Shown here one piece after another: positions 1 through 64,000 of a stretch of 64,000 nucleotides of DNA (position 1 is the first letter of the stretch; each line of letters opens with the position of its first letter). A program made the translations under genes and the position numbers. Below the pieces are notes generated by a model. The model was not told the origin of the DNA. It was given only the letters and a program-made list of their open reading frames with translations, and ran no database searches. This stretch comes from Thermococcus sp. (GTDB taxonomy: Archaea; Methanobacteriota_B; Thermococci; Thermococcales; Thermococcaceae): contig NZ_JALUYR010000050.1 of assembly GCF_027012695.1 (NCBI RefSeq), forward strand, positions 1 to 64,000, written 5' to 3'.

Positions 1-181
1 TGCCACCCAACGAGAGAGCTATTCCCGCTGAGATGCCCATCAGAGTCCTTGGAAGTCTGATTTCCTGGATTATCGTTACGGCACCCGGCGTCAGGTTGAA
101 GGGGTTGGTTGGATAACTCCCCACGAAGATTCCGAGGAATACCGCGAGTGATGGCAGGACTATGAGGGCGAGCTTTCTCAT
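1..181 (-). CDS. FecCD/BtuC-type ABC transporter permease (N-terminal part, cut by window edge)
   Basis: About 60 codons are visible, starting at an ATG that overlaps the stop of the upstream binding-protein gene as ATGA. The reading begins MRKLALIVLPSLAVF, one hydrophobic segment, then a short periplasmic stretch and the IRLPRTLMGISAG motif. That motif (RLPR followed by a Gly/Ala-rich helix) is typical of the first part of FecCD permeases for siderophores, haem or cobalamin. It is the last visible gene of a minus-strand operon with two binding proteins and a radical SAM protein. The rest of the permease, and probably the ATPase, should lie to the left of the window. The substrate cannot be read from the sequence. 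Confidence 0.85.
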   Translation of the reverse strand, partial: MRKLALIVLPSLAVFLGIFVGSYPTNPFNLTPGAVTIIQEIRLPRTLMGISAGIALSLGG

Positions 182-1053
182 TCCTCAACACCGCAGAGGC
201 TGTAAAGCTCTTTTGCCGGCTTTCTCCAGTCGGGGAAGAGCTTTTCGTGGACGAACCTTCCAATCTGGTAGATTCCGGGAATTAAACGCGGACTCCACCG
301 CATAAAGCTTTCCCTATCCAATGCCGAGCCAACGATATGGACGTTGCCTTCATCAACGGCTTTAATATTTCTCCATTCCGTCGAGTCAAGCATCTCGTCC
401 CTTATACCTTCGAGCCTCTCCCTGTTTGTCAGAACGCTCGTCAAAAGGAATATATGGTCAGCATCGCTGAAACGCCTGATGAAGTCCTCCTTTTTGAGGG
501 CATAGATCTTCCTTTCCGTTCTCAGTCTCTTCCCGAGGCTTTCTGCACCTGCCTTCTCGACCGCGTCGCTTATTACGTTTGTGCCAGTTACAACGTTTAT
601 CCCGCGGTAGAGCATAACCACCTTCGGCTTTTCTTCAAGCGATTGGGTTATCTCTCCTATCCTTGCGAGGTGCCTTTCGTAGAACTTCTCCAGTTTTGAA
701 AAGTCCCCGCCGGTTTTTTCGGCTATCAGCCTGCTCCCTTCAATGAGGTTTTCGACCGTTAAGAAGTCGAGGAGAAGAACCTCCGCGCCAATCCGTTCGG
801 CAAAGGAATACAGCTCGCCCGAGGAGTGAAGGTTCTCAACCCTGAAGTCGAGGATTAGTTTCGGCCTTATTCCCTCCAGAACGTCCCAGTATGTCTTCTT
901 CGTCCTCTTGAGGTATTTACCAATAACTGGCCTGTCCTTCAGCTCCGGCAGGCAGTAATCGAGTTTGACTTCCTCGTTTATCCCCGCTATTTCGCCCCCT
1001 TTTCCAACCAGCTTGACAATTTCCGCGAGGCTTGCCGGAAAGACCGCTATCAT
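178..1053 (-). CDS. Substrate-binding-protein paralogue without a signal peptide
   Basis: This 291-residue protein aligns along its whole length with the lipoprotein encoded just upstream: its start (IAVFPASLAEIVKLV) matches that protein after its leader (RAVILSTSALEMVQLL). Both end with the same blocks, LLTS, EGNV, RWSPR and a late IG. It therefore has the two-lobe BtuF/FecB fold of class III binding proteins. It begins directly with the mature domain; a GAGGTGG ribosome binding site lies just before the ATG and the upstream gene ends 21 bases away, so no hidden leader fits. It should stay in the cytoplasm unless exported unusually. It overlaps the permease by 4 bases. The role is unknown; an intracellular carrier for the imported ligand is one inference. 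Confidence 0.85.
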   Translation of the reverse strand: MIAVFPASLAEIVKLVGKGGEIAGINEEVKLDYCLPELKDRPVIGKYLKRTKKTYWDVLEGIRPKLILDFRVENLHSSGELYSFAERIGAEVLLLDFLTVENLIEGSRLIAEKTGGDFSKLEKFYERHLARIGEITQSLEEKPKVVMLYRGINVVTGTNVISDAVEKAGAESLGKRLRTERKIYALKKEDFIRRFSDADHIFLLTSVLTNRERLEGIRDEMLDSTEWRNIKAVDEGNVHIVGSALDRESFMRWSPRLIPGIYQIGRFVHEKLFPDWRKPAKELYSLCGVEE

Positions 1054-1074
1054 TTTTCCACCTCAAAATGGAAA

Positions 1075-2139
1075 TCAGGAGAGGAAGGGATAGAACGTCT
1101 GGACGAACTCCTTCGCTTTGCCCTCCCAGTTGGGGTAGTAGTTGGGATAGACTGCCTTTCCGATGACCCAGATTCCAACGGCCATCCTCGGGCTCCAGCG
1201 AAGGAAGGAATCCTTCCCCATGTCGGCCCTCAGTATTACGACGTTGCCCTCGCGGACGGCCTTTATCTGTCTCCACGCATCGTCGCTCAGCATTTCCTTT
1301 TTAAGCTCCTCAACCTTCTCGTACGGCGTTACTGAGCTGGTTAGAAGGATTATCACGTCCGCGTTTTTGTAGCTGGCGATTATCTTCTCCCTGTCCATCG
1401 GGACCCTAACCGGTGTGTAGCCGTTGAAAGTTATGTTGACGAGGTAGTCCCCGCCGACAAGCCTTACCGCCTGAGCTAAAACGTCGTTGCCGTTAACTAA
1501 GTAGAGCTTCCCCATTATCGGCTGTATCATGATGACCTTCTTTCTCTTCTCGGCCGGTATCTTCGAGGCCCTCGCCTTAACCTCATTCACCTGCTCGTTG
1601 AAGTAGTCCTCGAAGGCTTTGGCCTCTTTTTCCTTCCCGAAGAGTTTTCCGAGCAGGGAAACGGCCTTCGGAATGTCCTCAAGCTTATCCTCGCGGAGCA
1701 TTATTACGGGAATCCCGTAGCTCGCTGACCTGTTGAGGAACTCGTCAACGTCGTAGAACTTCTTGAGGTAGAGGTTCACGATGAGGTCGGGCTTTAACGC
1801 CAAAACCTTCTCCCAGTCGTCCACTTTGAGCCTCTTGCCGACGACCGTCTTGTTTTTAAGGGCCTGAGTAAGAAAAGCGTCCCCCTTAGCCTCTACCGGA
1901 ATTCCAACTACTTGATTGCTCGCGTTGAGGAGCTGGACCATCTCGAGGGCAGAGGTTGACAGGATTACCGCCCGCTGAACCGGAACCTTCACGGTCACGC
2001 TCCTTCCAGCGAAGTCCTTGACGGTTATCTCCTTTTGGTGGGGTGTTGGGGTCGTGGAGGTCTTCGAGCTTCCGATACAGCCCGCACTAATGACTGAAAG
2101 GAGGAGAATGCCAACGAGTATAAGCGACTTCAATCTCAT
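1075..2139 (-). CDS. ABC transporter substrate-binding lipoprotein (siderophore/haem/cobalamin class)
   Basis: The chosen ATG (MRLKSLILVG) follows a GAGGTGGTGG ribosome binding site; the open frame runs 14 codons further upstream into the neighbouring gene. The protein has about 354 residues. A hydrophobic leader ends in a lipobox, SAGC, followed by a Ser/Thr-rich tether (SSKTSTTPTPH). The binding domain then starts with an AGRSVTVKVPVQRAVILS block, as in FecB/BtuF proteins. The family captures metal chelates or corrinoids outside the cell and delivers them to a FecCD permease, which fits the permease two genes downstream. The radical SAM gene ends 10 bases upstream, so the two are almost certainly co-transcribed. 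Ligand unknown: haem, another tetrapyrrole and Fe-siderophore are all possible. Confidence 0.9.
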   Translation of the reverse strand: MRLKSLILVGILLLSVISAGCIGSSKTSTTPTPHQKEITVKDFAGRSVTVKVPVQRAVILSTSALEMVQLLNASNQVVGIPVEAKGDAFLTQALKNKTVVGKRLKVDDWEKVLALKPDLIVNLYLKKFYDVDEFLNRSASYGIPVIMLREDKLEDIPKAVSLLGKLFGKEKEAKAFEDYFNEQVNEVKARASKIPAEKRKKVIMIQPIMGKLYLVNGNDVLAQAVRLVGGDYLVNITFNGYTPVRVPMDREKIIASYKNADVIILLTSSVTPYEKVEELKKEMLSDDAWRQIKAVREGNVVILRADMGKDSFLRWSPRMAVGIWVIGKAVYPNYYPNWEGKAKEFVQTFYPFLS

Positions 2140-2149
2140 TTCCACCACC

Positions 2150-3352
2150 TCACAAAGGCTTCTGCTCTCCAAAGGTGCCAATCGGGAGGTTCAACCCGAA
2201 TTTCTCAGCGAGACTGAGGTATGAACCCGGCTCGTATGGGCAGGCCGGGTCCTCAGCTAAAGGGTCAAGGTGGTATGAATAAGCCCTCGCCCTGCTCCCA
2301 CCGCAGACTTCCCTGAACTCACAGGCACCACAGCGTCCTTTGAAGTCGGCCGAGCGGAGCTTTCTCATGAGTTCGCTTTCCCTGTAAATCTCGACGAGGC
2401 TTTTCTCCCTCACGTTGCCAACACTGTAGGGTAAGAAACCACTTGGATAGACGTTTCCGTTGTAGGCGATGAATACTATACCCTTCCCGTCGCGGGTTCC
2501 CATCGTCTGTGCTCTTGCCTCTCCCCCCTCGCCGAGGAGCTCAACCAGCCTGCGCTTCAGCCGGAAGTAAAGCTCCCCCGGCTTCAGAACCTCGTCAGGG
2601 TTGAGGCCCTTCTCTTCAAGGGCCTTTCTCACTATGGCAACTCTCCGGAACATCGGTCCCTCTGTTGTTCTAACGAGGAGATGCTTCGATGCCTCGTAGA
2701 GGAAGTGGGTTACATCTTCCCACTCTTCCGGTTTCAAATCGCTCTCGAAGTTGCCCCTGCCGGTCGGAACGAGGTAGAAGACCTCCCAGATTCCAACGCC
2801 CAAATCATTCAATAGCTTGACCATCTCAGGTAGGCCTTCAAGGGTCTCGCGCATGACGACGGTGTTAACCTGAACTGCAACGTCTCGCTTGAGAAACTCC
2901 CTTATCGCCCAGACGGTTCTTTTCCACGTCCCCTCGATGCCCCTTATGGAGTCGTGAACCTCCGGGAAGGGACTGTCGAGGCTTATGCTCACAGCCCTAA
3001 CGCCGTGCTCGACTATTTTATCAATAGTTTCCTCCGTGAGGAGGGGTGTTACAGCCGGAGCTAAACCAATGCGGATGCCCTTTTCGGTTGCGTATTTTAT
3101 GAGGTCGAAGATGTCCTTCCTCATGAGGGGGTCTCCACCGGTTAGAATTAGAATCGGATAGGGCCTTCCGAATTCGGTTAGTGAATCGATGAGCCTTTTT
3201 CCTTCCTCCGTCGTCAGCTCGCCGGGGAGGGCCTGGAGAATCGCCTCGGCTCTGCAGTGCCTGCACTTGAGCTGGCAGGCTTTGGTGGTTTCCCAGAACA
3301 CCAAAACTGGCTTTTTATAGTAGGGCCAGTGGCCAGATTTGCCTCGATGCAT
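2150..3352 (-). CDS. Radical SAM/SPASM protein, AhbC/AhbD-like
   Basis: This protein of about 400 residues has a radical SAM core with C26, C30 and C33 in the CxxxCxxC motif (KACQLKCRHC), then LTGGDPL, typical of the SAM-binding strand. Near its C-terminus lies a SPASM-type auxiliary Fe-S region, CGACEFREVCGG, with a later CPYEP. The CGGSRARAY block resembles the haem-synthesis enzymes AhbC and AhbD (PqqE-like group), which decarboxylate Fe-coproporphyrin side chains, but this function is inferred from resemblance and context. The ATG at 3352 sits after a GGTGG; a GTG three codons upstream is less likely. It heads the importer operon and is just downstream of cydB, so action on an imported tetrapyrrole is plausible. 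Confidence 0.85.
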   Translation of the reverse strand: MHRGKSGHWPYYKKPVLVFWETTKACQLKCRHCRAEAILQALPGELTTEEGKRLIDSLTEFGRPYPILILTGGDPLMRKDIFDLIKYATEKGIRIGLAPAVTPLLTEETIDKIVEHGVRAVSISLDSPFPEVHDSIRGIEGTWKRTVWAIREFLKRDVAVQVNTVVMRETLEGLPEMVKLLNDLGVGIWEVFYLVPTGRGNFESDLKPEEWEDVTHFLYEASKHLLVRTTEGPMFRRVAIVRKALEEKGLNPDEVLKPGELYFRLKRRLVELLGEGGEARAQTMGTRDGKGIVFIAYNGNVYPSGFLPYSVGNVREKSLVEIYRESELMRKLRSADFKGRCGACEFREVCGGSRARAYSYHLDPLAEDPACPYEPGSYLSLAEKFGLNLPIGTFGEQKPL

Positions 3353-3394
3353 TTCGACCACCGTCTTTTAGGTTACCGGAATGAACTTAGGGTA

Positions 3395-3410
3395 ATCGAA
3401 TTAAAAACCT
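3395..3410 (-). promoter_or_regulatory. Probable TATA promoter of the radical SAM-importer operon
   Basis: Read on the minus strand, the gap after cydB contains AAAGGTTTTTAATTC, an A/T-rich TATA-like element about 45 to 55 bases before the radical SAM start. The T-tracts just before it (GTTTTTTGG) could also help stop cydAB transcription. Weak evidence, from composition and position only. Confidence 0.4.
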
Positions 3411-3451
3411 TTCCCCAAAAAACAGTGTTTGGAGGATAAAAGAAGAGGGGG

Positions 3452-4450
3452 TTAGTAGTAGCCTGTGGCCTCTTCGACCTTGCCGCCGAACATCCTGTAG
3501 ACGTATAGTGTGTAGGCCATGATGATTATCGCTAGCACCACTGACACTCCAAGGACTGCCTGGAGGGTTAGGGGTGACGCTGCCAGGTCGTGGATATCAA
3601 GCTTGAAGTCCGAGATCGTGGAGATTATCCAGTAGGGGTACATGCTGTAGTAGATCAGGAAGGTAACGAGGGGGAATGCCAGCCAGCTGATGTAGAAGGT
3701 CAGCTTCTCCTCGCCCTTCTTGATGAGGTAGCCGTCGAGCAGTCCTGCAACGAGGATTACCAGCGTGAGCCCAAGGCCGAGTGGCGTCATTAGCCTCTCG
3801 AACCTGAGCGGTGCCCAGATTTTCATGCCTATCACTGTGAGCAGGAGGAAGACCACCGTCAGGAGCCAGAACTTGAAGGCGTAGCCCCTCATGGTTTCCT
3901 GGAGCTTACCTGTCGTCTTGTAGACGGCCCAGTTGGCCCCGTGCCACATTACCGCGAAGAGCACGAATAGGCCGACTATTAGCGGGTAGGGTCTGAAGAG
4001 CGTCAGCAGTGACCCCTTGAAGGCACCGCTGGCGTCCAATGGGAGTCCCTGGATGAGGTTGCCGACTATGACGCCAAGGATCAGCGCTATGAGCGCGCTG
4101 ACTACTGCAAAGAGCTTGTCCCAGAGGGCCTTGTTCCTGTTCCTGAACTCGAAGCTGACCGCCCTGAAGATGAACAGGAACGCTAAAAGCCACACCGCGA
4201 GGTAGAAGGTGCTGAAGAGCGTCGCGTAGAGGGCCGGCCACATCGCGAAGAGTCCCGCTCCCCAGGTGATGAACCAGACCTCGTTGCCGTCCCAGACGGG
4301 GGCTATTGTGTTTATGAGGACGTCTCTGTCCCTCTGGTCCTTAACGAAGAATAACAGCGTGCCTATTCCAAGGTCGAAGCCGTCAAAGGCAAGGTACATT
4401 CCGAGGAGGAAGGCTGAAAAGTAAAACCATGCAGTCGCGTAGTCCATCAC
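3452..4450 (-). CDS. cydB: Cytochrome bd ubiquinol oxidase subunit II
   Basis: This 332-residue membrane protein begins MMDYATAWFYFSAFLLG and has eight or nine hydrophobic segments. Early motifs GFDLGIG and WDGNEVW are CydB hallmarks. It is the second subunit of the bd quinol oxidase, which passes electrons from quinol to oxygen without pumping protons. The start overlaps the cydA stop as ATGA, so the two subunits are translationally coupled. No cydX-like frame follows directly: the next gene is the radical SAM protein after about 100 bases. The family assignment is firm. Whether the enzyme serves respiration or oxygen detoxification is inference. Confidence 0.95.
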   Translation of the reverse strand: MMDYATAWFYFSAFLLGMYLAFDGFDLGIGTLLFFVKDQRDRDVLINTIAPVWDGNEVWFITWGAGLFAMWPALYATLFSTFYLAVWLLAFLFIFRAVSFEFRNRNKALWDKLFAVVSALIALILGVIVGNLIQGLPLDASGAFKGSLLTLFRPYPLIVGLFVLFAVMWHGANWAVYKTTGKLQETMRGYAFKFWLLTVVFLLLTVIGMKIWAPLRFERLMTPLGLGLTLVILVAGLLDGYLIKKGEEKLTFYISWLAFPLVTFLIYYSMYPYWIISTISDFKLDIHDLAASPLTLQAVLGVSVVLAIIIMAYTLYVYRMFGGKVEEATGYY

Positions 4451-5970
4451 TGACCACCTCCCGCGGTGCTGATTGAGGGAACGGGGTTGGAGGTGACATC
4501 ACCCTGAACGGGCTCGGGCCCCTCCCTGACGAGCTTCCTGACGAAGTGGAGCCAGATGTAGAACAGCACCGTGTAGACCACTGCGAATGCTATCAGGGTT
4601 ATCAGCACGCTGGTTGCTGAAACGTTCGGTGAAACGCCCGTGTTAACCGTCACCATTCCCCAGACCATCCAGGGCATTCTTCCAACCTCGTGGGTGAACC
4701 AGCCGGCCATACCGGCGAGCCAGGGCAGGGGCAGTGTAACGACAAGCATCTTGAGGAACCAGCGAGCGTCGTAGAGCTTGCCGAGGAGGAGCAGGAGCAC
4801 TCCAAGGCCGCCGATGGCTATGAAGAGCGTCCCTAGGCCGACCATGACGCGGTAGGCGTAGAACATGAAGGCTACCGGGACTGCCTTCTCGAGGACCTTC
4901 ACCATCTTCTCGTTCGCCTGCGGGTCGTTCGGGTCGACGCCATGAGCCCTCATTATCTGCTCGATGAACTCCTTTTTGACCTTCTCGTTCTCGAAGTTCG
5001 GGTTGTTGAGGACCTGCTCGTACCAGACGTACTTCGCTGCATCGTGGAGGCCCATAACCTCGGCGTTCCAGTCTCCGAAGGACAGCCAGCTTAACAGCTT
5101 TGGAATCTCTATGGCGTACTTGATTTCCTGATTCTTCTCGTCAACTATGCCGAAGATGACCATGGGCGCTCCCCTCGTCGTTTCGAAGAGTCCCTCGTCG
5201 GCCGCCAGCTTGGTCGGCTGGTACTTGGCTATAACCCTGCCCTCCTCGTGTCCAGTTGGATAGAGCTGGATTATCGAGCTTATCGCGAGGACGACTATGC
5301 CTATTGCAACAGCCGAGCGCGCCACCTGGACGTGCCTCTTTTTGAGGAGGTAGTAAGCTCCAACGGCCGCAACTATGTAGGCGCCGGTTATTATCGCGGA
5401 GTTGATGGTGTGGGTGTACTGGGAAACCAGGAGCGGGTTGAAAACTGCCTTCATGAAGTCGGTCAGCTCGGCTCTTATGCCGAGGGACGTCTCCCTGATG
5501 ACGTAGGCCGTTGGAACCTGCTGCCAGCTGTTGGCTATGAGAATCCAGAGTCCGGAGAGGCTCGAACCGATGAAGACGAAGAAGGCTGAAATCCAGCTTA
5601 TTACCCTCGGGAGTCTGTCCATGCCGAAGAGGAGCACTCCAATGAAGGTCGACTCAAGGGCGAAGGCAAAGAGTCCCTCGAGCATCAGCGGCGGCCCGAA
5701 GATCGAGCCAACAAAGACCGAGTAGTTTGCCCAGTTCGCTCCAAACTCGAACTCCATGACTATTCCGGTTGGGACGCCGAGAACGAAGAATACACCGAGC
5801 CACTTGCTGAAGAACTTTGCAGCCTTATGCCACTGCTCCTCGCCTGTTATCGCCGCCATGGTCCATAGCAGGAATACCATAAAGGCCATACCTATACTCG
5901 CGGGCACGAAAATCCAGTGGTACGCCACGGTGAAGGCGAACTGGATTCTCGAGAGCAGCACCGGGTCCAT
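4447..5970 (-). CDS. cydA: Cytochrome bd ubiquinol oxidase subunit I
   Basis: This is a 507-residue, nine-helix protein. H18 (AYHWIF) and E98/E106 (MLEGLFAFALE) match the high-spin haem ligands, and H187 (QYTHTI) with M376 (RVMVGLG) match the haem b558 ligands. The quinol loop between residues about 235 and 365 is of the short type. The late motif is GRMPW rather than the common GRQPW, and the Glu that follows it in E. coli-type enzymes is replaced, as in other short-loop oxidases. The ATG is preceded by GGAGGTGA. A TATA box lies at 6021-6030. In a Thermococcales background this gene demands haem, which connects it to the ferrochelatase and radical SAM genes nearby. Confidence 0.96.
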   Translation of the reverse strand: MDPVLLSRIQFAFTVAYHWIFVPASIGMAFMVFLLWTMAAITGEEQWHKAAKFFSKWLGVFFVLGVPTGIVMEFEFGANWANYSVFVGSIFGPPLMLEGLFAFALESTFIGVLLFGMDRLPRVISWISAFFVFIGSSLSGLWILIANSWQQVPTAYVIRETSLGIRAELTDFMKAVFNPLLVSQYTHTINSAIITGAYIVAAVGAYYLLKKRHVQVARSAVAIGIVVLAISSIIQLYPTGHEEGRVIAKYQPTKLAADEGLFETTRGAPMVIFGIVDEKNQEIKYAIEIPKLLSWLSFGDWNAEVMGLHDAAKYVWYEQVLNNPNFENEKVKKEFIEQIMRAHGVDPNDPQANEKMVKVLEKAVPVAFMFYAYRVMVGLGTLFIAIGGLGVLLLLLGKLYDARWFLKMLVVTLPLPWLAGMAGWFTHEVGRMPWMVWGMVTVNTGVSPNVSATSVLITLIAFAVVYTVLFYIWLHFVRKLVREGPEPVQGDVTSNPVPSISTAGGGQ

Positions 5971-6020
5971 TCCACGTCACCTCCAGGTTTGTCCTTCAAA
6001 CTACCAATACTGCAATCCAA

Positions 6021-6030
6021 ACTTATAACG
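6021..6030 (-). promoter_or_regulatory. TATA box of cydAB
   Basis: The minus strand reads CGTTATAAGT about 55 bases before the cydA start codon. A start of transcription some 25 bases downstream would leave a leader of about 30 bases containing the GGAGGTGA site. It lies in the 112-base gap between the small membrane protein gene and cydA, so cydAB can be expressed apart from that gene. Confidence 0.6.
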
Positions 6031-6082
6031 TTTTCGGGAGTCCTAACGCGGTTTTTTCGACAGAAAACGAAAATTTGAAGGC

Positions 6083-6286
6083 CTAACTCCTGGCCTTTGG
6101 CCTGACGAAGAATCCCTGGCCGTGGACCTCTGCCTCGTACAGCAGGAAGCCCACGCTGAACAGCATTCCAACAACAATCCACACAACGTTGTGTAACAGA
6201 AATGCCAGTATAACGAACAGCAGTGTTAAGGTTATGGCCACGAGTCCGCAGACCACTTCCTTCCCGGTTTCAGCCTTCACAGCCAT
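6083..6286 (-). CDS. Small membrane protein upstream of cydAB
   Basis: This 67-residue protein has two hydrophobic segments (residues about 11-31 and 33-50) and a basic C-terminus (RPKARS). The ATG follows a GGTGATG ribosome binding site and a TATA element (AGGGATATAA) at 6321-6330, so it is probably a real gene. It is on the same strand as cydA, 112 bases upstream. I do not recognise a family. By position it could be a small accessory subunit or assembly factor for the oxidase, but known bd small subunits (CydX, CydS) are shorter and have a single helix, so this is speculation. Confidence 0.65.
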   Translation of the reverse strand: MAVKAETGKEVVCGLVAITLTLLFVILAFLLHNVVWIVVGMLFSVGFLLYEAEVHGQGFFVRPKARS

Positions 6287-6320
6287 GGCGCATCACCGGA
6301 ACCCCTTTCGTTGATCGTTC

Positions 6321-6330
6321 TTATATCCCT
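6321..6330 (-). promoter_or_regulatory. TATA box of the small membrane protein gene
   Basis: AGGGATATAA on the minus strand, about 35 bases before the start codon. It lies in a 148-base gap shared with the oppositely directed flavoprotein operon. Confidence 0.55.
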
Positions 6331-6376
6331 TTCGCTCCGGGAGTTTTCCGAACGAAGTGGGTGCGATAATCAAAAG

Positions 6377-6387
6377 GGTTAAATACC
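6377..6387 (+). promoter_or_regulatory. TATA box of the SQR-ferrochelatase operon
   Basis: GGTTAAATACC lies about 48 bases ahead of the flavoprotein start, leaving room for a short leader with a GAGGAGGTG ribosome binding site. The two promoters in this gap point away from each other, so the oxidase side and the flavoprotein side could share a regulator. Confidence 0.6.
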
Positions 6388-6434
6388 CCAACATCCCAAT
6401 TTTTTTAGACCAACCTAACTGAGGAGGTGTGCCC

Positions 6435-7583
6435 ATGGCAAGGGTTCTTGTGCTCGGCGGTGGAACCGCCGGACTGGTGGCAGGGAGGTACATAACTTCC
6501 GAGGCGAAGAGACTTGGCATCGATGTGGACGTCACGATGGTGACCGCGAGCGAGAGGCACTACATGCCCCCGCTCTTCATGGAGGTGGCTTTGGGTTCGG
6601 CCTCACCTGAGGAGACCTGGGCCCCGATAAAGAACGCGGAAAGGGTATACGGCTTCAATGTTGACATCGACAGGGTCACCGAGATCGACCTCGCCAACAG
6701 GCAGGTGAAGACCGAGGGAGGAAAGACCTACGACTACGACTACCTGTTCCTTGGGCTGGGCGTCAAGTACGTCTGGGACAAGTACAGGGGCTTCGCCGAG
6801 TACGGTTACCACAACTACACCCTCGAAGGGGCTCTCGAGCTTCACAAAGCCCTTTCGGAGTTCAAGGCCGGAAAGATAGTCATCTACGCTCCAGAAGGAC
6901 CGCACCGCTGTGGAATATACCCCTACGAGATGAGCCTCAACCTCAGGATGTACTTCGAGCACCGCGGAATAGAGGACGTTGAGATTACCGTCGTCCACCC
7001 CGACAAGAGGCCGGCCATAGGTCTCGGTCCCGATCTGGTCAGGTTCTTCGAGAGGGAGATGGAGAAGGCCAACGTTAACTTCATCCACAACGAGGGCCAC
7101 GTCGAGATAACGCCGAACAAGGTGGTAACCAAGAACGCGGAAGTTGACTACGACCTCCTCATCAAGATACCACCCATAGCTATTCCCGACGTCATGGCGT
7201 TCATGGCCGATGAAAAGGATCCGCGCTGGGCGAAAGTAATCGGCCCTGACTTCCGCTATCCAGACTACGACGAGGTCTACATCGTTAGTGAAGCGAGCAT
7301 GCCGCCGCTCGGACTCCTAACAGCGGGAGTTCCGCTCCATAATGCATCAATCGTTGCGGCAACCAGCATACTCCACAGGATACACGGAGGCTATCCGGTG
7401 GCTGAATACGCCCCAACGCTTTGTGTCGGCCACGGCTACAACACGGGCTTCTCAGGAAACTGCGAGTACGAGTGGGCCGGAAACAAGTACAAGCGCGAGT
7501 GCTATCTTCTGATAAAGAGTCCGCTCGTGAGGCTGATGAAGGATTCCTTCTACAGGGGCTGGCTGGACAGTTTGAGGCTGTGA
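6435..7583 (+). CDS. Sulfide:quinone oxidoreductase-like FAD flavoprotein
   Basis: This 382-residue protein opens with an FAD-binding Rossmann motif (VLVLGGGTAGLVAG) and contains YDYLFLGLGVKY, the second dinucleotide-binding signature of the SQR/NDH-2 family. Cysteines C159 (HRCGIYP) and C330 (LCVGHG) sit roughly where SQR keeps its redox pair; C343 and C356 are additional. SQR oxidises sulfide at the membrane surface and passes electrons to quinone. The C-terminus (LVRLMKDSFYRGWLDSL) could form an amphipathic membrane anchor. The ATG is preceded by GAGGAGGTG; a GTG two codons upstream overlaps that site. It is followed by DUF1641, a known partner of this family. FCSD-like or other quinone reductases remain possible. 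Confidence 0.85.
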   Translation: MARVLVLGGGTAGLVAGRYITSEAKRLGIDVDVTMVTASERHYMPPLFMEVALGSASPEETWAPIKNAERVYGFNVDIDRVTEIDLANRQVKTEGGKTYDYDYLFLGLGVKYVWDKYRGFAEYGYHNYTLEGALELHKALSEFKAGKIVIYAPEGPHRCGIYPYEMSLNLRMYFEHRGIEDVEITVVHPDKRPAIGLGPDLVRFFEREMEKANVNFIHNEGHVEITPNKVVTKNAEVDYDLLIKIPPIAIPDVMAFMADEKDPRWAKVIGPDFRYPDYDEVYIVSEASMPPLGLLTAGVPLHNASIVAATSILHRIHGGYPVAEYAPTLCVGHGYNTGFSGNCEYEWAGNKYKRECYLLIKSPLVRLMKDSFYRGWLDSLRL

Positions 7584-7593
7584 GGTGGTGAAG

Positions 7594-8016
7594 ATGAGCG
7601 AACTCAAGCTTACCCCGGAGGAAGTTGCGGCCGTTAAGGAGTTAGCGGAGGTTGCCCTCGCCCTCAAGAAGGGCGGAACGCTGGGCATACTAAAGGCCAT
7701 GACCGAGAACGGCGACAAGCTCCTCGAGACGGTGGCAGAAGAAAAAGCCCTCCTCAGGCTGATGGGAGTTGGAAACGCCGCCCTCGAACCCGTTAGGGAG
7801 CTTGAAACGGCAGAGGTCAGGGAGATAAGCTGGAACACTGAGGAGCTCGTAAGGGCTTTGCTCAAGGCACTGGCAAAGACCGACCCGAAGGAAGTTCCGA
7901 AGGTCGGCATGACCGCTGCATTAGGATATCTCCGCGATGAGGATGTGCAGAAGGGACTCGGCTTCCTCCTAACCCTCGCGAAGAACTTAGGAGCGGCTCT
8001 GAACGGCAAGCTCTGA
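7594..8016 (+). CDS. DUF1641 family protein
   Basis: This soluble protein of 140 residues is mostly helical and ends in the DUF1641 signature, KGLGFLLTLAKNLGAAL. Proteins of this family are usually encoded next to SQR-like flavoproteins or formate dehydrogenase-type genes, as here; their biochemical role is unknown. The ATG at 7594 is chosen because GAGGTGGTG precedes it; the GTG at 7585 lies inside that site. It starts 10 bases after the flavoprotein stop, so it is co-transcribed. Confidence 0.85.
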   Translation: MSELKLTPEEVAAVKELAEVALALKKGGTLGILKAMTENGDKLLETVAEEKALLRLMGVGNAALEPVRELETAEVREISWNTEELVRALLKALAKTDPKEVPKVGMTAALGYLRDEDVQKGLGFLLTLAKNLGAALNGKL

Positions 8017-8044
8017 CCCTTTCCTTCTTTTCGGGGGTGGAACC

Positions 8045-8938
8045 TTGAGGGTTCTCTTCACCTACATGGGCGCTCCCACCGAGCCGGATGAAATCGAGGA
8101 CTTTATCTTCAGGTTTCTCTATGATGTGAGGCACCACATAGGCCTCGACGTTCCCGGAGCGAAGGCCATAATCAGGGGCATAGCCAAAGTTCGCGCGAGG
8201 CAGGTGAGGGAGCACTACGCGGCCATAGGAGGCAGAAGTCCGTTGGTTGATTACATGATGGAGATAGCAAACGCGGTAAGCGAGAAGACGGGCCACGAGA
8301 TAAGGCTCGGCATGTGCTACTCGAAACCGCTTTTGGAGGAGTTGAACTGGGACTTCGATTTGGTCTTTCCGCTCTACCACGTCTACTCGAGCTCTACCAC
8401 CGAGCGCTGCCTCGTCAAAATAAGGCAACTCTTCGGCGAGAAGCCTTACATAAAGGAGTGGTGGGGCAACGAGAAGTTCATCCAGTGGGTTCAGAGGAAC
8501 ATCGAGAACGGTTTGAAAGAGAGTGGCTTTGAAGAGCCCTACATCATCCTCAGCGTCCACAGTCTACCCAGGAAGGTCATAGACGGGGGCGACCCCTACG
8601 AGAGGAGCCACAGAGAGCTGGCGGAGAGGGTGATGAAGGCCTTCGACCTGCCCTGGGAGATGGCCTTCCAGAGCAGGTTTGGAAGGGGCGAGTGGCTCGG
8701 GCCAGCTGTTCCCGAGGTTCTGGAGAGGCTGGAATCGGAAGGGATTAACGAGGTTCTCGTTTACCCGCTGAGTTTTCTTGTTGAGAACGTTGAGACCCTC
8801 TACGAGCTGGACGTTGAATACAGGGAGGTCGCTGAGGGACTCGGCCTGAAATATTACCGGGCCAAACTGAACCACCGCGACCCTCTCCTTAGCGAGGCCA
8901 TAGCGGAGGTGATCCTGAATGCCGGTAACGAAAACTGA
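8045..8938 (+). CDS. hemH: Ferrochelatase homologue (TTG start)
   Basis: This 297-residue protein shows the ferrochelatase series in order: YMGAPTEPDEIEDF at the start, IGGRSPL (residues 61-67), GMCYSKP (89-95), FPLYHVYSSST, ILSVHSLPRK with the metal-site H172, and PLSFLVENVETLYELD with catalytic E250. The family inserts Fe2+ into protoporphyrin IX or, in the coproporphyrin route, coproporphyrin III. The usual SDH before IETLYELD is VEN here, so metal or porphyrin preference may differ. The TTG start follows GGGGGTGG; no better start is seen. It is co-directional with SQR and DUF1641 and overlaps the next gene. Archaea with haem normally use the sirohaem route, which has no step at protoporphyrin, so the role here is open. 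Confidence 0.9.
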   Translation: MRVLFTYMGAPTEPDEIEDFIFRFLYDVRHHIGLDVPGAKAIIRGIAKVRARQVREHYAAIGGRSPLVDYMMEIANAVSEKTGHEIRLGMCYSKPLLEELNWDFDLVFPLYHVYSSSTTERCLVKIRQLFGEKPYIKEWWGNEKFIQWVQRNIENGLKESGFEEPYIILSVHSLPRKVIDGGDPYERSHRELAERVMKAFDLPWEMAFQSRFGRGEWLGPAVPEVLERLESEGINEVLVYPLSFLVENVETLYELDVEYREVAEGLGLKYYRAKLNHRDPLLSEAIAEVILNAGNEN

Positions 8939-9293
8939 AAGGGCCAAGATAAACGAAGCGGAGAGGTTTACCAACGCCTTCATAGCGTACATCATGGGTT
9001 TCGTCGGGGGAATACCCCTCCTTCTGATGAAGGACACCGATGAGTTTACCAGGATTCACGCGGCCTACTCGAGCGTAATGGGCTTCTTCGCCTGGCTGAC
9101 CTTCATGGCGGTCTGGCACATGCCGGTCAACAGGGTTTATCCCCACTTCGGGCCGGCCATGTACGTGGTCTACGCCTGGCTGCTCTACGCGGCCTTTGGA
9201 ATGTACTCCTACATGCGGGGCCGGACCTACAGGATACCCTTTGTTGACAGGCTGGCGAAAGGTCTAATAAGGGCCCTTTCCCACGCGGTGTGA
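8919..9293 (+). CDS. Small integral membrane protein
   Basis: This 124-residue protein has a charged N-terminal 18 residues and three predicted membrane segments (about 20-38, 53-72 and 80-97). The start overlaps the end of the ferrochelatase gene by 20 bases, and the ribosome binding site (GGAGGTGATCC) lies inside that gene. The segment pattern resembles DUF4870/Tic20-like small membrane proteins, but I cannot assign it with confidence. Function unknown; by operon position it might help membrane delivery of the ferrochelatase product, an inference only. Confidence 0.75.
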   Translation: MPVTKTERAKINEAERFTNAFIAYIMGFVGGIPLLLMKDTDEFTRIHAAYSSVMGFFAWLTFMAVWHMPVNRVYPHFGPAMYVVYAWLLYAAFGMYSYMRGRTYRIPFVDRLAKGLIRALSHAV

Positions 9294-9302
9294 GGGAGAC
9301 CA

Positions 9303-10268
9303 ATGAGAAAGGCCATCGTTTCCGCGCTCCTGTTACTGTTACTTTTCCCCATTTCCACCCGGGCCTCTCCGCTGGGACCGGATGATTTCATGAACAGGTT
9401 TGTTGAGGCAGTTGACACCGGAAACTACTCGCTGATAGAACCCTACCTGGGCGAAGAGCTCAGGGATCAGTTCACAGAGGACTACTTCAACCAGGTGAGG
9501 GCCTTTATCCTCGAAAACTACGGGAAGCCCCTTGCCTTTGAGCCCGTCTCCAACTCCACCTCGGGGGACCTCGTCAGGTACGAGTACACGGTTCGCTGTG
9601 AGAGGGGTTCCTTCCCCGTTCTCCTGGCTTACAAAAACGGTCAGTTGGTTGGCATTGCCCTCGGCGTCAAAGCGAGACTCAATCCAGCGGGGATGCTCCT
9701 AACCATGCTCGGCTCCCTCCTCTCCCTGGGGGTGCTCTACCTCTGGAGGCGGAAGCTTGAGGTGGCGGATTTCATCCTGGGCGCTGGAATAGCGCTCGGT
9801 CTCGGGATAATCCTGCCCTTCTACTCCCTGATAACCGTGGGGCTCAGCAGGATCACGGGCGTCCTCCTCTCATCCCTCCTGATCGCCCTTACCGTGGAGG
9901 GCTCAAAGTACTACTTCTCCCGTAAAAGGGACGGCTTCTCCCTCGGTCTCGGCTTCGGCGTCGGCAAGTACGTTTTTCTGGCAATAGGAACCTTCGTTGC
10001 CACCAACTTCATCCTCAAGCTCCCCGTTTCCTTTTCCGGGGGATTGGCCTATGCCTTCCTCAGTGCCCTGATCTTCACGGCATTCCACGGCTTAACGGCA
10101 ATGCTCTACTCCGCGGGGAGAGTTGAGTACCTTCCCATCTTCACGATCTTCCAGTTTATCTCGCTCTCCCTGATGGCCCTGGGAAGGCCAGGGGTGGCAA
10201 TGCTCACGGCCGGCGCAGGTCTGGTCCTTGCGGCTTACCTGGGGGTGAGGCGGAATGGAATCCCTTGA
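9303..10268 (+). CDS. Secreted DUF3887-like domain fused to a YhfC/CPBP-like membrane domain
   Basis: This 321-residue protein has a signal peptide (residues 1-22, ending TRASP), an exterior domain of about 100 residues resembling DUF3887 (DDFMNRFVEAVDTG through YKNGQLVGI), then seven or eight membrane segments. In the membrane part, E199-G-S-K202 and a later FTAFH262GL recall the Glu and His motifs of YhfC/PrsW/CPBP-type putative intramembrane proteases, though I see only single motifs. It starts 10 bases after the previous gene (GAGGGAGACC site) and overlaps the prenyl synthase start by 14 bases. Protease activity is not shown. The fold assignment is moderate; the membrane topology is clear. 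Confidence 0.7.
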   Translation: MRKAIVSALLLLLLFPISTRASPLGPDDFMNRFVEAVDTGNYSLIEPYLGEELRDQFTEDYFNQVRAFILENYGKPLAFEPVSNSTSGDLVRYEYTVRCERGSFPVLLAYKNGQLVGIALGVKARLNPAGMLLTMLGSLLSLGVLYLWRRKLEVADFILGAGIALGLGIILPFYSLITVGLSRITGVLLSSLLIALTVEGSKYYFSRKRDGFSLGLGFGVGKYVFLAIGTFVATNFILKLPVSFSGGLAYAFLSALIFTAFHGLTAMLYSAGRVEYLPIFTIFQFISLSLMALGRPGVAMLTAGAGLVLAAYLGVRRNGIP

Positions 10269-11175
10269 CGAAAAGCTCATAGAAACGCTTGAGGGAAGCG
10301 TCGAACTCGCGAAGAAGATAGGAGAGTACGTAATAAGAAGCGGGGGAAAGAGGATAAGGCCGAGGATAATCCTGGCGGTTTCAAATGGACTGGGCCTCGA
10401 TGAAAGCGATGCCCTCGACCTTGCTTCAGCCGTTGAACTCATCCACACCGCCAGCCTGGTCCACGACGACGTGATAGACCTCGCGGAAAAGAGGAGGAAC
10501 AGTCCCACCGTGCCAATGCAGTGGGGGCCGGAACTTGCTGTTTTGAGCGGGGATTTTCTCTTCGTCAGGGCCCTGAGGATAATAGCATCCAAGCGGGTTG
10601 GGATGGTTGACTACGTTGCAGGAGTTGTGGAGGAGATGGTGAAGGCCGAGATCCTTCAGGAGGCCGTTCGGGGGAGCGTACACCTCGACGTTGATACATA
10701 TTACAGGATAATAGACGGAAAGACCGGAGGGCTCTTCGGGGCCTCCTTTGCCCTGCCGGCCTACTACATCGGGAAACCTTTCTGGAGGGAGCTTGATAAG
10801 GCAGGAATCCTCGTCGGCAGGGCCTTTCAGATAGTTGATGATGTCCTGGACTACTTCCCGGGGACCGGAAAGGACCGCTTCAAGGACCTGCTGAACGGGA
10901 AAACGACGCTCCCGCTCATACTCTACTCGGAACGCTACGGCTCGGCACTCGTTGAGAAAACCCTGCTCCAGCCCACGGAGGAAAACCTCCTGGAACTCTT
11001 TGAGCGGATGAATAGCGCGGGTGTCTTCAGGGAGGCCATGGACACGGCGAAGGACTTTTTGAAGGAGGCGTACGAATCCATCAGCTCCCTCCCCTTTGAC
11101 TCCTCCGGCGTTATCTCGCTGGTCAACGAGTACTTCGAGGGGGTCTTCGCGAAGTTCAAAAAAGTCGGTGGTTAG
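10255..11175 (+). CDS. Polyprenyl diphosphate synthase (E-type isoprenoid synthase)
   Basis: This 306-residue protein has both Asp-rich motifs: DDVID in LVHDDVIDLAEKRRN and DDVLD in IVDDVLDYFPGTGKD, with GGKRIRP near residue 30 and the conserved KTGGLF and GKTTLP blocks. It condenses isopentenyl diphosphate with allylic diphosphates. Residues 4 and 5 before the first motif are small (A-S), which in this family tends to give longer chains (C20 or more), so it could make geranylgeranyl diphosphate for lipids or a quinone tail. Its place at the end of an SQR operon, overlapping the upstream gene, favours a quinone-related role, but that is inference. Confidence 0.9.
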   Translation: MESLDEKLIETLEGSVELAKKIGEYVIRSGGKRIRPRIILAVSNGLGLDESDALDLASAVELIHTASLVHDDVIDLAEKRRNSPTVPMQWGPELAVLSGDFLFVRALRIIASKRVGMVDYVAGVVEEMVKAEILQEAVRGSVHLDVDTYYRIIDGKTGGLFGASFALPAYYIGKPFWRELDKAGILVGRAFQIVDDVLDYFPGTGKDRFKDLLNGKTTLPLILYSERYGSALVEKTLLQPTEENLLELFERMNSAGVFREAMDTAKDFLKEAYESISSLPFDSSGVISLVNEYFEGVFAKFKKVGG

Positions 11176-11235
11176 CCTATCGAATTTCACATATTTGTGC
11201 ATTCGTTAAAAGGACTTTCGGAGATCGCCGAAAAA

Positions 11236-11244
11236 CTTTAAAAG
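11236..11244 (+). promoter_or_regulatory. TATA box of the Mrp antiporter operon
   Basis: CTTTAAAAG lies 46 to 54 bases before the ATG at 11290. Transcription from about 11263-11268 would give a leader holding the GGAGGGCGGGGG ribosome binding site. This supports the ATG at 11290 over the in-frame ATG at 11263, which would fall at the predicted 5' end. A small inverted repeat, TTCGG-AGATCG-CCGAA, lies just upstream. Confidence 0.55.
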
Positions 11245-11289
11245 GGGGATTAGCCCAACCTAATGGGTTTAGGTTCAGGAGGGCGGGGG

Positions 11290-12759
11290 ATGATAGGGCT
11301 TCTCGCTACGCTCACCTTCATCGTTCCTCTACTCGGAGGGCTGGTGCTCTTCAAACTGGACGGGAAGAGAGCGGACGCTGTTATGCTGGGCTCCTTCTTT
11401 ACGGCGATGCTTCTCCAGTTCGGCGTTTTGATCGAATACCTGCTTCATCACCATCACGGGACAGTTCACGTCGCCTACATGATCACGGAACGCCTGGGGG
11501 AGGTTTACGGTATTATAATCGATCCTATGAGCGTTCTAATTGGCACGGTCGTCGCTTTAGCCGGCTTCATCTTCATGTTCTACGGAATGGAGTACATGAG
11601 CGAGAGGAACGCTGGACATCCCGTCAGAAAGGGAAAGGGTCTCTTCTACGCCTGGATGACCCTCTTTGAAGGCGCTACTCTCGGCTTCATATACTCCTCC
11701 ACTTTCCTTGGCCTGCTCATCTTCTTCGAGCTCATGGGTCTTGCCTGCTGGGGTGTGGTTAGCTACTACGGAACGAAAGCAGGCGTCAGGGCCGGGTTCA
11801 AGGCCTTTATAATCCCCAACATCGGGGCGATGATAGGATTCTACACCGCCATCGGAGTGGGAATAACCCAGCTTCACGACCTGAGCCTCTTCTCGCTCTC
11901 CCACGTTTCGGAGTCACTGAAGCCATGGGTCTTCATAGCGCTCCTCATCGCGGGCTACACGAAGAGCGCCCAGTTCCCGACCTATTCCTGGATTCCCGAT
12001 GCCATGGAGGCCCCGACTCCAGCCAGTGCCTTCCTTCACGGCGCGGCGATGGTCGAGATGGGCGTTTATCTCGTTGCGAGGGTTCTCCAGTTCATCGGGC
12101 CCTTACCGGTTTGGATCTTCTACTTCATGGCGGTGATGGTTTCCCTGACACTTCTCATCCCGATACTGAATTACCCCGTTCAGAACGACGCCAAGAGGCT
12201 TCTGGCCTTTTCAACGGTGGCTGAAGCTGGAATAATGTTCGTCGGCCTGACCTTCGCAGCTCTTGGTCTTGAAGTGGGCCTCAAGGCTGCCATGTTCCAG
12301 CTCACCACCCACGCCTTCGTCAAGGGACTGGCTTTCCTCACAGCAGGAACCTTCACATACTCCCTTGGAACCCTCGACATGAGACGGATAAGCGGCCTCA
12401 AGGACCTCCTTCCGGTCAACGCATTAGCTTGGAGCGTTGCACTCCTTGGGTTGGCGGGCCTCCCGCCGATGGCGATAGCCTTCAGCAAGGCCGAGCTCCT
12501 CACCACCCTCAGCGCGATCAGGATAACGCCCCTGGCCTGGCTTCCGATACTGATGCTACTCGTTGATTCAGCAGTGTTCCTCTGGGTTGGCGTTAAGTGG
12601 ATAACCAGGAACGTCTTTGGAAAGAGGAGCGTGGCGAAGGCTCACACCCACCCGATAATAACGGCATCCCTGATAATGCTCCTGATCCTCGTCTTCATCG
12701 TTCCTTATCTCGCCTATCCCCTCGTCCATGGGATCGGCTTCTTCGGAGGTGGCCATTGA
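11290..12759 (+). CDS. NuoL/MrpA-type antiporter subunit
   Basis: This 489-residue polytopic protein (about 14 segments) belongs to the proton_antipo_M family. Key residues are E147 in FFELMG (helix 5) and K225 in TKSAQFP, followed by WIPDAMEAPTPASAFLHG, the most conserved block of NuoL/M/N and MrpA/D subunits. It is the first gene of a nine-gene operon; its TGA shares a base with the next ATG (TGATG). In bacterial MrpA this domain is fused to MbhD- and MbhE-like tails; here those parts are separate genes (15378 and 15632). It should form one of the ion channels of the complex. Confidence 0.9.
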   Translation: MIGLLATLTFIVPLLGGLVLFKLDGKRADAVMLGSFFTAMLLQFGVLIEYLLHHHHGTVHVAYMITERLGEVYGIIIDPMSVLIGTVVALAGFIFMFYGMEYMSERNAGHPVRKGKGLFYAWMTLFEGATLGFIYSSTFLGLLIFFELMGLACWGVVSYYGTKAGVRAGFKAFIIPNIGAMIGFYTAIGVGITQLHDLSLFSLSHVSESLKPWVFIALLIAGYTKSAQFPTYSWIPDAMEAPTPASAFLHGAAMVEMGVYLVARVLQFIGPLPVWIFYFMAVMVSLTLLIPILNYPVQNDAKRLLAFSTVAEAGIMFVGLTFAALGLEVGLKAAMFQLTTHAFVKGLAFLTAGTFTYSLGTLDMRRISGLKDLLPVNALAWSVALLGLAGLPPMAIAFSKAELLTTLSAIRITPLAWLPILMLLVDSAVFLWVGVKWITRNVFGKRSVAKAHTHPIITASLIMLLILVFIVPYLAYPLVHGIGFFGGGH

Positions 12760-14648
12760 TGGAGCCCGTGGCGGTTCTGGAGATAGCCCTCACCCTCCTG
12801 TTCCTGGGTGCGCTGGTTTCCCTGCTCCGGGGTGGCAGGCTGGCCTACTCCTTTACGCTCGCCTCGTCCCTGCCGATCTTCGTTGTCTCGGTGAAGGGCA
12901 TAGGGGGATTCCGCGGTGAGGTGATCCCATTTCTACCGACGGAGGTTGAAGTCGATCCGCTCTCGGCCCTCTTCCTGATGATCCTGGCTTTCATCACATT
13001 CTCCCTCTCGCTTTACCTCCTCGACTACAGGACGAGGGGAAGTGGAAGGTACCTCGGCCTCTCCGTCAACATGGCCCTGCTCTCGGCCCTTCTCTTTCTG
13101 GTCACGAATAACCTTGAGCGGTTCACCCTGGCTTATGAGCTCTTCGCGGTGTTCACCTTCGTTATTATCCTTACCTCCGAGACAAAGGGTTCGCGGAAGG
13201 CGGCGTGGAGGTACATCGTTATAACACAGCTCTTCGGCATAATCCCCCTCCTCCTCGCGACATCCCTCGCCTATTCCGCCGTGGGGGATCTGCACGGGCT
13301 GACCTTCGAAGGTCTTAGAGAGAACCTCGCCAACCTCCCGGTCGGCCTCTGGCTCATGTACGCCCTCTATCTCTCGGCTTTCCTGGTAAGGGCTGGTGTC
13401 TTTCCCTTCCACACCTGGGTGGCCCGCGCTTACCGTTCGGTTCCAAGTCCCTTCATTCCAGTATTCATAATCGGTGAGGGGCTGGGTTTCTACGGCCTTC
13501 TCAGGACGGTTGAGTTCGCTCTCCCCACCTCGCGGGCAGTTGGCTACACAGTGGCAGCTCTGGGCACCGTTTCGGCATTCGCGACGCTCTACTCCTTCCG
13601 CGAGATAAGGCTCAAGCGCAAGTTTGCCCACCACAGCATAATGGACGTTGGAATAGCCTTCTTCGCCCTCGGCGCTTCGATGGTCCTGGGGGGAACCGCG
13701 GGAACGATAGTCCTCATAGGAGCGCTCCTCCACATCCTGTACCAGGCGCTCTACAAGGGCACCGTCTTCTTCGGACTGGGGGCGATAGAGCACTACGGCG
13801 AGGATCCGACGGTGTGCTCAATACGGAAGCTCCTCAGGGGGCATGTCATCTCGCTCCTCATATCACTCTCGGTCTTCTCGATGGCGGGTGTTCCCCCTCT
13901 GGCTGCCTTCGTTTCCAAGTGGCCGATATACGAGGGCATAGCCATGTCGAGGGACGTTCTCCTCTGGATAATGATGCTGACGATAGCATTCCTCAGCCTC
14001 TTCCCGATGGCCTCGATCCTCCAGATAAGGCGCCTCAACAGGGAGCTCTGCGAGAGGGAAGTCGAGAGAGAAGAGATACCGCTCATGATAAGAGCCGTCA
14101 CGGGAATGATGGCGGTGGCCGGCTTCACAGTCGCAATCTTCCCGCTAATCCTCCACCCCTGGCTGATCTCCGCGATAGAGGAGATACGCGGTTCGATTCC
14201 GGGAAGTCCTGTGGAGGTTTTCTTCGCGTCGCCCTCTTTCCTGCTTGCGGTGGTCCTTCTAATTGCCGCCCCGCTGGCGGGCTGGAAGATCGGGAAGATG
14301 CCAACAGACAGGATCAGCGAGTTGCTCCTCATATTCTACAACGCTGGCGACATACTGAAGGAGGCCTTTGAATTCTTCCTCGGGAAGTTCAAAAGGGCCT
14401 ACATCACCTACGTCCTCCCGGTGATAAAGGTCGTTCCCCGGTACGAACTTCCGGACATAGAGGACGTGGACGATGCCTTTGACTACCCCATAAGGCACCT
14501 CGATGAGGCGATGTTCATGCCCCTGATAAGGGCCGTTGAAAGGCTCGCGCACTGGGGTAAAAGCAGGAACCTTGATATGAACGCGCTCATAGGCGGCTTT
14601 GCCATAGCGATGGCAGTCCTTATAGTTCTCCTGGGGGTGTTTGCATGA
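12759..14648 (+). CDS. Second NuoL/NuoM-type antiporter subunit, extended
   Basis: This 629-residue polytopic protein starts at the ATG sharing a base with the previous stop; the open frame upstream is out-of-frame reading of that gene. The antiporter core has a helix-5 glutamate (LAYELFAVFTF) and a VRAGVFPFHTWVARAY block in place of the usual KSAQFP-type lysine motif, so its key residue is shifted (R instead of K). The C-terminal 200 residues hold a hydrophilic stretch and a final helix, as in MbhH'/MrpA-like long forms. Two large antiporter proteins in tandem before MrpF suggest a complex with three channel subunits, counting MrpD at 17288. Confidence 0.88.
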   Translation: MEPVAVLEIALTLLFLGALVSLLRGGRLAYSFTLASSLPIFVVSVKGIGGFRGEVIPFLPTEVEVDPLSALFLMILAFITFSLSLYLLDYRTRGSGRYLGLSVNMALLSALLFLVTNNLERFTLAYELFAVFTFVIILTSETKGSRKAAWRYIVITQLFGIIPLLLATSLAYSAVGDLHGLTFEGLRENLANLPVGLWLMYALYLSAFLVRAGVFPFHTWVARAYRSVPSPFIPVFIIGEGLGFYGLLRTVEFALPTSRAVGYTVAALGTVSAFATLYSFREIRLKRKFAHHSIMDVGIAFFALGASMVLGGTAGTIVLIGALLHILYQALYKGTVFFGLGAIEHYGEDPTVCSIRKLLRGHVISLLISLSVFSMAGVPPLAAFVSKWPIYEGIAMSRDVLLWIMMLTIAFLSLFPMASILQIRRLNRELCEREVEREEIPLMIRAVTGMMAVAGFTVAIFPLILHPWLISAIEEIRGSIPGSPVEVFFASPSFLLAVVLLIAAPLAGWKIGKMPTDRISELLLIFYNAGDILKEAFEFFLGKFKRAYITYVLPVIKVVPRYELPDIEDVDDAFDYPIRHLDEAMFMPLIRAVERLAHWGKSRNLDMNALIGGFAIAMAVLIVLLGVFA

Positions 14649-14929
14649 ACTTTGAGAGTGCCTTCCTCAACGTGCTGTACTTCTCGGCCGTCATCTACGC
14701 CTTGGCCTTTATCCTGTACGGAATAAGGGCGATTAAGGGACCTACAACCGCGGACATTATCCTAGCCGTGGACTGCCTCTCCTTCGACATGGCGGCATTC
14801 ATGGTCGTCCTTGGCATCTATTTCAAGTCAATAATGCTCGCCAGCGGCGCCATAATCCTCGCCCTCTGGGCCTTCATGCTCGACGTCTACTACACCAAGT
14901 ACGTCCTCTATGGGGAGGTGGAGGTATGA
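14645..14929 (+). CDS. mrpF: Mrp antiporter subunit F
   Basis: This 94-residue protein has three hydrophobic segments and the conserved GIRAIKGPTTADIILAVD block of MrpF/PhaF/MbhB. It overlaps the previous gene by 4 bases and the next by 4. Small helper subunits F and G flank the channel subunits in the assembled antiporter. Confidence 0.9.
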   Translation: MNFESAFLNVLYFSAVIYALAFILYGIRAIKGPTTADIILAVDCLSFDMAAFMVVLGIYFKSIMLASGAIILALWAFMLDVYYTKYVLYGEVEV

Positions 14930-15381
14930 TAGAGGAGGTCATCTTCATCATCGGTTCGATCGCGATCCTCCTCGGGGCGATCTATGACCTCATAGCGGCC
15001 ATAGGGTTGCTGCGCTTTGGTGACTTCTACATGAGGAGCCACGCCGCCACCATCGGAACAATAGGCGGTGCCGCGTTTCCGGTCTTCGGTGCAGGACTTG
15101 TTGCTCTCGTCTACCATCCCCTCGGAAGCCAGAGGTTCTTCATGGCCGGAATAGCGTTCACAGTCGGCGTTCTCATTCTCCTCATAGCCCCCACCGGCTC
15201 TCACTCTCTGGTTTCGGCCGTGTACTTCGGAAAGGTCGGAAAGAAGCCTCCTCTGGTAGTTGACCAGCTCGAGGAGGACTTGCCCAGGAGGGAGGATGTC
15301 GCCGAACTCGTTCGCGAGCACGAGGAGGTTCCTGGAGAAGAGGAGGAACCAAAGTTCTCCTTCAGGAGGGTTGGAAGATGA
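14926..15381 (+). CDS. mrpG: Mrp antiporter subunit G
   Basis: This 151-residue protein has three membrane segments and the MrpG/MbhC core: GAIYDLIAAIGLLRFGDFYMRSHAAT. After about residue 95 a long acidic, soluble tail follows (LEEDLPRREDV through VPGEEEEPKF), which is longer than the usual 110-120 residue MrpG. The tail is probably cytoplasmic. ATGA-type overlaps on both sides indicate coupled translation. Confidence 0.9.
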   Translation: MIEEVIFIIGSIAILLGAIYDLIAAIGLLRFGDFYMRSHAATIGTIGGAAFPVFGAGLVALVYHPLGSQRFFMAGIAFTVGVLILLIAPTGSHSLVSAVYFGKVGKKPPLVVDQLEEDLPRREDVAELVREHEEVPGEEEEPKFSFRRVGR

Positions 15382-15635
15382 TAGAGCTTCACCTCCTCAT
15401 CCTCGTCATAGTCGTCTCCTTCGGCTTCGTCTTCAGCTATCTCGCGATGAAGGAGCACGACCTGCTGAAGGCCCTGGCCCTAAGCTCCGTCCAGTCCACG
15501 TTCTTTGCCCTTGGATTCTACATCCTGGCCGCGCCTGACATAGTTCTCGCCTACTTAGCGATAGCGGTCGGAGCCTATACTGCACTCGTTATCCTCGCGA
15601 TAAGCAAGACCGAGCGCTACGAGGTGGGAGAATGA
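15378..15635 (+). CDS. MbhD-like (DUF4040) antiporter subunit
   Basis: This 85-residue protein has three helices. The block ALSSVQSTFFALGFYILAAP followed by PDIVLAYLAIAVGAYTALVI matches the MbhD/DUF4040 domain, which in bacterial MrpA is part of the C-terminal extension. A stand-alone version is usual in Thermococcales Mbh, Mbs and Mrp clusters. It overlaps both neighbours by 4 bases. Confidence 0.88.
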   Translation: MIELHLLILVIVVSFGFVFSYLAMKEHDLLKALALSSVQSTFFALGFYILAAPDIVLAYLAIAVGAYTALVILAISKTERYEVGE

Positions 15636-16399
15636 AGCGGGATATTCTCGTCGCGGTCTCCCTGCTCGTTGCATTCCTCTTCATAGCCTACGCCGTAACG
15701 GTAAAAAACGTTCTCGGTCTCGGCGGAGCCGAGCTAAGGCCTCTCGGCGAGTTCTACCTGAGCAACGCCTTCGCCCACGAGGGCTTAACAAGTCACAGCC
15801 CTGAGGTGGTTACCGCTATAGTCTGGAACTACCGTGGCTTCGATACGCTCTTTGAGACCTTCGTGTTCTTCCTGGCCATAATGGGGGCCTTAAGCGTGCT
15901 GAGGTTAACCGATGAACAGGAGAAACTCGTTAGGGAGCTCGAGGCAACGATGCCCCACAGGCAGATGGACCTCATAGTTAGGGCAACGACCAAGCTGGTC
16001 GTGATAATGATAATCGCCATCTCCGCCTCCATAGCCCTCCACGGCCACTTAACGCCGGGCGGAGGCTTCCAGGGCGGTTCGGCCATGGCGGTTGCTGCTC
16101 TGCTCCTCTTCGCAGCCTTCAGCAAGTTCACCCTTGAGCGGAAGGGACTCACGCTCAAACATACGATTTCAGCCTACGCCGTTGGCCTGGCCCTGATCCT
16201 TGCAACGGTACTGGCTCCGGTCTTCCTCTACAATGGAAAGGTCCTTGAGATAAACCTCCTGCCCGGGGAGATGGGTCTCTTCAACCTTGACGTTGGAGAG
16301 TATCTTGCGGTGGCCTTCGGCTTCCTCACAGTGTTCCTCGTGCTGGGAATACCTGAGTGGGTCTTCAAAGTGGTTTTAAGGGGGGAGCTCAATGATTAG
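15632..16399 (+). CDS. mrpB: MbhE-MrpB fusion antiporter subunit
   Basis: This 255-residue protein appears to join two modules. Residues 1-95 carry the MbhE-like part (WNYRGFDTLFETFVFF). Residues about 110-250 carry MrpB/MbhF, with the hallmark HGHLTPGGGFQGG. In the hydrogenase Mbh these are two genes (mbhE, mbhF); here they are one frame. It overlaps the neighbours by 4 and 8 bases. Confidence 0.9.
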   Translation: MKRDILVAVSLLVAFLFIAYAVTVKNVLGLGGAELRPLGEFYLSNAFAHEGLTSHSPEVVTAIVWNYRGFDTLFETFVFFLAIMGALSVLRLTDEQEKLVRELEATMPHRQMDLIVRATTKLVVIMIIAISASIALHGHLTPGGGFQGGSAMAVAALLLFAAFSKFTLERKGLTLKHTISAYAVGLALILATVLAPVFLYNGKVLEINLLPGEMGLFNLDVGEYLAVAFGFLTVFLVLGIPEWVFKVVLRGELND

Positions 16400-16778
16400 C
16401 TTCCTCTTAGCGTACATCACAATAACGCTCTTCGCCATGCTGTTCCTCGGAATTTACGGCGTTGCTACGCGCTCCAACCTCATCAAGAAAATCATCATGC
16501 TCAACATAGCCAACGACGCCATAAACATGCTCTTCATTCTGATAGGGTACAGGATGGTCTTTCCCGTTTTTCCACCGGTTTACGAGAAGCACATAACCTT
16601 TAGGGAATTCTTGGAGAAATCCGTTGACCCACTGCCTCAGGCTCTGGTTCTCACCGCTGTCGTCATAGGAATGGCCATGAACATACTCCTAACCACCTAC
16701 GCAATTCAGTTCTACCGCCTCCACGGAACGGTCGATGCGAGGGACATAGCCGAGGTAATGAGGGGTGATGACGAATGA
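16392..16778 (+). CDS. mrpC: Mrp antiporter subunit C (NuoK-like)
   Basis: This 128-residue protein has three helices. GIYGVATRSNLIKKIIMLNIANDAINMLFI and PLPQALVLTAVVIGMAMNILL are the standard MrpC/MbhG/NuoK blocks. It overlaps the preceding gene by 8 bases and the following by 4. It bridges the channel subunits in the complex. Confidence 0.92.
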   Translation: MISFLLAYITITLFAMLFLGIYGVATRSNLIKKIIMLNIANDAINMLFILIGYRMVFPVFPPVYEKHITFREFLEKSVDPLPQALVLTAVVIGMAMNILLTTYAIQFYRLHGTVDARDIAEVMRGDDE

Positions 16779-17278
16779 ACCCGCTCAGGAGGTTCTCACC
16801 TGCCACTTTCGTTATAGTGCTGGCGGTTTACCTCTTCTACACGGGCTCGGTGAGTGAGTACGATCTGATAACGGGTTCGATAGTGGCGTTAATAGTTTCC
16901 TTCCTCGTGGACCACTGGCTGGTGAAGAACGAGTCCAAGTTCTTCTCTCCGAGGAGGTGGTTCCACGCGATAGTCTATGGCCTCCGCTACTTCCTGATTG
17001 AGGAGACAAAAACCCACATAGACGTTGCGAAGAGGGTCTTCACGCTCAAGGCGAACCCGGGGATAGTCAGAGTCCCCCTGGATGTTGAGAGCGACTACGG
17101 GAAGGTTCTGGTGGCGAACTCGATAACGAACACACCGGGAACGGTCGTTGTTGACATAAGCGACGACGGGAAATGGCTCTACGTCCACTGGATTGACGTT
17201 TCAACGCTCGATGAGAAGGAAGTGAAGGAGAACGTTGTTTCCTACTTCGAGGACTACGCGAAAAAAATATTTGACTGA
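16775..17278 (+). CDS. mrpE: Mrp antiporter subunit E
   Basis: This 167-residue protein has two or three N-terminal helices and a cytoplasmic domain with the MrpE motifs NPGIVRVPLDVESDYGKVLVANSITNTPGTV and WLYVHWID. The antiporter family member MbhA is equivalent. It ends 9 bases before the MrpD start, which has its own TGAGGTGAGAGC ribosome binding site. Confidence 0.92.
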   Translation: MNPLRRFSPATFVIVLAVYLFYTGSVSEYDLITGSIVALIVSFLVDHWLVKNESKFFSPRRWFHAIVYGLRYFLIEETKTHIDVAKRVFTLKANPGIVRVPLDVESDYGKVLVANSITNTPGTVVVDISDDGKWLYVHWIDVSTLDEKEVKENVVSYFEDYAKKIFD

Positions 17279-17287
17279 GGTGAGAGC

Positions 17288-18868
17288 ATGGAGATAGGAA
17301 TCGTCCCCATCATACCGCTCGGCTTCGCCTTCTTCCTTCCCCTCCTGGGTTACTTCGTAAAGTCCCGCAGGGTTATTGAGCTCTACGCCCTCACCGCGTC
17401 CATTCTCACCGCCTACGCCTCATGGAAGCTGTTTATAATGGCTTACTCATCTGAGGAACCGCTGGTGTACTTCGTTGGAAACTGGCCGGCCCCGATAGGT
17501 ATAACCCTCGAAGTTGACAGGCTCAGCGCCCTTATCGTCCTCACAGCCTCGATTCTCTTCCTGCTGGCGATGGTCTACAGTATCGGCTACATGGAGCGCG
17601 AGAAGGGAATCCACTATTATTACACGGCACTCCTCGGTCTCGAAACCGGAATCATAGGTGCCCTGATGACGGGGGATGCCTTCAACATCTTCGTCATGTT
17701 CGAGGTTATCGGCGCGGCATCGTACTCCCTGGTGGGATTCATAAGACGGGATGGAAAGGCAGTTGAGGCCGCTTTCAAGTACGGTATAATAGGTGCCCTC
17801 GCCACGAGCCTCTACTTCCTCGCCATGGGGTTCGTCTATGCCTCCTTCGGAACCCTCAACCTCGCCGATCTGAGCGCGAAGTTCCACGGGATTCCCTTCC
17901 CGGTGACCGTGAAGACCTTCGGCGACCCAACCCTTGCCCTGGCGATATTCTTCGCCCTCACCATCTCGATGGTGGTTGTCAAGAGCGCCAACTTCCCCGG
18001 CCACTTCTGGCTTCCTGATGCCCATCCGGCAGCGCCGTCCCCTGTCTCCGCCCTGCTCAGCGGGCTCGTTGTTGCGGTTCCAATCTACGTTCTGGCGAGG
18101 TACCTCTACACCGTCTTCCCGCCCGAAGGCGAGATTAGAGGTGTCATCTCGGCTGTCCTCCTGATTTTGGGAGCGAGTTCTGCCTTTCTCGGCTCCACGA
18201 TGATGCTCGTGCAGAGGGACATAAAGCGTCTCGTTGCGTACTCCACCATAATGCACACCGGCTATATGTTCATGGGGCTTGGAGTTCTAAGTTTCACGGG
18301 CCTCATGGCGGTGACCTACCACATCGTCAATCACGCCCTGGCGAAGGCTCTCCTCTTCCTCGCTGCCGGTTCCTTCATCCACGCCTCCGGAACAAAGGAT
18401 TTCGAGAAGATGGCAGGCATAGGAAAAAGCATGCCCTTCACGACCTTTGCCTTCGTGGTGGCAACACTCTCCCTGGTCGGTGTTCCACCACTTAATGCCT
18501 TCTTCAGCAAGATGCTGATATACGACGCCCTCGTGGAGAGGAGCTTTGCCCTCGGTGTCGTCATCATAATCACGAGCGCGGTTGCTGCCTGGGCGTACTT
18601 CAGGGCACTCGTCTACCTCTGGCGTGGAAAGCCGAGGGAGGGGCACCATCATGAACACGAGCATTCCCACGAGGGCCCACACGGACACGAGAACCCGTAC
18701 ATGGCACTCGTTATGGTGGTCATGGCCGTTGCGGTCATAGGCATCGGAATCCTCTCACCGATGCTGATTGACAGGCTGGCAATTCCCGCGGCGACTCAGG
18801 CCATGGATTATCGGAGTTACATTGATGCCGTCAGGAGACTCGCGGAAAGGATCATCGCATCGGGCTGA
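17288..18868 (+). CDS. mrpD: Mrp antiporter subunit D with a His-rich loop
   Basis: This 526-residue channel subunit has about 14 helices. Its motifs are E139 (MFEVIGAASYSL) and VKSANFPGHFWLPDAHPAAPSPVSALLSG with the conserved lysine. An insertion near residues 452-470 (GHHHEHEHSHEGPHGHENP) is rich in His and Glu and lies in a loop between the last two or three helices; it could bind a transition metal or simply be flexible. It is the last gene of the operon; T-rich stretches follow. The operon has no hydrogenase or ferredoxin-linked subunit, so it is read as a cation/proton antiporter rather than a redox pump. Confidence 0.93.
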   Translation: MEIGIVPIIPLGFAFFLPLLGYFVKSRRVIELYALTASILTAYASWKLFIMAYSSEEPLVYFVGNWPAPIGITLEVDRLSALIVLTASILFLLAMVYSIGYMEREKGIHYYYTALLGLETGIIGALMTGDAFNIFVMFEVIGAASYSLVGFIRRDGKAVEAAFKYGIIGALATSLYFLAMGFVYASFGTLNLADLSAKFHGIPFPVTVKTFGDPTLALAIFFALTISMVVVKSANFPGHFWLPDAHPAAPSPVSALLSGLVVAVPIYVLARYLYTVFPPEGEIRGVISAVLLILGASSAFLGSTMMLVQRDIKRLVAYSTIMHTGYMFMGLGVLSFTGLMAVTYHIVNHALAKALLFLAAGSFIHASGTKDFEKMAGIGKSMPFTTFAFVVATLSLVGVPPLNAFFSKMLIYDALVERSFALGVVIIITSAVAAWAYFRALVYLWRGKPREGHHHEHEHSHEGPHGHENPYMALVMVVMAVAVIGIGILSPMLIDRLAIPAATQAMDYRSYIDAVRRLAERIIASG

Positions 18869-19186
18869 GGTTCGGTTTCCGTTCTTTCTTCGAAAGGGTG
18901 TGGGTTTTCCAACTAAAATTTTTCGGCAACCTCATAACCCAGGTTTCGACATTTTGTTCGGATAGGAATTTTGATATTGCCTGTTTATCGGGAATCTACC
19001 CCGTCAGTTGACGACAATAGGAGGCTTATTCGATCTTCGAAGGCAGAAGGATGAAAAATCGAACCTCAGTTCAAAATCAAAAGCAATTAGGTTTGATTTT
19101 TGATACACAAGTTTGACAATAGGACTCAATTGGAAAGAATTATAAACCAATCTGGCACATATCTAGAACGCAAATAGGTGATGCCC
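18869..19186 (+). promoter_or_regulatory. 318-base A/T-rich regulatory gap ahead of the YeeE/YedE transporter
   Basis: No convincing gene lies here. The gap contains a perfect 9-base inverted repeat (AAAATCAAA at 19073-19081 and TTTGATTTT at 19092-19100), two copies of GACAATAGGA (19013-19022 and 19115-19124), and a TATA box (GAATTATAAACC, 19138-19149). The ribosome binding site AGGTGATG (19177-19184) precedes the ATG at 19187. The repeats sit directly upstream of the promoter, where archaeal activators bind, so regulated expression of the transporter is likely. The first 30 bases after mrpD are T-rich and may terminate that operon. Confidence 0.6.
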
Positions 19187-20803
19187 ATGGCAGGGATAAA
19201 ATTTGAGAACGGCTACAAAGGGGTCGGATGGTTGAAGAAGCAGTGGCCCTGGTGGACAGCGGGACTGCTGACCGCAACGGCAGAGATAATAAACTATCTC
19301 TTCATCCCGTGGGGCCACCCGAAGCACAAATTTATCGGAGTTACCAGCGGCTTCGCAAGGATGTACGCCCACTTCGAGAGTACACTCTTCGGCAAGAGCC
19401 TGATAGCAACGAAGCCTGACTATCAGCCGGCACTGCAGTGGATTATCATCGGTGCATTCATCGGTGCCCTGCTCTTCGCCTGGCTCGAGGGCGAGTGGAG
19501 AAGCTGGGTCAAGTACCCCAAGAAGATGCTTGTATTCACAGCGCTGGGTGCATTCTTCTTCGCCTGGGGAACCCGTGTGGCAGGTGGATGTACGCTTCAC
19601 CACCTCCTCGGTGGAGTCGCGGCGTTTAACATCAAGAGCTTCGTCGTCATGGGGTTCGCAACGGTTGGGGCACTCATAGGCTTCAAGATACTCACCGCCC
19701 AGAACATAGCACAGTACTTCAAGAGCCAGGACACCAAGTGGTACGTCAAGCAGGCCAATGAGTACAGGATGGCCGACGGTCTGACCTACAACGAGGGACC
19801 CTCCCACGGATGGCTCCGCTACGCCCTCTACGCTTACCTGATACTGTTCTTCCTGGTTGCCCTCTACGGTGCCTTCGCTGGCAATGACTATGCGATAAAA
19901 ATGGGCTGGGCCGAGAGCCTCGAGCAGACGAAGATATACAAGAACATGCTCATTGGCAAGAACATCCCGACGATAACGCTCCAGATACTCGTTGGTGTAC
20001 TCCTTGGCATATCCGTGGCCAAGACCGGCTTCGGTACCGAGTGTGGTCTCATCAACCCGGAGATGGCCAACATGATAGCCAAGGACGAGAAGGCCTTCGC
20101 CAGAAAGTGGAAGATGCCCTATTCCCTCAGAACCGTCATGCTCTCACTCCAGCCCTTCGCGGCCCTGGCGCTTCACATGACGCTCTTTGGACTGGTTCTC
20201 TGGATTGGCTTCACCTTCTTCGGCATCATGGAGGGACACCACTGGGCCACCAAGGAGTTCGCCGAGATGTACGCCCAGGCAACGGGAATGGAATTCCACA
20301 AGGTTGGCGTTGCAATCAGGGAGATGACCTCCCTACCAATGGACATCTTCGGTGGTCTGCTCCTCGGCATCGGAACGGTCTTCATGCTCGGCTGTGAGTT
20401 CAGGAACTACGGAAGGACCGGGCTGCTCTACATAACCGGACTCCTCATCTGGATATTCTTCTACGTCGGCTACCTGCCCTACACCCTCGCCAGGGACTTC
20501 TGGGACGGTCTCATGGGTGGCTACCCCTACACACCGACCACCTTTGGACCGGCACTGATAGCACCGACCAGCAAGACTGCGCAGTCAATAATCTACCTGC
20601 TCTACATCCTCATGTGGGCGGCCCTCTTCGTCTGGGCCGTCAAGAAGGGAGCGAAGAACATCGGCGTCAAGCCCAAGGAGATACTCTGGATGAACAGCGA
20701 GGATATGTACCTCAAGAGACTGGAGAAGCTCGAGAAGGAGGGCAAGCTCGAGGAGATGGTGGAGCTCGAGAGGGAGCTTTACGATCAGGCCGAGAAGGCC
20801 TGA
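19187..20803 (+). CDS. YeeE/YedE-family sulfur (thiosulfate-type) transporter
   Basis: This 538-residue polytopic protein has two DUF395-type halves. Conserved cysteines are C135 (RVAGGCTLHHLLGG), C286 (GFGTECGLINPE) and C403 (MLGCEFRNYGRTG), in the Cys-containing loops that relay thiosulfate in the TsuA/YeeE family; some members are annotated as selenium transporters. The C-terminus is a charged helix (LEKLEKEGKLEEMVELERE), probably a cytoplasmic coiled coil. The ATG at 19187 has the best-placed ribosome binding site; ATG at 19181 and GTG at 19178 lie within it. No TusA-like protein or rhodanese follows. The context with the SQR operon suggests sulfur-compound uptake. Confidence 0.88.
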   Translation: MAGIKFENGYKGVGWLKKQWPWWTAGLLTATAEIINYLFIPWGHPKHKFIGVTSGFARMYAHFESTLFGKSLIATKPDYQPALQWIIIGAFIGALLFAWLEGEWRSWVKYPKKMLVFTALGAFFFAWGTRVAGGCTLHHLLGGVAAFNIKSFVVMGFATVGALIGFKILTAQNIAQYFKSQDTKWYVKQANEYRMADGLTYNEGPSHGWLRYALYAYLILFFLVALYGAFAGNDYAIKMGWAESLEQTKIYKNMLIGKNIPTITLQILVGVLLGISVAKTGFGTECGLINPEMANMIAKDEKAFARKWKMPYSLRTVMLSLQPFAALALHMTLFGLVLWIGFTFFGIMEGHHWATKEFAEMYAQATGMEFHKVGVAIREMTSLPMDIFGGLLLGIGTVFMLGCEFRNYGRTGLLYITGLLIWIFFYVGYLPYTLARDFWDGLMGGYPYTPTTFGPALIAPTSKTAQSIIYLLYILMWAALFVWAVKKGAKNIGVKPKEILWMNSEDMYLKRLEKLEKEGKLEEMVELERELYDQAEKA

Positions 20804-20832
20804 CCCTTCCATTTTTCCTTTGAGGTGATTCC

Positions 20833-21381
20833 ATGACGAGCACCGGTTTCTACATCGAATCGCGGGCGATACTGAAAAATCCGAAGTGCATCCGATGGCT
20901 TTCAACCGGCGTCGCTATGGGCTTTTTCTACTTCCTGATGATGCTCTTCGGCTACCTTGGAGAGCCATTACCCGTTCTCGACCTCTACTGGGGCATAACG
21001 AAACTGCTCCTCGCCTATTCGCTGTTCTGCCTCTACCGGACGACTAGGAAGGGCAAGTACGCGGGCGGGGGTATAATAATAGCGACCAGCGCTTTTCTCA
21101 CGATATTCGGATTCTTCGGTTGGGGGAGCTTTCTGGCGGTACTGATGGACGCCCTTGCCATAGCGGTTCTCAGTCTCACCCTCCATGACATTGGAAAGGC
21201 CCTGCCGGAGGCCGGTCTCGAAAAACCCGCGGGTGGAATCTTCGTTGGCCTGATGCTGAGTCTCGTCGGCCAGCCGGCGATAGCGGCACTTGGCCTCGTA
21301 GTGGTGGTAATAGGAATGGTCTACGCGGCCAACAGGCTCGGCCTGGTCTACGGCTACTCCATGAAACATGCGCGGGGATAA
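20833..21381 (+). CDS. Polytopic membrane protein of unknown function
   Basis: This 182-residue protein has about five membrane segments, few charges and no recognised motif apart from Gly-rich helices (KYAGGGIIIATSAFL). The ATG follows TGAGGTGATTCC, 29 bases after the transporter stop, so it is probably co-transcribed with the YeeE/YedE gene and may assist it. Function unknown. Confidence 0.7.
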   Translation: MTSTGFYIESRAILKNPKCIRWLSTGVAMGFFYFLMMLFGYLGEPLPVLDLYWGITKLLLAYSLFCLYRTTRKGKYAGGGIIIATSAFLTIFGFFGWGSFLAVLMDALAIAVLSLTLHDIGKALPEAGLEKPAGGIFVGLMLSLVGQPAIAALGLVVVVIGMVYAANRLGLVYGYSMKHARG

Positions 21382-21421
21382 TGTTTATTAGCCCCTCGCC
21401 TAATATTTTTAGGGTGGGTTC

Positions 21422-21970
21422 ATGATAATAACCAGGGTCAATCCGAATGAAATCTTCGAAGAACTGCTGAGGTTCGCATTCAAGGTTTACACATGCACGG
21501 GTGGAACATACCCCATTCACGGCTGGGGGGATAGAAAACCTCCCGTTGGCGATTGGAATGCGTTTCGAGAGGCCTACGAAGACGTTCTCAGGTGGCGGAT
21601 CAGGGAGGAATTTGACGAGTTCTACCTCGGACGATCGAGAGAGAGCGGTGAGATAGTCTCCACCCTCGCCATCTCCTACGGGCTCTCGCGAAAAAATCTC
21701 CCATGGGTCTCCGAGAAAATGAAACGGCGAAAGAACGCCGTTCTCCTGACCTTTTTCCTGGTCTGTCCCAGGGGTAAAGGCTACGGCATCAGCATGCTTC
21801 TCCACGGTGTCTCCCATGTGAGAAAGCAGAACAAGTGCCCCTTTATAATCTCCCCGGCGGACTCCGAGGCCATCGATTACTTCAAAAGGAGGGGCTTCGT
21901 GGAGTTTGAGCGATTTGAGGATTACGTGGTTCTCCGGTATCCCCTGCACGTCCTCCGAAAGAAACGCTGA
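21422..21970 (+). CDS. GNAT-family acetyltransferase-like protein
   Basis: This 182-residue protein carries the acetyl-CoA loop motif PRGKGYGISML (GNAT motif A, usually R/QxxGxG/A) near residues 119-129 and the typical later block SEAIDYFKRRGFVEF. The N-terminal 60 residues are not typical and contain KVYTCTGGTYPIHGWGD. A short spacer with TATA-like AATATTTTTAGG precedes it. The substrate is unknown; protein or small-molecule acetylation are both possible. Confidence 0.75.
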   Translation: MIITRVNPNEIFEELLRFAFKVYTCTGGTYPIHGWGDRKPPVGDWNAFREAYEDVLRWRIREEFDEFYLGRSRESGEIVSTLAISYGLSRKNLPWVSEKMKRRKNAVLLTFFLVCPRGKGYGISMLLHGVSHVRKQNKCPFIISPADSEAIDYFKRRGFVEFERFEDYVVLRYPLHVLRKKR

Positions 21971-22013
21971 TCCTTTTTATGCATATCTGGGTAATGCTGG
22001 CAACTATTCGGGC

Positions 22014-22025
22014 AAAGCTTTTAAG
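22014..22025 (+). promoter_or_regulatory. TATA box of the Mrp/NBP35 ATPase gene
   Basis: AAAGCTTTTAAG lies 35 to 46 bases ahead of the start codon. The leader holds the GGAGGTGCTG ribosome binding site. Confidence 0.55.
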
Positions 22026-22059
22026 CCCACCAACCAAAGCCGATCGGAGGTGCTGAAAG

Positions 22060-22938
22060 ATGACGATCAAGGCCCCAACGCTCAACGTAGGTGGTCTCGG
22101 CGCGGACCCGCTCACGGAGAGGATAAAGGAGAAGCAGAAGAAGTGGAAGTACAAGATAGCCGTCCTGAGCGGAAAGGGCGGCGTTGGAAAGAGCACCGTC
22201 GCCGTAAACCTTGCCGCGGCCCTCGCGAAGAAGGGCTACTTCGTCGGAATCCTTGATGCAGACATACACGGCCCGAACGTCGCCAAGATGCTCGGCGTTG
22301 ACAGGGCGGAAGTTCTGGCTGAGAAGACCGAGGACGGCAGGTTCGAGATGATACCGCCGATGAACGACTTCCTCGGACAGGTCACCCCGATAAAGGTCAT
22401 GAGCATGGGTTTCCTGGTTCCGGAAGACCAGCCCATAATCTGGCGTGGTTCCCTCGTGACAAAGGCCATAAAGCAGCTCCTCGGCGACGTCAAGTGGGGC
22501 GAGCTGGACTTCATGATAATAGACTTCCCGCCAGGAACCGGCGACGAGATACTTACCGTCACCCAGAGCATCCCGCTGGATGCCGCGATAGTGGTCACAA
22601 CCCCGCAGGATGTAGCACTCCTTGACACCGGAAAGGCCGTCAACATGATGAAGAAGATGGAAGTGCCATACATAGCGGTCGTCGAGAACATGAGCTACCT
22701 CATCTGCCCGCACTGCGGCAAGGAGATAGACCTCTTTGGAAAGGGTGGCGGTAAGAAGCTCGCCGAGAAGGAGGGCGTGGACTTCCTTGGGCAGATCCCC
22801 ATAGACCTGAAGGCCCGGGAGGCGAGCGATGCGGGAATTCCGATAGTCCTCTATGAGGACACGCCGGCGGCCAAGGCTTTCATGGAGATTGCTGAAAAGC
22901 TGGTAAAGAAGCTCGGGGAAATAAAGGGAGGGGAGTGA
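22060..22938 (+). CDS. Mrp/NBP35-family ATP-binding Fe-S cluster carrier
   Basis: This 292-residue protein has a deviant Walker A, SGKGGVGKST (residues about 36-45), IDFPPGTGDE, and the CxxC motif in ICPHCGKEIDLFG that holds a bridging [4Fe-4S] cluster at the dimer interface in ApbC/NBP35 proteins. It carries clusters to apoproteins in the cytoplasm. The ATG is preceded by GGAGGTGCTGAAAG. The DUF59 protein at 38838 belongs to the same assembly pathway. Confidence 0.93.
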   Translation: MTIKAPTLNVGGLGADPLTERIKEKQKKWKYKIAVLSGKGGVGKSTVAVNLAAALAKKGYFVGILDADIHGPNVAKMLGVDRAEVLAEKTEDGRFEMIPPMNDFLGQVTPIKVMSMGFLVPEDQPIIWRGSLVTKAIKQLLGDVKWGELDFMIIDFPPGTGDEILTVTQSIPLDAAIVVTTPQDVALLDTGKAVNMMKKMEVPYIAVVENMSYLICPHCGKEIDLFGKGGGKKLAEKEGVDFLGQIPIDLKAREASDAGIPIVLYEDTPAAKAFMEIAEKLVKKLGEIKGGE

Positions 22939-22955
22939 ACTCTCCAGACTGCATT

Positions 22956-22967
22956 AACTTTTTAACC
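22956..22967 (+). promoter_or_regulatory. TATA box ahead of the polytopic protein gene
   Basis: ACTTTTTAACCC lies 31 to 42 bases before the ATG at 22998. It supports the shorter start over the open frame that begins inside the preceding gene. Confidence 0.5.
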
Positions 22968-22997
22968 CCTTCCGGGTATCCCCCCGGGAGGGAGAGC

Positions 22998-24344
22998 ATG
23001 AGGAAGGCCCCGGTTCTAATCGCGCTCATCCTTCTTCTCACGGCCCCCACGGTTCACGCGGGGAGGCTTCTGTACTATCCCGACCGGGAAGCTTTCCGGG
23101 ACTTTCTCAACTCCAGCTCGTCCTACACGGTGGTCCCGGGGGACGAGGACTGGGCCAGGGGCTGGGCCTACTACGTGGACGAAAGACTGGCCACCGTGAA
23201 GCCCCGCGGAAGGGACACCATAGTTCTGGTCGGCAACGTTTACGACAACGAGCTCATGGCATCGCTTTGGAAGAGAACGGGTCTCCCCGAGAACGCTTCT
23301 CTCCGCCCCTCCGTAATCGTCCTCAACAACACGGTTCTCATAACCGGCTCAGAGGACAACATATACCTTACCGAGGAGGCCTTCAGGGATCTCTGGAATC
23401 CCTCCAGGATGATGTTGATCACCTTCCTACTCACCGTTCTGGTCATTGCACTCATCTTCTCGGTCTTTCTCGGCAGGGATGGAAGCCACGCCGGGAAGTT
23501 CTACCTGCTGACCCTTTCCCTTTACGCCCTCTGGTACCTGCTCTCCCCCCGTCTGCCCCTGGGTGAGACCTTTCTGCGCCAGCTTCTCTCCGCCCTGACC
23601 TTTGCCGCGGGCGGATCCGCAGAATCCCCCCTCAGCGCCATCATGGGTGCGGTCTTTCGCGTTGTACCCCCCCTGGAGGAGACCCTGACCGCCGCCCACT
23701 GGGTTTTCCTGCTCCTGGTCATCTCGCTGTCCTTTTATCTTGCCCCCAGGAAAAGTCGCGAGCTCGGGTTTTTGATCTTTGGATTGACCTTCTCTGCCCC
23801 GCTGTTCAGGGAAATGGTCTCTAGTATAAACGGCGAAGTTCTCGGCCTGACGGCCCTGATGGTAACCCTCGCGATGATAACCAACCTCAACTTTCCACCG
23901 GGAAGGGTGTTTCTCCAGACGGTCCTCCTCTCGCTTTTCACCCTGCTGGCGATAGCCGTGAACCCCTACCTCGTCTTCATCCCGATAGTATTCGCGGTTA
24001 CCTTTCCGGGAAGGCACTTCAGAAACCACATCTACCTTCTCATGACAGTGGGGGGGACGCTGGTGCTGTACCTGGCCTTCCCCAATCTCGGAATCATGGA
24101 ATGGACGTTAAACACAAACCCGGGCAGGTTCATTCTCGACAGCGGGCTGAGCCTGGGGACGATAGTTTACGTTCTCGCCAGAGGGGGGAGAAGGGTCGGG
24201 ACCAGGGGACATACCCCGTTTCTCATGCTCTCCGCGGCCATTTACCTGCCCCTCTCCCTCGCGGTGTCATCGCTCATTCCGCACGTTTTCGTCATCCTCT
24301 CCGCCCTGGCGGTAAGGCTCCTGAGCGGGCTGGCTAGAACTTAA
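22998..24344 (+). CDS. Polytopic membrane protein with exterior N-terminal domain, unknown function
   Basis: This 448-residue protein has a signal peptide or anchor (MRKAPVLIALILLLTAPTVHA), an exterior domain of about 120 residues (Tyr-rich start, NNTVLITGSEDNIYLTEEAF), then about ten membrane segments. The ATG at 22998 follows GGGAGGGAGAGC. I recognise no family. Its 3' end overlaps the 3' end of the DUF2110 gene on the other strand by 11 bases, so the two are convergent. Confidence 0.75.
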   Translation: MRKAPVLIALILLLTAPTVHAGRLLYYPDREAFRDFLNSSSSYTVVPGDEDWARGWAYYVDERLATVKPRGRDTIVLVGNVYDNELMASLWKRTGLPENASLRPSVIVLNNTVLITGSEDNIYLTEEAFRDLWNPSRMMLITFLLTVLVIALIFSVFLGRDGSHAGKFYLLTLSLYALWYLLSPRLPLGETFLRQLLSALTFAAGGSAESPLSAIMGAVFRVVPPLEETLTAAHWVFLLLVISLSFYLAPRKSRELGFLIFGLTFSAPLFREMVSSINGEVLGLTALMVTLAMITNLNFPPGRVFLQTVLLSLFTLLAIAVNPYLVFIPIVFAVTFPGRHFRNHIYLLMTVGGTLVLYLAFPNLGIMEWTLNTNPGRFILDSGLSLGTIVYVLARGGRRVGTRGHTPFLMLSAAIYLPLSLAVSSLIPHVFVILSALAVRLLSGLART

Positions 24345-25071
24345 TCGCCCCTATCAGGGCCCCCTTGAGTCTCGGCCCTATCTCCTTTATTATGCCAGGG
24401 GCCTGAGTTCCCTTCTTGAGAACGAGCAGGGTTTCCATAAGGCCAAGTTCCTCAATGCGCTTGACGTCCCTTCCATGACCCGTCTCGATGAGAGCCCTCT
24501 CCACGTTCTCGCTGATGGTTCCGGCTATGAAGAGCTTGTCGTGGCCATCGCTCAGCCACTCCCTTATACGCCTCAGCTGGTTCTCGCTGAAGGCCAGTTC
24601 GACTTCTCTGGCACCGAACTCCATCCGTGTGACGGTGACTTCAACGGGGAGGTTGTCCACCCAGCCGAACTTGGATATCATCTCACGAACGGGCATCTCG
24701 CCGAAGGTCTCCTTCAGGTAGTAGAGCGGCAGGAGGGCATCCTTGGGCCTGGGACGGAAGATTCCGATGTCAACGTAGATCCCGTAGCCAACTTTACCGA
24801 GATCTATGAACCGTCCGCGATAGGTTTCTCCTTCCCTTACGTTCTTCAGGCTGTAGGGAACCTCACCGAACTCCTCTCTGATGAGGTTGGCGCTGATCTC
24901 TTCATCCTCCCCCTTGAGGGAGACCCTAACCCAGTTCTTGGTCGTTGCAGAGAGCTTCCATTCAACATCCAGATCGCCCAGGAGGGATCTGAGCTTCCTG
25001 TCGAGCTTAAGAAAACCGCTTCTGTCCCCGTAAACCTTCTCAAGAATAACGATTTCCTCCATTCCGATCAT
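24334..25071 (-). CDS. DUF2110 family protein
   Basis: This soluble 245-residue protein is of an archaeal family commonly encoded just after the transcription factor TFE, as here (27-base gap). Recognisable parts are DLGKVGYGIYVDIG and a C-terminal block of LKKGTQAPGIIKEIGPRLKG. Two possible ATGs (residues 1 and 4) exist; the first is kept. Role unknown; genomic coupling suggests a link to transcription or RNA. Confidence 0.8.
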   Translation of the reverse strand: MIGMEEIVILEKVYGDRSGFLKLDRKLRSLLGDLDVEWKLSATTKNWVRVSLKGEDEEISANLIREEFGEVPYSLKNVREGETYRGRFIDLGKVGYGIYVDIGIFRPRPKDALLPLYYLKETFGEMPVREMISKFGWVDNLPVEVTVTRMEFGAREVELAFSENQLRRIREWLSDGHDKLFIAGTISENVERALIETGHGRDVKRIEELGLMETLLVLKKGTQAPGIIKEIGPRLKGALIGAIKF

Positions 25072-25098
25072 CCCCGAAGTTCCTCATGTCGTTAACAG

Positions 25099-25665
25099 TC
25101 AATTCGACCCTTTCTTTTTGGATCTGGATTTTCCGCCGGACTTCCGGGACTTCTTTCTCAGGCCGAGCTCTATCTCCAGCTCCTCGATGCGCCTTTTCAG
25201 GTCTTCGACCACCCGGGTGTTGTCGTACTGCATGAGCATTTTCCCGCATATGGGACACTGGAACTCGTACTCCATAGCCTCGTCAAAGGTCAGCTTCGGA
25301 TGGTCGGGTGTTCCGCAGTGGTAGTAGATCTCGCCGGTTTCCTCCTCCAGCATCTCCCTGAGCCTTTTTAGTTCCGCCATCTTCTTGGCACGTATTATCT
25401 CGGGAAGGCGCTTCGTGTCAAGGCGCCAGTAGTAGTAATACCATCCGGTTTCCTTATCCCGTATTCTCTTGAACTCGGCCAGTCCGTGGTCGTAGAGGGT
25501 GTACAGAATCTTTCTTACCGTGTTGACTCGGATCCCAGTCGTCTCGGCAAGTTCCTCGTCGGTTGCTTCTTTCTTTTTTTCCAGAGCTTTGATTACCTCG
25601 ACCGCCTCTTCCCCGCCAAGTTCCATGGCGAGGTCTATGAGCTCCTTGTTTTTTTTCCTTGCCAC
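25099..25665 (-). CDS. tfe: Transcription factor E (TFIIE-alpha homologue)
   Basis: This protein of about 188 residues has an extended winged helix ([28 protein letters not shown]) followed by a Zn ribbon ([10 protein letters not shown] and [12 protein letters not shown]) and a basic tail ([15 protein letters not shown]). TFE helps RNA polymerase open promoters. The GTG at 25665 has a GGGGGTC site at good spacing; the GTG two codons upstream (25671) nearly touches it. A TATA box (CCTATATATAG) sits at 25742-25752. It leads an operon with DUF2110. Confidence 0.95.
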
Positions 25666-25741
25666 GTTCACGACCCCCTGAGAATTGGAACCCTGGATTG
25701 AGGATCCTGTGTTTATCCAATGGTTAACTATGTACTCCGGA

Positions 25742-25752
25742 CTATATATAGG
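25742..25752 (-). promoter_or_regulatory. TATA box of tfe
   Basis: CCTATATATAG on the minus strand, a strong TATA element. The leader would be about 50 bases and contains GGGGGTC before the GTG start. Confidence 0.65.
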
Positions 25753-25799
25753 TTTTTGTCAGATTTACAACGCCGGTAGACAGAAAAGAACATTGAGAG

Positions 25800-26087
25800 T
25801 TAATCCGTGAAGTACTCGTTGAGGAGCTCCTTCGCCGAGGGTTTGTAGAGCTCGAGAACCTCGATATTCTCGATGACGTTACCCTCGCGAAGCTTGAGTC
25901 TGACCTTTCCCCCGTAGACCTGAAGATCGTCCAGCATCCCGTAGATGGCATCTTCTGCCTCCAGTGGGGTCTTGAACTTCATTATGTACTCCTCCCCATC
26001 GGGAAGGATGAGCTTGACCCAGTACTCGTTCTTCCTCCGGAACGGGCGGGTGATCTTCGGCTTGAAGTTGTCAACTATGATCTCCAA
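25800..26087 (-). CDS. Conserved small protein of unknown function (TTG start)
   Basis: This protein of about 95 residues is soluble and mixed alpha/beta: a Lys/Arg-rich strand region (KPKITRPFRRKNEYWVKLIL), then DGEEYIMKFKTPLEAEDAIYGML and a C-terminal helix. The TTG at 26087 is preferred because GGAGGTG sits 6 bases ahead; a GTG at 26096 overlaps that site. The gap to the kinase gene upstream is small (57 bases), so it may share its transcript. I do not recognise the family. Confidence 0.7.
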   Translation of the reverse strand: MEIIVDNFKPKITRPFRRKNEYWVKLILPDGEEYIMKFKTPLEAEDAIYGMLDDLQVYGGKVRLKLREGNVIENIEVLELYKPSAKELLNEYFTD

Positions 26088-26144
26088 TGACTCCACCTCC
26101 GGTCGATGGTTCTTGGCTCCCTACGGCTCTTGGGGGACGAACTT

Positions 26145-27065
26145 TTAAGGTTTCTGTTCCCGAACGTTTCGGGCGGGCCCGTTTTCGAAGGGGAGGTTCA
26201 TCCCGAGTTCCCTGGCGAGTCTCTTTACCTCATCCAGAGAAACCACAGCGCTCCTGGCCCCAACCTTCTGAACGGTCAGATAGGCTAGGAGCATTCCCAG
26301 TCTGGCGGAATCTGCCAGGGACCAGCCGTGAAGGGCACCGTAGATGATCCCCGCGTCGAAGGCATCGCCGGCTCCCGTTGAGTCCACAACTTTCGCACTC
26401 AACCCCCTTATTTCCTGGACGTTACCCTGGCTGTCACGTATGAGGGCTCCCCCTCCGTTGAGAGTTATGACGAGGTTCTTCGCCCGCGAGAGGAATGGAT
26501 CGAGGGAGCCAAACTTCCTCCGGTATTCGTCCTCGTTCATCATGAGGTAATCAACCCTCTCCTCCACCTCCCTCCGGAGGGGTGCCTCACCTATGTCCAG
26601 CGAGGTGGTTATGCCCCTCTCATCGGCCAGGTTGATGGCCTTCTCTATCGTCTCGATCGGATTGGAGGAAAGGTGGACGTGCCTTGCCCTGCCCAGGTAG
26701 TCCGGATCAATCTCCTTGAAGAGGTTGGCCCCGGGATACTTCACTATCCTCTTGTCATCACCGTGAACCATCGCGACCGCCACTCCCGAGGGCGCGTCAA
26801 CAACCCTGATGCCCCCGGTGTCAACGCCCATCCTCCGGAAGAAGGAGAGGTGGGCTTCGCCTATCTCGTCCCGTCCAACCGCCCCGATGTAGCCGGTCTT
26901 CAGTCCAAAACTGGCCAGCCACGTTATCGTGTTTGCAGCAGCACCGCCGAGACCGAAGTGGGCCTCTTTGGCGTTAACCTTTTCGTGAAACTCCGGGAAC
27001 CTGTCCACGAGCATTATGATGTCGTAGTTCAGGTTTCCAATCCCTATCACGTCGAGATCCCCCAT
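26145..27065 (-). CDS. PfkB-family carbohydrate/nucleoside kinase
   Basis: This protein of about 306 residues has the ribokinase-family N-terminal motif ([17 protein letters not shown]) and the C-terminal [12 protein letters not shown] with the catalytic Asp and anion hole. It phosphorylates a sugar, nucleoside or similar alcohol with ATP; the substrate cannot be told from the sequence. The ATG at 27065 is chosen, but the GTG at 27074 is possible. It is divergent from the regulator at 27168. Confidence 0.88.
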
Positions 27066-27117
27066 CCCGAACACCCGTAAGAACTGGTCCTTTCCCTTAA
27101 TTAACCTTCCGCGGGGA

Positions 27118-27129
27118 AAGATTTAAATA
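27118..27129 (+). promoter_or_regulatory. TATA box of the ACT-type regulator gene
   Basis: AAGATTTAAATATCC spans this position, about 40 bases ahead of the ATG, with AGAGGTGAAC as the ribosome binding site. Confidence 0.55.
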
Positions 27130-27167
27130 TCCACTCCTACCCACATATGAGTAAGAGGTGAACAAAG

Positions 27168-27758
27168 ATGATGCTCATACTAGAGGCCTATTTCAAGAAC
27201 TATCCGGCCAGGAAAAAGGTGGCCGAATTCCTCTTTGAGAACGGTCTCAGCGTTAAAAACGGCAGGATCTACCTGCGGAACGTTGAGGTCCCGATAAGCG
27301 AATTGGCAAGGGTAATCGGCGTCAACAGAAAGATAATCTATCACACCATCGAGTACATTGAGAAAACCTATCCCCTAAAGCTCATCTTCGAGAAGCTCAA
27401 CCCCCTGCCCAGCCTCATTGACGTCGCCCCGCTCATGGGATGGGAGGTTCTGGAGATCGAGCTCGACAAGGACAGGTATCTGAAGGGTTTCTCGGAGGTT
27501 CTGAACCTTCTCCACAGGAACGGGGTTCCGGTCATGGAGGTCTTCAGCAGGAACCTCCGCGAAGAACCGGCAAAGCTCTACATTGTCATTGACGGAACCC
27601 TGCCGGTGGAGGTGTTCATGAAGATCAAGGAGATGGAGGGTTTCAGGAAGCTCATACTCCACACCCCCGAGAAGGACAAGGAAAAGCTCGTCTGCAACTT
27701 CTGTGAGGTCAAGTACTGCCCCAAGAGAATACTGATAGAGAAGATGGCTAGCCTGTAA
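27168..27758 (+). CDS. Predicted regulator with HTH and ACT-like domains
   Basis: This 196-residue protein has an N-terminal winged-helix region ([25 protein letters not shown]), a middle ACT-like ligand-binding region, and a C-terminal Cys cluster, [12 protein letters not shown], which could bind metal. It resembles the archaeal 'regulator of amino acid metabolism, ACT domain' family (COG2150). Its end overlaps the end of the acylphosphatase gene on the other strand by 11 bases. Confidence 0.75.
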
Positions 27759-28023
27759 TCCGGAAGTCCCTCAGACCCTCCGGCTCTTCCCACCGTACCT
27801 CCACCTTTGTTACCCTGGCCCCGGAGGGTCCCTGATGGGCCCAGCCTATTATGGTTTCCACCCTCTCAGGTTCCCCCTCCACCACGGCCTCAACGGTCCC
27901 GTCTGGCAGGTTCCTCACCCACCCGGCCAGGCCGAGCTTCTTGGCTTCCCTATGCATTCTCGAGCGAAAACCAACGCCCTGAACGCGCCCGTGAATCCTC
28001 AGATGAGCCCTAACCCTTGCCAT
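27748..28023 (-). CDS. acyP: Acylphosphatase
   Basis: This protein of 91 residues starts at the ATG after GGGGGATGGGT; longer in-frame starts run back into the promoter region. The active-site loop [12 protein letters not shown] has the catalytic Arg, and [17 protein letters not shown] contains the catalytic Asn. It hydrolyses acyl phosphates in the cytoplasm. It is divergent from cutA. Confidence 0.93.
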
Positions 28024-28091
28024 ACCCATCCCCCATTCATTACCCCGCAACCGATTTAAGTTTATCCGTCGAGCCCCTTCCGGTGAGACCA

Positions 28092-28406
28092 ATGGAGGCG
28101 ATATTCGTCTACACCACCTTTCCGGACTGGGAAAGCGCCAGAAAGATAGTCAGGGAGCTCCTCGAGAGGAAGCTCATAGTCTGCGCCAACCTCCGCGAGC
28201 ACGAGGCGATGTACTGGTGGGAGGGGAAGATCGAGGAAGGAAAGGAAGTGGGGGCCATACTCAAGACCGAGGTGAGCAGGTGGAAGGAACTCAGGGAGGC
28301 CATAAGGGAGCTCCACCCCTACGAGGTTCCCCTCATAGCGAGGATAGACCTGGACAAGCTCAATCGCGAATACTCCGAGTGGATGGCGCGGGTGCTCTTC
28401 GGATGA
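28092..28406 (+). CDS. cutA: Divalent-cation tolerance protein CutA
   Basis: This protein of 104 residues begins [19 protein letters not shown] after a CGGTGAG site and contains [20 protein letters not shown], the CutA1 core block. CutA forms stable trimers; its physiological role is uncertain despite the name. Its stop overlaps the next ATG as ATGA, so the two are coupled. Confidence 0.93.
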
Positions 28407-28990
28407 TACGGAAGGTCAAGCCCGGGATAAGGGTCGTCGGCTTCGACGACGGTACCTTCTCCTTTTCCTCCAAACTCACCCGGGGGAATACGATCCTCAT
28501 CGGCGTCGTCATGAAGGGTTCTCAGGAAGTGGTCGGCGTCCTCTCGCGCTGGATAGCCGTGGATGGAACCGACGCCACCGAAAAGATTGTTGACGCTGTG
28601 ATCGGCTCGCGTTTCAGGGACCTGCGGGTCATAATGCTCAAGGGGATAACCTACGCGGGTTTCAACGTCGTGGACGTTGGGAGGGTCAACCGGGAGACGG
28701 GTCTTCCGGTCATCGTGGTCGTTCGTAAGAGGCCCAACATAACGGCCATGGAACTCGCCCTGAAGAGGCACTTTCCCGACTGGGAGGAGAGGGTTGAATT
28801 ACTCAGAAGGGCCCCTCCCCTGCTTGAGATGATCCCTGGCAGGCTCTACCTTCAGACGGTCGGCGTTGACGGAAGAACAGCGGCTGAGATAGTCCGCGTC
28901 ACCACGAGGACGGGTCTGACACCCGAACCCCTGAGGCTGGCCCACATGGTGGCGAGCGCCGTGATGACCGGGGAGAGCACGAGGGAGTAG
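28403..28990 (+). CDS. DUF99/UPF0215 family protein (Endonuclease V-related)
   Basis: This 195-residue protein starts at the ATG overlapping the cutA stop. Its key blocks are [11 protein letters not shown] near the N-terminus (a metal-binding Asp pair), [13 protein letters not shown] in the middle and [25 protein letters not shown] at the end. The fold is related to endonuclease V, and the family has been linked to cutting DNA at deoxyuridine. That activity is taken from the family, not shown here. Confidence 0.88.
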
Positions 28991-29000
28991 ATTTATAAGC
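28991..29000 (+). promoter_or_regulatory. TATA box of the C/D box sRNA gene
   Basis: ATTTATAAGC directly follows the DUF99 stop codon and lies about 28 bases before the predicted sRNA 5' end, the distance expected of an archaeal promoter. Confidence 0.6.
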
Positions 29001-29020
29001 CCAGGAGAAAAATGAAGGGG

Positions 29021-29080
29021 CGACCGATGATGGCAACAGGGTAGCTACTGATCGGTGATGAAGCCGTTCCAGTCTGAGGT
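29021..29080 (+). ncRNA. C/D box sRNA (2'-O-methylation guide), predicted
   Basis: In the gap between the DUF99 gene and the universal stress gene lie four boxes in the right order. C box ATGATGG (29027-29033) has one mismatch to RTGATGA. D' is CTGA (29048-29051), C' is GTGATGA (29055-29061) and D is CTGA (29074-29077). Guide regions are 14 bases (29034-29047) and 12 bases (29062-29073). Short ACC/GGT flanks (29023-29025, 29078-29080) can pair as a terminal stem. A TATA box stands at the expected distance. Targets, presumably rRNA or tRNA, were not assigned. Confidence 0.8.
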
Positions 29081-29916
29081 CAACCACACGGCACGAGGAG
29101 AACCGGAAGCTTTGAGTCCCTGATAACCCTCTCCGCCGTGCTTCCCAGGAGGATATCCTTTATGACGCTCCTACCCTTCTTTCCGATGACTATCAGGGTC
29201 GAATCCTTAGCTATGGCGGTCCCTATTATGGCCTGACTTGCTATTCCGACGGTGATCTCGATCTCAAACCTGGCATCCAGTCCCCGGGCGATTTCCTCAA
29301 GGTTCTTCCTGGCCGTCTCGATGTTTTGCTCCAGCTCCTCAAACTTGCCGTAGTCAACCGAGTGGAGGAGGATGCCCTTCTCGATTAGCTCCTCGAACTT
29401 TTTGACCACCTGAACTATTTTATTAGAGCACTCCGAGAAATCGAGGGCTACGAGGGGCCTTTTGAATATATCCCCGCAGTCAAGGGGGAGCCGGAAGCCG
29501 TCGTCCGTTTTGATGTATCTCAGAAGAAGAACCGGTCTCCTCGTGGCCCTGGCTAGGTTAGACGCGGTGCTACCGAGGAACATGCGCCTCCAGATGTTCT
29601 CTCCAGCGCTGGGAATGATTATAAGATCCACGTTCTTCTCCTCAGCGGTCTCGGAGATCTCCAGTGAGGGTATTCCCAGCCGCACAATGGCCTCCGCCTT
29701 TATTCCCCCCTCCCTCAGCTCCTCCGCCAGTTCCTCCAGCCTCTTTCTGTAAACCTCCTCGAGCTCGAGGGCCTCCAGCTCCGCAACGGTTATATCAATG
29801 ACGTGGATGAGATAGAGCTTTTTCACCCCCAGTGCCGCGAGCCTTGGGATGCAGTTCCTGAGCGCGTGGAGGGAAACCTCCGAGAAGTCAGTAGGGTAGA
29901 GAACTTTCTCGAACAT
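29080..29916 (-). CDS. Tandem-domain universal stress protein
   Basis: This 278-residue protein contains two UspA domains. The first begins [20 protein letters not shown] and the second [20 protein letters not shown]. The C-terminal half carries the ATP-binding motif [21 protein letters not shown]; the first half has the related [16 protein letters not shown]. The ATG at 29916 is preceded by GGGTGGTGTT. Usp proteins respond to stress; ligand and partner are unknown. Its stop is next to the 3' end of the C/D sRNA on the opposite strand. Confidence 0.9.
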
Positions 29917-29982
29917 AACACCACCCACCTTAAATTGTTGGTGGCCGCTTATTATGTTTTCCTCGCGCCCCCTGGCGGAAAG

Positions 29983-29991
29983 GGTTATAAC
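29983..29991 (+). promoter_or_regulatory. TATA box of gcvT
   Basis: GGTTATAAC, about 35 bases ahead of the ATG at 30022. The following GGTGATG is the ribosome binding site. Confidence 0.55.
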
Positions 29992-30021
29992 GCTCTGATT
30001 GAAGTTTTAACGGTGATGTCC

Positions 30022-31218
30022 ATGGCCAAAAGGGTACACCTATTCGACTGGCATAAGGAACACGCAAAAAAGGTTGAGGAGTTTGCCGGCTGGGAGATGC
30101 CCATCTGGTACTCCAGCATAAAGGAGGAGCACCTTGCGGTTAGAAACGGCGTCGGAATCTTCGACGTTTCCCACATGGGCGAGTTCATCCTCCGAGGTAA
30201 AGATGCCCTGGAGTTCCTCCAGTACGTAACGACCAACGACATAAGCAAGCCCCCTGCAATAAGCGGAACCTACACGCTGGTTCTCAACGAGCGCGGAGCG
30301 GTTAAGGACGAGACTTTAGTTTTCAACCTCGGGAACGACACCTACATGATGGTTTGTGACAGCGACGCCTTCGAGAAGCTCGAGGCCTGGTTCAACGCGC
30401 TAAAGCGCGGGATAGAAAAGTTTGGCGAGCTCGACCTCGAGATTGAAAACAAGACCTACGACATGGTCATGTTCTCAGTACAGGGGCCGAAGGCGAGGGA
30501 TCTCGCCAAGGAGCTCTTCGGAATAGACATCAACGATCTCTGGTGGTTCCAGGCGAAGGAAGTTGAGCTCGATGGAATCAGGATGCTCCTCTCCAGGAGC
30601 GGCTACACCGGCGAGAACGGTTTTGAGGTCTACTTCGAAGATGCCAACCCCTATCATCCGGACCCATCGAAGAGAGGAAAACCGGAAAAGGCCCTCCACG
30701 TCTGGGGGAGAATCCTTGAAGCTGGCAAGAAGTACGGCATAAAGCCCGCTGGTCTTGGAGCTCGCGATACGCTCAGGCTTGAAGCCGGTTACACGCTCTA
30801 CGGCAACGAGACGAAAGAACTACAGCTCCTCAGTACAGATATAGACGAGGTTACCCCCCTCCAGGCAAACCTTGACTTCGCCATATTCTGGGACAAGGAG
30901 TTCATAGGAAAGGAAGCCCTGCTGAAGCAGAGGGAGCGCGGTTTGGGAAGGAAGCTCGTCCACTTCAAGATGGTCGAGAAGGGCATTCCGAGGGAGGGCT
31001 ACCGCGTTCTTGCCAACGGCGAGCCCATCGGCGAAGTCACGAGCGGAACCCTCTCACCTCTCCTCGGTATAGGCATTGGAATGGCCTTCGTGAAGGAGGA
31101 GTACGCCAAGCCCGGCGTCGAGCTGGAGATAGAGATAAGGGGCAAGGCAAAGAAGGCCGTAACGGTTGCTCCACCTTTCTATGACCCCAAGAAGTATGGG
31201 GCCTTCAGGGAGGAGTGA
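30022..31218 (+). CDS. gcvT: Aminomethyltransferase (glycine cleavage T protein)
   Basis: This 398-residue protein has the GcvT blocks [46 protein letters not shown] and [17 protein letters not shown]. It transfers the aminomethyl carbon from the lipoyl H protein to tetrahydropterin or folate, releasing ammonia. The ATG at 30022 lies downstream of GGTGATG. No other glycine-cleavage subunit is in the window, so they must be elsewhere. Confidence 0.95.
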
Positions 31219-31229
31219 ATTTTTAAAGC
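31218..31229 (+). promoter_or_regulatory. TATA box of the EamA gene (probably leaderless)
   Basis: AATTTTTAAAGC at this position puts transcription start at about 31250, exactly the ATG. No ribosome binding site precedes that ATG, so translation is likely leaderless. Confidence 0.55.
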
Positions 31230-31249
31230 TTCAACTTCTCTTTTTCTCC

Positions 31250-32074
31250 ATGTCCAAAAAGCACGCCGTTCTCGCAGTGCTCCTCTGGTCAACCGTCGCG
31301 AGCGCCTTCAAGCTATCCCTGAGGCATCTAACACCATTTCAGCTGCTCTTCTACGCCCTATTAACCTCTCTGATCGTTTTAGGCCTTCCCCACTCCTGCG
31401 AGTTCTCTTCGCGAAAGGAGAACCTCCGCTCCGCTTACCTCGGCTTTCTGATTGTCCTCTACTACCTCCTCCTCTTTTCGGCCTACGATCGGCTTCCGGC
31501 CCAGGAGGCGCAGGCACTCAACTACACCTGGCCGCTGATACTGGTTCTCCTCTCGATCCCCCTCCTTGGAAGGAGGGTAAGGTTAAGGACGATCGCCGGG
31601 CTTTCACTTGGCTTCTTTGGGGCATTTATCGTGGCCACGAAAGGAGATTTAACCGACCTGAACTTTTCGGATCCAATCGGAGTTGCCCTTGGACTCGGAA
31701 GTGCGGTTATATGGGCCACCTACTGGCTGTTGAACCTGAGGGACGAGCGGCCACCCGTCGAGAAGACCTTCTGGAACTTCCTCTTCGGGTTCATCTATAT
31801 CCTGTCTGTTCTCGCGCTCTCAGGGGGGCTTGCGGTTCCACCTATTGAGGGCCTTATCGGAGCGGTCTACGTCGGCCTCTTTGAGATGGGTGTTACATTT
31901 CTCCTCTGGTACAGAGCCATTGAGGATGACATGACGTTCGCCTCGAATTTAGCCTACCTCGTGCCCTTTCTGAGCCTCGTCTTCATTTCCCTCATCGTCG
32001 GCGAGAACATAGCACCCGCGACCGTCATCGGGCTGACAATGATAGTCGGGGGCATTCTGCTCAGCAGTGCCTGA
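31250..32074 (+). CDS. EamA/DMT-family transporter
   Basis: This 274-residue protein has ten hydrophobic segments in two similar halves (first LWSTVASAFKLSLRHL, second GLGSAVIWATYWLLNLR), the EamA repeat. EamA carriers export or import small metabolites; the substrate is unknown. The ATG at 31250 coincides with the predicted start of transcription, so the shorter frame is preferred over an ATG inside gcvT. Confidence 0.88.
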   Translation: MSKKHAVLAVLLWSTVASAFKLSLRHLTPFQLLFYALLTSLIVLGLPHSCEFSSRKENLRSAYLGFLIVLYYLLLFSAYDRLPAQEAQALNYTWPLILVLLSIPLLGRRVRLRTIAGLSLGFFGAFIVATKGDLTDLNFSDPIGVALGLGSAVIWATYWLLNLRDERPPVEKTFWNFLFGFIYILSVLALSGGLAVPPIEGLIGAVYVGLFEMGVTFLLWYRAIEDDMTFASNLAYLVPFLSLVFISLIVGENIAPATVIGLTMIVGGILLSSA

Positions 32075-32126
32075 AAAGTAAAGCTTTTAAAGTCCGGACT
32101 GATTATTTATCAGCGGGCTGGACAGT

Positions 32127-32204
32127 GCGGTGGTAGTCTAGCCTGGTCCAGGACACCGGCCTCCCAAGCCGGTAACCCGGGTTCAAATCCCGGCCACCGC
32201 ACCA
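32127..32204 (+). tRNA. tRNA-Gly (anticodon CCC)
   Basis: The 78-base gene folds as a cloverleaf. Acceptor arms are GCGGTGG and CCACCGC, the anticodon stem CCGGC/GCCGG holds loop CTCCCAA with CCC at 32163-32165, and the T loop is GTTCAAATCC. CCA is encoded at 32202-32204. An A/T-rich promoter (GCTTTTAAAG) lies upstream at about 32082-32091. No intron seen. Confidence 0.96.
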
Positions 32205-32320
32205 AACTTCTGCCGATGCTGATAAACGGTTCCACCGTTACATTCTGGCATGTTTCTTCGTTCTAGCTTTCATGAACTCACTCTCTTTGCATCGTCTCCC
32301 GTTCTTTCAGCACTCGAAAG

Positions 32321-32332
32321 GCTTATATATCC
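32321..32332 (+). promoter_or_regulatory. TATA box of the subtilisin gene
   Basis: GCTTATATATCC lies about 80 bases before the ATG at 32413, giving a leader of about 55 bases with GAGGTGTTGGAG as ribosome binding site. Confidence 0.6.
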
Positions 32333-32412
32333 ATGTACACTCATGTCCCGGGATGATGGGTTCTATACCCGGAGGAATGCTGGAATCCCCCACTAGAATG
32401 AGGTGTTGGAGA

Positions 32413-34395
32413 ATGAATAGGTGGAAGGTAGTTTTGGTTGCCCTGTTTCTTGTTGGCCTGATGGCGGGAACGACTGCGGCAGTACCCATCAAGCCGCAGA
32501 CAGGGACCGTGCAGGTTGAAAAGGACTACGGGCTGTTAACACCGGGCCTCTTCAAGAAGGTCCAGGGGATGAACTGGAATCAGGAAATAAGCACCGTTAT
32601 AATGTTCGACAATCCCCAGGACAGGGACAGGGCCGTCAGGATACTGAAGCTCCTGGGTGCGGAAGTGAAGTACACCTACGAGATCATTCCCGCGGTTGCG
32701 GTGAAGATAAAGGTAAGGGATCTCCTGGCGATTGCAGGGATGATAGACACCGGTTTCTTTGGAAAGAGCACCCTCTCCGGCATAAAGTTCATCCAGGAGG
32801 ACTACGCGATTAAGGTGGCCGTTGACACCGAGGGCCTCGATGAGTCGGCCGCCCAGGTTATGGCCACCAACCTCTGGAACCTCGGCTACGACGGTTCCGG
32901 AATCACCATAGGTATAATAGACACTGGAATTGATGCCTCCCACCCCGACCTGCAGGGCAAGGTCATCGGATGGAAGGACTTCGTTAACGATCGCTCAAGT
33001 CCCTACGACGACAACGGTCACGGAACCCATGTCGCCAGCATAGCCGCCGGAACCGGAAAGGCGAGCAACGGCAAGTATAAAGGAATGGCCCCAGGTGCCA
33101 AGCTCGTTGGAATAAAGGTTCTCAGCGGGGAGGGAAGCGGCAGCGTTTCCGACATCATAGCCGGTGTTGACTGGGCGGTTCAGAACAAGGACAAGTACGG
33201 GATAAGGGTCATCAACCTCTCGCTCGGCGGCTCCCAGAGTTCGGACGGAAGCGACTCCCTCAGCCAGGCCGTTAACAGGGCCTGGGATGCTGGAATAGTC
33301 GTCTGTGTTGCCGCTGGAAACAGCGGACCCGACAAGTACACCGTTGGCTCACCGGCAGCGGCCAGCAAGGTCATCACCGTCGGTGCCGTTGACAAGAACG
33401 ACGTCATAACCGACTTCTCCAGCAGGGGACCGACCGCCGACAACAGGCTCAAGCCCGAGGTCGTCGCTCCGGGCAACTGGATCATAGCCGCCCGCGCCAG
33501 CGGAACCAGCATGGGGCAGCCGATAAACGACTACTACACCGCGGCTCCCGGAACCTCAATGGCCACCCCGCACGTTGCGGGTATCTCCGCCCTCATCCTC
33601 CAGGCCCACCCGAGCTGGAGCCCGGACAAGGTCAAGATGGCCCTCATAGAGACCGCCGATATCGTCAAGCCCGATGAAATAGCCGACATCGCCTACGGTG
33701 CCGGCAGGGTCAACGCCTACAAGGCCGCGTACTACGATGACCTCTCCAGGCTCACCTTCACCGGCTCGGTTGCCAGCAAGGGCCAGGAGAGCCACCAGTT
33801 CACGGTGAGCGGTGCTTCCTTTATCACGGCAACGCTCTACTGGGACAACTCCCAGAGCGACCTCGATCTGTACCTCTACGACCCGAACGGCAACCAGGTT
33901 GACTATTCCTACACCGCCTACTACGGCTTCGAAAAGGTCGGCTACTACAACCCAGCTGATGGAACCTGGACGATAAAGGTCGTCAGCTACAGCGGTTCGG
34001 CCAACTACCAGGTTGATGTGGTAAGCGACGGCTCACTCGGCCAGCCGAGTGGCGGGGACAACGGCGGTAGCGATGGAGGAAGCCAGCCCACCGTTGACGA
34101 GAAGACATTCACCGGAAGCGTCCAGTACCACGACTACAACGTCCACCAGATGGCCGTCGGCAGCGGCGCCACCAAGATCACCGGCGACCTCACCGGCAGC
34201 AGCTACGATGACCTCGACCTCTACCTCTACGACAACAACCAGAACCTGGTTGACCGTTCCGAGAACTACGGCTCGAGCGAGCACGTGGAGTACAGCAACC
34301 CCGCTCCCGGAACCTGGTACTTTGTCGTCTACGCCTACGACACCTACTACAACAGCGCCAGTTACCAGCTCGTTGCCAGGGTCTACTACGGATGA
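32413..34395 (+). CDS. Secreted subtilisin-like serine protease (Tk-SP-like)
   Basis: This 660-residue protein has a signal peptide (residues 1-23, ending TTAAV), an I9-type propeptide to about residue 136, and the catalytic domain with D170 (IIDTG), H203 (NGHGTH) and S382 (GTSMATPH). After it come two PPC-type beta domains (about residues 445-540 and 560-660), each with DLDLYLYD, which bind calcium. Length and motif spacing match T. kodakarensis Tk-SP, a very heat-stable enzyme. The ATG at 32413 is preceded by GAGGTGTTGGAG; the longer frame upstream spans the promoter. Confidence 0.95.
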
Positions 34396-34417
34396 CTTTT
34401 TAACCCCCTTTTCTTTT
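34396..34417 (+). promoter_or_regulatory. Terminator/promoter junction after the subtilisin gene
   Basis: T-runs at 34397-34401, 34409-34412 and 34414-34417 follow the stop codon and fit an archaeal T-tract terminator. The first (CTTTTTAACC, 34396-34405) is also TATA-like and correctly placed for the gene starting at 34436. Confidence 0.4.
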
Positions 34418-34435
34418 CCCCCCGGGGTGGTTTGA

Positions 34436-36211
34436 ATGAAGAGGCTTCTCTCAATCGGGCTGTTTATACTGCTCATCGCGTCACCGGTTCAGGTATCGGC
34501 TAAAATCGAGCCCTACGTCTATTCCCCGACCGTTCCGGACACGGCCTTCTCTGTTCTTGCCCTTTACAAAACCGGCGATTACTCGCGGGTTCTGGAGGGC
34601 TGCGAGTGGCTGATGGAGATAAGGACACCCTTCGACTCGTGGGGCTACGAGTACGGCGAGGAGCACGAGGCGAAGCACACAGCAATGGCAATGCTGGCCC
34701 TCATGCGCGGGGAGAACATAGCCCGGGGCAGGTATATTCACACCATAAACAACGCCGCCTACTGGCTGGTCTACACCCAGAATCCCGACGGCTCGTGGAA
34801 TGATTACCTCGATACCGCTCTGGCGCTTATAGCCCTGAAGGAGTTCAGGAGTGGCTACATACTCGAGAACCTCACCGGCTTTGAAAAGCAGGTTGAGGAG
34901 GCCCTAAGCCGGGCTACCGGCTGGTTGATGGCTGCACAACCCAAGAACGACGAGGAAAAGATCTTCGGATACATGGCGCTTGGGAAAAAGGACGAGCTCA
35001 AAAGGATGAAGGTGGAGGGGGACCTGAGGGCCTATCGGGCCTTTGCGCTAGCATACCTTGGTGACAGGGTTGAGCTCGAGGGGAACTTCAACGATACCGT
35101 CGCGATAGCCATGGCACTCTACGCGACGGGAAACGAGAAGTACCGCGAGGAGCTCCTCCAGAGGGAGCACTTCGGCTTCTGGGGAACGCTCCACTACCGT
35201 GTCCTCGATTTATTGAGTGTCTCCAAAATAAAGGGCTTTGAGAACCTTCGTCCGATAGCCTGCCCCTACCTCTCGAAGGTTCGCCCGACAGCGGACTGGG
35301 AGAGGGTGGTCCTGGCGGACTACTACCTGATGTGCGGCAGGAAACCCCAACTGCCCGGGAACCTCTCGAAACTGCTCCCGTGGCAGGTCGCCGAAACGGC
35401 GAGGGTGAAGGCACTCCTCGGGGAGGACTACTCGAAGGAGATCAGCCACCTGCTCTCCACCAACAAAAACGGCGTCTGGAGAGACTTCTACAACACGGAA
35501 TACGTCGTCTGGGTCTTCAGGAACCTCAACGTGAGCTACAACTACTCCCGATCCCTGGATTACCTCTCAAGGAACCTCACCTGGATGCTCTCCACTAGAG
35601 ACCCGAAGACAGGAAACCCCGTCTACTACCGCGTTCCCACCTACTACTTCGCCCACGCTGTCATTGTCTTCCGGGAGTTTGGCAGGGATCGGGAACTCAA
35701 CGAAACGCTGGAGATAATTGAGGAGAGACAGTATCCGAACGGGGCCTTTCCGTATACTCAGGGCTCGATAGCGGGCATAACCTCCACGGCGAGGGTTCTC
35801 TGGGCCCTCCAGGAGGCAAACCTCACTGATATCGGGATCTATCGGAGGGGAGTCTCTTTCCTTCGGAGGCTTCTCTACGCTGATATCCCTGAACCGAGGG
35901 TGAAAAACGGAACGGTGGTACTCGCCAACGCGACGTTTCTGCTCATTGAGAACTCGACCTACATCGGCAACTCAACCAACGGGATTCGGCCGGACGACCT
36001 CGACGGTTACGTGGTGATATACCCCGGTAGAAGTCCGCTCTCGATCGGGGCTTACGAAGTTAACGGCTTTCGCCCCGTAGAACCCTCCAGGGAAGGCGAA
36101 GGGATTGCATACATCTACATCGGTACGGGGGTCCTCTTGATAGCCCTCGCGGCCGTCGTGGCCTGGAGAGGAAGGCGGACTAAGAAGGCGGAGAAGTCAA
36201 GGGGAAAGTAA
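34436..36211 (+). CDS. Membrane-anchored extracellular alpha/alpha-toroid-like protein
   Basis: This 591-residue protein has a signal peptide (residues 1-21, ending VSAKI), a long exterior domain of repeated helix pairs with QNPDGSWNDYLDTALALIALKEF and similar blocks (TQNPDGSW; later EERQYPNGAFPYTQG), as in prenyltransferase/terpene-cyclase-like barrels, and a C-terminal helix (YIGTGVLLIALAAVVAW) followed by basic RGRRTKK. It is probably a surface protein held by its tail. It is co-directional with the subtilisin. Catalytic residues of terpene cyclases are not seen, so no function is proposed. Confidence 0.8.
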   Translation: MKRLLSIGLFILLIASPVQVSAKIEPYVYSPTVPDTAFSVLALYKTGDYSRVLEGCEWLMEIRTPFDSWGYEYGEEHEAKHTAMAMLALMRGENIARGRYIHTINNAAYWLVYTQNPDGSWNDYLDTALALIALKEFRSGYILENLTGFEKQVEEALSRATGWLMAAQPKNDEEKIFGYMALGKKDELKRMKVEGDLRAYRAFALAYLGDRVELEGNFNDTVAIAMALYATGNEKYREELLQREHFGFWGTLHYRVLDLLSVSKIKGFENLRPIACPYLSKVRPTADWERVVLADYYLMCGRKPQLPGNLSKLLPWQVAETARVKALLGEDYSKEISHLLSTNKNGVWRDFYNTEYVVWVFRNLNVSYNYSRSLDYLSRNLTWMLSTRDPKTGNPVYYRVPTYYFAHAVIVFREFGRDRELNETLEIIEERQYPNGAFPYTQGSIAGITSTARVLWALQEANLTDIGIYRRGVSFLRRLLYADIPEPRVKNGTVVLANATFLLIENSTYIGNSTNGIRPDDLDGYVVIYPGRSPLSIGAYEVNGFRPVEPSREGEGIAYIYIGTGVLLIALAAVVAWRGRRTKKAEKSRGK

Positions 36212-36877
36212 GCCCTGCTCCTTTCTCAGTTTTTCCACCCTTGATAGCACAAACTCAGCTAAAAACTCCTTATCAAGCTCTGTTTTCCTTCCATCAAGGT
36301 ACGAGCGATAGATTTCTACCGCCTCGCCATCGCCAAGCTCTTCGAGTTTTCTAAGGACGTCCCACTTTCTGAGGCTTGAGCCGTGAAGGAAAGCCATCAG
36401 CCTGGCGGTTTCGCCCGCGAGGATATGGAGCATCTTTGGATTTTCCGAGAAGCGCTCGAGGTTCTTTAGAATGTCATCCAGCCTTCTGGGAAGTATCTCC
36501 TCAACCCGGTATTGGGGCAGGAGCCGGACTACATCCTCACCGAGAACCACGAAGTGGTTCTCCCTGAAGTCTGCCTGGTAAACCGTCAGGAACTTGTAGG
36601 GATAGCCAAGGTTGAGGGGGTCACGGAGGTTTGAGAGCCATTCCCATGCCATGTCGACCTCAACGGATTGTATGGATCTGGTGCACTCCTCAAGAACAGG
36701 TTGTAGTTTTGAAAGCACCTCCTCCGGCTCGATACCGTCCTCAAGAACTGCGAAGAAGTCAACGTCACTCGTTCCGGGGATGTAATCTCCTCTAACCAGG
36801 GAACCGTAGAGGATTAGGGAATAAAGGCCGGGAACCCGGCCGAGATTTTTCCTTATGCAGTCGACAAGGGCTATCAT
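36197..36877 (-). CDS. Nucleotidyltransferase-domain protein
   Basis: This 226-residue protein has the pol-beta superfamily motif GSLVRGDYIPGTSDVDFF near residues 25-42, with D residues for the metal ions. The C-terminal part is helical (ARLMAFLHGSSLRKWDVLRKL), possibly HEPN/KNTase-C-like. It is coupled to bpsA (ATGA overlap). A MNT-type partner of a HEPN toxin was considered, but no separate HEPN gene is adjacent. Substrate unknown. Confidence 0.8.
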   Translation of the reverse strand: MIALVDCIRKNLGRVPGLYSLILYGSLVRGDYIPGTSDVDFFAVLEDGIEPEEVLSKLQPVLEECTRSIQSVEVDMAWEWLSNLRDPLNLGYPYKFLTVYQADFRENHFVVLGEDVVRLLPQYRVEEILPRRLDDILKNLERFSENPKMLHILAGETARLMAFLHGSSLRKWDVLRKLEELGDGEAVEIYRSYLDGRKTELDKEFLAEFVLSRVEKLRKEQGLLSP

Positions 36878-37929
36878 GTGGTCGACGCTTCCTCGTCGTT
36901 GTAGAGCTCGTCACCGACCTCTATCCTGTCCTCAAAGCCCTTCGAACCTTCGAGGGTCTGAATCCTGAACATATAGCTCTTGTACCAGTTGTAAGAGGGC
37001 TTGACCTTGACCGGAAGGAGCTTCCAGGCGCGCGTCTCCTCCTCATAACCCCAGTTAACGTACTCGTTGAAGTTCCTGATGATGTCGGTTATAACAACGC
37101 CGAACTCGTTGAGGAGCAGCTTTTGAATCTCGCGCCATTTATCGAGAGAACTCTCGCGCCTCGTTATGCCGAAGTAACCCGCGCGTCCCGGTCCCTTGAG
37201 CGTCGCTATTCCCCTGCCGACGAAGGCCCTTATCGCTTCAACGGTCTCGGGCGGATCGGTGATGAAGGTATCGAACTTGTGGAGGGCGTAGTCAGGAAGT
37301 GGCTCCCTCAGATCGAAGGTGAACATCTCAATGTTCTCGTAGCCAAGCTCGTCGGCGGTCTTCTCGATGAACCTGACAAGGCGCTCGTCAATATCGAGAA
37401 CCGCGATCCTCTTTGGCAGGCCGGAGAGCATGAGGGCTATGCTTGTCAGGTCGTCGTCCCCGAGGACGAAGACCTCCTTGTTCTCGAGGTCTCCCCTGGT
37501 GTGCATTAAGGCAATCCTCGCGACGGTTGTCTCGGGGGTAACGTAGGCCTGGTCGAAGTCGTGTTTCGGCTGCGGGCGGTCCTTGACGATCTCCCTGAAC
37601 TGCTCGAGCAGGTCGCTGAATGCTGAAAGCTCGACGGTCCTTCCGGCACAGTGGGGGCAGGTGTAGTCCCTTCTCGCGCCGATCCCGTACTCCTCCACGA
37701 GTCTCTTCCCGCTCTCGGTCAGGACGACGTTCGGGCCATCGAAGGTCACGTAACCGAGTTCATGGAGTGCAGTTATGACGGCCACGACCAGCGGGAGGGG
37801 TTCTTCGCTGAGATCAACGATGCGCCAGACATCGCCGCTAGCGAGGATCGAACTCAGAACGTTCTCGATAGTCCTCTCGTAAACAGGAATGCTCGTCTTC
37901 TCCCTGACCCTCTCGATTATCTCCTCCAT
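36874..37929 (-). CDS. bpsA: N4-bis(aminopropyl)spermidine synthase
   Basis: This 351-residue protein makes branched-chain polyamines by transferring aminopropyl groups from decarboxylated SAM; these polyamines stabilise nucleic acids at high temperature. Its motifs are IPVYERTIENVLSSILASGDVWR at the N-terminus, a Zn-ribbon-like YTCPHCAGRT, the GDDDLTSIA Asp cluster and a Rossmann fold. The ATG at 37929 (GGAGGTGCTGCT site) gives the same length as the T. kodakarensis enzyme. The gene order with the subtilisin and phosphopantothenate synthetase fits what I recall of T. kodakarensis. Confidence 0.95.
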   Translation of the reverse strand: MEEIIERVREKTSIPVYERTIENVLSSILASGDVWRIVDLSEEPLPLVVAVITALHELGYVTFDGPNVVLTESGKRLVEEYGIGARRDYTCPHCAGRTVELSAFSDLLEQFREIVKDRPQPKHDFDQAYVTPETTVARIALMHTRGDLENKEVFVLGDDDLTSIALMLSGLPKRIAVLDIDERLVRFIEKTADELGYENIEMFTFDLREPLPDYALHKFDTFITDPPETVEAIRAFVGRGIATLKGPGRAGYFGITRRESSLDKWREIQKLLLNEFGVVITDIIRNFNEYVNWGYEEETRAWKLLPVKVKPSYNWYKSYMFRIQTLEGSKGFEDRIEVGDELYNDEEASTT

Positions 37930-37977
37930 AGCAGCACCTCCAGAAGGATTTCGTTCGTGAGCGGGGTAGGTCGGGCT

Positions 37978-37990
37978 TTTTTTAAGGTTT
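37978..37990 (-). promoter_or_regulatory. Probable TATA element of bpsA
   Basis: The minus strand reads AAAAACCTTAAAAAAAG across this position, about 50 bases ahead of the bpsA start. Confidence 0.45.
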
Positions 37991-38033
37991 TTCCCGGCGT
38001 CAGGTTTAATAATCCTCACTCCCTCCTATCCTC

Positions 38034-38774
38034 ATGATCGGCCCGGTGAAGGATGATTTTATCAAGAGGTACCGCCTTGAGTACAACCTCGAAGCCCTTG
38101 AGGGGGTCAGGGGAGAAATTGGGGAGGAAGCCTATTCTCGCCTTAGGGATCTCGTCGAGTACCGTCTGACCGGAAAGGACTTTGATCGCTCTCCAATAGG
38201 CGTGAGAATGGTTCTCGCCTTCTCGGCCGGTTCCGATAGCACAGCCTCCCTCAAGATCCTCAGGTGGGCTGGGTTTGATGTCGTTCCCGTTACCGCAAAA
38301 CTCCCCCAGATGAAGGAGAGCGTGATCGAAAGGGCTAGAGACGAGGGGGCGGTTTTCGTGGAGATTCCCGGTTATCTCGAGGTTATAACCGCCCAGATGG
38401 AGAAGGGAGCGCCCATATGTGGCAGATGTCACTCCATGGTTATGAAGGCCGTCGAGGACTACGCTCGAAAAAATGGAATAAGAATCCTCGCCTCCGGTGA
38501 TCTCCTGAGCTCGGGCCTGATCTCAATCTACCGCTCCGGAGACCTCGTGACCCTCAACCTTCCGGCCTTTTTGGCTCTCGACAAGGCGGAGATAATCGAG
38601 CTCATCGGTGGGAACTACGACCTCAAATTCGGCTGCCCGCTCCTCAGGGAGGCCTTTAGAAAAGCCCCGTCGGTGAGGCGCTTCGCCATACAGAGGGTGT
38701 TGAGGGAGCTGCGGGCAAGGGCGATAACGCCCGAAATAGCCGAAGATCTGATACTCGACATTCTCTCGCCCTGA
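38034..38774 (+). CDS. PP-loop ATPase/sulfurtransferase-like protein
   Basis: This 246-residue protein has the ATP pyrophosphatase loop SAGSDS (residues 64-69), a Cys pair (PICGRCHSM) and a later FGCPLLREAF. This is the layout of N-type PP-loop enzymes that activate RNA or small molecules, often with a sulfur relay. The ATG lies about 25 bases after a TATA-like GGTTTAATAATCC, so it is probably leaderless. The substrate is unknown; tRNA thiolation is one possibility. Confidence 0.8.
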   Translation: MIGPVKDDFIKRYRLEYNLEALEGVRGEIGEEAYSRLRDLVEYRLTGKDFDRSPIGVRMVLAFSAGSDSTASLKILRWAGFDVVPVTAKLPQMKESVIERARDEGAVFVEIPGYLEVITAQMEKGAPICGRCHSMVMKAVEDYARKNGIRILASGDLLSSGLISIYRSGDLVTLNLPAFLALDKAEIIELIGGNYDLKFGCPLLREAFRKAPSVRRFAIQRVLRELRARAITPEIAEDLILDILSP

Positions 38775-38837
38775 CTACTCACTTCTGACCCAAAAGGTTT
38801 AAAATTGTATTCCCCAACTCCGGCCAGGTGGTGAACA

Positions 38838-39374
38838 ATGGTCACGAAGGAAGACGTTGAAAGGGTCGTTAAGGACATCGTTGACGAGAAGTTCGTCAAA
38901 TCCATAGAGGTGGATGGGAAGGGTAACGTAACGGTGACCCTCGCGAAGGACACTCCTGATTTGGACAACGTTCTCATCAGGCTCCACTCGGAGATTGGAA
39001 AGCTCGAGGGCGTCGGTTTGATAACGATAAACCGCGAGCGCGAGGAGAAAACCAGCGAGGGTGAGAACGTCGAGCTCACGAAGGAGCTCATCTTGGAGAA
39101 GCTCAAGGAGGTCATAGACCCGGAGATAGGGGTTGACGTGGTTAACCTCGGGCTCATCTATGACCTTCAGATAAGGCCCGACAACACGGTTTATGTAAAA
39201 ATGACGATGACCACCCCAGGCTGCCCGATGACGATGTGGATTCTCAGGGCTGTAGAGGACAAGATACTCGAGATCCCGGGGGTTAAGGACGCGGAGATAG
39301 AGCTCACCTTTGATCCGCCGTGGAGCCCGGACATGATAAGCCCGGAGTACAAGAAGAAACTCGGCCTCTACTGA
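38838..39374 (+). CDS. MIP18/DUF59-family Fe-S assembly protein
   Basis: This 178-residue protein has two DUF59-like parts. The N-terminal 65 residues are incomplete (DTPDLDNVLIRLHSEI), while the C-terminal 100 carry the full motif DPEIGVDVVNLGLIYDLQIR and TTPGCPMTMWI with the conserved Cys. The family takes part in loading Fe-S clusters on target proteins, with NBP35/Mrp ATPases such as the one at 22060. The ATG follows GGTGGTGAACA. Confidence 0.88.
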   Translation: MVTKEDVERVVKDIVDEKFVKSIEVDGKGNVTVTLAKDTPDLDNVLIRLHSEIGKLEGVGLITINREREEKTSEGENVELTKELILEKLKEVIDPEIGVDVVNLGLIYDLQIRPDNTVYVKMTMTTPGCPMTMWILRAVEDKILEIPGVKDAEIELTFDPPWSPDMISPEYKKKLGLY

Positions 39375-39460
39375 TCCATCCTGCATTTCTTTGTACACCG
39401 ACGCCCAGCGTCTTCCCATTTTCCCTAATTCTCGCCGTTGAGCGTTCTATTCTGCGACGA

Positions 39461-39473
39461 AAAGTTTATATTC
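39461..39473 (+). promoter_or_regulatory. TATA box of the ferredoxin gene
   Basis: AAAGTTTATATTC, a strong element 32 to 44 bases before the ATG, as expected of an abundantly expressed gene. Confidence 0.65.
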
Positions 39474-39498
39474 GCCGGAGTTCATCTAAACCCGGTGA

Positions 39499-39708
<210 letters not shown>

Positions 39709-39791
39709 AGCCTCCTTTTCCTTATCCCGCTACCCCTTCTCTCCGCGTCCTTTACTGTCGTGGATTGCTGAAAACAAAAACAGAAAAACTG

Positions 39792-40964
39792 TCACTCGAG
39801 CTTTAGCTCGAACCTCTTCGCCTGCTCCAGAACATATTCCCTTATCTCCCTCGCTTTAGGAAGCTCTGCAACTATCTCGCCATTCTCTATGAGAGGTTTC
39901 AGGAGCGGTTCAACCTCTGCCCCGCAGATGGGACACCTTTCGAGCTTTTTGTCCGCCGGGACGCGGTGGTAGTGACCGTTCTCGCAGCGGTAGATCTGCT
40001 TTCTTCCGCTGAGTTTTCCACGCTTCGTTAGTGGCTTTCCCTCCACCTCCACTATGTCGAGGGAGAAGTCCACCGGTTTGGCGCTCGCTATGGCAGAGCC
40101 AACTCCGAAGGCATCGGCCACGTCCACTATTTCCCTTATGCTTTCCTCGTTTAGGCCCCCCGAGACGAAGATTTTCACCCAGTCGTAGCCCCTTAAATTG
40201 AGCTCCCAGCGGACTTCCTCGATGATTTTTCGGAAGTTGCCCCTCCTGGAGCCCGGCGTGTCCAAGCGGACCGCGTCGAGCCTCCTGCCCAGGACCTCGG
40301 CGGCCACCAGCGATTCAAACTTTTCGTCGCAGAAGGTATCGACCAGGGCGGTTCTCGGAACCTCCGGCGGCATGACCTCGTCGTAGTACTTCCAGGCCGT
40401 CACCTGGTCGCCGACGGTTATGATGAGCGCGTGTGGCATCGTTCCGACGGGCTTTTCTCCGATCATCTCGGCTCCGAGAATGCCGGAAACACCGTCGCAG
40501 CCGCCTATGAAGGCCGAGCGATCTATCATTGGAGCTATTGCTGGGTGCATGTGCCTTATCCCGAAGGAGTAGACGGGCTTGAAGTTGGCGGCCATCTTCA
40601 CCCTTAGGGAAGCGGTGGCTATCCCGCTCGCCTGACTTAACATTCCCAACAGGGCCGTCTCGTAGATCCCGAACTCCTCGTAGAATCCTTCTATCTGGAG
40701 AACCGGCTCGTAGGGGTGGAAGATCGTCCCCTCGGCCATCGCGTAGACGTTGACGGGAAGGCCCTCGAGGAGTTTTGCGACCTCCTCTATTCCCGCTAAA
40801 ACCCCCCACTTCCAGCCATGCGGCAAAGAAGTAGTCGCCACGTCTGCGAAGACCTTCTTCCTTACCCCTTTCTCCTCGAGGATTTTCTTCGTCCTCAGGA
40901 AGTAGACGTCTGTCGTCCTTCCGGCTTTTATGTCTCCTTCGTGGGCTATGTAAAAGTCCCCCAT
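39792..40964 (-). CDS. Nicotinate phosphoribosyltransferase with C-terminal Zn ribbon
   Basis: This 390-residue protein has the NAPRTase layout: GDFYIAHEGDIKAGRTTDVYF at the start, SFGIRHMHPAIAPMID, and DAVRLDTPGSRRGNFRKIIEE. It makes nicotinate mononucleotide for NAD recycling. The C-terminal region carries YRCENGHYH and ERCPICGAEV, a likely zinc ribbon not found in many family members. The ATG at 40964 follows GGTGGTGGAG; the GTG at 40973 lies inside that site. It is preceded by a small membrane protein on the same strand. Confidence 0.88.
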   Translation of the reverse strand: MGDFYIAHEGDIKAGRTTDVYFLRTKKILEEKGVRKKVFADVATTSLPHGWKWGVLAGIEEVAKLLEGLPVNVYAMAEGTIFHPYEPVLQIEGFYEEFGIYETALLGMLSQASGIATASLRVKMAANFKPVYSFGIRHMHPAIAPMIDRSAFIGGCDGVSGILGAEMIGEKPVGTMPHALIITVGDQVTAWKYYDEVMPPEVPRTALVDTFCDEKFESLVAAEVLGRRLDAVRLDTPGSRRGNFRKIIEEVRWELNLRGYDWVKIFVSGGLNEESIREIVDVADAFGVGSAIASAKPVDFSLDIVEVEGKPLTKRGKLSGRKQIYRCENGHYHRVPADKKLERCPICGAEVEPLLKPLIENGEIVAELPKAREIREYVLEQAKRFELKLE

Positions 40965-40997
40965 CTCCACCACCGGAGGGAGTTTGGAGGTGAAGGC

Positions 40998-41219
40998 TTA
41001 AGGCTTTCGCTTGAGTGAGAATGTTGCGTCGCCATCCTCAACGTCACAGGTGTCGAAGGGCAGTGAACCGCATTCAGCGTAGACGAAGAGCACTGCCGGA
41101 ACAACGGCCAGGGCCCCTATTGAGTATCTCCCGCTCCAGAGGGCGTAGACTATCATTCCAATGGCGAGGGTCATCAGACTTCCCTGGAATGCCTTTCTTC
41201 GCCTGGAATCGCACGACAT
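40998..41219 (-). CDS. Small membrane protein
   Basis: This 73-residue protein has two hydrophobic segments (about residues 12-28 and 31-48) and a C-terminal part with two cysteines (YAECGSLPFDTCDVEDGD) that might form a disulfide outside the cell. The ATG follows GAGGGGAAACC. It lies 33 bases before the nicotinate phosphoribosyltransferase start on the same strand. No family recognised. Confidence 0.6.
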   Translation of the reverse strand: MSCDSRRRKAFQGSLMTLAIGMIVYALWSGRYSIGALAVVPAVLFVYAECGSLPFDTCDVEDGDATFSLKRKP

Positions 41220-41279
41220 GGTTTCCCCTCAGTCCCGGCCCCTATAAAACTCCCTGGACAGCAATGACCAGAGGATCAC

Positions 41280-42191
41280 TTACTCCAGCCGATCCGACAG
41301 GAACGGAAGATTCACCCTTTCCCCTTTTTCCCTCCGGTGGAGTTCCCTCCTGTAGGCCTCCAGTGGCCTATCCCCGATCCTCAGGTAACCGGCGAAGGTT
41401 TTGGGCCTTACCTCAAGTTCATCGAAGAACTCCTGATAGCGTTTGTCCCTCACTATGTGGTGGTCGAGTATTATCTCAGCGTTCGTCTCGCGGATTATCT
41501 CGTTCAGGTTCTTTATCCCGGTCTCCCAGCTCCCCTCGGTGCGCTTTCCGAGATATGTGGGAGGACCGCCGGTTATTAGCAGGTCGGGGTTCTTCTCGAC
41601 TACCCACTCCACCGATTTCCTGTTAAGCAGTTGAATATCACTTGCGTGGATTATCCTTTGGGAGCCATCGTCCACGAGGACCATCACGACGAAGCCGAGC
41701 TTACTCCCTTCCCTTCCGTGGGGGACAGCTGGCGAGAACTCAAGCCTAACCCCTCCGAGGTCGAAGGTTTTTCCATCGGTGAACTCAATCTTCCTTGCTA
41801 TCGGTTCAGCGTTTCTCAAAAGGGCCCAGGCACGCTTCCTCTGGCTGAAGTTTATGTTCTCTTTGGGATGTTTGAGGAAGAGGAGCTTATCCTGATAAAC
41901 CTCCCGCGCGTATTCCTCGCTTGAACTCTCGTAGAGGCCTTCAAAAAAGGGCATGTGGTGGTCGTAGTGGTAGTGTGATATTATCACAACGTCAGCCCTT
42001 CTCGCGTACCCCTGGAGCTTTCGCCTCATTTTCTGGAGGGTTTCAAGCTCTATTCTGGCCGGTGGGAGGCCATAGCGCTTCGGCCCGAGGGCGACGCCGG
42101 GATCTATGAGGATTTTTAGGCCGGAAGCCTCGATGAAGGTCGCTAGACTTCTAACTCCCAAACTCTCGCTCGCGATGGGAATGACGCGCAT
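41280..42191 (-). CDS. Metallo-beta-lactamase-fold protein, UPF0282 family
   Basis: This 303-residue protein has the MBL metal motif SHYHYDHH near residues 76-83, further metal ligands at VPHGREG, HASDIQ and ILDHHIVRD, and matches the archaeal UPF0282/COG2248 family. The family is predicted to be a hydrolase acting on an unknown substrate. It is divergent from the C/D sRNA gene at 42250. Confidence 0.88.
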   Translation of the reverse strand: MRVIPIASESLGVRSLATFIEASGLKILIDPGVALGPKRYGLPPARIELETLQKMRRKLQGYARRADVVIISHYHYDHHMPFFEGLYESSSEEYAREVYQDKLLFLKHPKENINFSQRKRAWALLRNAEPIARKIEFTDGKTFDLGGVRLEFSPAVPHGREGSKLGFVVMVLVDDGSQRIIHASDIQLLNRKSVEWVVEKNPDLLITGGPPTYLGKRTEGSWETGIKNLNEIIRETNAEIILDHHIVRDKRYQEFFDELEVRPKTFAGYLRIGDRPLEAYRRELHRREKGERVNLPFLSDRLE

Positions 42192-42220
42192 TCTATCACC
42201 TGTATGAGCTGAGCCTAAAC

Positions 42221-42230
42221 CTTAATAAAG
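42221..42230 (+). promoter_or_regulatory. TATA box of the C/D sRNA and downstream gene
   Basis: CTTAATAAAG lies about 25 bases before the predicted sRNA 5' end (about 42250). No second TATA-like element is seen between it and the protein gene at 42313, so one transcript may carry both. Confidence 0.55.
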
Positions 42231-42249
42231 CCTCCCCGCTATGATGACC

Positions 42250-42306
42250 AGCCGATGATGAGTGTCATCCCTCCTGAGAGATGATGACATTATCCCCACC
42301 TGAGGT
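42250..42306 (+). ncRNA. C/D box sRNA overlapping a ribosome binding site, predicted
   Basis: The boxes are perfect: C ATGATGA (42255-42261), D' CTGA (42274-42277), C' ATGATGA (42281-42287) and D CTGA (42300-42303). Both guide regions are exactly 12 bases (42262-42273 and 42288-42299) and the D'-C' spacer is 3 bases. This is the ideal archaeal C/D layout. The D box runs straight into GAGGTGG (42302-42308), the ribosome binding site of the gene at 42313. Another ATGATGA (42241-42247) lies 7 bases upstream of the C box. Targets were not assigned. Confidence 0.88.
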
Positions 42307-42312
42307 GGTTCA

Positions 42313-42777
42313 ATGCTCGGATTCTTCAAGCGAAGGAAAAAGGAAACCCATGGGCCGCTTGTCTACCTGAGCGAGCCCACCATACTCTACCACACGCGCA
42401 CCGAGAAGGCGATCCTCGAGCTCCTCGAGGAGAAGCTTGGCTCTAACAATTTCGTTGTCCCCTCTGACTACGGCCTCAAAACAACCGACCACCTTATCCC
42501 GGAAGCGGATATATTCGTCGCGGTGGCCGTCATCGGCAGGTTCACATCCCTCGTCGCTCATGAGACAAGGATAGCCCTGGAGCACGGGAAGAAGGTATAC
42601 ACCCTCGACGTGGCGAGGAAGGGAGACGAGATACTCTACCTCTTCGAGGAGGGTATTCCAGAGCACATCGAGTGGCTCACCCCCGAGGAGACCCAGAAGC
42701 TTTACGCCGCTTTTCGGGGGGAAGACTTCTCAGGTTTCATGAAGTTCTTTTTCGGGGACAGGAACAGGCAGTGGTGA
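42313..42777 (+). CDS. Conserved protein of unknown function, Rossmann-like
   Basis: This 154-residue soluble protein has an N-terminal basic stretch (FFKRRKKE), then ADIFVAVAVIGRFTSLVAHETRIALEHGKKVYTLD, which resembles the core of nucleoside deoxyribosyltransferase/TIR-like folds, but the catalytic residues are not recognisable. The ATG is preceded by GAGGTGGTTCA, and this ribosome binding site overlaps the D box of the sRNA. Function unknown. Confidence 0.75.
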   Translation: MLGFFKRRKKETHGPLVYLSEPTILYHTRTEKAILELLEEKLGSNNFVVPSDYGLKTTDHLIPEADIFVAVAVIGRFTSLVAHETRIALEHGKKVYTLDVARKGDEILYLFEEGIPEHIEWLTPEETQKLYAAFRGEDFSGFMKFFFGDRNRQW

Positions 42778-42821
42778 CGGAAGTCTTATAGCTCTCCGCG
42801 GCAACATCCCCCGGTGGTTCC

Positions 42822-43610
42822 ATGGTCGAGATCCCCAAGAGTCATCCACGCTACTGGAGCCTGTACTACCGGGAGAAGATAATCGAGGGCATGGAGAAGG
42901 GGATAACAGCGAAGGCCGGTCTTATAGCGCACGGTCGCGGCGAGGCCTTCGACTACATAATCGGCGAGAGGACGATAGAGCCGGCAGAGAGGGCGATGAA
43001 GGCGGCGGTGGCAAAGCTCCTCCTGGCGGAACACCCGGTTATATCCGTTAACGGGAACGTTGCGGCGCTCGTTCCAAAGGAAACGATAGAGCTGGCCAAA
43101 ACGCTCAACGCCAAGCTCGAGATAAACCTCTTCTATCGCACCGAGGAGCGCGTTAGAGCCATAGCGGAGGAGCTCAGGAAGTACGACCCCGAAATAGAAC
43201 TCCTCGGAATAAACCCAACGAAGAGAATCCCAGGTTTAGAGCACGAGCGCGGCAAGGTGGACGAGAAGGGGATATGGAGGGCCGACGTAGTCGTCGTTCC
43301 GCTCGAGGACGGCGATAGAACCGAGGCTTTAGTTGGAATGGGAAAGTTCGTGATAACAATAGACCTAAATCCGCTCTCCCGCTCGGCGAGGATGGCCGAC
43401 ATAACGATAGTTGACAACATAGTGAGGGCATACCCCAGGATGACGGAGCTCGCGAGGAAGATGAAGGACTACAGCCGGGAGGAGCTGCTGAAAATACTCG
43501 AGGAGTACGACAACGGGAAGACGCTGAGCGACGTTTTAGTCCACATGAGGGACAGGTTAACTCAGCTTGCCGAGGAAGGAATCTGGAGGAAAAAGGAGCT
43601 CGAAAGCTAA
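42822..43610 (+). CDS. 4-phosphopantoate--beta-alanine ligase (archaeal phosphopantothenate synthetase)
   Basis: This 262-residue protein belongs to the DUF137 family, shown in T. kodakarensis to join 4-phosphopantoate and beta-alanine for coenzyme A. Recognisable blocks are [40 protein letters not shown] and [22 protein letters not shown]. The ATG at 42822 follows a GGTGGTTCC site. Its end overlaps the HTH regulator's end by 4 bases on the other strand. Confidence 0.93.
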
Positions 43611-44338
43611 AACTCCCTCTCCGTTTTTTCCACCAGTCTTCTGAGACCCGATATCAGCTCGGCCTCACTGGGGGCGTGGGACACAACAAGCGGAACCCTC
43701 TCGCGTTCCGCGAGCTTTACTGCGAGTTCGTCGAGGTTCTTGACGCCGTGGAGCACTACAACTGCAGGTTTGAGACCCTGGACGCGCACCGCTATCATCG
43801 GACTCCTGCCGGTGGTCACCTTGGTGAAGATGAGAGCCCTCTCAGTAGTCCAGCCGTAGAGTTTTAAAAACTCCTCGCTGCTCATTTCGAGAATCGCCCT
43901 TATGCTATCAACCACGGTGTAGCCGTAGATCTTTCTGTCAAGGAGGTGGGCGTTGGCGACTATCTCGCCCTTAACCGCATCAACGAGGTCCTTTATCGTG
44001 ACCGGAAGAGCGAACTCCCTGATGTCGAGAATGGCACTTGTGGGAAGCTCGCTGCTGAGGGTCTTGCTGAAGGCCCTTATGACGTTGCCACCGCGCTTCT
44101 CGTCTATGCTGATGAGGGCTTCAACGAACTTCCTTATCGTAGAAGCACCGGGGCTCTTTCTCCTCCCGCCCTCGTAGTCGCTTATCACGGAGGAAGAAAC
44201 TCCAAGGTGGTCGGCAAGCTCCGTCTGACTGATGCCGAATATCTCACGCCACTTGCGCATGGTCTTGCCCGGATCGGAGGAGAGGGTTATTTCTCCCGCG
44301 ATCCTCTTTGCGAGAGCCTCTTTCTCCTTTTCAAGCAT
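43607..44338 (-). CDS. HTH (XRE-type) transcriptional regulator
   Basis: This 243-residue protein has an N-terminal Cro/XRE helix-turn-helix ([35 protein letters not shown]) at about residues 30-65 and a C-terminal domain of about 160 residues found in archaeal regulators of this type. A TATA element and a perfect palindrome (GGCAATTGCC) lie just upstream, suggesting autoregulation. It diverges from dphB. Confidence 0.88.
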
Positions 44339-44359
44339 GGATAGGGGTATTCGTCAATC

Positions 44360-44383
44360 GTTATAAGCTTTTCGGCAATTGCC
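44360..44383 (-). promoter_or_regulatory. Promoter with palindromic operator of the HTH regulator
   Basis: The minus-strand TATA element CTTATAACG covers 44360-44368. Immediately upstream, at 44374-44383, is the perfect 10-base palindrome GGCAATTGCC, inside a wider near-symmetric TTAGGCAATTGCCGAA. A dimeric XRE-type protein bound there would block the upstream promoter region (BRE) of its own gene, and it sits about 18 bases from the dphB promoter, so it could control both. Confidence 0.5.
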
Positions 44384-44400
44384 TAATGTATTGACCTCAA

Positions 44401-44410
44401 GCTTAAAAAC
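44401..44410 (+). promoter_or_regulatory. TATA box of dphB
   Basis: GCTTAAAAAC, 30 to 39 bases ahead of the ATG at 44440. Confidence 0.5.
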
Positions 44411-44439
44411 GCCACCGCCTACACCCCCCGGTGGGGAAG

Positions 44440-45234
44440 ATGGCGATATACTTCATAGGACTGGGACTTTACGATGAGAAGGACATAACGCTAAAGGGTC
44501 TTGAGACGGCCAGGAAATGCGACGTGGTCTTTGCCGAGTTCTACACCTCCCTGCTGGCGGGAACGACAATAGGCAGAATCGAGGAGCTTATAGGCAAGCC
44601 GATACGGAGGCTGAACAGGGAGGAGGTGGAACTCAACTTCGAGAAGATCGTCCTGAGCGAGGCAAAAGACAGGGACGTGGCTTTCCTCACCGCTGGAGAT
44701 CCCATGGTCGCGACGACGCACTCCGATCTCAGGATACGGGCCAAAAAGGCCGGAATCGAGAGCTACGTCATTCACGCGCCCAGCATATACTCCGCCATAG
44801 CGATAACTGGGCTTCACATCTACAAGTTCGGCAAGAGCGCGACCGTTGCTTACCCCGAGAGGAACTGGTTCCCCACGAGCCACTACGACGTGATAGGGGA
44901 GAACAGGGAGAGGGGCCTTCATACGATGCTCTTCCTCGACATAAAGGCCGACCAGAACCGCTACATGACGGCCAACGAGGCGATGGAGATACTCCTTCAG
45001 GTCGAGGAGATGAGGGGGCAGAATGTTTTTACCCCGGACACGCTCGTTGTTGTCCTCGCGAGGGCCGGCTCTCTGAACCCGACGCTCAGGGCGGGCTACG
45101 TCAGGGACATGATAAACGAGGACTTCGGGAAACAGCCGCATGTCATGGTGGTTCCGGGGAGGCTGCACATAGTCGAGGCGGAGTATCTGGTGGAGTTCGC
45201 CGGTGCGCCCAGGGAGATACTGGAGGAAACCTAG
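44440..45234 (+). CDS. dphB: Diphthine synthase
   Basis: This 264-residue methyltransferase begins MAIYFIGLGLYDEKDIT and contains the tetrapyrrole-methylase-type blocks FLTAGDPMVATTHSDL and PERNWFPTSHYDVIGENRERGLHTM. It methylates the modified histidine of elongation factor 2 in diphthamide synthesis, with SAM as donor. The ATG follows GGTGGGGAAG. Dph6, another step of the pathway, is encoded at 56909. Confidence 0.95.
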   Translation: MAIYFIGLGLYDEKDITLKGLETARKCDVVFAEFYTSLLAGTTIGRIEELIGKPIRRLNREEVELNFEKIVLSEAKDRDVAFLTAGDPMVATTHSDLRIRAKKAGIESYVIHAPSIYSAIAITGLHIYKFGKSATVAYPERNWFPTSHYDVIGENRERGLHTMLFLDIKADQNRYMTANEAMEILLQVEEMRGQNVFTPDTLVVVLARAGSLNPTLRAGYVRDMINEDFGKQPHVMVVPGRLHIVEAEYLVEFAGAPREILEET

Positions 45235-45242
45235 CGGGCGAA

Positions 45243-45253
45243 AGCTTTATATT
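45243..45253 (+). promoter_or_regulatory. TATA box of tRNA-Val
   Basis: AGCTTTATATT, about 30 bases ahead of the tRNA 5' end. Confidence 0.55.
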
Positions 45254-45280
45254 TCTCCCTCCTCTCACTATTCCCGGGAC

Positions 45281-45358
45281 GGGCCCGTGGTCTAGCCTGG
45301 TTATGACGCCGCCCTCACACGGCGGAGGTCCGGGGTTCGAACCCCCGCGGGCCCACCA
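45281..45358 (+). tRNA. tRNA-Val (anticodon CAC)
   Basis: The 78-base cloverleaf has acceptor arms GGGCCCG and CGGGCCC, anticodon stem CCGCC/GGCGG around loop CTCACAC with CAC at 45316-45318, and T loop TTCGAAC. CCA is encoded at 45356-45358. No intron seen. Confidence 0.96.
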
Positions 45359-45552
45359 ACACAAAAATTTCTCATGCGGGACCGGTAACGAGGCGTGCAC
45401 CCTTTTTCGTGACATATCGCTGGTGGGGTTTATCCTGTAGAAGAAGCCATTCGGGCAGTTGCAGCCTGTTCTGACTGGACGCCTTGGGGGGACAAAAAAC
45501 GTCAATTAATGAGCAAACCTCCTTGGACTTGGGTTTTTCAGAAGGCAAGCTA

Positions 45553-45630
45553 TGGTGGGGCCGCCGGGATTTGAACCCGGGTCACGGGCTCCCAAAGCCC
45601 GCAGGATGGGCCAAGCTACCCTACGGCCCC
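45553..45630 (-). tRNA. tRNA-Pro (anticodon TGG)
   Basis: Read on the minus strand, acceptor GGGGCCG pairs with CGGCCCC; the anticodon stem CGGGC/GCCCG surrounds TTTGGGA, giving TGG at 45592-45594; the T loop is GTTCAAATC. CCA is encoded at 45553-45555. The 194 bases between this and tRNA-Val hold no recognisable gene. Confidence 0.95.
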
Positions 45631-45679
45631 CCGGCGGTAGTGATGGGGGTCCCTTATTAAGCTTTTCGCCGGAGGGGTC

Positions 45680-46006
45680 TCAGGGCCCTCCCCTGAGTTC
45701 CGTCCTCACGTCCTCGTCCATAAGGATGAAGAGGGCCAGGGCCGAGAGGAGGGTCAGCGTTACCGCGGGCAGGGTCAGACCGATCATAACCCAGAGCAGG
45801 CCGAAGAGCATGTCAAGGAGTGCCAGGTATGGGGACAGCGCTATGACCGTCTCGTGCCCCTTATGGATCCCGATGGAGGTAATAGCATGAACGGTTCCTA
45901 TCAGTCCGTAGCCCACTGCGTCCGAAAGGTCGCCGGTTAGTCCGATGCCGTAAAAAAACGCCGCTAGAAGGGAGAAAAATAAGACGATGGACGTTTTAGG
46001 CCGCAT
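45680..46006 (-). CDS. Small membrane protein
   Basis: This 108-residue protein has three or four hydrophobic segments (SIVLFFSLLAAFFYGIG and LLDMLFGLLWVMIGLTLPAVTLTLLSALALFIL) and an acidic C-terminal tail (DEDVRTELRGGP). The ATG at 46006 follows a GGAGGAGC site located inside the end of the MFS gene, which it overlaps by 11 bases. Function unknown. Confidence 0.7.
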   Translation of the reverse strand: MRPKTSIVLFFSLLAAFFYGIGLTGDLSDAVGYGLIGTVHAITSIGIHKGHETVIALSPYLALLDMLFGLLWVMIGLTLPAVTLTLLSALALFILMDEDVRTELRGGP

Positions 46007-47198
46007 CGCCAAGCTCCTCCACGGGGAGCCTCATCCGGGACGAGACAGCCAGGAGGGCTATTCCGAGGAGTGCCATGGAGATGTAGATAATGATCCCGGT
46101 TGAGACCCCGTGCACGAGAACGAACATCACGTTGGGGGCTATCGCGTTGGCAGAGTTCGAGATCAATCCGAGGGCAAAGCTCGCTTCGGGGTAGACGTCC
46201 TTTGGATACGCCGCCGGCGCTGTCGTCCAGAACGCAGGTCCCGTTCCCTGGACTATGCCCGTTACCGCCAGCCCGAGGAGGGCGATGATGTAGTCGTTGG
46301 CCGATATGCCCCTCCACAGGATTAGGAGGCCCAGGAATGTCAGGGCGTAGGAGAGGGTCATGACGCTGACTATTGCCCTGAAGAGGCCCCGGTTGGTTGT
46401 GTTTTTGAGGGAGAGCCTGAAGCCGAGGTAGCCCATCACTATTGACCAGATCCCCATGGAGACCTCCAGGGTCGTGACCAGATTTGCAAGCTGGGAGTCG
46501 CTGAACCTGACGTTGTGGAGAGTGAACGATCCGAGGGTGAAGATTATCCACAGGGCAGGGAAGAAGGTGAGCCCGAAGACCCACGTGAAGGGCATCTTCC
46601 AGACGTTAACCCCGGAGGATCTCCTTTCCCGGGGTATCTCAAAGTCCTCGACGAAGAGCCACCAGATCGCGAGGGCCAGGTACATAACCACAGCCGAGAG
46701 GAGGAACGCTATCTTGACGGCCTCCCATCCGGAGTAAGTGCTGGCGCTCCATCTGGCCAGGTTGATGCCGTAGATCCCTCCCCAGAAGATTCCCGAGAGG
46801 ATTATCCCCTTCGCGAAGGGCCTCTCCGCTAAAAAGAGCCTTCCTATCTGGTTGCTAAAGACCGCAATGAGAGCAACTATGAAACCCTGGAAGAAGCGGA
46901 GCGCGACCACTCCCCACCAGTTTGGCACGAAGGGGATCAGGAACTGGGGTATCGCGGCAAAGCTTACTATAAGCGCGACGCTCCGCTTGAAGGAGCCCTT
47001 GAAGAGGCCGGTTCCGCCGAGAAGGAACGCGACGAAAAGACCGACAACGTAGGCAGTTTGCTGGTACCCCATGGCCGCCTCGGTTATGCCGTAGTGTGCT
47101 ATAACAACGTCCTTGAACTTTTCAAGCATGTGCATCGTTCCGAAACCCGCCGCGATGACGAGGGTGTTCATCAAAACCGTTAGCCATCTCCTGTCCAT
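45996..47198 (-). CDS. MFS transporter
   Basis: This 400-residue protein has twelve hydrophobic segments in two halves. The loop between helices 2 and 3 reads LLGGTGLFKGSFKRSVAL and resembles the MFS motif A (GxxxDRxGRR) loosely; the middle cytoplasmic loop is FEIPRERRSSGVN. The substrate is unknown. It starts 11 bases after the GDT1-like gene, on the same strand. Confidence 0.88.
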   Translation of the reverse strand: MDRRWLTVLMNTLVIAAGFGTMHMLEKFKDVVIAHYGITEAAMGYQQTAYVVGLFVAFLLGGTGLFKGSFKRSVALIVSFAAIPQFLIPFVPNWWGVVALRFFQGFIVALIAVFSNQIGRLFLAERPFAKGIILSGIFWGGIYGINLARWSASTYSGWEAVKIAFLLSAVVMYLALAIWWLFVEDFEIPRERRSSGVNVWKMPFTWVFGLTFFPALWIIFTLGSFTLHNVRFSDSQLANLVTTLEVSMGIWSIVMGYLGFRLSLKNTTNRGLFRAIVSVMTLSYALTFLGLLILWRGISANDYIIALLGLAVTGIVQGTGPAFWTTAPAAYPKDVYPEASFALGLISNSANAIAPNVMFVLVHGVSTGIIIYISMALLGIALLAVSSRMRLPVEELGDAA

Positions 47199-47209
47199 CT
47201 ACATCCCTC

Positions 47210-47473
47210 CTAGAGCTTTCCCAACAGCATCAGAACTCCAAAGGTTATGAAAAGAATTCCTGCACCCTTGTGGATCAGGTCCAGGGGGACCACGTCCCCG
47301 AGCCAATCCCCCAGCAGGGCCCCGAGCAGGTTAACCGCCGCGAGGCCGAGTATCGCGCCGGTGAAGGCCGTCTTCCAGCCGTACTTCGCGGCAAATGCTA
47401 TGGTCGCGAGCTGGGTCTTGTCGCCGAGCTCAGCCAAAAATATGGTAACGAAGATGGCGATTACCTCGTTCAT
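47210..47473 (-). CDS. GDT1/UPF0016-family cation exchanger half
   Basis: This 87-residue protein has three helices and the signature AELGDKTQLATIAFAAKY (ExGD[KR][TS]). The family exports Mn2+ or Ca2+. Full-length members have two such repeats; this one has a single repeat and would dimerise. It is flanked by aminotransferase (9-base gap) and MFS gene. Confidence 0.9.
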   Translation of the reverse strand: MNEVIAIFVTIFLAELGDKTQLATIAFAAKYGWKTAFTGAILGLAAVNLLGALLGDWLGDVVPLDLIHKGAGILFITFGVLMLLGKL

Positions 47474-47482
47474 CCCTCTCCC

Positions 47483-48661
47483 TCAGATCTTTGATAGGGC
47501 CGCGTGCATTCTCTCGAGAGCTTCCCTGAGCTGTTCCTTCTTGGTGGCGTAGCTTATCCGAATCCAGCCCTCTCCTGCCTTCCCAAAGGCCGTTCCAGGA
47601 ATGACAACCACACCGGCGTTGTCCAGGAGCCACTCTGCGAAGTCCTCGCTGGTCATTCCCAGCCCGGGATCAATGCGGGCCCAGACGTAGAAGGCGCCCT
47701 TCGGTTTAAAGGGAGTTATGTGGGGCATCCGGTTAAGGTACTTTAGGACGAGCCTCCGCCTCTCGGCGTAGGTCCTGCGCATCTCCTCAACCGCCTCCCA
47801 GCTGCGCTTGTCCCTGAGGGCGGTGATCCCGGCTATCTGGATGAAGGAAGTAACGTTTCCGATGACGTAGGCGTGGAGCTTTATCATGTCCCTGATGACC
47901 TGGCTCGGGGCGATGGTGAAGCCCAACCTCCAACCGGTCATGGCAAAGGTCTTGGAGAAGCTGTTGGCCAGAACCGTGTTGTGTGGGGCGTACTTTATCA
48001 TCGGGTAGTGCTTGGCCCCCTCGTAGAGGAAGTGCTCGTAGGGTTCGTCGCTCAGGATGTAGAGGTTGTAATCCTCCGCTATATCAGCTATTGCCTTTAC
48101 GGTCTTCTTTTTGAGAACCGCACCTGTTGGGTTGTTGGGGTAGTTTATAACCAGCATCCGGGTCTTTTTGGTTATCGCCTCAACCAGTTCGTCCGGGTCG
48201 GGCTGGAACTCGTTCTCTTCTCTGAGAATCACCCTTAGTATACCAGCCTCGGCTATTTTGGCGTCTTCGACGTAACAGACGAAGGCGGGATCGGGAATTA
48301 TGACGTCGTCGCCCCTCTCCAGGAGGGTCTGAAAGGCGAGGTAGGTTGCCTCGTAGGCGCCCGCGGTGACCAGGATGTCATCGGGTGAGACGTCCGCTTT
48401 GTAGTGGGTTTTATAGTACTCTGCTATTGCCTCTCGAAACTCTGGAATGCCGGCGTTGGGGGTGTAGTGGGTATAACCCTCGTCTATGGCCCTCTTGGCG
48501 GCCTCTTTTATTACCACAGGAGTGTCAAAATCCGGTTCCCCTATTCCGAGGGATATAACGTTTTCCATGCTTTTGGCCTTCTCAAAAAGCTCCCTGATCT
48601 TGGAGCGCTGGATGAGGTTTATTCTGCCGGCAAGAAAGTACTTGCGCTTTTTGTACTTCAC
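47483..48661 (-). CDS. Class I/II pyridoxal-phosphate aminotransferase (GTG start)
   Basis: This 392-residue protein contains VISLGIGEPDFDTP and THYTPNAGIPEFREAIAEYY, the N-proline-type binding region YPNNPTGAVL, the Schiff-base lysine in NSFSKTFAMTGWRLGF and the carboxylate-binding Arg in WIRISYA. It is a fold-type I aminotransferase of the aspartate/aromatic group; the amino donor is not certain. The GTG start follows GAGGTGATGATCCC; the frame runs 34 codons further upstream, across the promoter (TATA at 48695-48708). Confidence 0.92.
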   Translation of the reverse strand: MKYKKRKYFLAGRINLIQRSKIRELFEKAKSMENVISLGIGEPDFDTPVVIKEAAKRAIDEGYTHYTPNAGIPEFREAIAEYYKTHYKADVSPDDILVTAGAYEATYLAFQTLLERGDDVIIPDPAFVCYVEDAKIAEAGILRVILREENEFQPDPDELVEAITKKTRMLVINYPNNPTGAVLKKKTVKAIADIAEDYNLYILSDEPYEHFLYEGAKHYPMIKYAPHNTVLANSFSKTFAMTGWRLGFTIAPSQVIRDMIKLHAYVIGNVTSFIQIAGITALRDKRSWEAVEEMRRTYAERRRLVLKYLNRMPHITPFKPKGAFYVWARIDPGLGMTSEDFAEWLLDNAGVVVIPGTAFGKAGEGWIRISYATKKEQLREALERMHAALSKI

Positions 48662-48694
48662 GGGATCATCACCTCGGCAATTCGGGAAATGGTG

Positions 48695-48708
48695 GGGGCT
48701 ATATAAAT
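48695..48708 (-). promoter_or_regulatory. TATA box of the aminotransferase operon
   Basis: AGATTTATATAGCC on the minus strand, 34 to 47 bases ahead of the GTG start. It supports the shorter start. Confidence 0.6.
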
Positions 48709-48746
48709 CTATCCGCCGGTGGGGACTTTGGGACGGGGGAACCGTT

Positions 48747-49154
48747 CTATAAAGCTTCGACAAGGGCCGCCCTTTCGAAAAAAGTTTTCAGTTTTTCCCG
48801 CTCACATTCGATGAGGGGGAGCTCCTCCAGTTTCAGCTCCTCAATGATCTCCCTGGCCCTCTCACCGGGGCCGAATACCACCAGGTAGTTCTCACCGTTT
48901 TTAATCCCCCGCTCCGCTATGGCTTCCCTTATCTGGAGTTTTCCGGAAAGTCTGAGCAGCAGTTCCCCACCTGGCGTCCGTGCACGGGAGGTTCCCCTTT
49001 CAAGGGAACGCAGGGCAAGGAGACCTGCAAAGGCCACCTCCTCCAGGCATTCGCCCCTGACTATCTGAAGGTCCCTTCCTATGTGGGGAATTATCTCACC
49101 GGCGTTCCTGACCAGAACCCTGGCAACGTGGAGGTTGGGCGTTATTGCTTTCAT
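48747..49154 (-). CDS. cgi121: KEOPS complex subunit Cgi121
   Basis: This 135-residue protein has SRARTPGGELLLRLSGKLQIREAIAERGIKNGENYLVV, the Cgi121 core. It helps the KEOPS complex place the t6A modification in tRNA. The other KEOPS genes (Kae1, Bud32, Pcc1) are not in the window. The A/T-rich gap upstream (49155-49359) is shared with the divergent RHH-ftsZ operon. Confidence 0.9.
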   Translation of the reverse strand: MKAITPNLHVARVLVRNAGEIIPHIGRDLQIVRGECLEEVAFAGLLALRSLERGTSRARTPGGELLLRLSGKLQIREAIAERGIKNGENYLVVFGPGERAREIIEELKLEELPLIECEREKLKTFFERAALVEAL

Positions 49155-49359
49155 TCAGCCACCCCCGAACGTCTGGAATCCCGGGCGTTAAAACCCTTTC
49201 TGTGCTCTTCTTCCCGGGGGATTTAAAAATCTTCATAAATAGCCACGTACTTAAAAAATCTTTTAAAAAACATATTTTGTGCATATTATCAAGCAGGCGC
49301 AAAGTATTTAACTAATTAAAGACCTACCTATTCCAGCGGTTTGCTGAACCGGGTGGTGC
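49155..49359. promoter_or_regulatory. A/T-rich divergent promoter region between cgi121 and the RHH-ftsZ operon
   Basis: No gene is visible in these 205 bases. They include GATTTAAAAATC (49220-49231), TCTTTTAAAAAAC near 49260, and AAAGTATTTAACTAATTAAAG near 49300-49321, which are TATA-like for either direction. The last is about 40 to 60 bases before the RHH start and is the best candidate for ftsZ expression. The long A/T tracts stand out against the GC-rich surroundings. Confidence 0.5.
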
Positions 49360-49554
49360 ATGGTGGCCAGAATGCGTATCATCAGTGTTCAGCTCCCCCA
49401 GGGGCTCATAAACGCAATGGACCAACTGGTTAAGAGGGGTGTCTACCCCAACCGGAGCGAGATCATCAGGGCGGCGATACGCGAGCTCCTGAAGAGGGAA
49501 CTTTACGAGCTTGAAACTGAAGAGCGTTCAACACCCGATTACATCCTGAAATAA
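49360..49554 (+). CDS. Ribbon-helix-helix DNA-binding protein
   Basis: This 64-residue protein has a CopG/Arc-type ribbon-helix-helix: strand RIISVQLPQ, then helix GLINAMDQLVKRG, then PNRSEIIRAAIRELLKRE. It should bind DNA as a dimer. The ATG at 49360 is listed; the ATG at 49372 is equally possible because GGTGG lies 5 bases before it. It precedes ftsZ by 60 bases in the same direction, so it may regulate division genes. Confidence 0.85.
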   Translation: MVARMRIISVQLPQGLINAMDQLVKRGVYPNRSEIIRAAIRELLKRELYELETEERSTPDYILK

Positions 49555-49613
49555 GCCGCTGGAACCAGGTGTAAAATAACCCTTTGATTAAGCTTGATTG
49601 GGGGTTGGGGCAT

Positions 49614-50861
49614 ATGGTGTTTAAACTGCTGGAGCAGGCCGGGATAAAACTGGATGTCGAGGACGACGCGGGAAGGACCGGGGTCGAAGGGTTCCCCGAC
49701 GAGAACCTAGAGGACCTGATAAGGATTGTTATAGTAGGTGTTGGCGGTTCTGGAAACAACACGATAACGAGGCTCTTTGAGCTGGGTGTTCAGGGTGCGG
49801 AGCTCATAGCCATGAACACCGACGCCCAGCATCTCGCAAGAACCAAGGCCCACAAAAAACTCCTCCTGGGGAAAGAGATAACCCAGGGAAAGGGTTCCGG
49901 CGGAAACCCCGAGATAGGTTACCGCGCGGCGGAGGCAAGCGCCCACGAAATAGCGGAGACCATAGGTGACGCCGATCTGGTGTTCATCACCGCCGGCATG
50001 GGCAACGGAACCGGGACCGGTGCCGCGCCGGTTGTGGCGAAGGTGATAAAGGAACGCGCCAGGCACAACGGTCGCTTTAGGGAGCCTCTCGTCGTCAGCG
50101 TCGTTACCTTCCCCTTCAGGAACGAGGGCAGGATAAGGATAGAGAAGGCCAAAGCCGGCATAAAGGCCCTCATGTACTACTCCGATACCGTCATCATAAT
50201 CGAGAACGACAAGCTCCTCAAGCTCGTTCCCAAGTTACCGATCAACGCGGCCTTCCGCTTCGCCGACGAGATTATAGCGAGGATGGTCAAGGGCATAACC
50301 GAGACCATAAAGCTCCCGTCAATGGTAAACATAGACTTTGCAGATGTTTACAGCGTCATGCACAACGGTGGAGCCGCTTTGATCGGAATAGGTGAGAGCG
50401 ACTCCAGCAACAGGGCGGTTGATGCCGTCAAGAACGCCCTCGAGAACAAAATGCTCGACGTTGAATATGGCAGCGGCGACAGGGCACTGGTGCACTTCAC
50501 GGTTGGCCCGGACGTGAGTCTCGGCGAGATAAACGATGCCATGAACGTCGTCTACGAGAAGCTCGGTGAGAAGAGCGAGATCAAGTGGGGAGCGAGGATT
50601 GACGAGGACATGGGTAAAGTGGTTCGCGCCATGGTCATAATGACAGGGGTCAAGAGCCCCCACATCCTCGGCGGGGAGCACGCCCTCCAGGTGGCCTCTT
50701 CGGTGAAGGACAACATAATCCCCACGAAACCTGCCAAGCCCTTCAAAGAGGACGACTTCGGCAGGATCTTCGAGACAATCTCGGGGAGACCCGAAAGGAC
50801 GGGAAGGGATCTTCCGCCCCACGCCAGGAGAATCCTCGATGACTTCCTGGACATAACCTGA
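49614..50861 (+). CDS. ftsZ: Cell division GTPase FtsZ
   Basis: This 415-residue protein has [14 protein letters not shown], the GTP loop [13 protein letters not shown] (tubulin signature), NTDAQHL and the T7-type [11 protein letters not shown]. It polymerises at mid-cell into the division ring. The ATG at 49614 ([14 protein letters not shown]) follows GGGGGTTGGGG; the open frame upstream uses a TTG. It lies between two RHH genes and a ParA, in one direction. Confidence 0.96.
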
Positions 50862-50892
50862 TCTTTTTCCAACCCTTCAATCAGGTGATCCC

Positions 50893-51663
50893 ATGGCGGT
50901 AGTGATCAGCGTTGCAAATCAGAAGGGCGGTGTCGGGAAGACGACCCTCACCATGAACCTCGCCTACGCCCTCGCCGATATGGGGAAGAGGGTTCTCCTC
51001 GTTGACATAGATCCGCAGTTCAACCTAACCTTCGGGTTAATCGGGATGGACGTACTCCAGCACGGCAACAGCAACGTCGGAACGCTGATGACGAGGGAAA
51101 GCGAGGTTCACGAGACCCTCGTGGAGGTTAGACCGGGGATTCACCTGGTACCCAGCCACCTCAACCTCTCAGCGAAGGAAATCGAGATAATCAACGCCTA
51201 CAACCGCGAGAGAAGGCTCGAAAAAGCTCTGACTCCCGTTTTGCCCGATTACGATTACGTTCTCATAGACAATCCTCCGAGTATGGGCATCTTCCTGGTA
51301 AACTCGCTCACCGCTTCCGACTACGTTCTCATTCCCCTCGAACTCAGCTACTTTGGCGTCATCGGAATGCAGCTCATGTTCAACCTGATGCGCATGATAC
51401 GCGAGGAGACCAACGAGAACCTCAAGCTCCTCGGACTGGTCCCGAACAAGTTCACCCGGCAGACGAAGGTCCCAAGGATGCGCCTCAGGGAACTCAGGAG
51501 AACCTACCCGGACGCTCCGATACTGACAACGATCCCGAGGGCGATAGCCCTAGAGAAAGCCCAGAGTCAGGGCGTTAGCATCTTCGAGTTCGATGGTAAG
51601 AGCCGCGCCGCGAAGGCCTTTTCAAAGCTAGCACGAGAGGTGGTTGAGATTGTCGAAGGATGA
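50893..51663 (+). CDS. parA: ParA-family ATPase
   Basis: This 256-residue protein has the deviant Walker A QKGGVGKTTLTMNLA, DIDPQFN (A'), and DNPPSMG with PLELSYFGVIG. It belongs to the ParA/Soj group, which moves DNA or large assemblies by ATP-dependent binding. The ATG follows a CAGGTGATCCC site, 31 bases after the ftsZ stop. The next gene, an RHH protein, overlaps it and is probably its partner. Confidence 0.93.
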   Translation: MAVVISVANQKGGVGKTTLTMNLAYALADMGKRVLLVDIDPQFNLTFGLIGMDVLQHGNSNVGTLMTRESEVHETLVEVRPGIHLVPSHLNLSAKEIEIINAYNRERRLEKALTPVLPDYDYVLIDNPPSMGIFLVNSLTASDYVLIPLELSYFGVIGMQLMFNLMRMIREETNENLKLLGLVPNKFTRQTKVPRMRLRELRRTYPDAPILTTIPRAIALEKAQSQGVSIFEFDGKSRAAKAFSKLAREVVEIVEG

Positions 51664-51982
51664 GATACCAAAACTCTTTGATGGTTCCGTTAATGAGCTC
51701 ACAAAACCCTCCAGACGGCGGGAGGAGAGGGCCGCCAGGCCCAACCTGAAGAAGGAGAAGATGCAGAAGACACTATACGTAAGCAGGGACATGAACAGGA
51801 AGCTCATAGAACTCTACGGCGAGGAGGGGCGGAGACAGAGCACCATAGTTGAAGATGCGGTGAACCTCTACTACTATCTCCGGCTCGCCCTTGGGGAGAA
51901 GAAGTTCGACGAGCTACTCAGCGCGGTTAAAAGGGAAGATCCGGATTTTCTGAGGGAGTACCTTCAGAGGTTCAGGCTTTAA
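51650..51982 (+). CDS. RHH-type putative ParB-like partner of ParA (TTG start)
   Basis: This 110-residue protein has a flexible basic N-terminus (SRRREERAARPNLKKEK) followed by an RHH domain (KTLYVSRDMNRKLIELYGEEGRRQSTIVEDAVNLYYYL). In plasmid and archaeal ParA systems the centromere-binding partner is often an RHH protein whose N-terminal tail stimulates the ATPase, which fits. The TTG at 51650 is chosen because GAGGTGG lies 6 bases ahead; the upstream TTG touches that site. It overlaps parA by 14 bases. Confidence 0.8.
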   Translation: MSKDEIPKLFDGSVNELTKPSRRREERAARPNLKKEKMQKTLYVSRDMNRKLIELYGEEGRRQSTIVEDAVNLYYYLRLALGEKKFDELLSAVKREDPDFLREYLQRFRL

Positions 51983-52060
51983 CCTCAATCAGGCGCTTGA
52001 ATAAGCCTTCAAATCATCAGGATGCCCCTGGTCTTCGTTCAAATAAGGGCTGAAATCAGC

Positions 52061-52525
52061 TCAGTCACAGTAGGTCTCCACTATCCTCTGGATTATTCTG
52101 CTCGTCTTCGCGCGGTCGCTCTTGTAGAGGTACGGGATGCGGATGACCTCGGCGTTTATGCCGTGCCTCCTCAGCTCTTCCTTCATCCTCTCGCAGTTGA
52201 AGGTCTGGTCGGGGCCTATCGCGATTATGTCCGGGTCGATTCTCTTCACCAGCTCGTAGTCTATCGTCCCGGGCGAGCCGATGTAGACTTCATCGACCAT
52301 TCTGAGGGCTTTCAGCAGTTCCGCCCTGTCTTCGGCACTGTTCACGGGTTCCCTGCGCTTCTGCCGCCTCACCGTCTCGTCGTTCGCCACTATTACCACG
52401 AGTTCGTCTCCGAGTTCCTTTGCCTGCCTCAGAAAGCGGACGTGGCCAACGTGGAGGATGTCGAAGACCCCGCCAACGAGAACCCGGATTTTCTTCTCCC
52501 CTTTTTCGAGCGGCTTTTTGCCCAT
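52061..52525 (-). CDS. ribL: FAD synthase RibL (archaeal cytidylyltransferase-like)
   Basis: This 154-residue protein has [22 protein letters not shown] with the nucleotidyltransferase HxGH motif and a C-terminal [13 protein letters not shown]. The family makes FAD from FMN and ATP in archaea. The gene starts 1 base before the end of the PUA gene's stop codon region (coupled). Related cytidylyltransferases look similar, but this length and motif set match RibL. Confidence 0.9.
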
Positions 52526-52526
52526 C

Positions 52527-53045
52527 TCAGCCCACCGTCAGCTCCCATATCCTGTCCTTCGCATGGTGGATGTTCTTGACGGCCTTGCCCCTGGGCTTCT
52601 CCTTCATCGTCTTGCCGTCCATGAGGGCCGTTCCAATGGCGAGGGGCCTCCCATAGTTCTCCTCGACCACGAAGACGAAGTCGCCCTCCCTGATGTTCTC
52701 GTCGGCGTCGGTTATACCAGCGGCCATAACGTCTGCCCCCTTGAGGATGAAGGGAACCGCTCCCGCGTCAACCACCACCCTTCTCGGCCACTTCCTCAAG
52801 TCCTCCTCGTTGGACAGCTCGTAGAGCGCTATGACCAGCGGAAAGACCAGTTCCTTTCGCCTGATGAAGAAGGGCTTTCCGTTGACTAGGATTATCTCCG
52901 TCGTCCTGTCGAACTCCGCGAGTTCAACGCGGTCCTTTTTGTTCAGCATTTTCTTCGCTATCTCTTCCCCAAAAATTTCGCTCATCTCGCGGATTATCTC
53001 CTTAACTTCTTTCTTGCTAAGCGGGTGCTTGACCTTCAGCTCCAT
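52527..53045 (-). CDS. PUA-domain RNA-binding protein
   Basis: This 172-residue protein has an N-terminal basic domain ([23 protein letters not shown]) and a C-terminal PUA domain ([37 protein letters not shown]), the layout of archaeal MCT-1/DUF1947-type proteins thought to act in translation initiation or tRNA binding. It overlaps pyrF by 10 bases and precedes ribL by 1. Confidence 0.88.
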
Positions 53046-53671
53046 GCTTTCACCTCCTCGAAAATACTCCCCGCGCTCTCCCTCGGGTTCTCACTCTGGT
53101 AGATTGCCCTTCCCACGATGATGTAGTCGGCTCCAGCCTTTAAAACGTCCCCGGCCTTTCCTCCCTGGGCACCGACGCCGGGGGTTATCACCTTAATCCC
53201 CGGCTTAAGCTTCGAGCGGATGTAACTTACGCGCTCCGGCCTCGTTGCGGGGGCGATAACACCAAACGGCTCAAGCTCGTTGGCCATCTCGATGAGCTTA
53301 TCCGTCACCGGCTGGATGAACTCCTTAGCTCCGGGGTGGCTCATCTCGACGACGATTATCGTCTCCCCGAGTTCCATCACCGCTTTAACGCCCTCTCTCC
53401 CGACGAAGCCGTGGGCTATGATGTAATCGGCCCCTGCTTCGAAAACCTTCCTCGCTATCAGCCGATTCGTGTTCGGAATATCAGCGAGCTTCAAATCGGC
53501 TATGACCGGCAGTCCCGTCACCTGCTTAAGCTCGGTGATTATTTTAAGGCCCGAGCCGATTATCAGCGGCCAGTTGACCTTAATGGCCCAGAGGTAGTCC
53601 GCGGTGCACTCCGCTATCCCCAGTGCCCTCTCGCGGTCGTAAACGTCGAGGGCCAGAATAAGCCTGCTCAC
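53036..53671 (-). CDS. pyrF: Orotidine 5'-phosphate decarboxylase (GTG start)
   Basis: This 211-residue protein has ALDV, the catalytic DLKLADIPNTN, SHPGAKEFI and ITPGVGAQGG motifs of OMP decarboxylase, the last step of UMP synthesis. The GTG follows GGTGAAACA. It is encoded between the DUF4443 regulator (4-base gap) and PUA gene. Confidence 0.95.
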   Translation of the reverse strand: MSRLILALDVYDRERALGIAECTADYLWAIKVNWPLIIGSGLKIITELKQVTGLPVIADLKLADIPNTNRLIARKVFEAGADYIIAHGFVGREGVKAVMELGETIIVVEMSHPGAKEFIQPVTDKLIEMANELEPFGVIAPATRPERVSYIRSKLKPGIKVITPGVGAQGGKAGDVLKAGADYIIVGRAIYQSENPRESAGSIFEEVKAWS

Positions 53672-53675
53672 TGTT

Positions 53676-54275
53676 TCACCTCGCCAGGGACTTTATCTCC
53701 TCGGGAACGCACTCCCCCTTCAGGGTCAGGGCCACGTGGTAGGCACTCTTCATTGCGTCCGCCGGGTTATCGGCCCAGGTGATCACGATGAGGTCCCCTT
53801 CCTCAGCCTTGAGGGTAGAGAGTTTCTGAACGAGCTCGGGCATGGTCTCCTTCAGCGGCCGGCCGTCCTCGGGGAAGACCGGCTCTCCTCCCCTAACGAG
53901 CAGGATCATGGCCCCCCGGGCGCGAAATCTTATCGCCTCGTCGCGGAGCTCGATGCTCTTGAACTCCGGCGATTTCCTGACGGTGAGTGCGTAGGCGGGA
54001 TAGCCGTTTACCGCTCCAACGGGGCTTACCCCTGAGAAGCACTCCTCGAGCCTACTGACCAGCTCTTCTCCCCTCTTTCCGAGGGAATGGCCACGCTGGG
54101 TCGAGTCTATGAGTCCCAGAGCCGACAGCTTTTTCAGAAGTGTCCTGACGCTTCCCTCGCCGAGTTCGAGAACCTCGGAAATGGTCTTCCGCCCGGTGGG
54201 GGTTTTGAGCATGAAAAGAACCGCGATCGCGTCCTCAAGCGTGAACTCAGGATAGGCTCCCCTCTTCCAGTTCAT
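53676..54275 (-). CDS. Winged-helix DUF4443 protein
   Basis: This 199-residue protein has an N-terminal winged helix (TISEVLELGEGSVRTLLKKLSALGLIDSTQRGHSLG) and a C-terminal domain matching the archaeal DUF4443. It may regulate the pyrF operon it leads, but that is inference. Confidence 0.8.
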   Translation of the reverse strand: MNWKRGAYPEFTLEDAIAVLFMLKTPTGRKTISEVLELGEGSVRTLLKKLSALGLIDSTQRGHSLGKRGEELVSRLEECFSGVSPVGAVNGYPAYALTVRKSPEFKSIELRDEAIRFRARGAMILLVRGGEPVFPEDGRPLKETMPELVQKLSTLKAEEGDLIVITWADNPADAMKSAYHVALTLKGECVPEEIKSLAR

Positions 54276-54329
54276 TCCTTTCCCCCCGGGGGAAATTGGA
54301 AGAAGGGATTAAAAGATTTGTTGAAAGGA

Positions 54330-55478
54330 TCAGAGCCACCTGGGCTTGAGACCGGCCCACATGCGCATCTTCTCGTAGGCTATTATGCGTGGTATGTTCC
54401 TGGCTTCCTTCGGTCCCGGGTTCTTCATGTAGAAGGCGTTGACCTCGTAAACTGTTCCGAACTCCTTCCTGTCGACTGCCATCTTTCCGAGCCTGACGAG
54501 ATCGACGAGGAGGCCAGCTAAAGCTGGACTGTCGTTTATCCTGCCGGTTATGATGAGCTCGTCTCTAGCGTTGTTAAAGGAAACGTACTCGATGTGCATC
54601 GCTATGAACTTCTTATCTCCCAAAGGCTCGAGGAAGCCCGTCGGTTTTATGTAGTGTGGCGCGTCGTAGCCAAGGAGATCCCTGACTATGCTCGACTTGG
54701 TGAACTCCTTGCTTCTGTTCCTCTCCTCATCGGTTAGAGCGAGGAAGTCGTTGTTCCCACCTATGTTGAACTGCGCTATGTCAAGAACGTAGCGGTTCCT
54801 CTGGGCGAGGTGGGCCAGGATGTCTGCGGTGAGCGGGGTGGCACCTGTGGCACCGTCATCTCCAAAGATAACGAGGTTGCTCTCCTTCGCGAGCTCGACG
54901 AAGGCCGGGTCGTTGGCTATTAAAGTTGGGATGGCGTTGACGAAGGCCGCCCCTCCGGTCTCCTTCGCGTACTTGGCAGCTGCATAAACGTAGACCTGCG
55001 TCGCGGTGAGTCTGTCCTTTCTGTCCTCCTCGATGGCCTTCTCAAGCTCCTCCCTGCTCTCGAAGGGGACGAAGGCTTCGGTGGTGCAGACGTTGATGAA
55101 GACATCTGGCTTAAGCTCCTTCCACTCGCTGACAAGGTGATCAACGGCCTCGCTGAGGGTCATCTCGTCGTCGAGGCCGGTCGCCTCGATCGGAAGGTTC
55201 CTGAGGCTCCTCAGGTGGATGCCCTTTCTGACAGTTATTCCCTTGAGGCTCTCCGGAGCTTCTGGGTCGTAGGTTTTAACGACCTCATAGAGGTCCTTTC
55301 CGACCTTTGCCTTGTCAACGTCGTAGGAACCGACTATCTCTACCTCCCTAATCTTAATCGGGAGCTCGTCCGCCAGCGGAACGCCGTAGGGCTCGAGCTT
55401 TCCCGCCTTTATCTTCTCAAGTCCGCTCGCGAATATGCTTGCCACATAGCCCTGTCCGAGTATCACAACCTTCACCAT
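54330..55478 (-). CDS. ino1: Inositol-1-phosphate synthase
   Basis: This 382-residue protein has the NAD-binding start VVILGQGYVASIFASGLE and the catalytic region NTEAFVPFES, FGDDGATGATPLTADILAHLAQRNR and QFNIGGNNDFLAL. It turns glucose-6-phosphate into myo-inositol phosphate, the first step to di-myo-inositol phosphate, a heat-stress solute. The next gene of the pathway is just upstream (55521), on the same strand. A GGAGGTGGAGAAG ribosome binding site is present. Confidence 0.95.
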   Translation of the reverse strand: MVKVVILGQGYVASIFASGLEKIKAGKLEPYGVPLADELPIKIREVEIVGSYDVDKAKVGKDLYEVVKTYDPEAPESLKGITVRKGIHLRSLRNLPIEATGLDDEMTLSEAVDHLVSEWKELKPDVFINVCTTEAFVPFESREELEKAIEEDRKDRLTATQVYVYAAAKYAKETGGAAFVNAIPTLIANDPAFVELAKESNLVIFGDDGATGATPLTADILAHLAQRNRYVLDIAQFNIGGNNDFLALTDEERNRSKEFTKSSIVRDLLGYDAPHYIKPTGFLEPLGDKKFIAMHIEYVSFNNARDELIITGRINDSPALAGLLVDLVRLGKMAVDRKEFGTVYEVNAFYMKNPGPKEARNIPRIIAYEKMRMWAGLKPRWL

Positions 55479-55530
55479 TCTTCTCCACCTCCTTTGTTGT
55501 TGGATAATATTTTACATTAGTTAAATAGTT
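55479..55530 (-). promoter_or_regulatory. Promoter region of ino1
   Basis: The minus strand reads ACTATTTAACTAATGTAAAATATTATCC over this region: several TATA-like elements 30 to 50 bases before the ATG. It overlaps the end of the IPCT/DIPPS gene. The sequence CCGAAAACTATTTAA resembles CCGAAAACTTTAAAT ahead of the gene at 56816. Confidence 0.5.
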
Positions 55531-56816
55531 TTCGGCTCTGAAACCTTCCCGGAAACGAGGTAAGCCGTCAGGGCGGCCCTGATGTGGGTCAGGAGGGCCA
55601 GGATGAGGAAGAGGGACTTCACCATGTACTCAGCGGGATACAGGAGGAAGAGCATCGTGAGGAAGATCCGTTCGTCCCTCTTCCCGGGAAGGTTTCTCAG
55701 TTCCGGGACCTCCCGGTGGGGATCCCTGCAGAACGCCGCCTTGAACCTCTCCGTCGAGTAGCTGACCATCACCGTGCCGAGAAGTGTTAGGAGAGCGATG
55801 AGATACCACAGGGGTCCCTCCAGCGTCGAGTAAGCCAGGAGTGCCAGGAAGCTCCCGTCAACGTAGCGGTCGAGGATCGAGTCTATATAGCCGCCGAGCC
55901 TGCTGGTTCTGAGCTGAGCCCTTGCTATTTCCCCATCAACGCCGTCGAGGATTGAACTCACCTGGTAGAGGATTCCCGCCAGGGGGAGGCTGAAAAGGGT
56001 TAGCAGAGCTGAGAGAATTCCTGTGGCAAAGGCAACGGCGGTCATCTGATTGGGGGTCACCCTGTCCACGAGGAGGGCGCTTATCTCGGTCGAAATCTTT
56101 CTGTTCAGGTGCCTGCTGACGAATCCGTCTCCGATTCCTTTCACAGCGGTCTTAACGAGCATCCGCCTCGCCCTTTTTATCTCCTCAGGCGTGTCAACGT
56201 CCGTCCAGCCGAGACCGTCAACGAACGTAACTGGAAGTTTTGCCCTCTCAACGACCTCGCTGAGCGAGTAATCGCCCTTCTTCTCGCGCTCAAGCTCTTC
56301 AGTTACGTTGAAAATCCCATCGTCAAGGACGAAGAAGCCCGTATCTACCGCGTCCCATTTCCTGAGGTTCTTCCCTATTCTCTCGACCCGGTTGTTCCTG
56401 ACCTTAACCTTCGTTGCCTCGCTGACGTCAACCCATCTCGGTCTTCTGTCAGCTATGAGGCCGTTTCCTTTTGCCGCCCTCTCGATGAAGGCTTCACTGT
56501 AGACGTGGTCGCTCATCACAAGGACGAACTTGCCGGAGACGGTTCCCCTCGCGAGGTGGAGGGAGTGCCCGTTGCCCTTTTCCGGCTCGGGGTTTATAAC
56601 CAGCTCCGCGGTAAAGCCGTGCCTCTCAATGAACTCCCTGTAAAGTGCCTCGTAGTGTTCGTTGGTGACTATGATGAAGCGCTCAACGCCCTTTCTCTTG
56701 AGGAGAACAATCGTCCGGTACAGAATCTCCCTTCCGGCGACCCTGATCAGCCCCTTGGGTCGGTTACCCATCCTTGTTCCGAGTCCGGCAGCTAGAATCA
56801 CTGCTGTCTCTGGCAT
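55521..56816 (-). CDS. Bifunctional CTP:inositol-1-phosphate cytidylyltransferase/di-myo-inositol-phosphate-phosphate synthase
   Basis: This 431-residue protein joins two domains. Residues 1-230 are an NTP transferase (ILAAGLGTRMGNRPKGLI). Residues about 240-430 are a CDP-alcohol phosphatidyltransferase with five or six helices and the motif DGVDGEIARAQLRTSRLGGYIDSILDRYVD. The first makes CDP-inositol, the second condenses it with inositol phosphate, giving the phosphorylated solute. The ATG at 56816 follows AAGGTGATGGCG; upstream frames run to 56849. Confidence 0.95.
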   Translation of the reverse strand: MPETAVILAAGLGTRMGNRPKGLIRVAGREILYRTIVLLKRKGVERFIIVTNEHYEALYREFIERHGFTAELVINPEPEKGNGHSLHLARGTVSGKFVLVMSDHVYSEAFIERAAKGNGLIADRRPRWVDVSEATKVKVRNNRVERIGKNLRKWDAVDTGFFVLDDGIFNVTEELEREKKGDYSLSEVVERAKLPVTFVDGLGWTDVDTPEEIKRARRMLVKTAVKGIGDGFVSRHLNRKISTEISALLVDRVTPNQMTAVAFATGILSALLTLFSLPLAGILYQVSSILDGVDGEIARAQLRTSRLGGYIDSILDRYVDGSFLALLAYSTLEGPLWYLIALLTLLGTVMVSYSTERFKAAFCRDPHREVPELRNLPGKRDERIFLTMLFLLYPAEYMVKSLFLILALLTHIRAALTAYLVSGKVSEPKTI

Positions 56817-56865
56817 CGCCATCACCTTTTTAAGTCCCGGGAAGAGCATCCACCGGGAGGATCAA

Positions 56866-56899
56866 AGTTAAATTAACTAAAAGTGATTTAAAGTTTTCG
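56866..56899 (-). promoter_or_regulatory. Divergent promoter region between IPCT/DIPPS and dph6
   Basis: The minus strand reads CCGAAAACTTTAAATCAC, then TTTTAGTTAATTTAACTTTG. Both stretches contain TATA-like cores for the leftward gene. The same region on the plus strand (AAATTAACTAAAAG, ATTTAAAG) can drive dph6. Confidence 0.45.
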
Positions 56900-56908
56900 G
56901 TGGTGAAA

Positions 56909-57586
56909 ATGCGCGTTGCCGTTCTCTATTCCGGCGGGAAGGATTCCAACTACGCCCTCTACTGGGCTTTAAAGCAGGGGTTCGAGGTTAAGTACCTGGT
57001 CAGCATGGTGAGCGAGAGCGACGAGAGCTATATGTACCACGTGCCCAACATCCACCTGACGGAACTGCAGGCGAAGGCTATGGGGATTCCACTCGTCAAG
57101 GGATTCACTAGCGGTGAAAAGGAGAAAGAAGTAGAGGACATGAAGGCCGTCCTTGAGGGGCTGAAGATAGACGGCGTTGTCGCGGGTGCCCTGGCGAGCG
57201 AGTATCAGAAGGAGAGGGTTGACAGGGTCGCTGAGGAACTCGGAATCAAGAGCTTCGCCCCGGCCTGGCACCGCGACCCTATCGAGTATATGCGAGAGCT
57301 TATCGGCATCTTCGACATCGTGATGGTTGGTACAGCTGCTTACGGCCTCGACGAGCGCTGGCTTGGAAGAAGGATAGATGAGAAGGCCCTAGAGGAACTG
57401 GTTAGGCTCCACGAGAAGTACAGGATTCACGTCGCTGGAGAAGGCGGGGAGTTCGAGACCTTTGTGAGGGACGCGCCCTTCTTCAAAGCTAAGATAGTCT
57501 TCGACGAGGTTGAAAAGAGGTGGAACGAGTGCAGTTATTCCGGCGTGCTCGAGGTCAAGAGGGCACACCTTGAGAAAAAGGAGTGA
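56909..57586 (+). CDS. dph6: Diphthine--ammonia ligase
   Basis: This 225-residue protein has a PP-loop, [12 protein letters not shown], and the Dph6 blocks [40 protein letters not shown] and [13 protein letters not shown]. It amidates diphthine in elongation factor 2 with ATP. The ATG at 56909 follows GGTGGTGAAA; the GTG at 56900 is inside that site. Confidence 0.93.
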
Positions 57587-57589
57587 GGG

Positions 57590-60139
57590 TCAATCCTCCC
57601 TCACATCCAGCCCAAACCAGACCTCGGAGCAGCCGCCTGAGACGCCGCAGACGGAATAGCTCAGCGACCAGTACTTCGTTGGAACTGCTGAAGTTTTCTC
57701 CCAGTCAAGGTAGTCGTCATCTAGGAGTATCGTTATCCCCACGCCGCCCATTGGATCATCGTCGTTGCCCCACTTCCCAGAATCGCTCTCCCAGCCGGCG
57801 TACTCCATGTAGAGGAAGGGAACCCTCGCGTTGTCCAGTTCGAGCATCACGAGGTCCGAGCTCAATCTTACCGTGTTTCCGAGGACGTGCCTGTGCGGGA
57901 GCTTTGAATCGGCGCAGGAACCGCGGTGGAACGTCAGACCCTCGCTGGAGCGCACCGGATAGGAGTATGCGTAACCATCGGGAACCGCCACGTCAACCTT
58001 AACTCCTTTCATCCCCCTCGTTTCCCCGTTGCCCACGAAGCCTGAGCAGGCCCTCGCGTAATAATAGTACTCGTCGTCTCCAGGCTCGGTGTCCCTGGTG
58101 AAGCTCACCCCGAGGAGTTCCGCCTTCAGGTGGTTCCTGTAGAGTATCCTCGGCACCTCGACCTCGTAGATGACGTAGGTGACGCGCATGTTGCCGTCCC
58201 TGGATTCGGAAACCACGCGGTAGCCCCTTGTAAAGTCGGCCTCGTTGGGCCTGAGGATGTAGACGGCGTTGCCAACCTTGTCCGGCTCCGCTCCAGCTAA
58301 CCACTCAAAGACACTCCCCCAGAAGTCGTCGGCGCTCTGGCCCGTTGCCAGCCAGTTCATCCAGGTGGCGCCTTTGTAGGCGTAGTCCGCGATGGTTCCT
58401 ATCTCACCGGTGGCCATTCCGACGGCGACATCCGTTAGGAAACCCACGCTCTTGGTCACGTATTCACCTGGCTCGTCCCTGTCCCAGCCTGCTGTTTCGA
58501 GGACGATGACGCGGTACTTCTCGGCTTCCTCCATCGGCATCGCGATTATCGGGTAGCCGTTGATAAAAGCGCTTTCAAGGCTTCCCGTCGCCAGGTCATC
58601 GTGGTAGAGGAGCCTGCTGTTGTCCTTCGCCTCAACCCAGTGGGCAACCGGATAGCCGAAGGTGTAAATCCAGCTGTAGTTTATCGGATAGAGCTTGCCC
58701 TGGGGCCAGTTAACTCCATAGGCCCACGAGGAGAGCTGTATCTCGCCCTCGGCCCGGTCCTTGTTGCCCTTTATGAAGACGTCCTCCACCACTACAACAA
58801 GGTATCCCTCAACGTCCTTCTCGATGGACATCCCGTTTTCTGCATCCAACCAGAGGTTGCTCTTGGCCGGGAAGCGGTCTATCCAGTTCGCCAGCCAGAA
58901 GCGGAAACTCCTCCAGGGGATTAAACCGAAGAGGTTCTCGATCCTAAGGCTAACCTTTCTCCCAACCTGGGTATCTTCCGTTTTCACAGGCCCCTCGCGG
59001 AAGAGGTTCCCGTTGGAGTCGAGGAGATTAAAGCCCTCTTCAGACACCTTCAGAACCCAGTTTATCCTCCCGTCGTCCGTGCTGTCTATATAAAGCGTGA
59101 AGGGGAGCCAGTCGTCTGACCTTTCAAGATAGAAGTCGAAGCTCAAATCGTGGCCGCTCGCCGTCGCCCTGAGACTCACAGGCTCACCCTCGATACCGAA
59201 GAACGCGCTCTCCTGGTACTCTATCAGTCCCTTCGGGGCAACCAGCACGAAGGCCTTTTCTGAGGGGTAGTTGAACTTAGGCAGTGTCTCGCTCATCGGA
59301 ACGGCGTGAACCCTGAGGAAAACCTTCTCCGGGAAAATTTCCGAGAAGTTTTCGATGGTGAAGCTCGCCGACGAGCCGTGGAAACTCACCTCGCCGCTCT
59401 GGAGCTCATTTAGTCCACTCCCCGTCACCTGGTAGAGCGTGAAGCGGCCCTTTATCCCGCCGTAGAGGTGAACCTCCCACCGCTTTCCGAATTCACCACC
59501 TTCTTCAATCCTGACGACGGTGGGTTCATACGTTATCTTCTTTCCTGTTAGGGGATTCATGAAGGTCTCCGGGTGGATGTACTCCCCCAAAAGGCTCTCG
59601 TTCCTGAAGTGAAGCGTTATGACGAGGTTCTTTCCAGGGTCGGTCGAGGACGTTAGAACCGAAATCCATTCTATGGTTTCGTTTTCCCCAGGAACGCTCA
59701 CCATCGAGCTTAAAGGCCCAGTGTAAGTTAGGTTTGGAGTGCGAATCGGCATTGGCTTGAGAACGGGCTGGAGCGTTATGTTGAGCACAACATCGTCGGG
59801 AAGCGAGAAGCCGGGGCCGTTACCATCGTTGGTCTCGTTGGCCTCACAACCCGAGTCAGGGTCAAACTCATTCCCGCAGATAGCGTTTCCGTCCTCGTCG
59901 TAGTGAACGTCTCCGCTGGCCGTATCCGTCTCGGTTACCGTTTCCGCTGGGGTCTCGTCATGGGTCCGGGTGGTGGTCTCTTCGTGGGTCTGCCTTTCGG
60001 TGTAAGTGGCCGTTTCGCCAATGTCCTGGCCCTCTCCCGTCGTCCGGGTAGCAGTGCTGCTGGGATTTTCAACACAGCCGCTCACGACGACTAAGAGGGT
60101 CAGCAGGATAAAAACAGTTATCCTTTGGGTTTTTTGCAT
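57590..60139 (-). CDS. Large secreted lipoprotein of unknown function
   Basis: This 849-residue protein has a lipobox (LLVVVSGC) at the end of its leader. A Thr/Glu-rich linker (residues about 25-75, e.g. RTTGEGQDIGETATYTER) is followed by an acidic, Cys-containing patch (DEDGNAICGNEFDPDSGCE) that may bind calcium. The rest (about 110-849) is beta-rich with many aromatic residues and no recognised domain. The ATG follows GGAGGTAAGAGG; the frame upstream is in the promoter region. It is the largest gene in the window and faces away from the ABC exporter. A role in surface binding or cell-wall work is possible but not shown. Confidence 0.8.
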   Translation of the reverse strand: MQKTQRITVFILLTLLVVVSGCVENPSSTATRTTGEGQDIGETATYTERQTHEETTTRTHDETPAETVTETDTASGDVHYDEDGNAICGNEFDPDSGCEANETNDGNGPGFSLPDDVVLNITLQPVLKPMPIRTPNLTYTGPLSSMVSVPGENETIEWISVLTSSTDPGKNLVITLHFRNESLLGEYIHPETFMNPLTGKKITYEPTVVRIEEGGEFGKRWEVHLYGGIKGRFTLYQVTGSGLNELQSGEVSFHGSSASFTIENFSEIFPEKVFLRVHAVPMSETLPKFNYPSEKAFVLVAPKGLIEYQESAFFGIEGEPVSLRATASGHDLSFDFYLERSDDWLPFTLYIDSTDDGRINWVLKVSEEGFNLLDSNGNLFREGPVKTEDTQVGRKVSLRIENLFGLIPWRSFRFWLANWIDRFPAKSNLWLDAENGMSIEKDVEGYLVVVVEDVFIKGNKDRAEGEIQLSSWAYGVNWPQGKLYPINYSWIYTFGYPVAHWVEAKDNSRLLYHDDLATGSLESAFINGYPIIAMPMEEAEKYRVIVLETAGWDRDEPGEYVTKSVGFLTDVAVGMATGEIGTIADYAYKGATWMNWLATGQSADDFWGSVFEWLAGAEPDKVGNAVYILRPNEADFTRGYRVVSESRDGNMRVTYVIYEVEVPRILYRNHLKAELLGVSFTRDTEPGDDEYYYYARACSGFVGNGETRGMKGVKVDVAVPDGYAYSYPVRSSEGLTFHRGSCADSKLPHRHVLGNTVRLSSDLVMLELDNARVPFLYMEYAGWESDSGKWGNDDDPMGGVGITILLDDDYLDWEKTSAVPTKYWSLSYSVCGVSGGCSEVWFGLDVRED

Positions 60140-60264
60140 CCTCTTACCTCCGCACCAAACCAGAGCAGAAAAGAAAATTGGATGCTCCATAACGGTTTGG
60201 ACTATTTCCGATTTGTTGTCATTTTATTTAAGGGTTTCTTCCGCCCCGCGTTACACATGGGGGG

Positions 60265-60275
60265 AAAGGTTTATC
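60265..60275 (+). promoter_or_regulatory. TATA box of the ABC exporter operon
   Basis: AAAGGTTTATC, about 32 bases ahead of the ATPase start codon. Confidence 0.5.
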
Positions 60276-60306
60276 AGGCGCCAAAATTATTATCCCCGGT
60301 GGTAGG

Positions 60307-61068
60307 ATGATCGAGGTCGAGAACCTCGTAAAGAGGTTTGGCTCCATCGTGGCGGTCAATGGAATAAGCTTTCGCGTTAATGACGGCGAGATCTACGGTC
60401 TCTTGGGGCCGAACGGAAGCGGAAAGAGCACCACGATGAAGATCCTCTCAGGAATTCTCACGCCCACCTCGGGAAGGGTTCTTGTGGGCGGTGTGGACGT
60501 CTCGCGGGATCCCCTTAGGGTTAAGGAGATAACCGGCTACGTGCCGGAAACACCGGTTCTCTACGAGAGCCTCACCCCGGCTGAGTTCTTCAACTTTGTG
60601 GGCAGCGTGCGGAGAATCCCCGAGGAAAAGCTCCAGGAGAGGGTTGAAACCCTCGTGAAAGCCTTTGGAATAGAGAAGTACCTCGGGGAGATGATAGGGT
60701 CGCTCAGCTTCGGAACCAGGCAGAAGGTTTCGCTGATAAGCGCGATGCTCCACGATCCGGAGGTTCTGATACTCGACGAGTCGATGAACGGCCTCGACCC
60801 CAGGAGCGCGAGGATTTTGAGGGAACTCCTAATGGACTTTAGGGAGGAGGGAAAAAGTATAGTCTTCTCCACCCACGTTCTGGCTCTGGCCGAGACGATA
60901 TGCGATCGGATTGGCGTTATCTACAACGGTGAGATAATAGCGGAAGGTACTGTAAAGCAGCTCAAGGAGTTAGCCCAGGAGGAGAGCCTCGAAGATGTCT
61001 TCCTCAAGCTCACCGAGAGCCAGGAGGAAGTGGCGACCATAGTTCAGGCCCTCAGGGAGACGCTTTAG
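60307..61068 (+). CDS. ABC transporter ATP-binding subunit
   Basis: This 253-residue protein has Walker A GPNGSGKST, signature LSFGTRQK, Walker B VLILDESMNGLD and the switch His in FSTHVLALAE. It is of the ABC-2 exporter type (multidrug/lipid/Nat-like). The permease follows 8 bases later. Confidence 0.95.
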   Translation: MIEVENLVKRFGSIVAVNGISFRVNDGEIYGLLGPNGSGKSTTMKILSGILTPTSGRVLVGGVDVSRDPLRVKEITGYVPETPVLYESLTPAEFFNFVGSVRRIPEEKLQERVETLVKAFGIEKYLGEMIGSLSFGTRQKVSLISAMLHDPEVLILDESMNGLDPRSARILRELLMDFREEGKSIVFSTHVLALAETICDRIGVIYNGEIIAEGTVKQLKELAQEESLEDVFLKLTESQEEVATIVQALRETL

Positions 61069-61076
61069 GTGAGAGC

Positions 61077-62540
61077 ATGTTTGAGATTGTTAAAATCCTC
61101 TACCGGGAGCTCCACTACCGCAGGCTCAAGAACAACCCTCAGATAGCCGCTGATCCAAAGAAGTTCAAAGAACAGCTGCGGAAGACGGGCGACATAAAAC
61201 GCGGAATAGCTTTCCAGTCGGTGGCTTTCCTCTTCTTCGGCCTCATGATGGCGGGTGCGGTCGTTACGGTCGGGGGAGACGACCGGGCGGCGATTCTGCT
61301 GGCAACCTACTCCCTTCTGCCGTTCATCATGGCCCTCTACACCACAACGGTCAACGCCTCCTACTCCGTGTCGATGGGCATCTTTGAGCCCCTCAAGCCC
61401 CTCCCCGTGAGAACCGGTGCGGAATACCTCAGTCTCCTACTTGCCCTCGACTGTGTCCCGTCGGTGATCGCACTCCTCCCCGCGGTGGTGGGAATGGTCC
61501 ACCGCAACCCCTTAGCCGGCACGGTTGGAATGCTCTGGATCCTTGTTGGAGCCTTTCTGGGGCACGTTCTGGGACTGGTTCTCTTCACATTCTCCGGCTC
61601 TTCGGGAGTGGGGGGAAGGTTGTCGGGGCTCAGGTCCCTCGTCAGGGTGGTGGGGGTGTTTCTCTTTGTCGGGATGTTCTACTTTCTCAACTACATCCAG
61701 GGTTACGTCAACGAGCACTACGAGGAGCTACTTCCCTTCTTCGAGAGGTACTCCATAGCGTACCCCTTCTCGGTCGCCTCCATTCTCGAACCCCTGAACT
61801 CGTTTCTCCTGGCTCTCGGTTATCTGGCGGTTCTCGTTCCCGTCTACGCCGTGACCCTAAGGAAGCTCTGGCGAAGAATCGAGGAGGGATTCAACGCAGC
61901 CGGGGCCGGTGTTTCAACCTTCGTGGCCAGAACGCACCATCCGGTGGTTGCCCTCGCCATCAAGGACTTCACGATAGTCCTGAGAAAAAGCGCCCTCCTC
62001 GTGGGCCTCGTCTTTCCCCTCTTCGTGGTCATGCCCAGTGCGGTCAAGATCTTCACCTCGGGTCAGATGGGAGAGTGGAGCGTTGCATCCGTGCTCCTCA
62101 CGGTGGCATGGATGTCCTCCCTTGGGGTTGATGCCGCCCTCAAAATTGACGGTAGGGAGTTCGAGGTCCTCAGGGGACTCCCTGTGACCCTCGGCCAGTT
62201 CATCGAGGGGAAGCTAATCATCATGAGCGCGGTTCCGGTTCTTTCAGGCGTCATCATCGTTGTCGCGGCCTCCTTTTTCAGCCCCTTCCTGCTAAAGCTG
62301 CTCCCCGCGGCCGTTGTCCTGCCCCTGACGGCGTCCTCTCTGACACTTGCCTTCTTCTACCACGGCGAGAGGGATCTCTCGGTTCCGGAGACGGGCTTTG
62401 GTCACGTTTTCATCCTGATGATACTGGACGGGCTTGTACTGGGAATCGTGGCGGTCCTCTGGTACTTCCTCGGTTACCCCTACGCCATGGTCCTCGCGGG
62501 AGGCGTTGTCATAGCCATCCTGAGATCAATCAGCAGGTGA
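61077..62540 (+). CDS. ABC-2 type permease
   Basis: This 487-residue protein has about 12 hydrophobic segments and a positively charged N-terminus. It pairs with the ATPase before it. The substrate is unknown. Its end overlaps the end of the MTH938-like gene on the other strand by 11 bases. Confidence 0.9.
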   Translation: MFEIVKILYRELHYRRLKNNPQIAADPKKFKEQLRKTGDIKRGIAFQSVAFLFFGLMMAGAVVTVGGDDRAAILLATYSLLPFIMALYTTTVNASYSVSMGIFEPLKPLPVRTGAEYLSLLLALDCVPSVIALLPAVVGMVHRNPLAGTVGMLWILVGAFLGHVLGLVLFTFSGSSGVGGRLSGLRSLVRVVGVFLFVGMFYFLNYIQGYVNEHYEELLPFFERYSIAYPFSVASILEPLNSFLLALGYLAVLVPVYAVTLRKLWRRIEEGFNAAGAGVSTFVARTHHPVVALAIKDFTIVLRKSALLVGLVFPLFVVMPSAVKIFTSGQMGEWSVASVLLTVAWMSSLGVDAALKIDGREFEVLRGLPVTLGQFIEGKLIIMSAVPVLSGVIIVVAASFFSPFLLKLLPAAVVLPLTASSLTLAFFYHGERDLSVPETGFGHVFILMILDGLVLGIVAVLWYFLGYPYAMVLAGGVVIAILRSISR

Positions 62541-62886
62541 CGTGGAACACCGCAAGAACCCTTCTTTTTCCTGCCAGCTCGTTGAACTTCTCAACAGCTT
62601 TTCCAGTCGGGATCTCGATGACCTCTTTTCCCTCCACCAGCCCCCTGCTCTCCGGGAGGAGCGAGAGGTAGCCGTAGAAACCGGTCCCGACGAGGAGAAC
62701 GTCGAAGTCCTCCTTAAGGTACTCCTTCAGCTCATCTGGGTCGAACCTGTGGCTCGTGCCGTGCTTCTCCTTGCTGAGCCACTTCTTCCTTCTCTCGACC
62801 CTTCCGCTCGGGTAAACAACGACATCATGATCGTAGGTTCTGCCGTCGATGATTATCCTTCCAAAGGAGGGGTATTCCGCCTTCAT
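62530..62886 (-). CDS. MTH938/AAMDC-family protein
   Basis: This 118-residue protein matches the DUF498/MTH938 fold: FGRIIIDGRTYDHDVVVYPSG, then DVLLVGTGFYGYLSLLPE and VEKFNELAGKRRVLAVFHVTC. The function of the family is unclear; human relatives include NDUFAF3. It lies 4 bases after the Nudix gene. Confidence 0.9.
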   Translation of the reverse strand: MKAEYPSFGRIIIDGRTYDHDVVVYPSGRVERRKKWLSKEKHGTSHRFDPDELKEYLKEDFDVLLVGTGFYGYLSLLPESRGLVEGKEVIEIPTGKAVEKFNELAGKRRVLAVFHVTC

Positions 62887-62890
62887 TCCA

Positions 62891-63394
62891 TCACCTCAGT
62901 GTCAGGGCGTCCTGGAGTATCTTTCCGTGGTCGAATGCGAGTTTCAACTTTAGGGCCTCTTCTATGGGAAAAACGTGGACTTCTTTGGCATCGTCTCCCG
63001 CTTTGAGCTCACCCGTCCCAATGCCGAGGAACGCGATGGTGACGGTGTGCCCCCTCGGATCCCTGTTTGGGTCCGAGTAAACGCCAACCCGTCTCAGCAA
63101 CTTTACTTCGAGGCCCGTCTCTTCCTTCGCCTCCCTTATCGCTGCCTCCTCAACCCTTTCTCCATACTCGACGAAGCCTCCGGGAAGGGCGTAGTGGTCT
63201 TTGAAGGGCTCGTTCTTCCTTCGTATCAGAACGATGCCGCCGTTGTAGATGATGACCACGTCGGTGGTGAGGCCTATACACCGATGGAACTCAGCATTGA
63301 GTCCATGTTTTCGGGCGAGCTCTTTTACCTCCGCCTTAAATCCGTCGAGATTGGTGTTTTTGGGGGCCTTAACGAGCAGGATGTAACGATCCAT
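62891..63394 (-). CDS. Nudix hydrolase
   Basis: This 167-residue protein has the full Nudix box, [26 protein letters not shown] (residues about 92-117), and an N-terminal extension of about 45 residues not typical of the shortest ADP-ribose pyrophosphatases. It hydrolyses a nucleoside diphosphate derivative; ADP-ribose is likely from the later [10 protein letters not shown] block. It is the middle gene of a minus-strand run. Confidence 0.92.
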
Positions 63395-63427
63395 ACCACC
63401 ACCTCAGCTTCGTTTTCTCATCACGGA

Positions 63428-64000
63428 TCAGCATGCTGACGTATCATCATCGGTGGGAACCACTTCAACCTTCATCGCGAGCTCGCTGGCTTCCTCCATC
63501 GGAAAGTCGGGACTTCTATGCCTGAGAAAGAGCGCCGTGAAGGCGGCGGCGCGCTTCAGAGCCTGGACGAAAGGACATTCGTGGTAGAAGTGAGAAAAGG
63601 CCGCGAGGAACACATCACCCGCGCCGGTTGAGTCCTCCACGGGAATTTTAACCGGTTTGAAACGGTATTCCCTGCCCCTCAGGTAGGCCCGTCCTTCTTT
63701 TTCCCCATTCGAGACTAGGAGAACCTCCACGTCCTCCGGCCTTAGTCCCCTGGCCAGTCCGATCTCGAGAACGTCCGCGTGGAGAACCTTCAGCCCCCTC
63801 AAAAAGGAGGCATCCACCTCCCTGGACAGCACCTTTCCCTTCTCCGGTTCTCTAACAAAACCCTGGAGGTCTGCGGCAACGAAGGGGCTCTTTTTCAGAG
63901 CCTCCACAACCGTCCCGGGCGGTATCTCCCCGGCCACCGGATTGAGAACTATCAGGTCGTAGCCACTTCCCGGGATGTTCTGGATTTTTTCTGCAACCGA
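63428..64000 (-). CDS. PfkB-family kinase (C-terminal part, cut by window edge)
   Basis: The frame stays open from 63428 to the window edge (about 190 codons), with the ribokinase-type signature DSTGAGDVFLAAFSHF including the catalytic Asp. Upstream codons at 63938-64000 (GSGYDLIVLNPVAG) continue the frame, so the start lies beyond the window. It is distinct from the kinase at 26145. Substrate unknown. Confidence 0.88.
   Translation of the reverse strand, partial: SVAEKIQNIPGSGYDLIVLNPVAGEIPPGTVVEALKKSPFVAADLQGFVREPEKGKVLSREVDASFLRGLKVLHADVLEIGLARGLRPEDVEVLLVSNGEKEGRAYLRGREYRFKPVKIPVEDSTGAGDVFLAAFSHFYHECPFVQALKRAAAFTALFLRHRSPDFPMEEASELAMKVEVVPTDDDTSAC

Follow-up and report, generated by a model that had tools for sequence, protein, structure and literature searches.

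Textbooks describe Thermococcales as strict, cytochrome-free anaerobes. In 2009, cydAB genes (tg1232-1233) adjoined by homologues of ubiD, ubiA and ubiE were described in Thermococcus gammatolerans (PMC2718504), and strain AM4 also has a cydAB system (PMC3512248). Streptococcus agalactiae carries an operon cydAB-ndh-menA and requires external haem together with quinone or DHNA (PMC6030563). On the quinone side, the late futalosine genes mqnP, mqnL and mqnM have been reported along with a hypothesised exchange of precursors (PMC4746308), quinones act as growth factors (PMC5738691), and both sources describe transporters for quinone precursors as not known.

Here we analysed a 64,000-nucleotide stretch of Thermococcus sp. 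DNA (the window), which holds one end of an island of about 20 genes. Searches across the genus, together with the genes flanking the island, support its assignment to Thermococcus. Given the 2009 account, the core of this island is not new: the same oxidase and quinone genes stand in identical order in T. gammatolerans, an order shared by genome G019. The passages of that account consulted here make no mention of HemH, SQR, DUF1641, the polyprenyl synthase, a haem/B12-type importer or the radical SAM protein, nor of a missing early pathway or a loss scar, and they name the quinone ubiquinone. With S. agalactiae the island shares a cluster that joins cytochrome bd to a flavoprotein for electron input and, on the quinone side, to late gene(s) only, as well as the absence of de novo haem synthesis and a fermenting host with predicted optional respiration. 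It differs in belonging to an archaeal hyperthermophile, in an SQR-family input instead of NDH-2, in futalosine-type late steps (MqnP, MqnL, MenG) instead of MenA, in the retained ferrochelatase, and in the ABC importers within the cluster. On this comparison, the island is best read as a putative archaeal counterpart of S. agalactiae respiration. Its late quinone enzymes are homologous to those of PMC4746308 and the early steps are absent, as in the consumers proposed there; relative to that study and PMC5738691, the island supplies a specific ABC candidate for quinone-precursor transport.

Gene content and the divergent promoter gap

All genes named by the sequence-only reading were recovered at or near their proposed positions, most of them exceeding curated cut-offs (Table 1). 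As it had proposed, they diverge from a single 142-bp gap, flanked by cydAB and the genes for the SQR-family flavoprotein, DUF1641, ferrochelatase, polyprenyl synthase and radical SAM/SPASM protein. It had overlooked the 67-aa ORF and two periplasmic-binding-protein genes. The contig starts within a FecCD permease gene, so the island is truncated at that end and is larger than first described. In relatives further genes follow, for an ABC importer of haem/B12 type (importer 1), a flavodoxin resembling HemG, MqnL/UbiD, MqnP/UbiA, another ABC importer (importer 2) and MenG/UbiE, and contig C41 of the same genome holds part of this continuation. The sequence-only reading noted the lack of quinone ring genes in the window; the island does have ring-modifying genes, just past the contig end and on C41.

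Table 1 Features of the island and its flank in the window
Feature	Position	Strand	Evidence or remark
FecCD-type permease, importer 1, 3' end	1-181	-	clusters with L042:13972-14907 (PF01032)
SBP1, Peripla_BP_2-like	178-1053	-	PF01497 26.6 bits, slightly under cut-off
SBP2, importer 1 lipoprotein substrate-binding protein (haem/corrinoid/siderophore family)	1075-2145	-	PF01497 87.9 bits
TIGR04053 radical SAM/SPASM protein, AhbD/NirJ relative	2150-3361	-	520.8 bits, cut-off 395
CydB	3452-4450	-	PF02322 260.8 bits; TIGR00203 168.9, cut-off 117.3
CydA, long Q-loop	4447-5970	-	PF01654 487.8 bits
67-aa protein, two predicted TM helices	6083-6286	-	first gene on the cyd side, directly upstream of cydA
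Divergent promoter gap	6287-6428	.	alignment of 15 gaps
SQR-family flavoprotein	6429-7583	+	PF07992
DUF1641 protein	7585-8016	+	PF07849 46.2 bits
HemH ferrochelatase	8045-8938	+	PF00762 213.9 bits; TIGR00109 185.6, cut-off 124.6
124-aa membrane protein	8919-9293	+	weak DUF4870
NTF2-like domain plus about 7 TM helices	9303-10268	+	fastest evolution among island genes
Long-chain polyprenyl diphosphate synthase (quinone tail)	10255-11175	+	PF00348
NuoL/MrpA-like and Mrp-type antiporter genes, flank outside island	11263-18868	+	PF00361

Promoter-like elements occupy both strands of the gap: a TATA-like GATATAAG (6320-6327) with a BRE, CGAAA (6330-6334), on the minus strand, and a BRE, AAAAGGG (6372-6378), followed by TTAAATAC (6379-6386) on the plus strand. 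Between them lies an imperfect dyad, CGAAC/GGTGCG (6349-6366). The BRE/TATA-like elements are kept in 13 relatives, and the SurR-type operator GTTnnnAAC is absent from the 15 aligned gaps (one of them clipped through an overcalled start) except at one position in a single locus. The 67-aa ORF is present in all relatives whose assembly covers the region (dN/dS 0.18); its product found no match in a Pfam search and is a possible accessory subunit. In the 321-aa NTF2-like/TM protein, AlphaFold is confident for the NTF2-like domain only (mean pLDDT 63). The antiporter block downstream was considered as part of the island and excluded, since its first gene (79-89% identity) occurs in four relatives without the island (G018, G020, G021 and G025).

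Distribution and loss in Thermococcaceae

CydA was found in 18 of 94 Thermococcaceae genomes; HemH accompanies it in each of them and occurs in one further genome, which is cut by a contig edge. The 18 genomes compared show a single gene order, apart from the variant G019, from which an internal block is missing, and so shared an arrangement lies far beyond chance. The proposal of a haem, quinone and oxygen-reduction island in an order normally anaerobic and poor in cytochromes is thereby borne out: in relatives the genes are not scattered but co-occur strictly and in a fixed order. Since G019 lacks importer 1 and the HemG-like and radical SAM genes, these are not essential to the oxidase. All island genes are under purifying selection (dN/dS 0.06-0.26). 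An in-frame deletion scar in G020 and an empty site in G025 indicate that the island behaves as one unit, and by these sequence comparisons it is inherited and lost as a single block. The left flank in relatives encodes a flavodiiron protein and ferritin, an oxygen-defence neighbourhood. A CydA scan of genome contigs listed three Thermococcus MAGs only and traced no donor lineage.

Cytochrome bd and its electron input

Profile searches place CydA and CydB together, and CydA aligns over its full length with the E. coli structure 6rko. All tested haem-ligand and quinol/proton residues are kept (H18, E98, E106, H187, K254, E259, R374, M376 and E428, compared with E. coli H19, E99, E107, H186, K252, E257, R391, M393 and E445); judged by these residues, the cytochrome bd is intact. 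Our literature search returned no biochemical evidence for haem, quinone or oxygen uptake.

The SQR-family flavoprotein, which probably starts at the ATG at 6435, has SQOR (8dhk, 64.8 bits) as its best PDB match. The FAD fold matches and Cys161 aligns with SQOR. Cys161, 332, 345 and 358 are invariant in 17 sequences; Cys332, outside the alignment, is the likely C-terminal active-site cysteine, and PDB comparison of the C-terminal half gave no match. The sole SQR model matched in NCBIfam, a type III selenoprotein model, reaches 112 bits against a cut-off of 525. In the previously proposed path from sulfide through quinone to oxygen, sulfide as donor is a suggestion drawn from this distant SQR match. 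A literature search for a pairing of SQR with DUF1641 was empty.

Late haem and quinone steps

HemH exceeds its curated cut-off and lies nearer the protoporphyrin-type (human) than the coproporphyrin-type ferrochelatase; its catalytic His and Glu align with the human enzyme, and H172 is invariant. The radical SAM protein has 7 Cys invariant across 14 orthologues. Curated cut-offs lend no support to it as AhbD (TIGR04545 298, cut-off 500) or to the flavodoxin as HemG, the menaquinone-dependent protoporphyrinogen oxidase (32 bits against an NCBIfam cut-off of 142; flavodoxin fold only). For importer 1, models for haem, B12 and siderophores fit about equally well. The L042 permease has BtuC-type proteins as its best full-length NCBIfam matches; SBP2 is closest to IsdE in NCBIfam (59.7 bits, under the cut-off of 298.65), and its best matches include siderophore binders. 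SBP1, conserved in 14 loci, has neither signal peptide nor membrane helix nor any hydrophobic segment, and is perhaps cytosolic.

Among UbiD-family models, the UbiD homologue scores highest with MqnL (TIGR03701, 411 bits, under the curated cut-off of 495.9; UbiD proper 299), and the UbiA homologue scores 203 with MqnP and 121 with proteobacterial UbiA. UbiD requires UbiX, which is present in all 19 island genomes. The MqnL-type UbiD occurs in 17 of these 19 and in none of the remaining 75 Thermococcaceae; the binding protein of importer 2, whose gene adjoins UbiA, occurs in the same 17 and in 0 of 98 other genomes of the phylum. In the two exceptions, G058 and G066, both are unseen where contigs end. 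This binding protein resembles TauA/SsuA, and its nearest solved relative binds taurine. The polyprenyl synthase has an ELIHTASLVHDDVID motif resembling octaprenyl diphosphate synthases.

Judged by known families, the early steps are missing. HemB, to our knowledge needed by every tetrapyrrole route, was found in 0 of 94 Thermococcaceae, complete genomes included (controls 11/14), and UroD in 0 of 19 genomes; MqnA/D (PF02621) was absent from all 94, and MenD gave nothing above cut-off in 19. These absences reproduce the S. agalactiae gene pattern, and that of MqnA/D makes the island bearer at most a consumer of menaquinone precursor. The supposition that the island brings its own haem and quinone support therefore stands for the last steps only, and from the four missing enzymes we infer that precursors are probably imported.

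Discussion

Sequence supports a cytochrome bd, a quinone tail synthase, three closing steps of menaquinone type (MqnP/UbiA, MqnL/UbiD and MenG/UbiE), two ABC importers and, for haem, ferrochelatase with a flavodoxin resembling HemG. The explanation we favour, as probable though far from certain, is an optional cytochrome bd chain combining imported precursors with late-step haem and menaquinone synthesis. Importer 1 would take up protoporphyrin, protoporphyrinogen, haem or, in short, some tetrapyrrole of this kind, and its conversion to haem would fall to HemH and the HemG-like protein, perhaps joined by the radical SAM protein. Importer 2 would take up a soluble precursor of the quinone ring, with 1,4-dihydroxy-6-naphthoate the likeliest candidate, to be prenylated, decarboxylated and methylated to menaquinone; both ligands are guesses. 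The SQR-family flavoprotein and DUF1641 would pass electrons, perhaps from sulfide or polysulfide, to the quinone pool, and cytochrome bd would reduce oxygen to water. The outcome would be oxygen removal and a modest proton-motive force in vent mixing zones; the function would be oxygen defence and perhaps energy gain.

The same oxidase island could instead depend on cofactors made de novo by unrecognised enzymes, with importer 1 serving iron/siderophore or B12, importer 2 sulfonate/taurine, and the operon shared by chance. The importer families are broad, SBP2 and the importer 2 binding protein have the matches given above, and absence tests depend on known families; but HemB, on which all known tetrapyrrole routes depend, is missing from 94/94 genomes, and the importer 2 binding protein sits beside UbiA and recurs nowhere else among the phylum's genomes, which makes this account unlikely. 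Still less likely is a ubiquinone-like benzoquinone made from 4-hydroxybenzoate in place of menaquinone: the profile scores favour MqnP/MqnL, and a benzoquinone route needs hydroxylases, which the island lacks, whereas the naphthoate route takes only prenylation, decarboxylation and methylation. The benzoquinone reading draws on the UbiA/UbiD/UbiE names and the KEGG assignment in PMC2718504.

Compatible with salvage, but differing in purpose, is an island chiefly for oxygen/ROS detoxification without respiratory energy gain, first put forward for T. gammatolerans (PMC2718504) and in keeping with the flavodiiron protein and ferritin of the left flank. Against it, cytochrome bd is inherently electrogenic (PMC6030563), and a full quinone chain is costly given the soluble enzymes present; we regard this purpose as a serious contender, at somewhat below even chances. 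The fragmented assembly (146 contigs) might suggest metagenome contamination, or genes decaying after transfer, a negligible prospect that we dismissed on complete genomes and dN/dS: the island lies in single-contig G019, G022 and G033 and near-complete G030, every gene is under purifying selection, and a cydAB system is known from an isolate (PMC2718504).

Returning to salvage-fed respiration, we tentatively suggest, while leaning slightly towards doubt, that the NMT1/SsuA-like importer beside MqnP/MqnL/MenG may be the first dedicated transporter of a menaquinone-ring precursor and that, combined with the importer for a tetrapyrrole and the enzymes of the last haem steps, it may form a 'salvage respiration' module, deletable like a unit, that makes a fermenting archaeon oxygen-respiring. 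A complete oxygen-reduction kit, kept by selection and reliant on cofactors from neighbouring organisms, would mean that vent communities exchange haem and quinone precursors, and would explain the gain and loss of oxygen respiration as one block. The island also offers a specific candidate for the transport of quinone precursors.

Gene content and distribution of a putative oxygen-respiration island

Loci of at most 20 kb, taken from the 18 genomes with CydA, were compared, and all share a single gene order. One side runs in one direction through MenG/UbiE, the ATPase, permease and binding protein of an ABC importer (ABC-2), UbiA/MqnP and UbiD/MqnL, followed by the ATPase of a haem/B12-type importer (ABC-1), a HemG-like flavodoxin, the FecCD permease, two periplasmic-binding-protein homologues (SBP1, SBP2), the radical SAM protein, CydB, CydA and a 67-aa protein. 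The divergent side comprises the SQR-family flavoprotein, DUF1641, HemH, two membrane proteins and polyprenyl synthase. The genes named by a sequence-only reading (CydB, CydA, Pyr_redox_2/SQR family, DUF1641, ferrochelatase, TIGR04053 radical SAM/SPASM protein, polyprenyl synthase) are all there and match these families, and the divergent promoter gap that it proposed has promoter elements on both strands, kept in relatives. Its remark that quinone ring genes are missing holds for the window, but not for the genome: the window's contig begins within the FecCD permease gene, and a second contig (C41, 3337 bp) carries the end of the ABC-1 ATPase gene followed by the genes for UbiD, UbiA and the binding protein of ABC-2, ordered as in relatives, so these genes lie next door. 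The 1.75-Mb genome (146 contigs, ~91% complete), in which the window is C50:1-64000, belongs to the Thermococcus group, of which the flanking genes for TFE-alpha, branched-chain polyamine synthase, FtsZ and inositol-phosphate synthase are typical.

Coordinates of features in the window and in related loci
Feature	Location	Strand	Observation
Periplasmic-binding-protein homologue	178-1053	-	No signal peptide or membrane helix; lipoprotein paralogue adjoins; possibly carries a tetrapyrrole or metal in the cytosol
67-aa two-helix ORF	6083-6286	-	Conserved; lies between cydA and the divergent promoter; matches no family; possibly a small subunit of cytochrome bd, as CydX/CydS are, though with two helices
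Divergent promoter gap	6287-6428		
NTF2-like domain plus ~seven helices	9303-10268	+	Highest dN/dS among island genes, 0.26
ORF with overcalled start	12597-14648	+	Orthologues of ~628 aa suggest a true start near 12762, just 3' of the preceding gene
YeeE/YedE-type sulfur transporter (PF04143)	19178-20803	+	Lies downstream of the antiporter genes; may be connected with sulfur oxidation
Fusion ORF, 542 aa (island-less G020)	L065:13006-14634		NAD-epimerase/polyprenyl synthase
Left flank in relatives	L042:387-6711; L069		Flavodiiron protein, FMN reductase, ferritin: an oxygen-defence neighbourhood

CydA occurs in 18 of 94 Thermococcaceae genomes, all of a single genus. HemH accompanies it in each of these 18 and is also present in G066, where the contig breaks off inside the island. 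UbiX is found in all 19 island genomes. The MqnL-type UbiD and the ABC-2 binding protein share an identical set of 17 genomes and were found nowhere else among the genomes searched; G058 and G066 lack this side because their contigs end there. A TIGR04053 orthologue exceeds the cut-off in 15 genomes, each with the island; G065 and G067 have partial copies at contig ends, and the region is unassembled in G066. Only the complete genome G019 truly lacks it. There (locus L024), importer 1, the HemG-like flavodoxin and the radical SAM protein are missing as one block, and this joint absence suggests a functional sub-module.

Inheritance as a unit

In island-less G020, the left-flank NAD-epimerase is fused in frame to a polyprenyl synthase part 85% identical to that of the window; antiporter genes adjoin, everything between is gone, and the fusion is the remnant of an island deletion. 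In G025, the left-flank ferritin gene directly adjoins the antiporter, and an antiporter-gene tree, some nodes of which are weakly supported, places island-less genomes among island genomes. The block thus behaves as one unit and has been lost at least once, apparently by a single deletion. In island-less G021 and G018 (L066, L067), the same antiporter genes adjoin a longer second cluster that includes further NuoL/NuoM-like genes.

Intact late steps without early ones

The alignment of CydA with its E. coli counterpart spans the whole protein, long Q-loop included, and every haem ligand and quinol residue that was tested is kept. HemH scores 108 bits against human protoporphyrin ferrochelatase versus 75 bits against Bacillus coproporphyrin-type enzymes, and the polyprenyl synthase has small residues ahead of the first DDxxD, as in long-chain synthases. 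Median dN/dS is 0.06-0.26 across all island genes tested (0.18 for the 67-aa protein). Curated cut-offs were not reached by the MqnL, HemG-like and SQR-family proteins.

HemB, required in every known tetrapyrrole route, was found in 0/94 Thermococcaceae genomes (control genomes: 11/14 positive), and UroD in none of the 19 island genomes. MqnA/MqnD were likewise found in 0/94 genomes, and no MenD exceeded the cut-off in the 19. Late haem and quinone steps are therefore present without early ones; as the block also encodes two importers, this points to salvage of putatively imported precursors.

A cydAB/ubiA/ubiD/ubiE neighbourhood is already described for T. gammatolerans (PMC2718504), and lateral transfer of the cydAB/ubi neighbourhood has been discussed (PMC3512248). 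PMC4746308 covers the late genes of the futalosine route and the idea of precursor exchange; quinone-precursor transporters had not been described, according to PMC5738691. The closest functional parallel is the S. agalactiae cydAB-ndh-menA operon, which functions solely when haem and either quinone or DHNA are supplied from outside (PMC6030563).

By our proposal, an imported tetrapyrrole would be converted to haem by the HemG-like protein and HemH, perhaps with the radical SAM protein, and imported naphthoate to menaquinone by MqnP, MqnL (with its UbiX-made cofactor) and MenG, the tail being long-chain. Together with DUF1641, the SQR-family protein would then reduce the quinone, with sulfide as the putative donor, and cytochrome bd would reduce O2, perhaps with a gain of energy.
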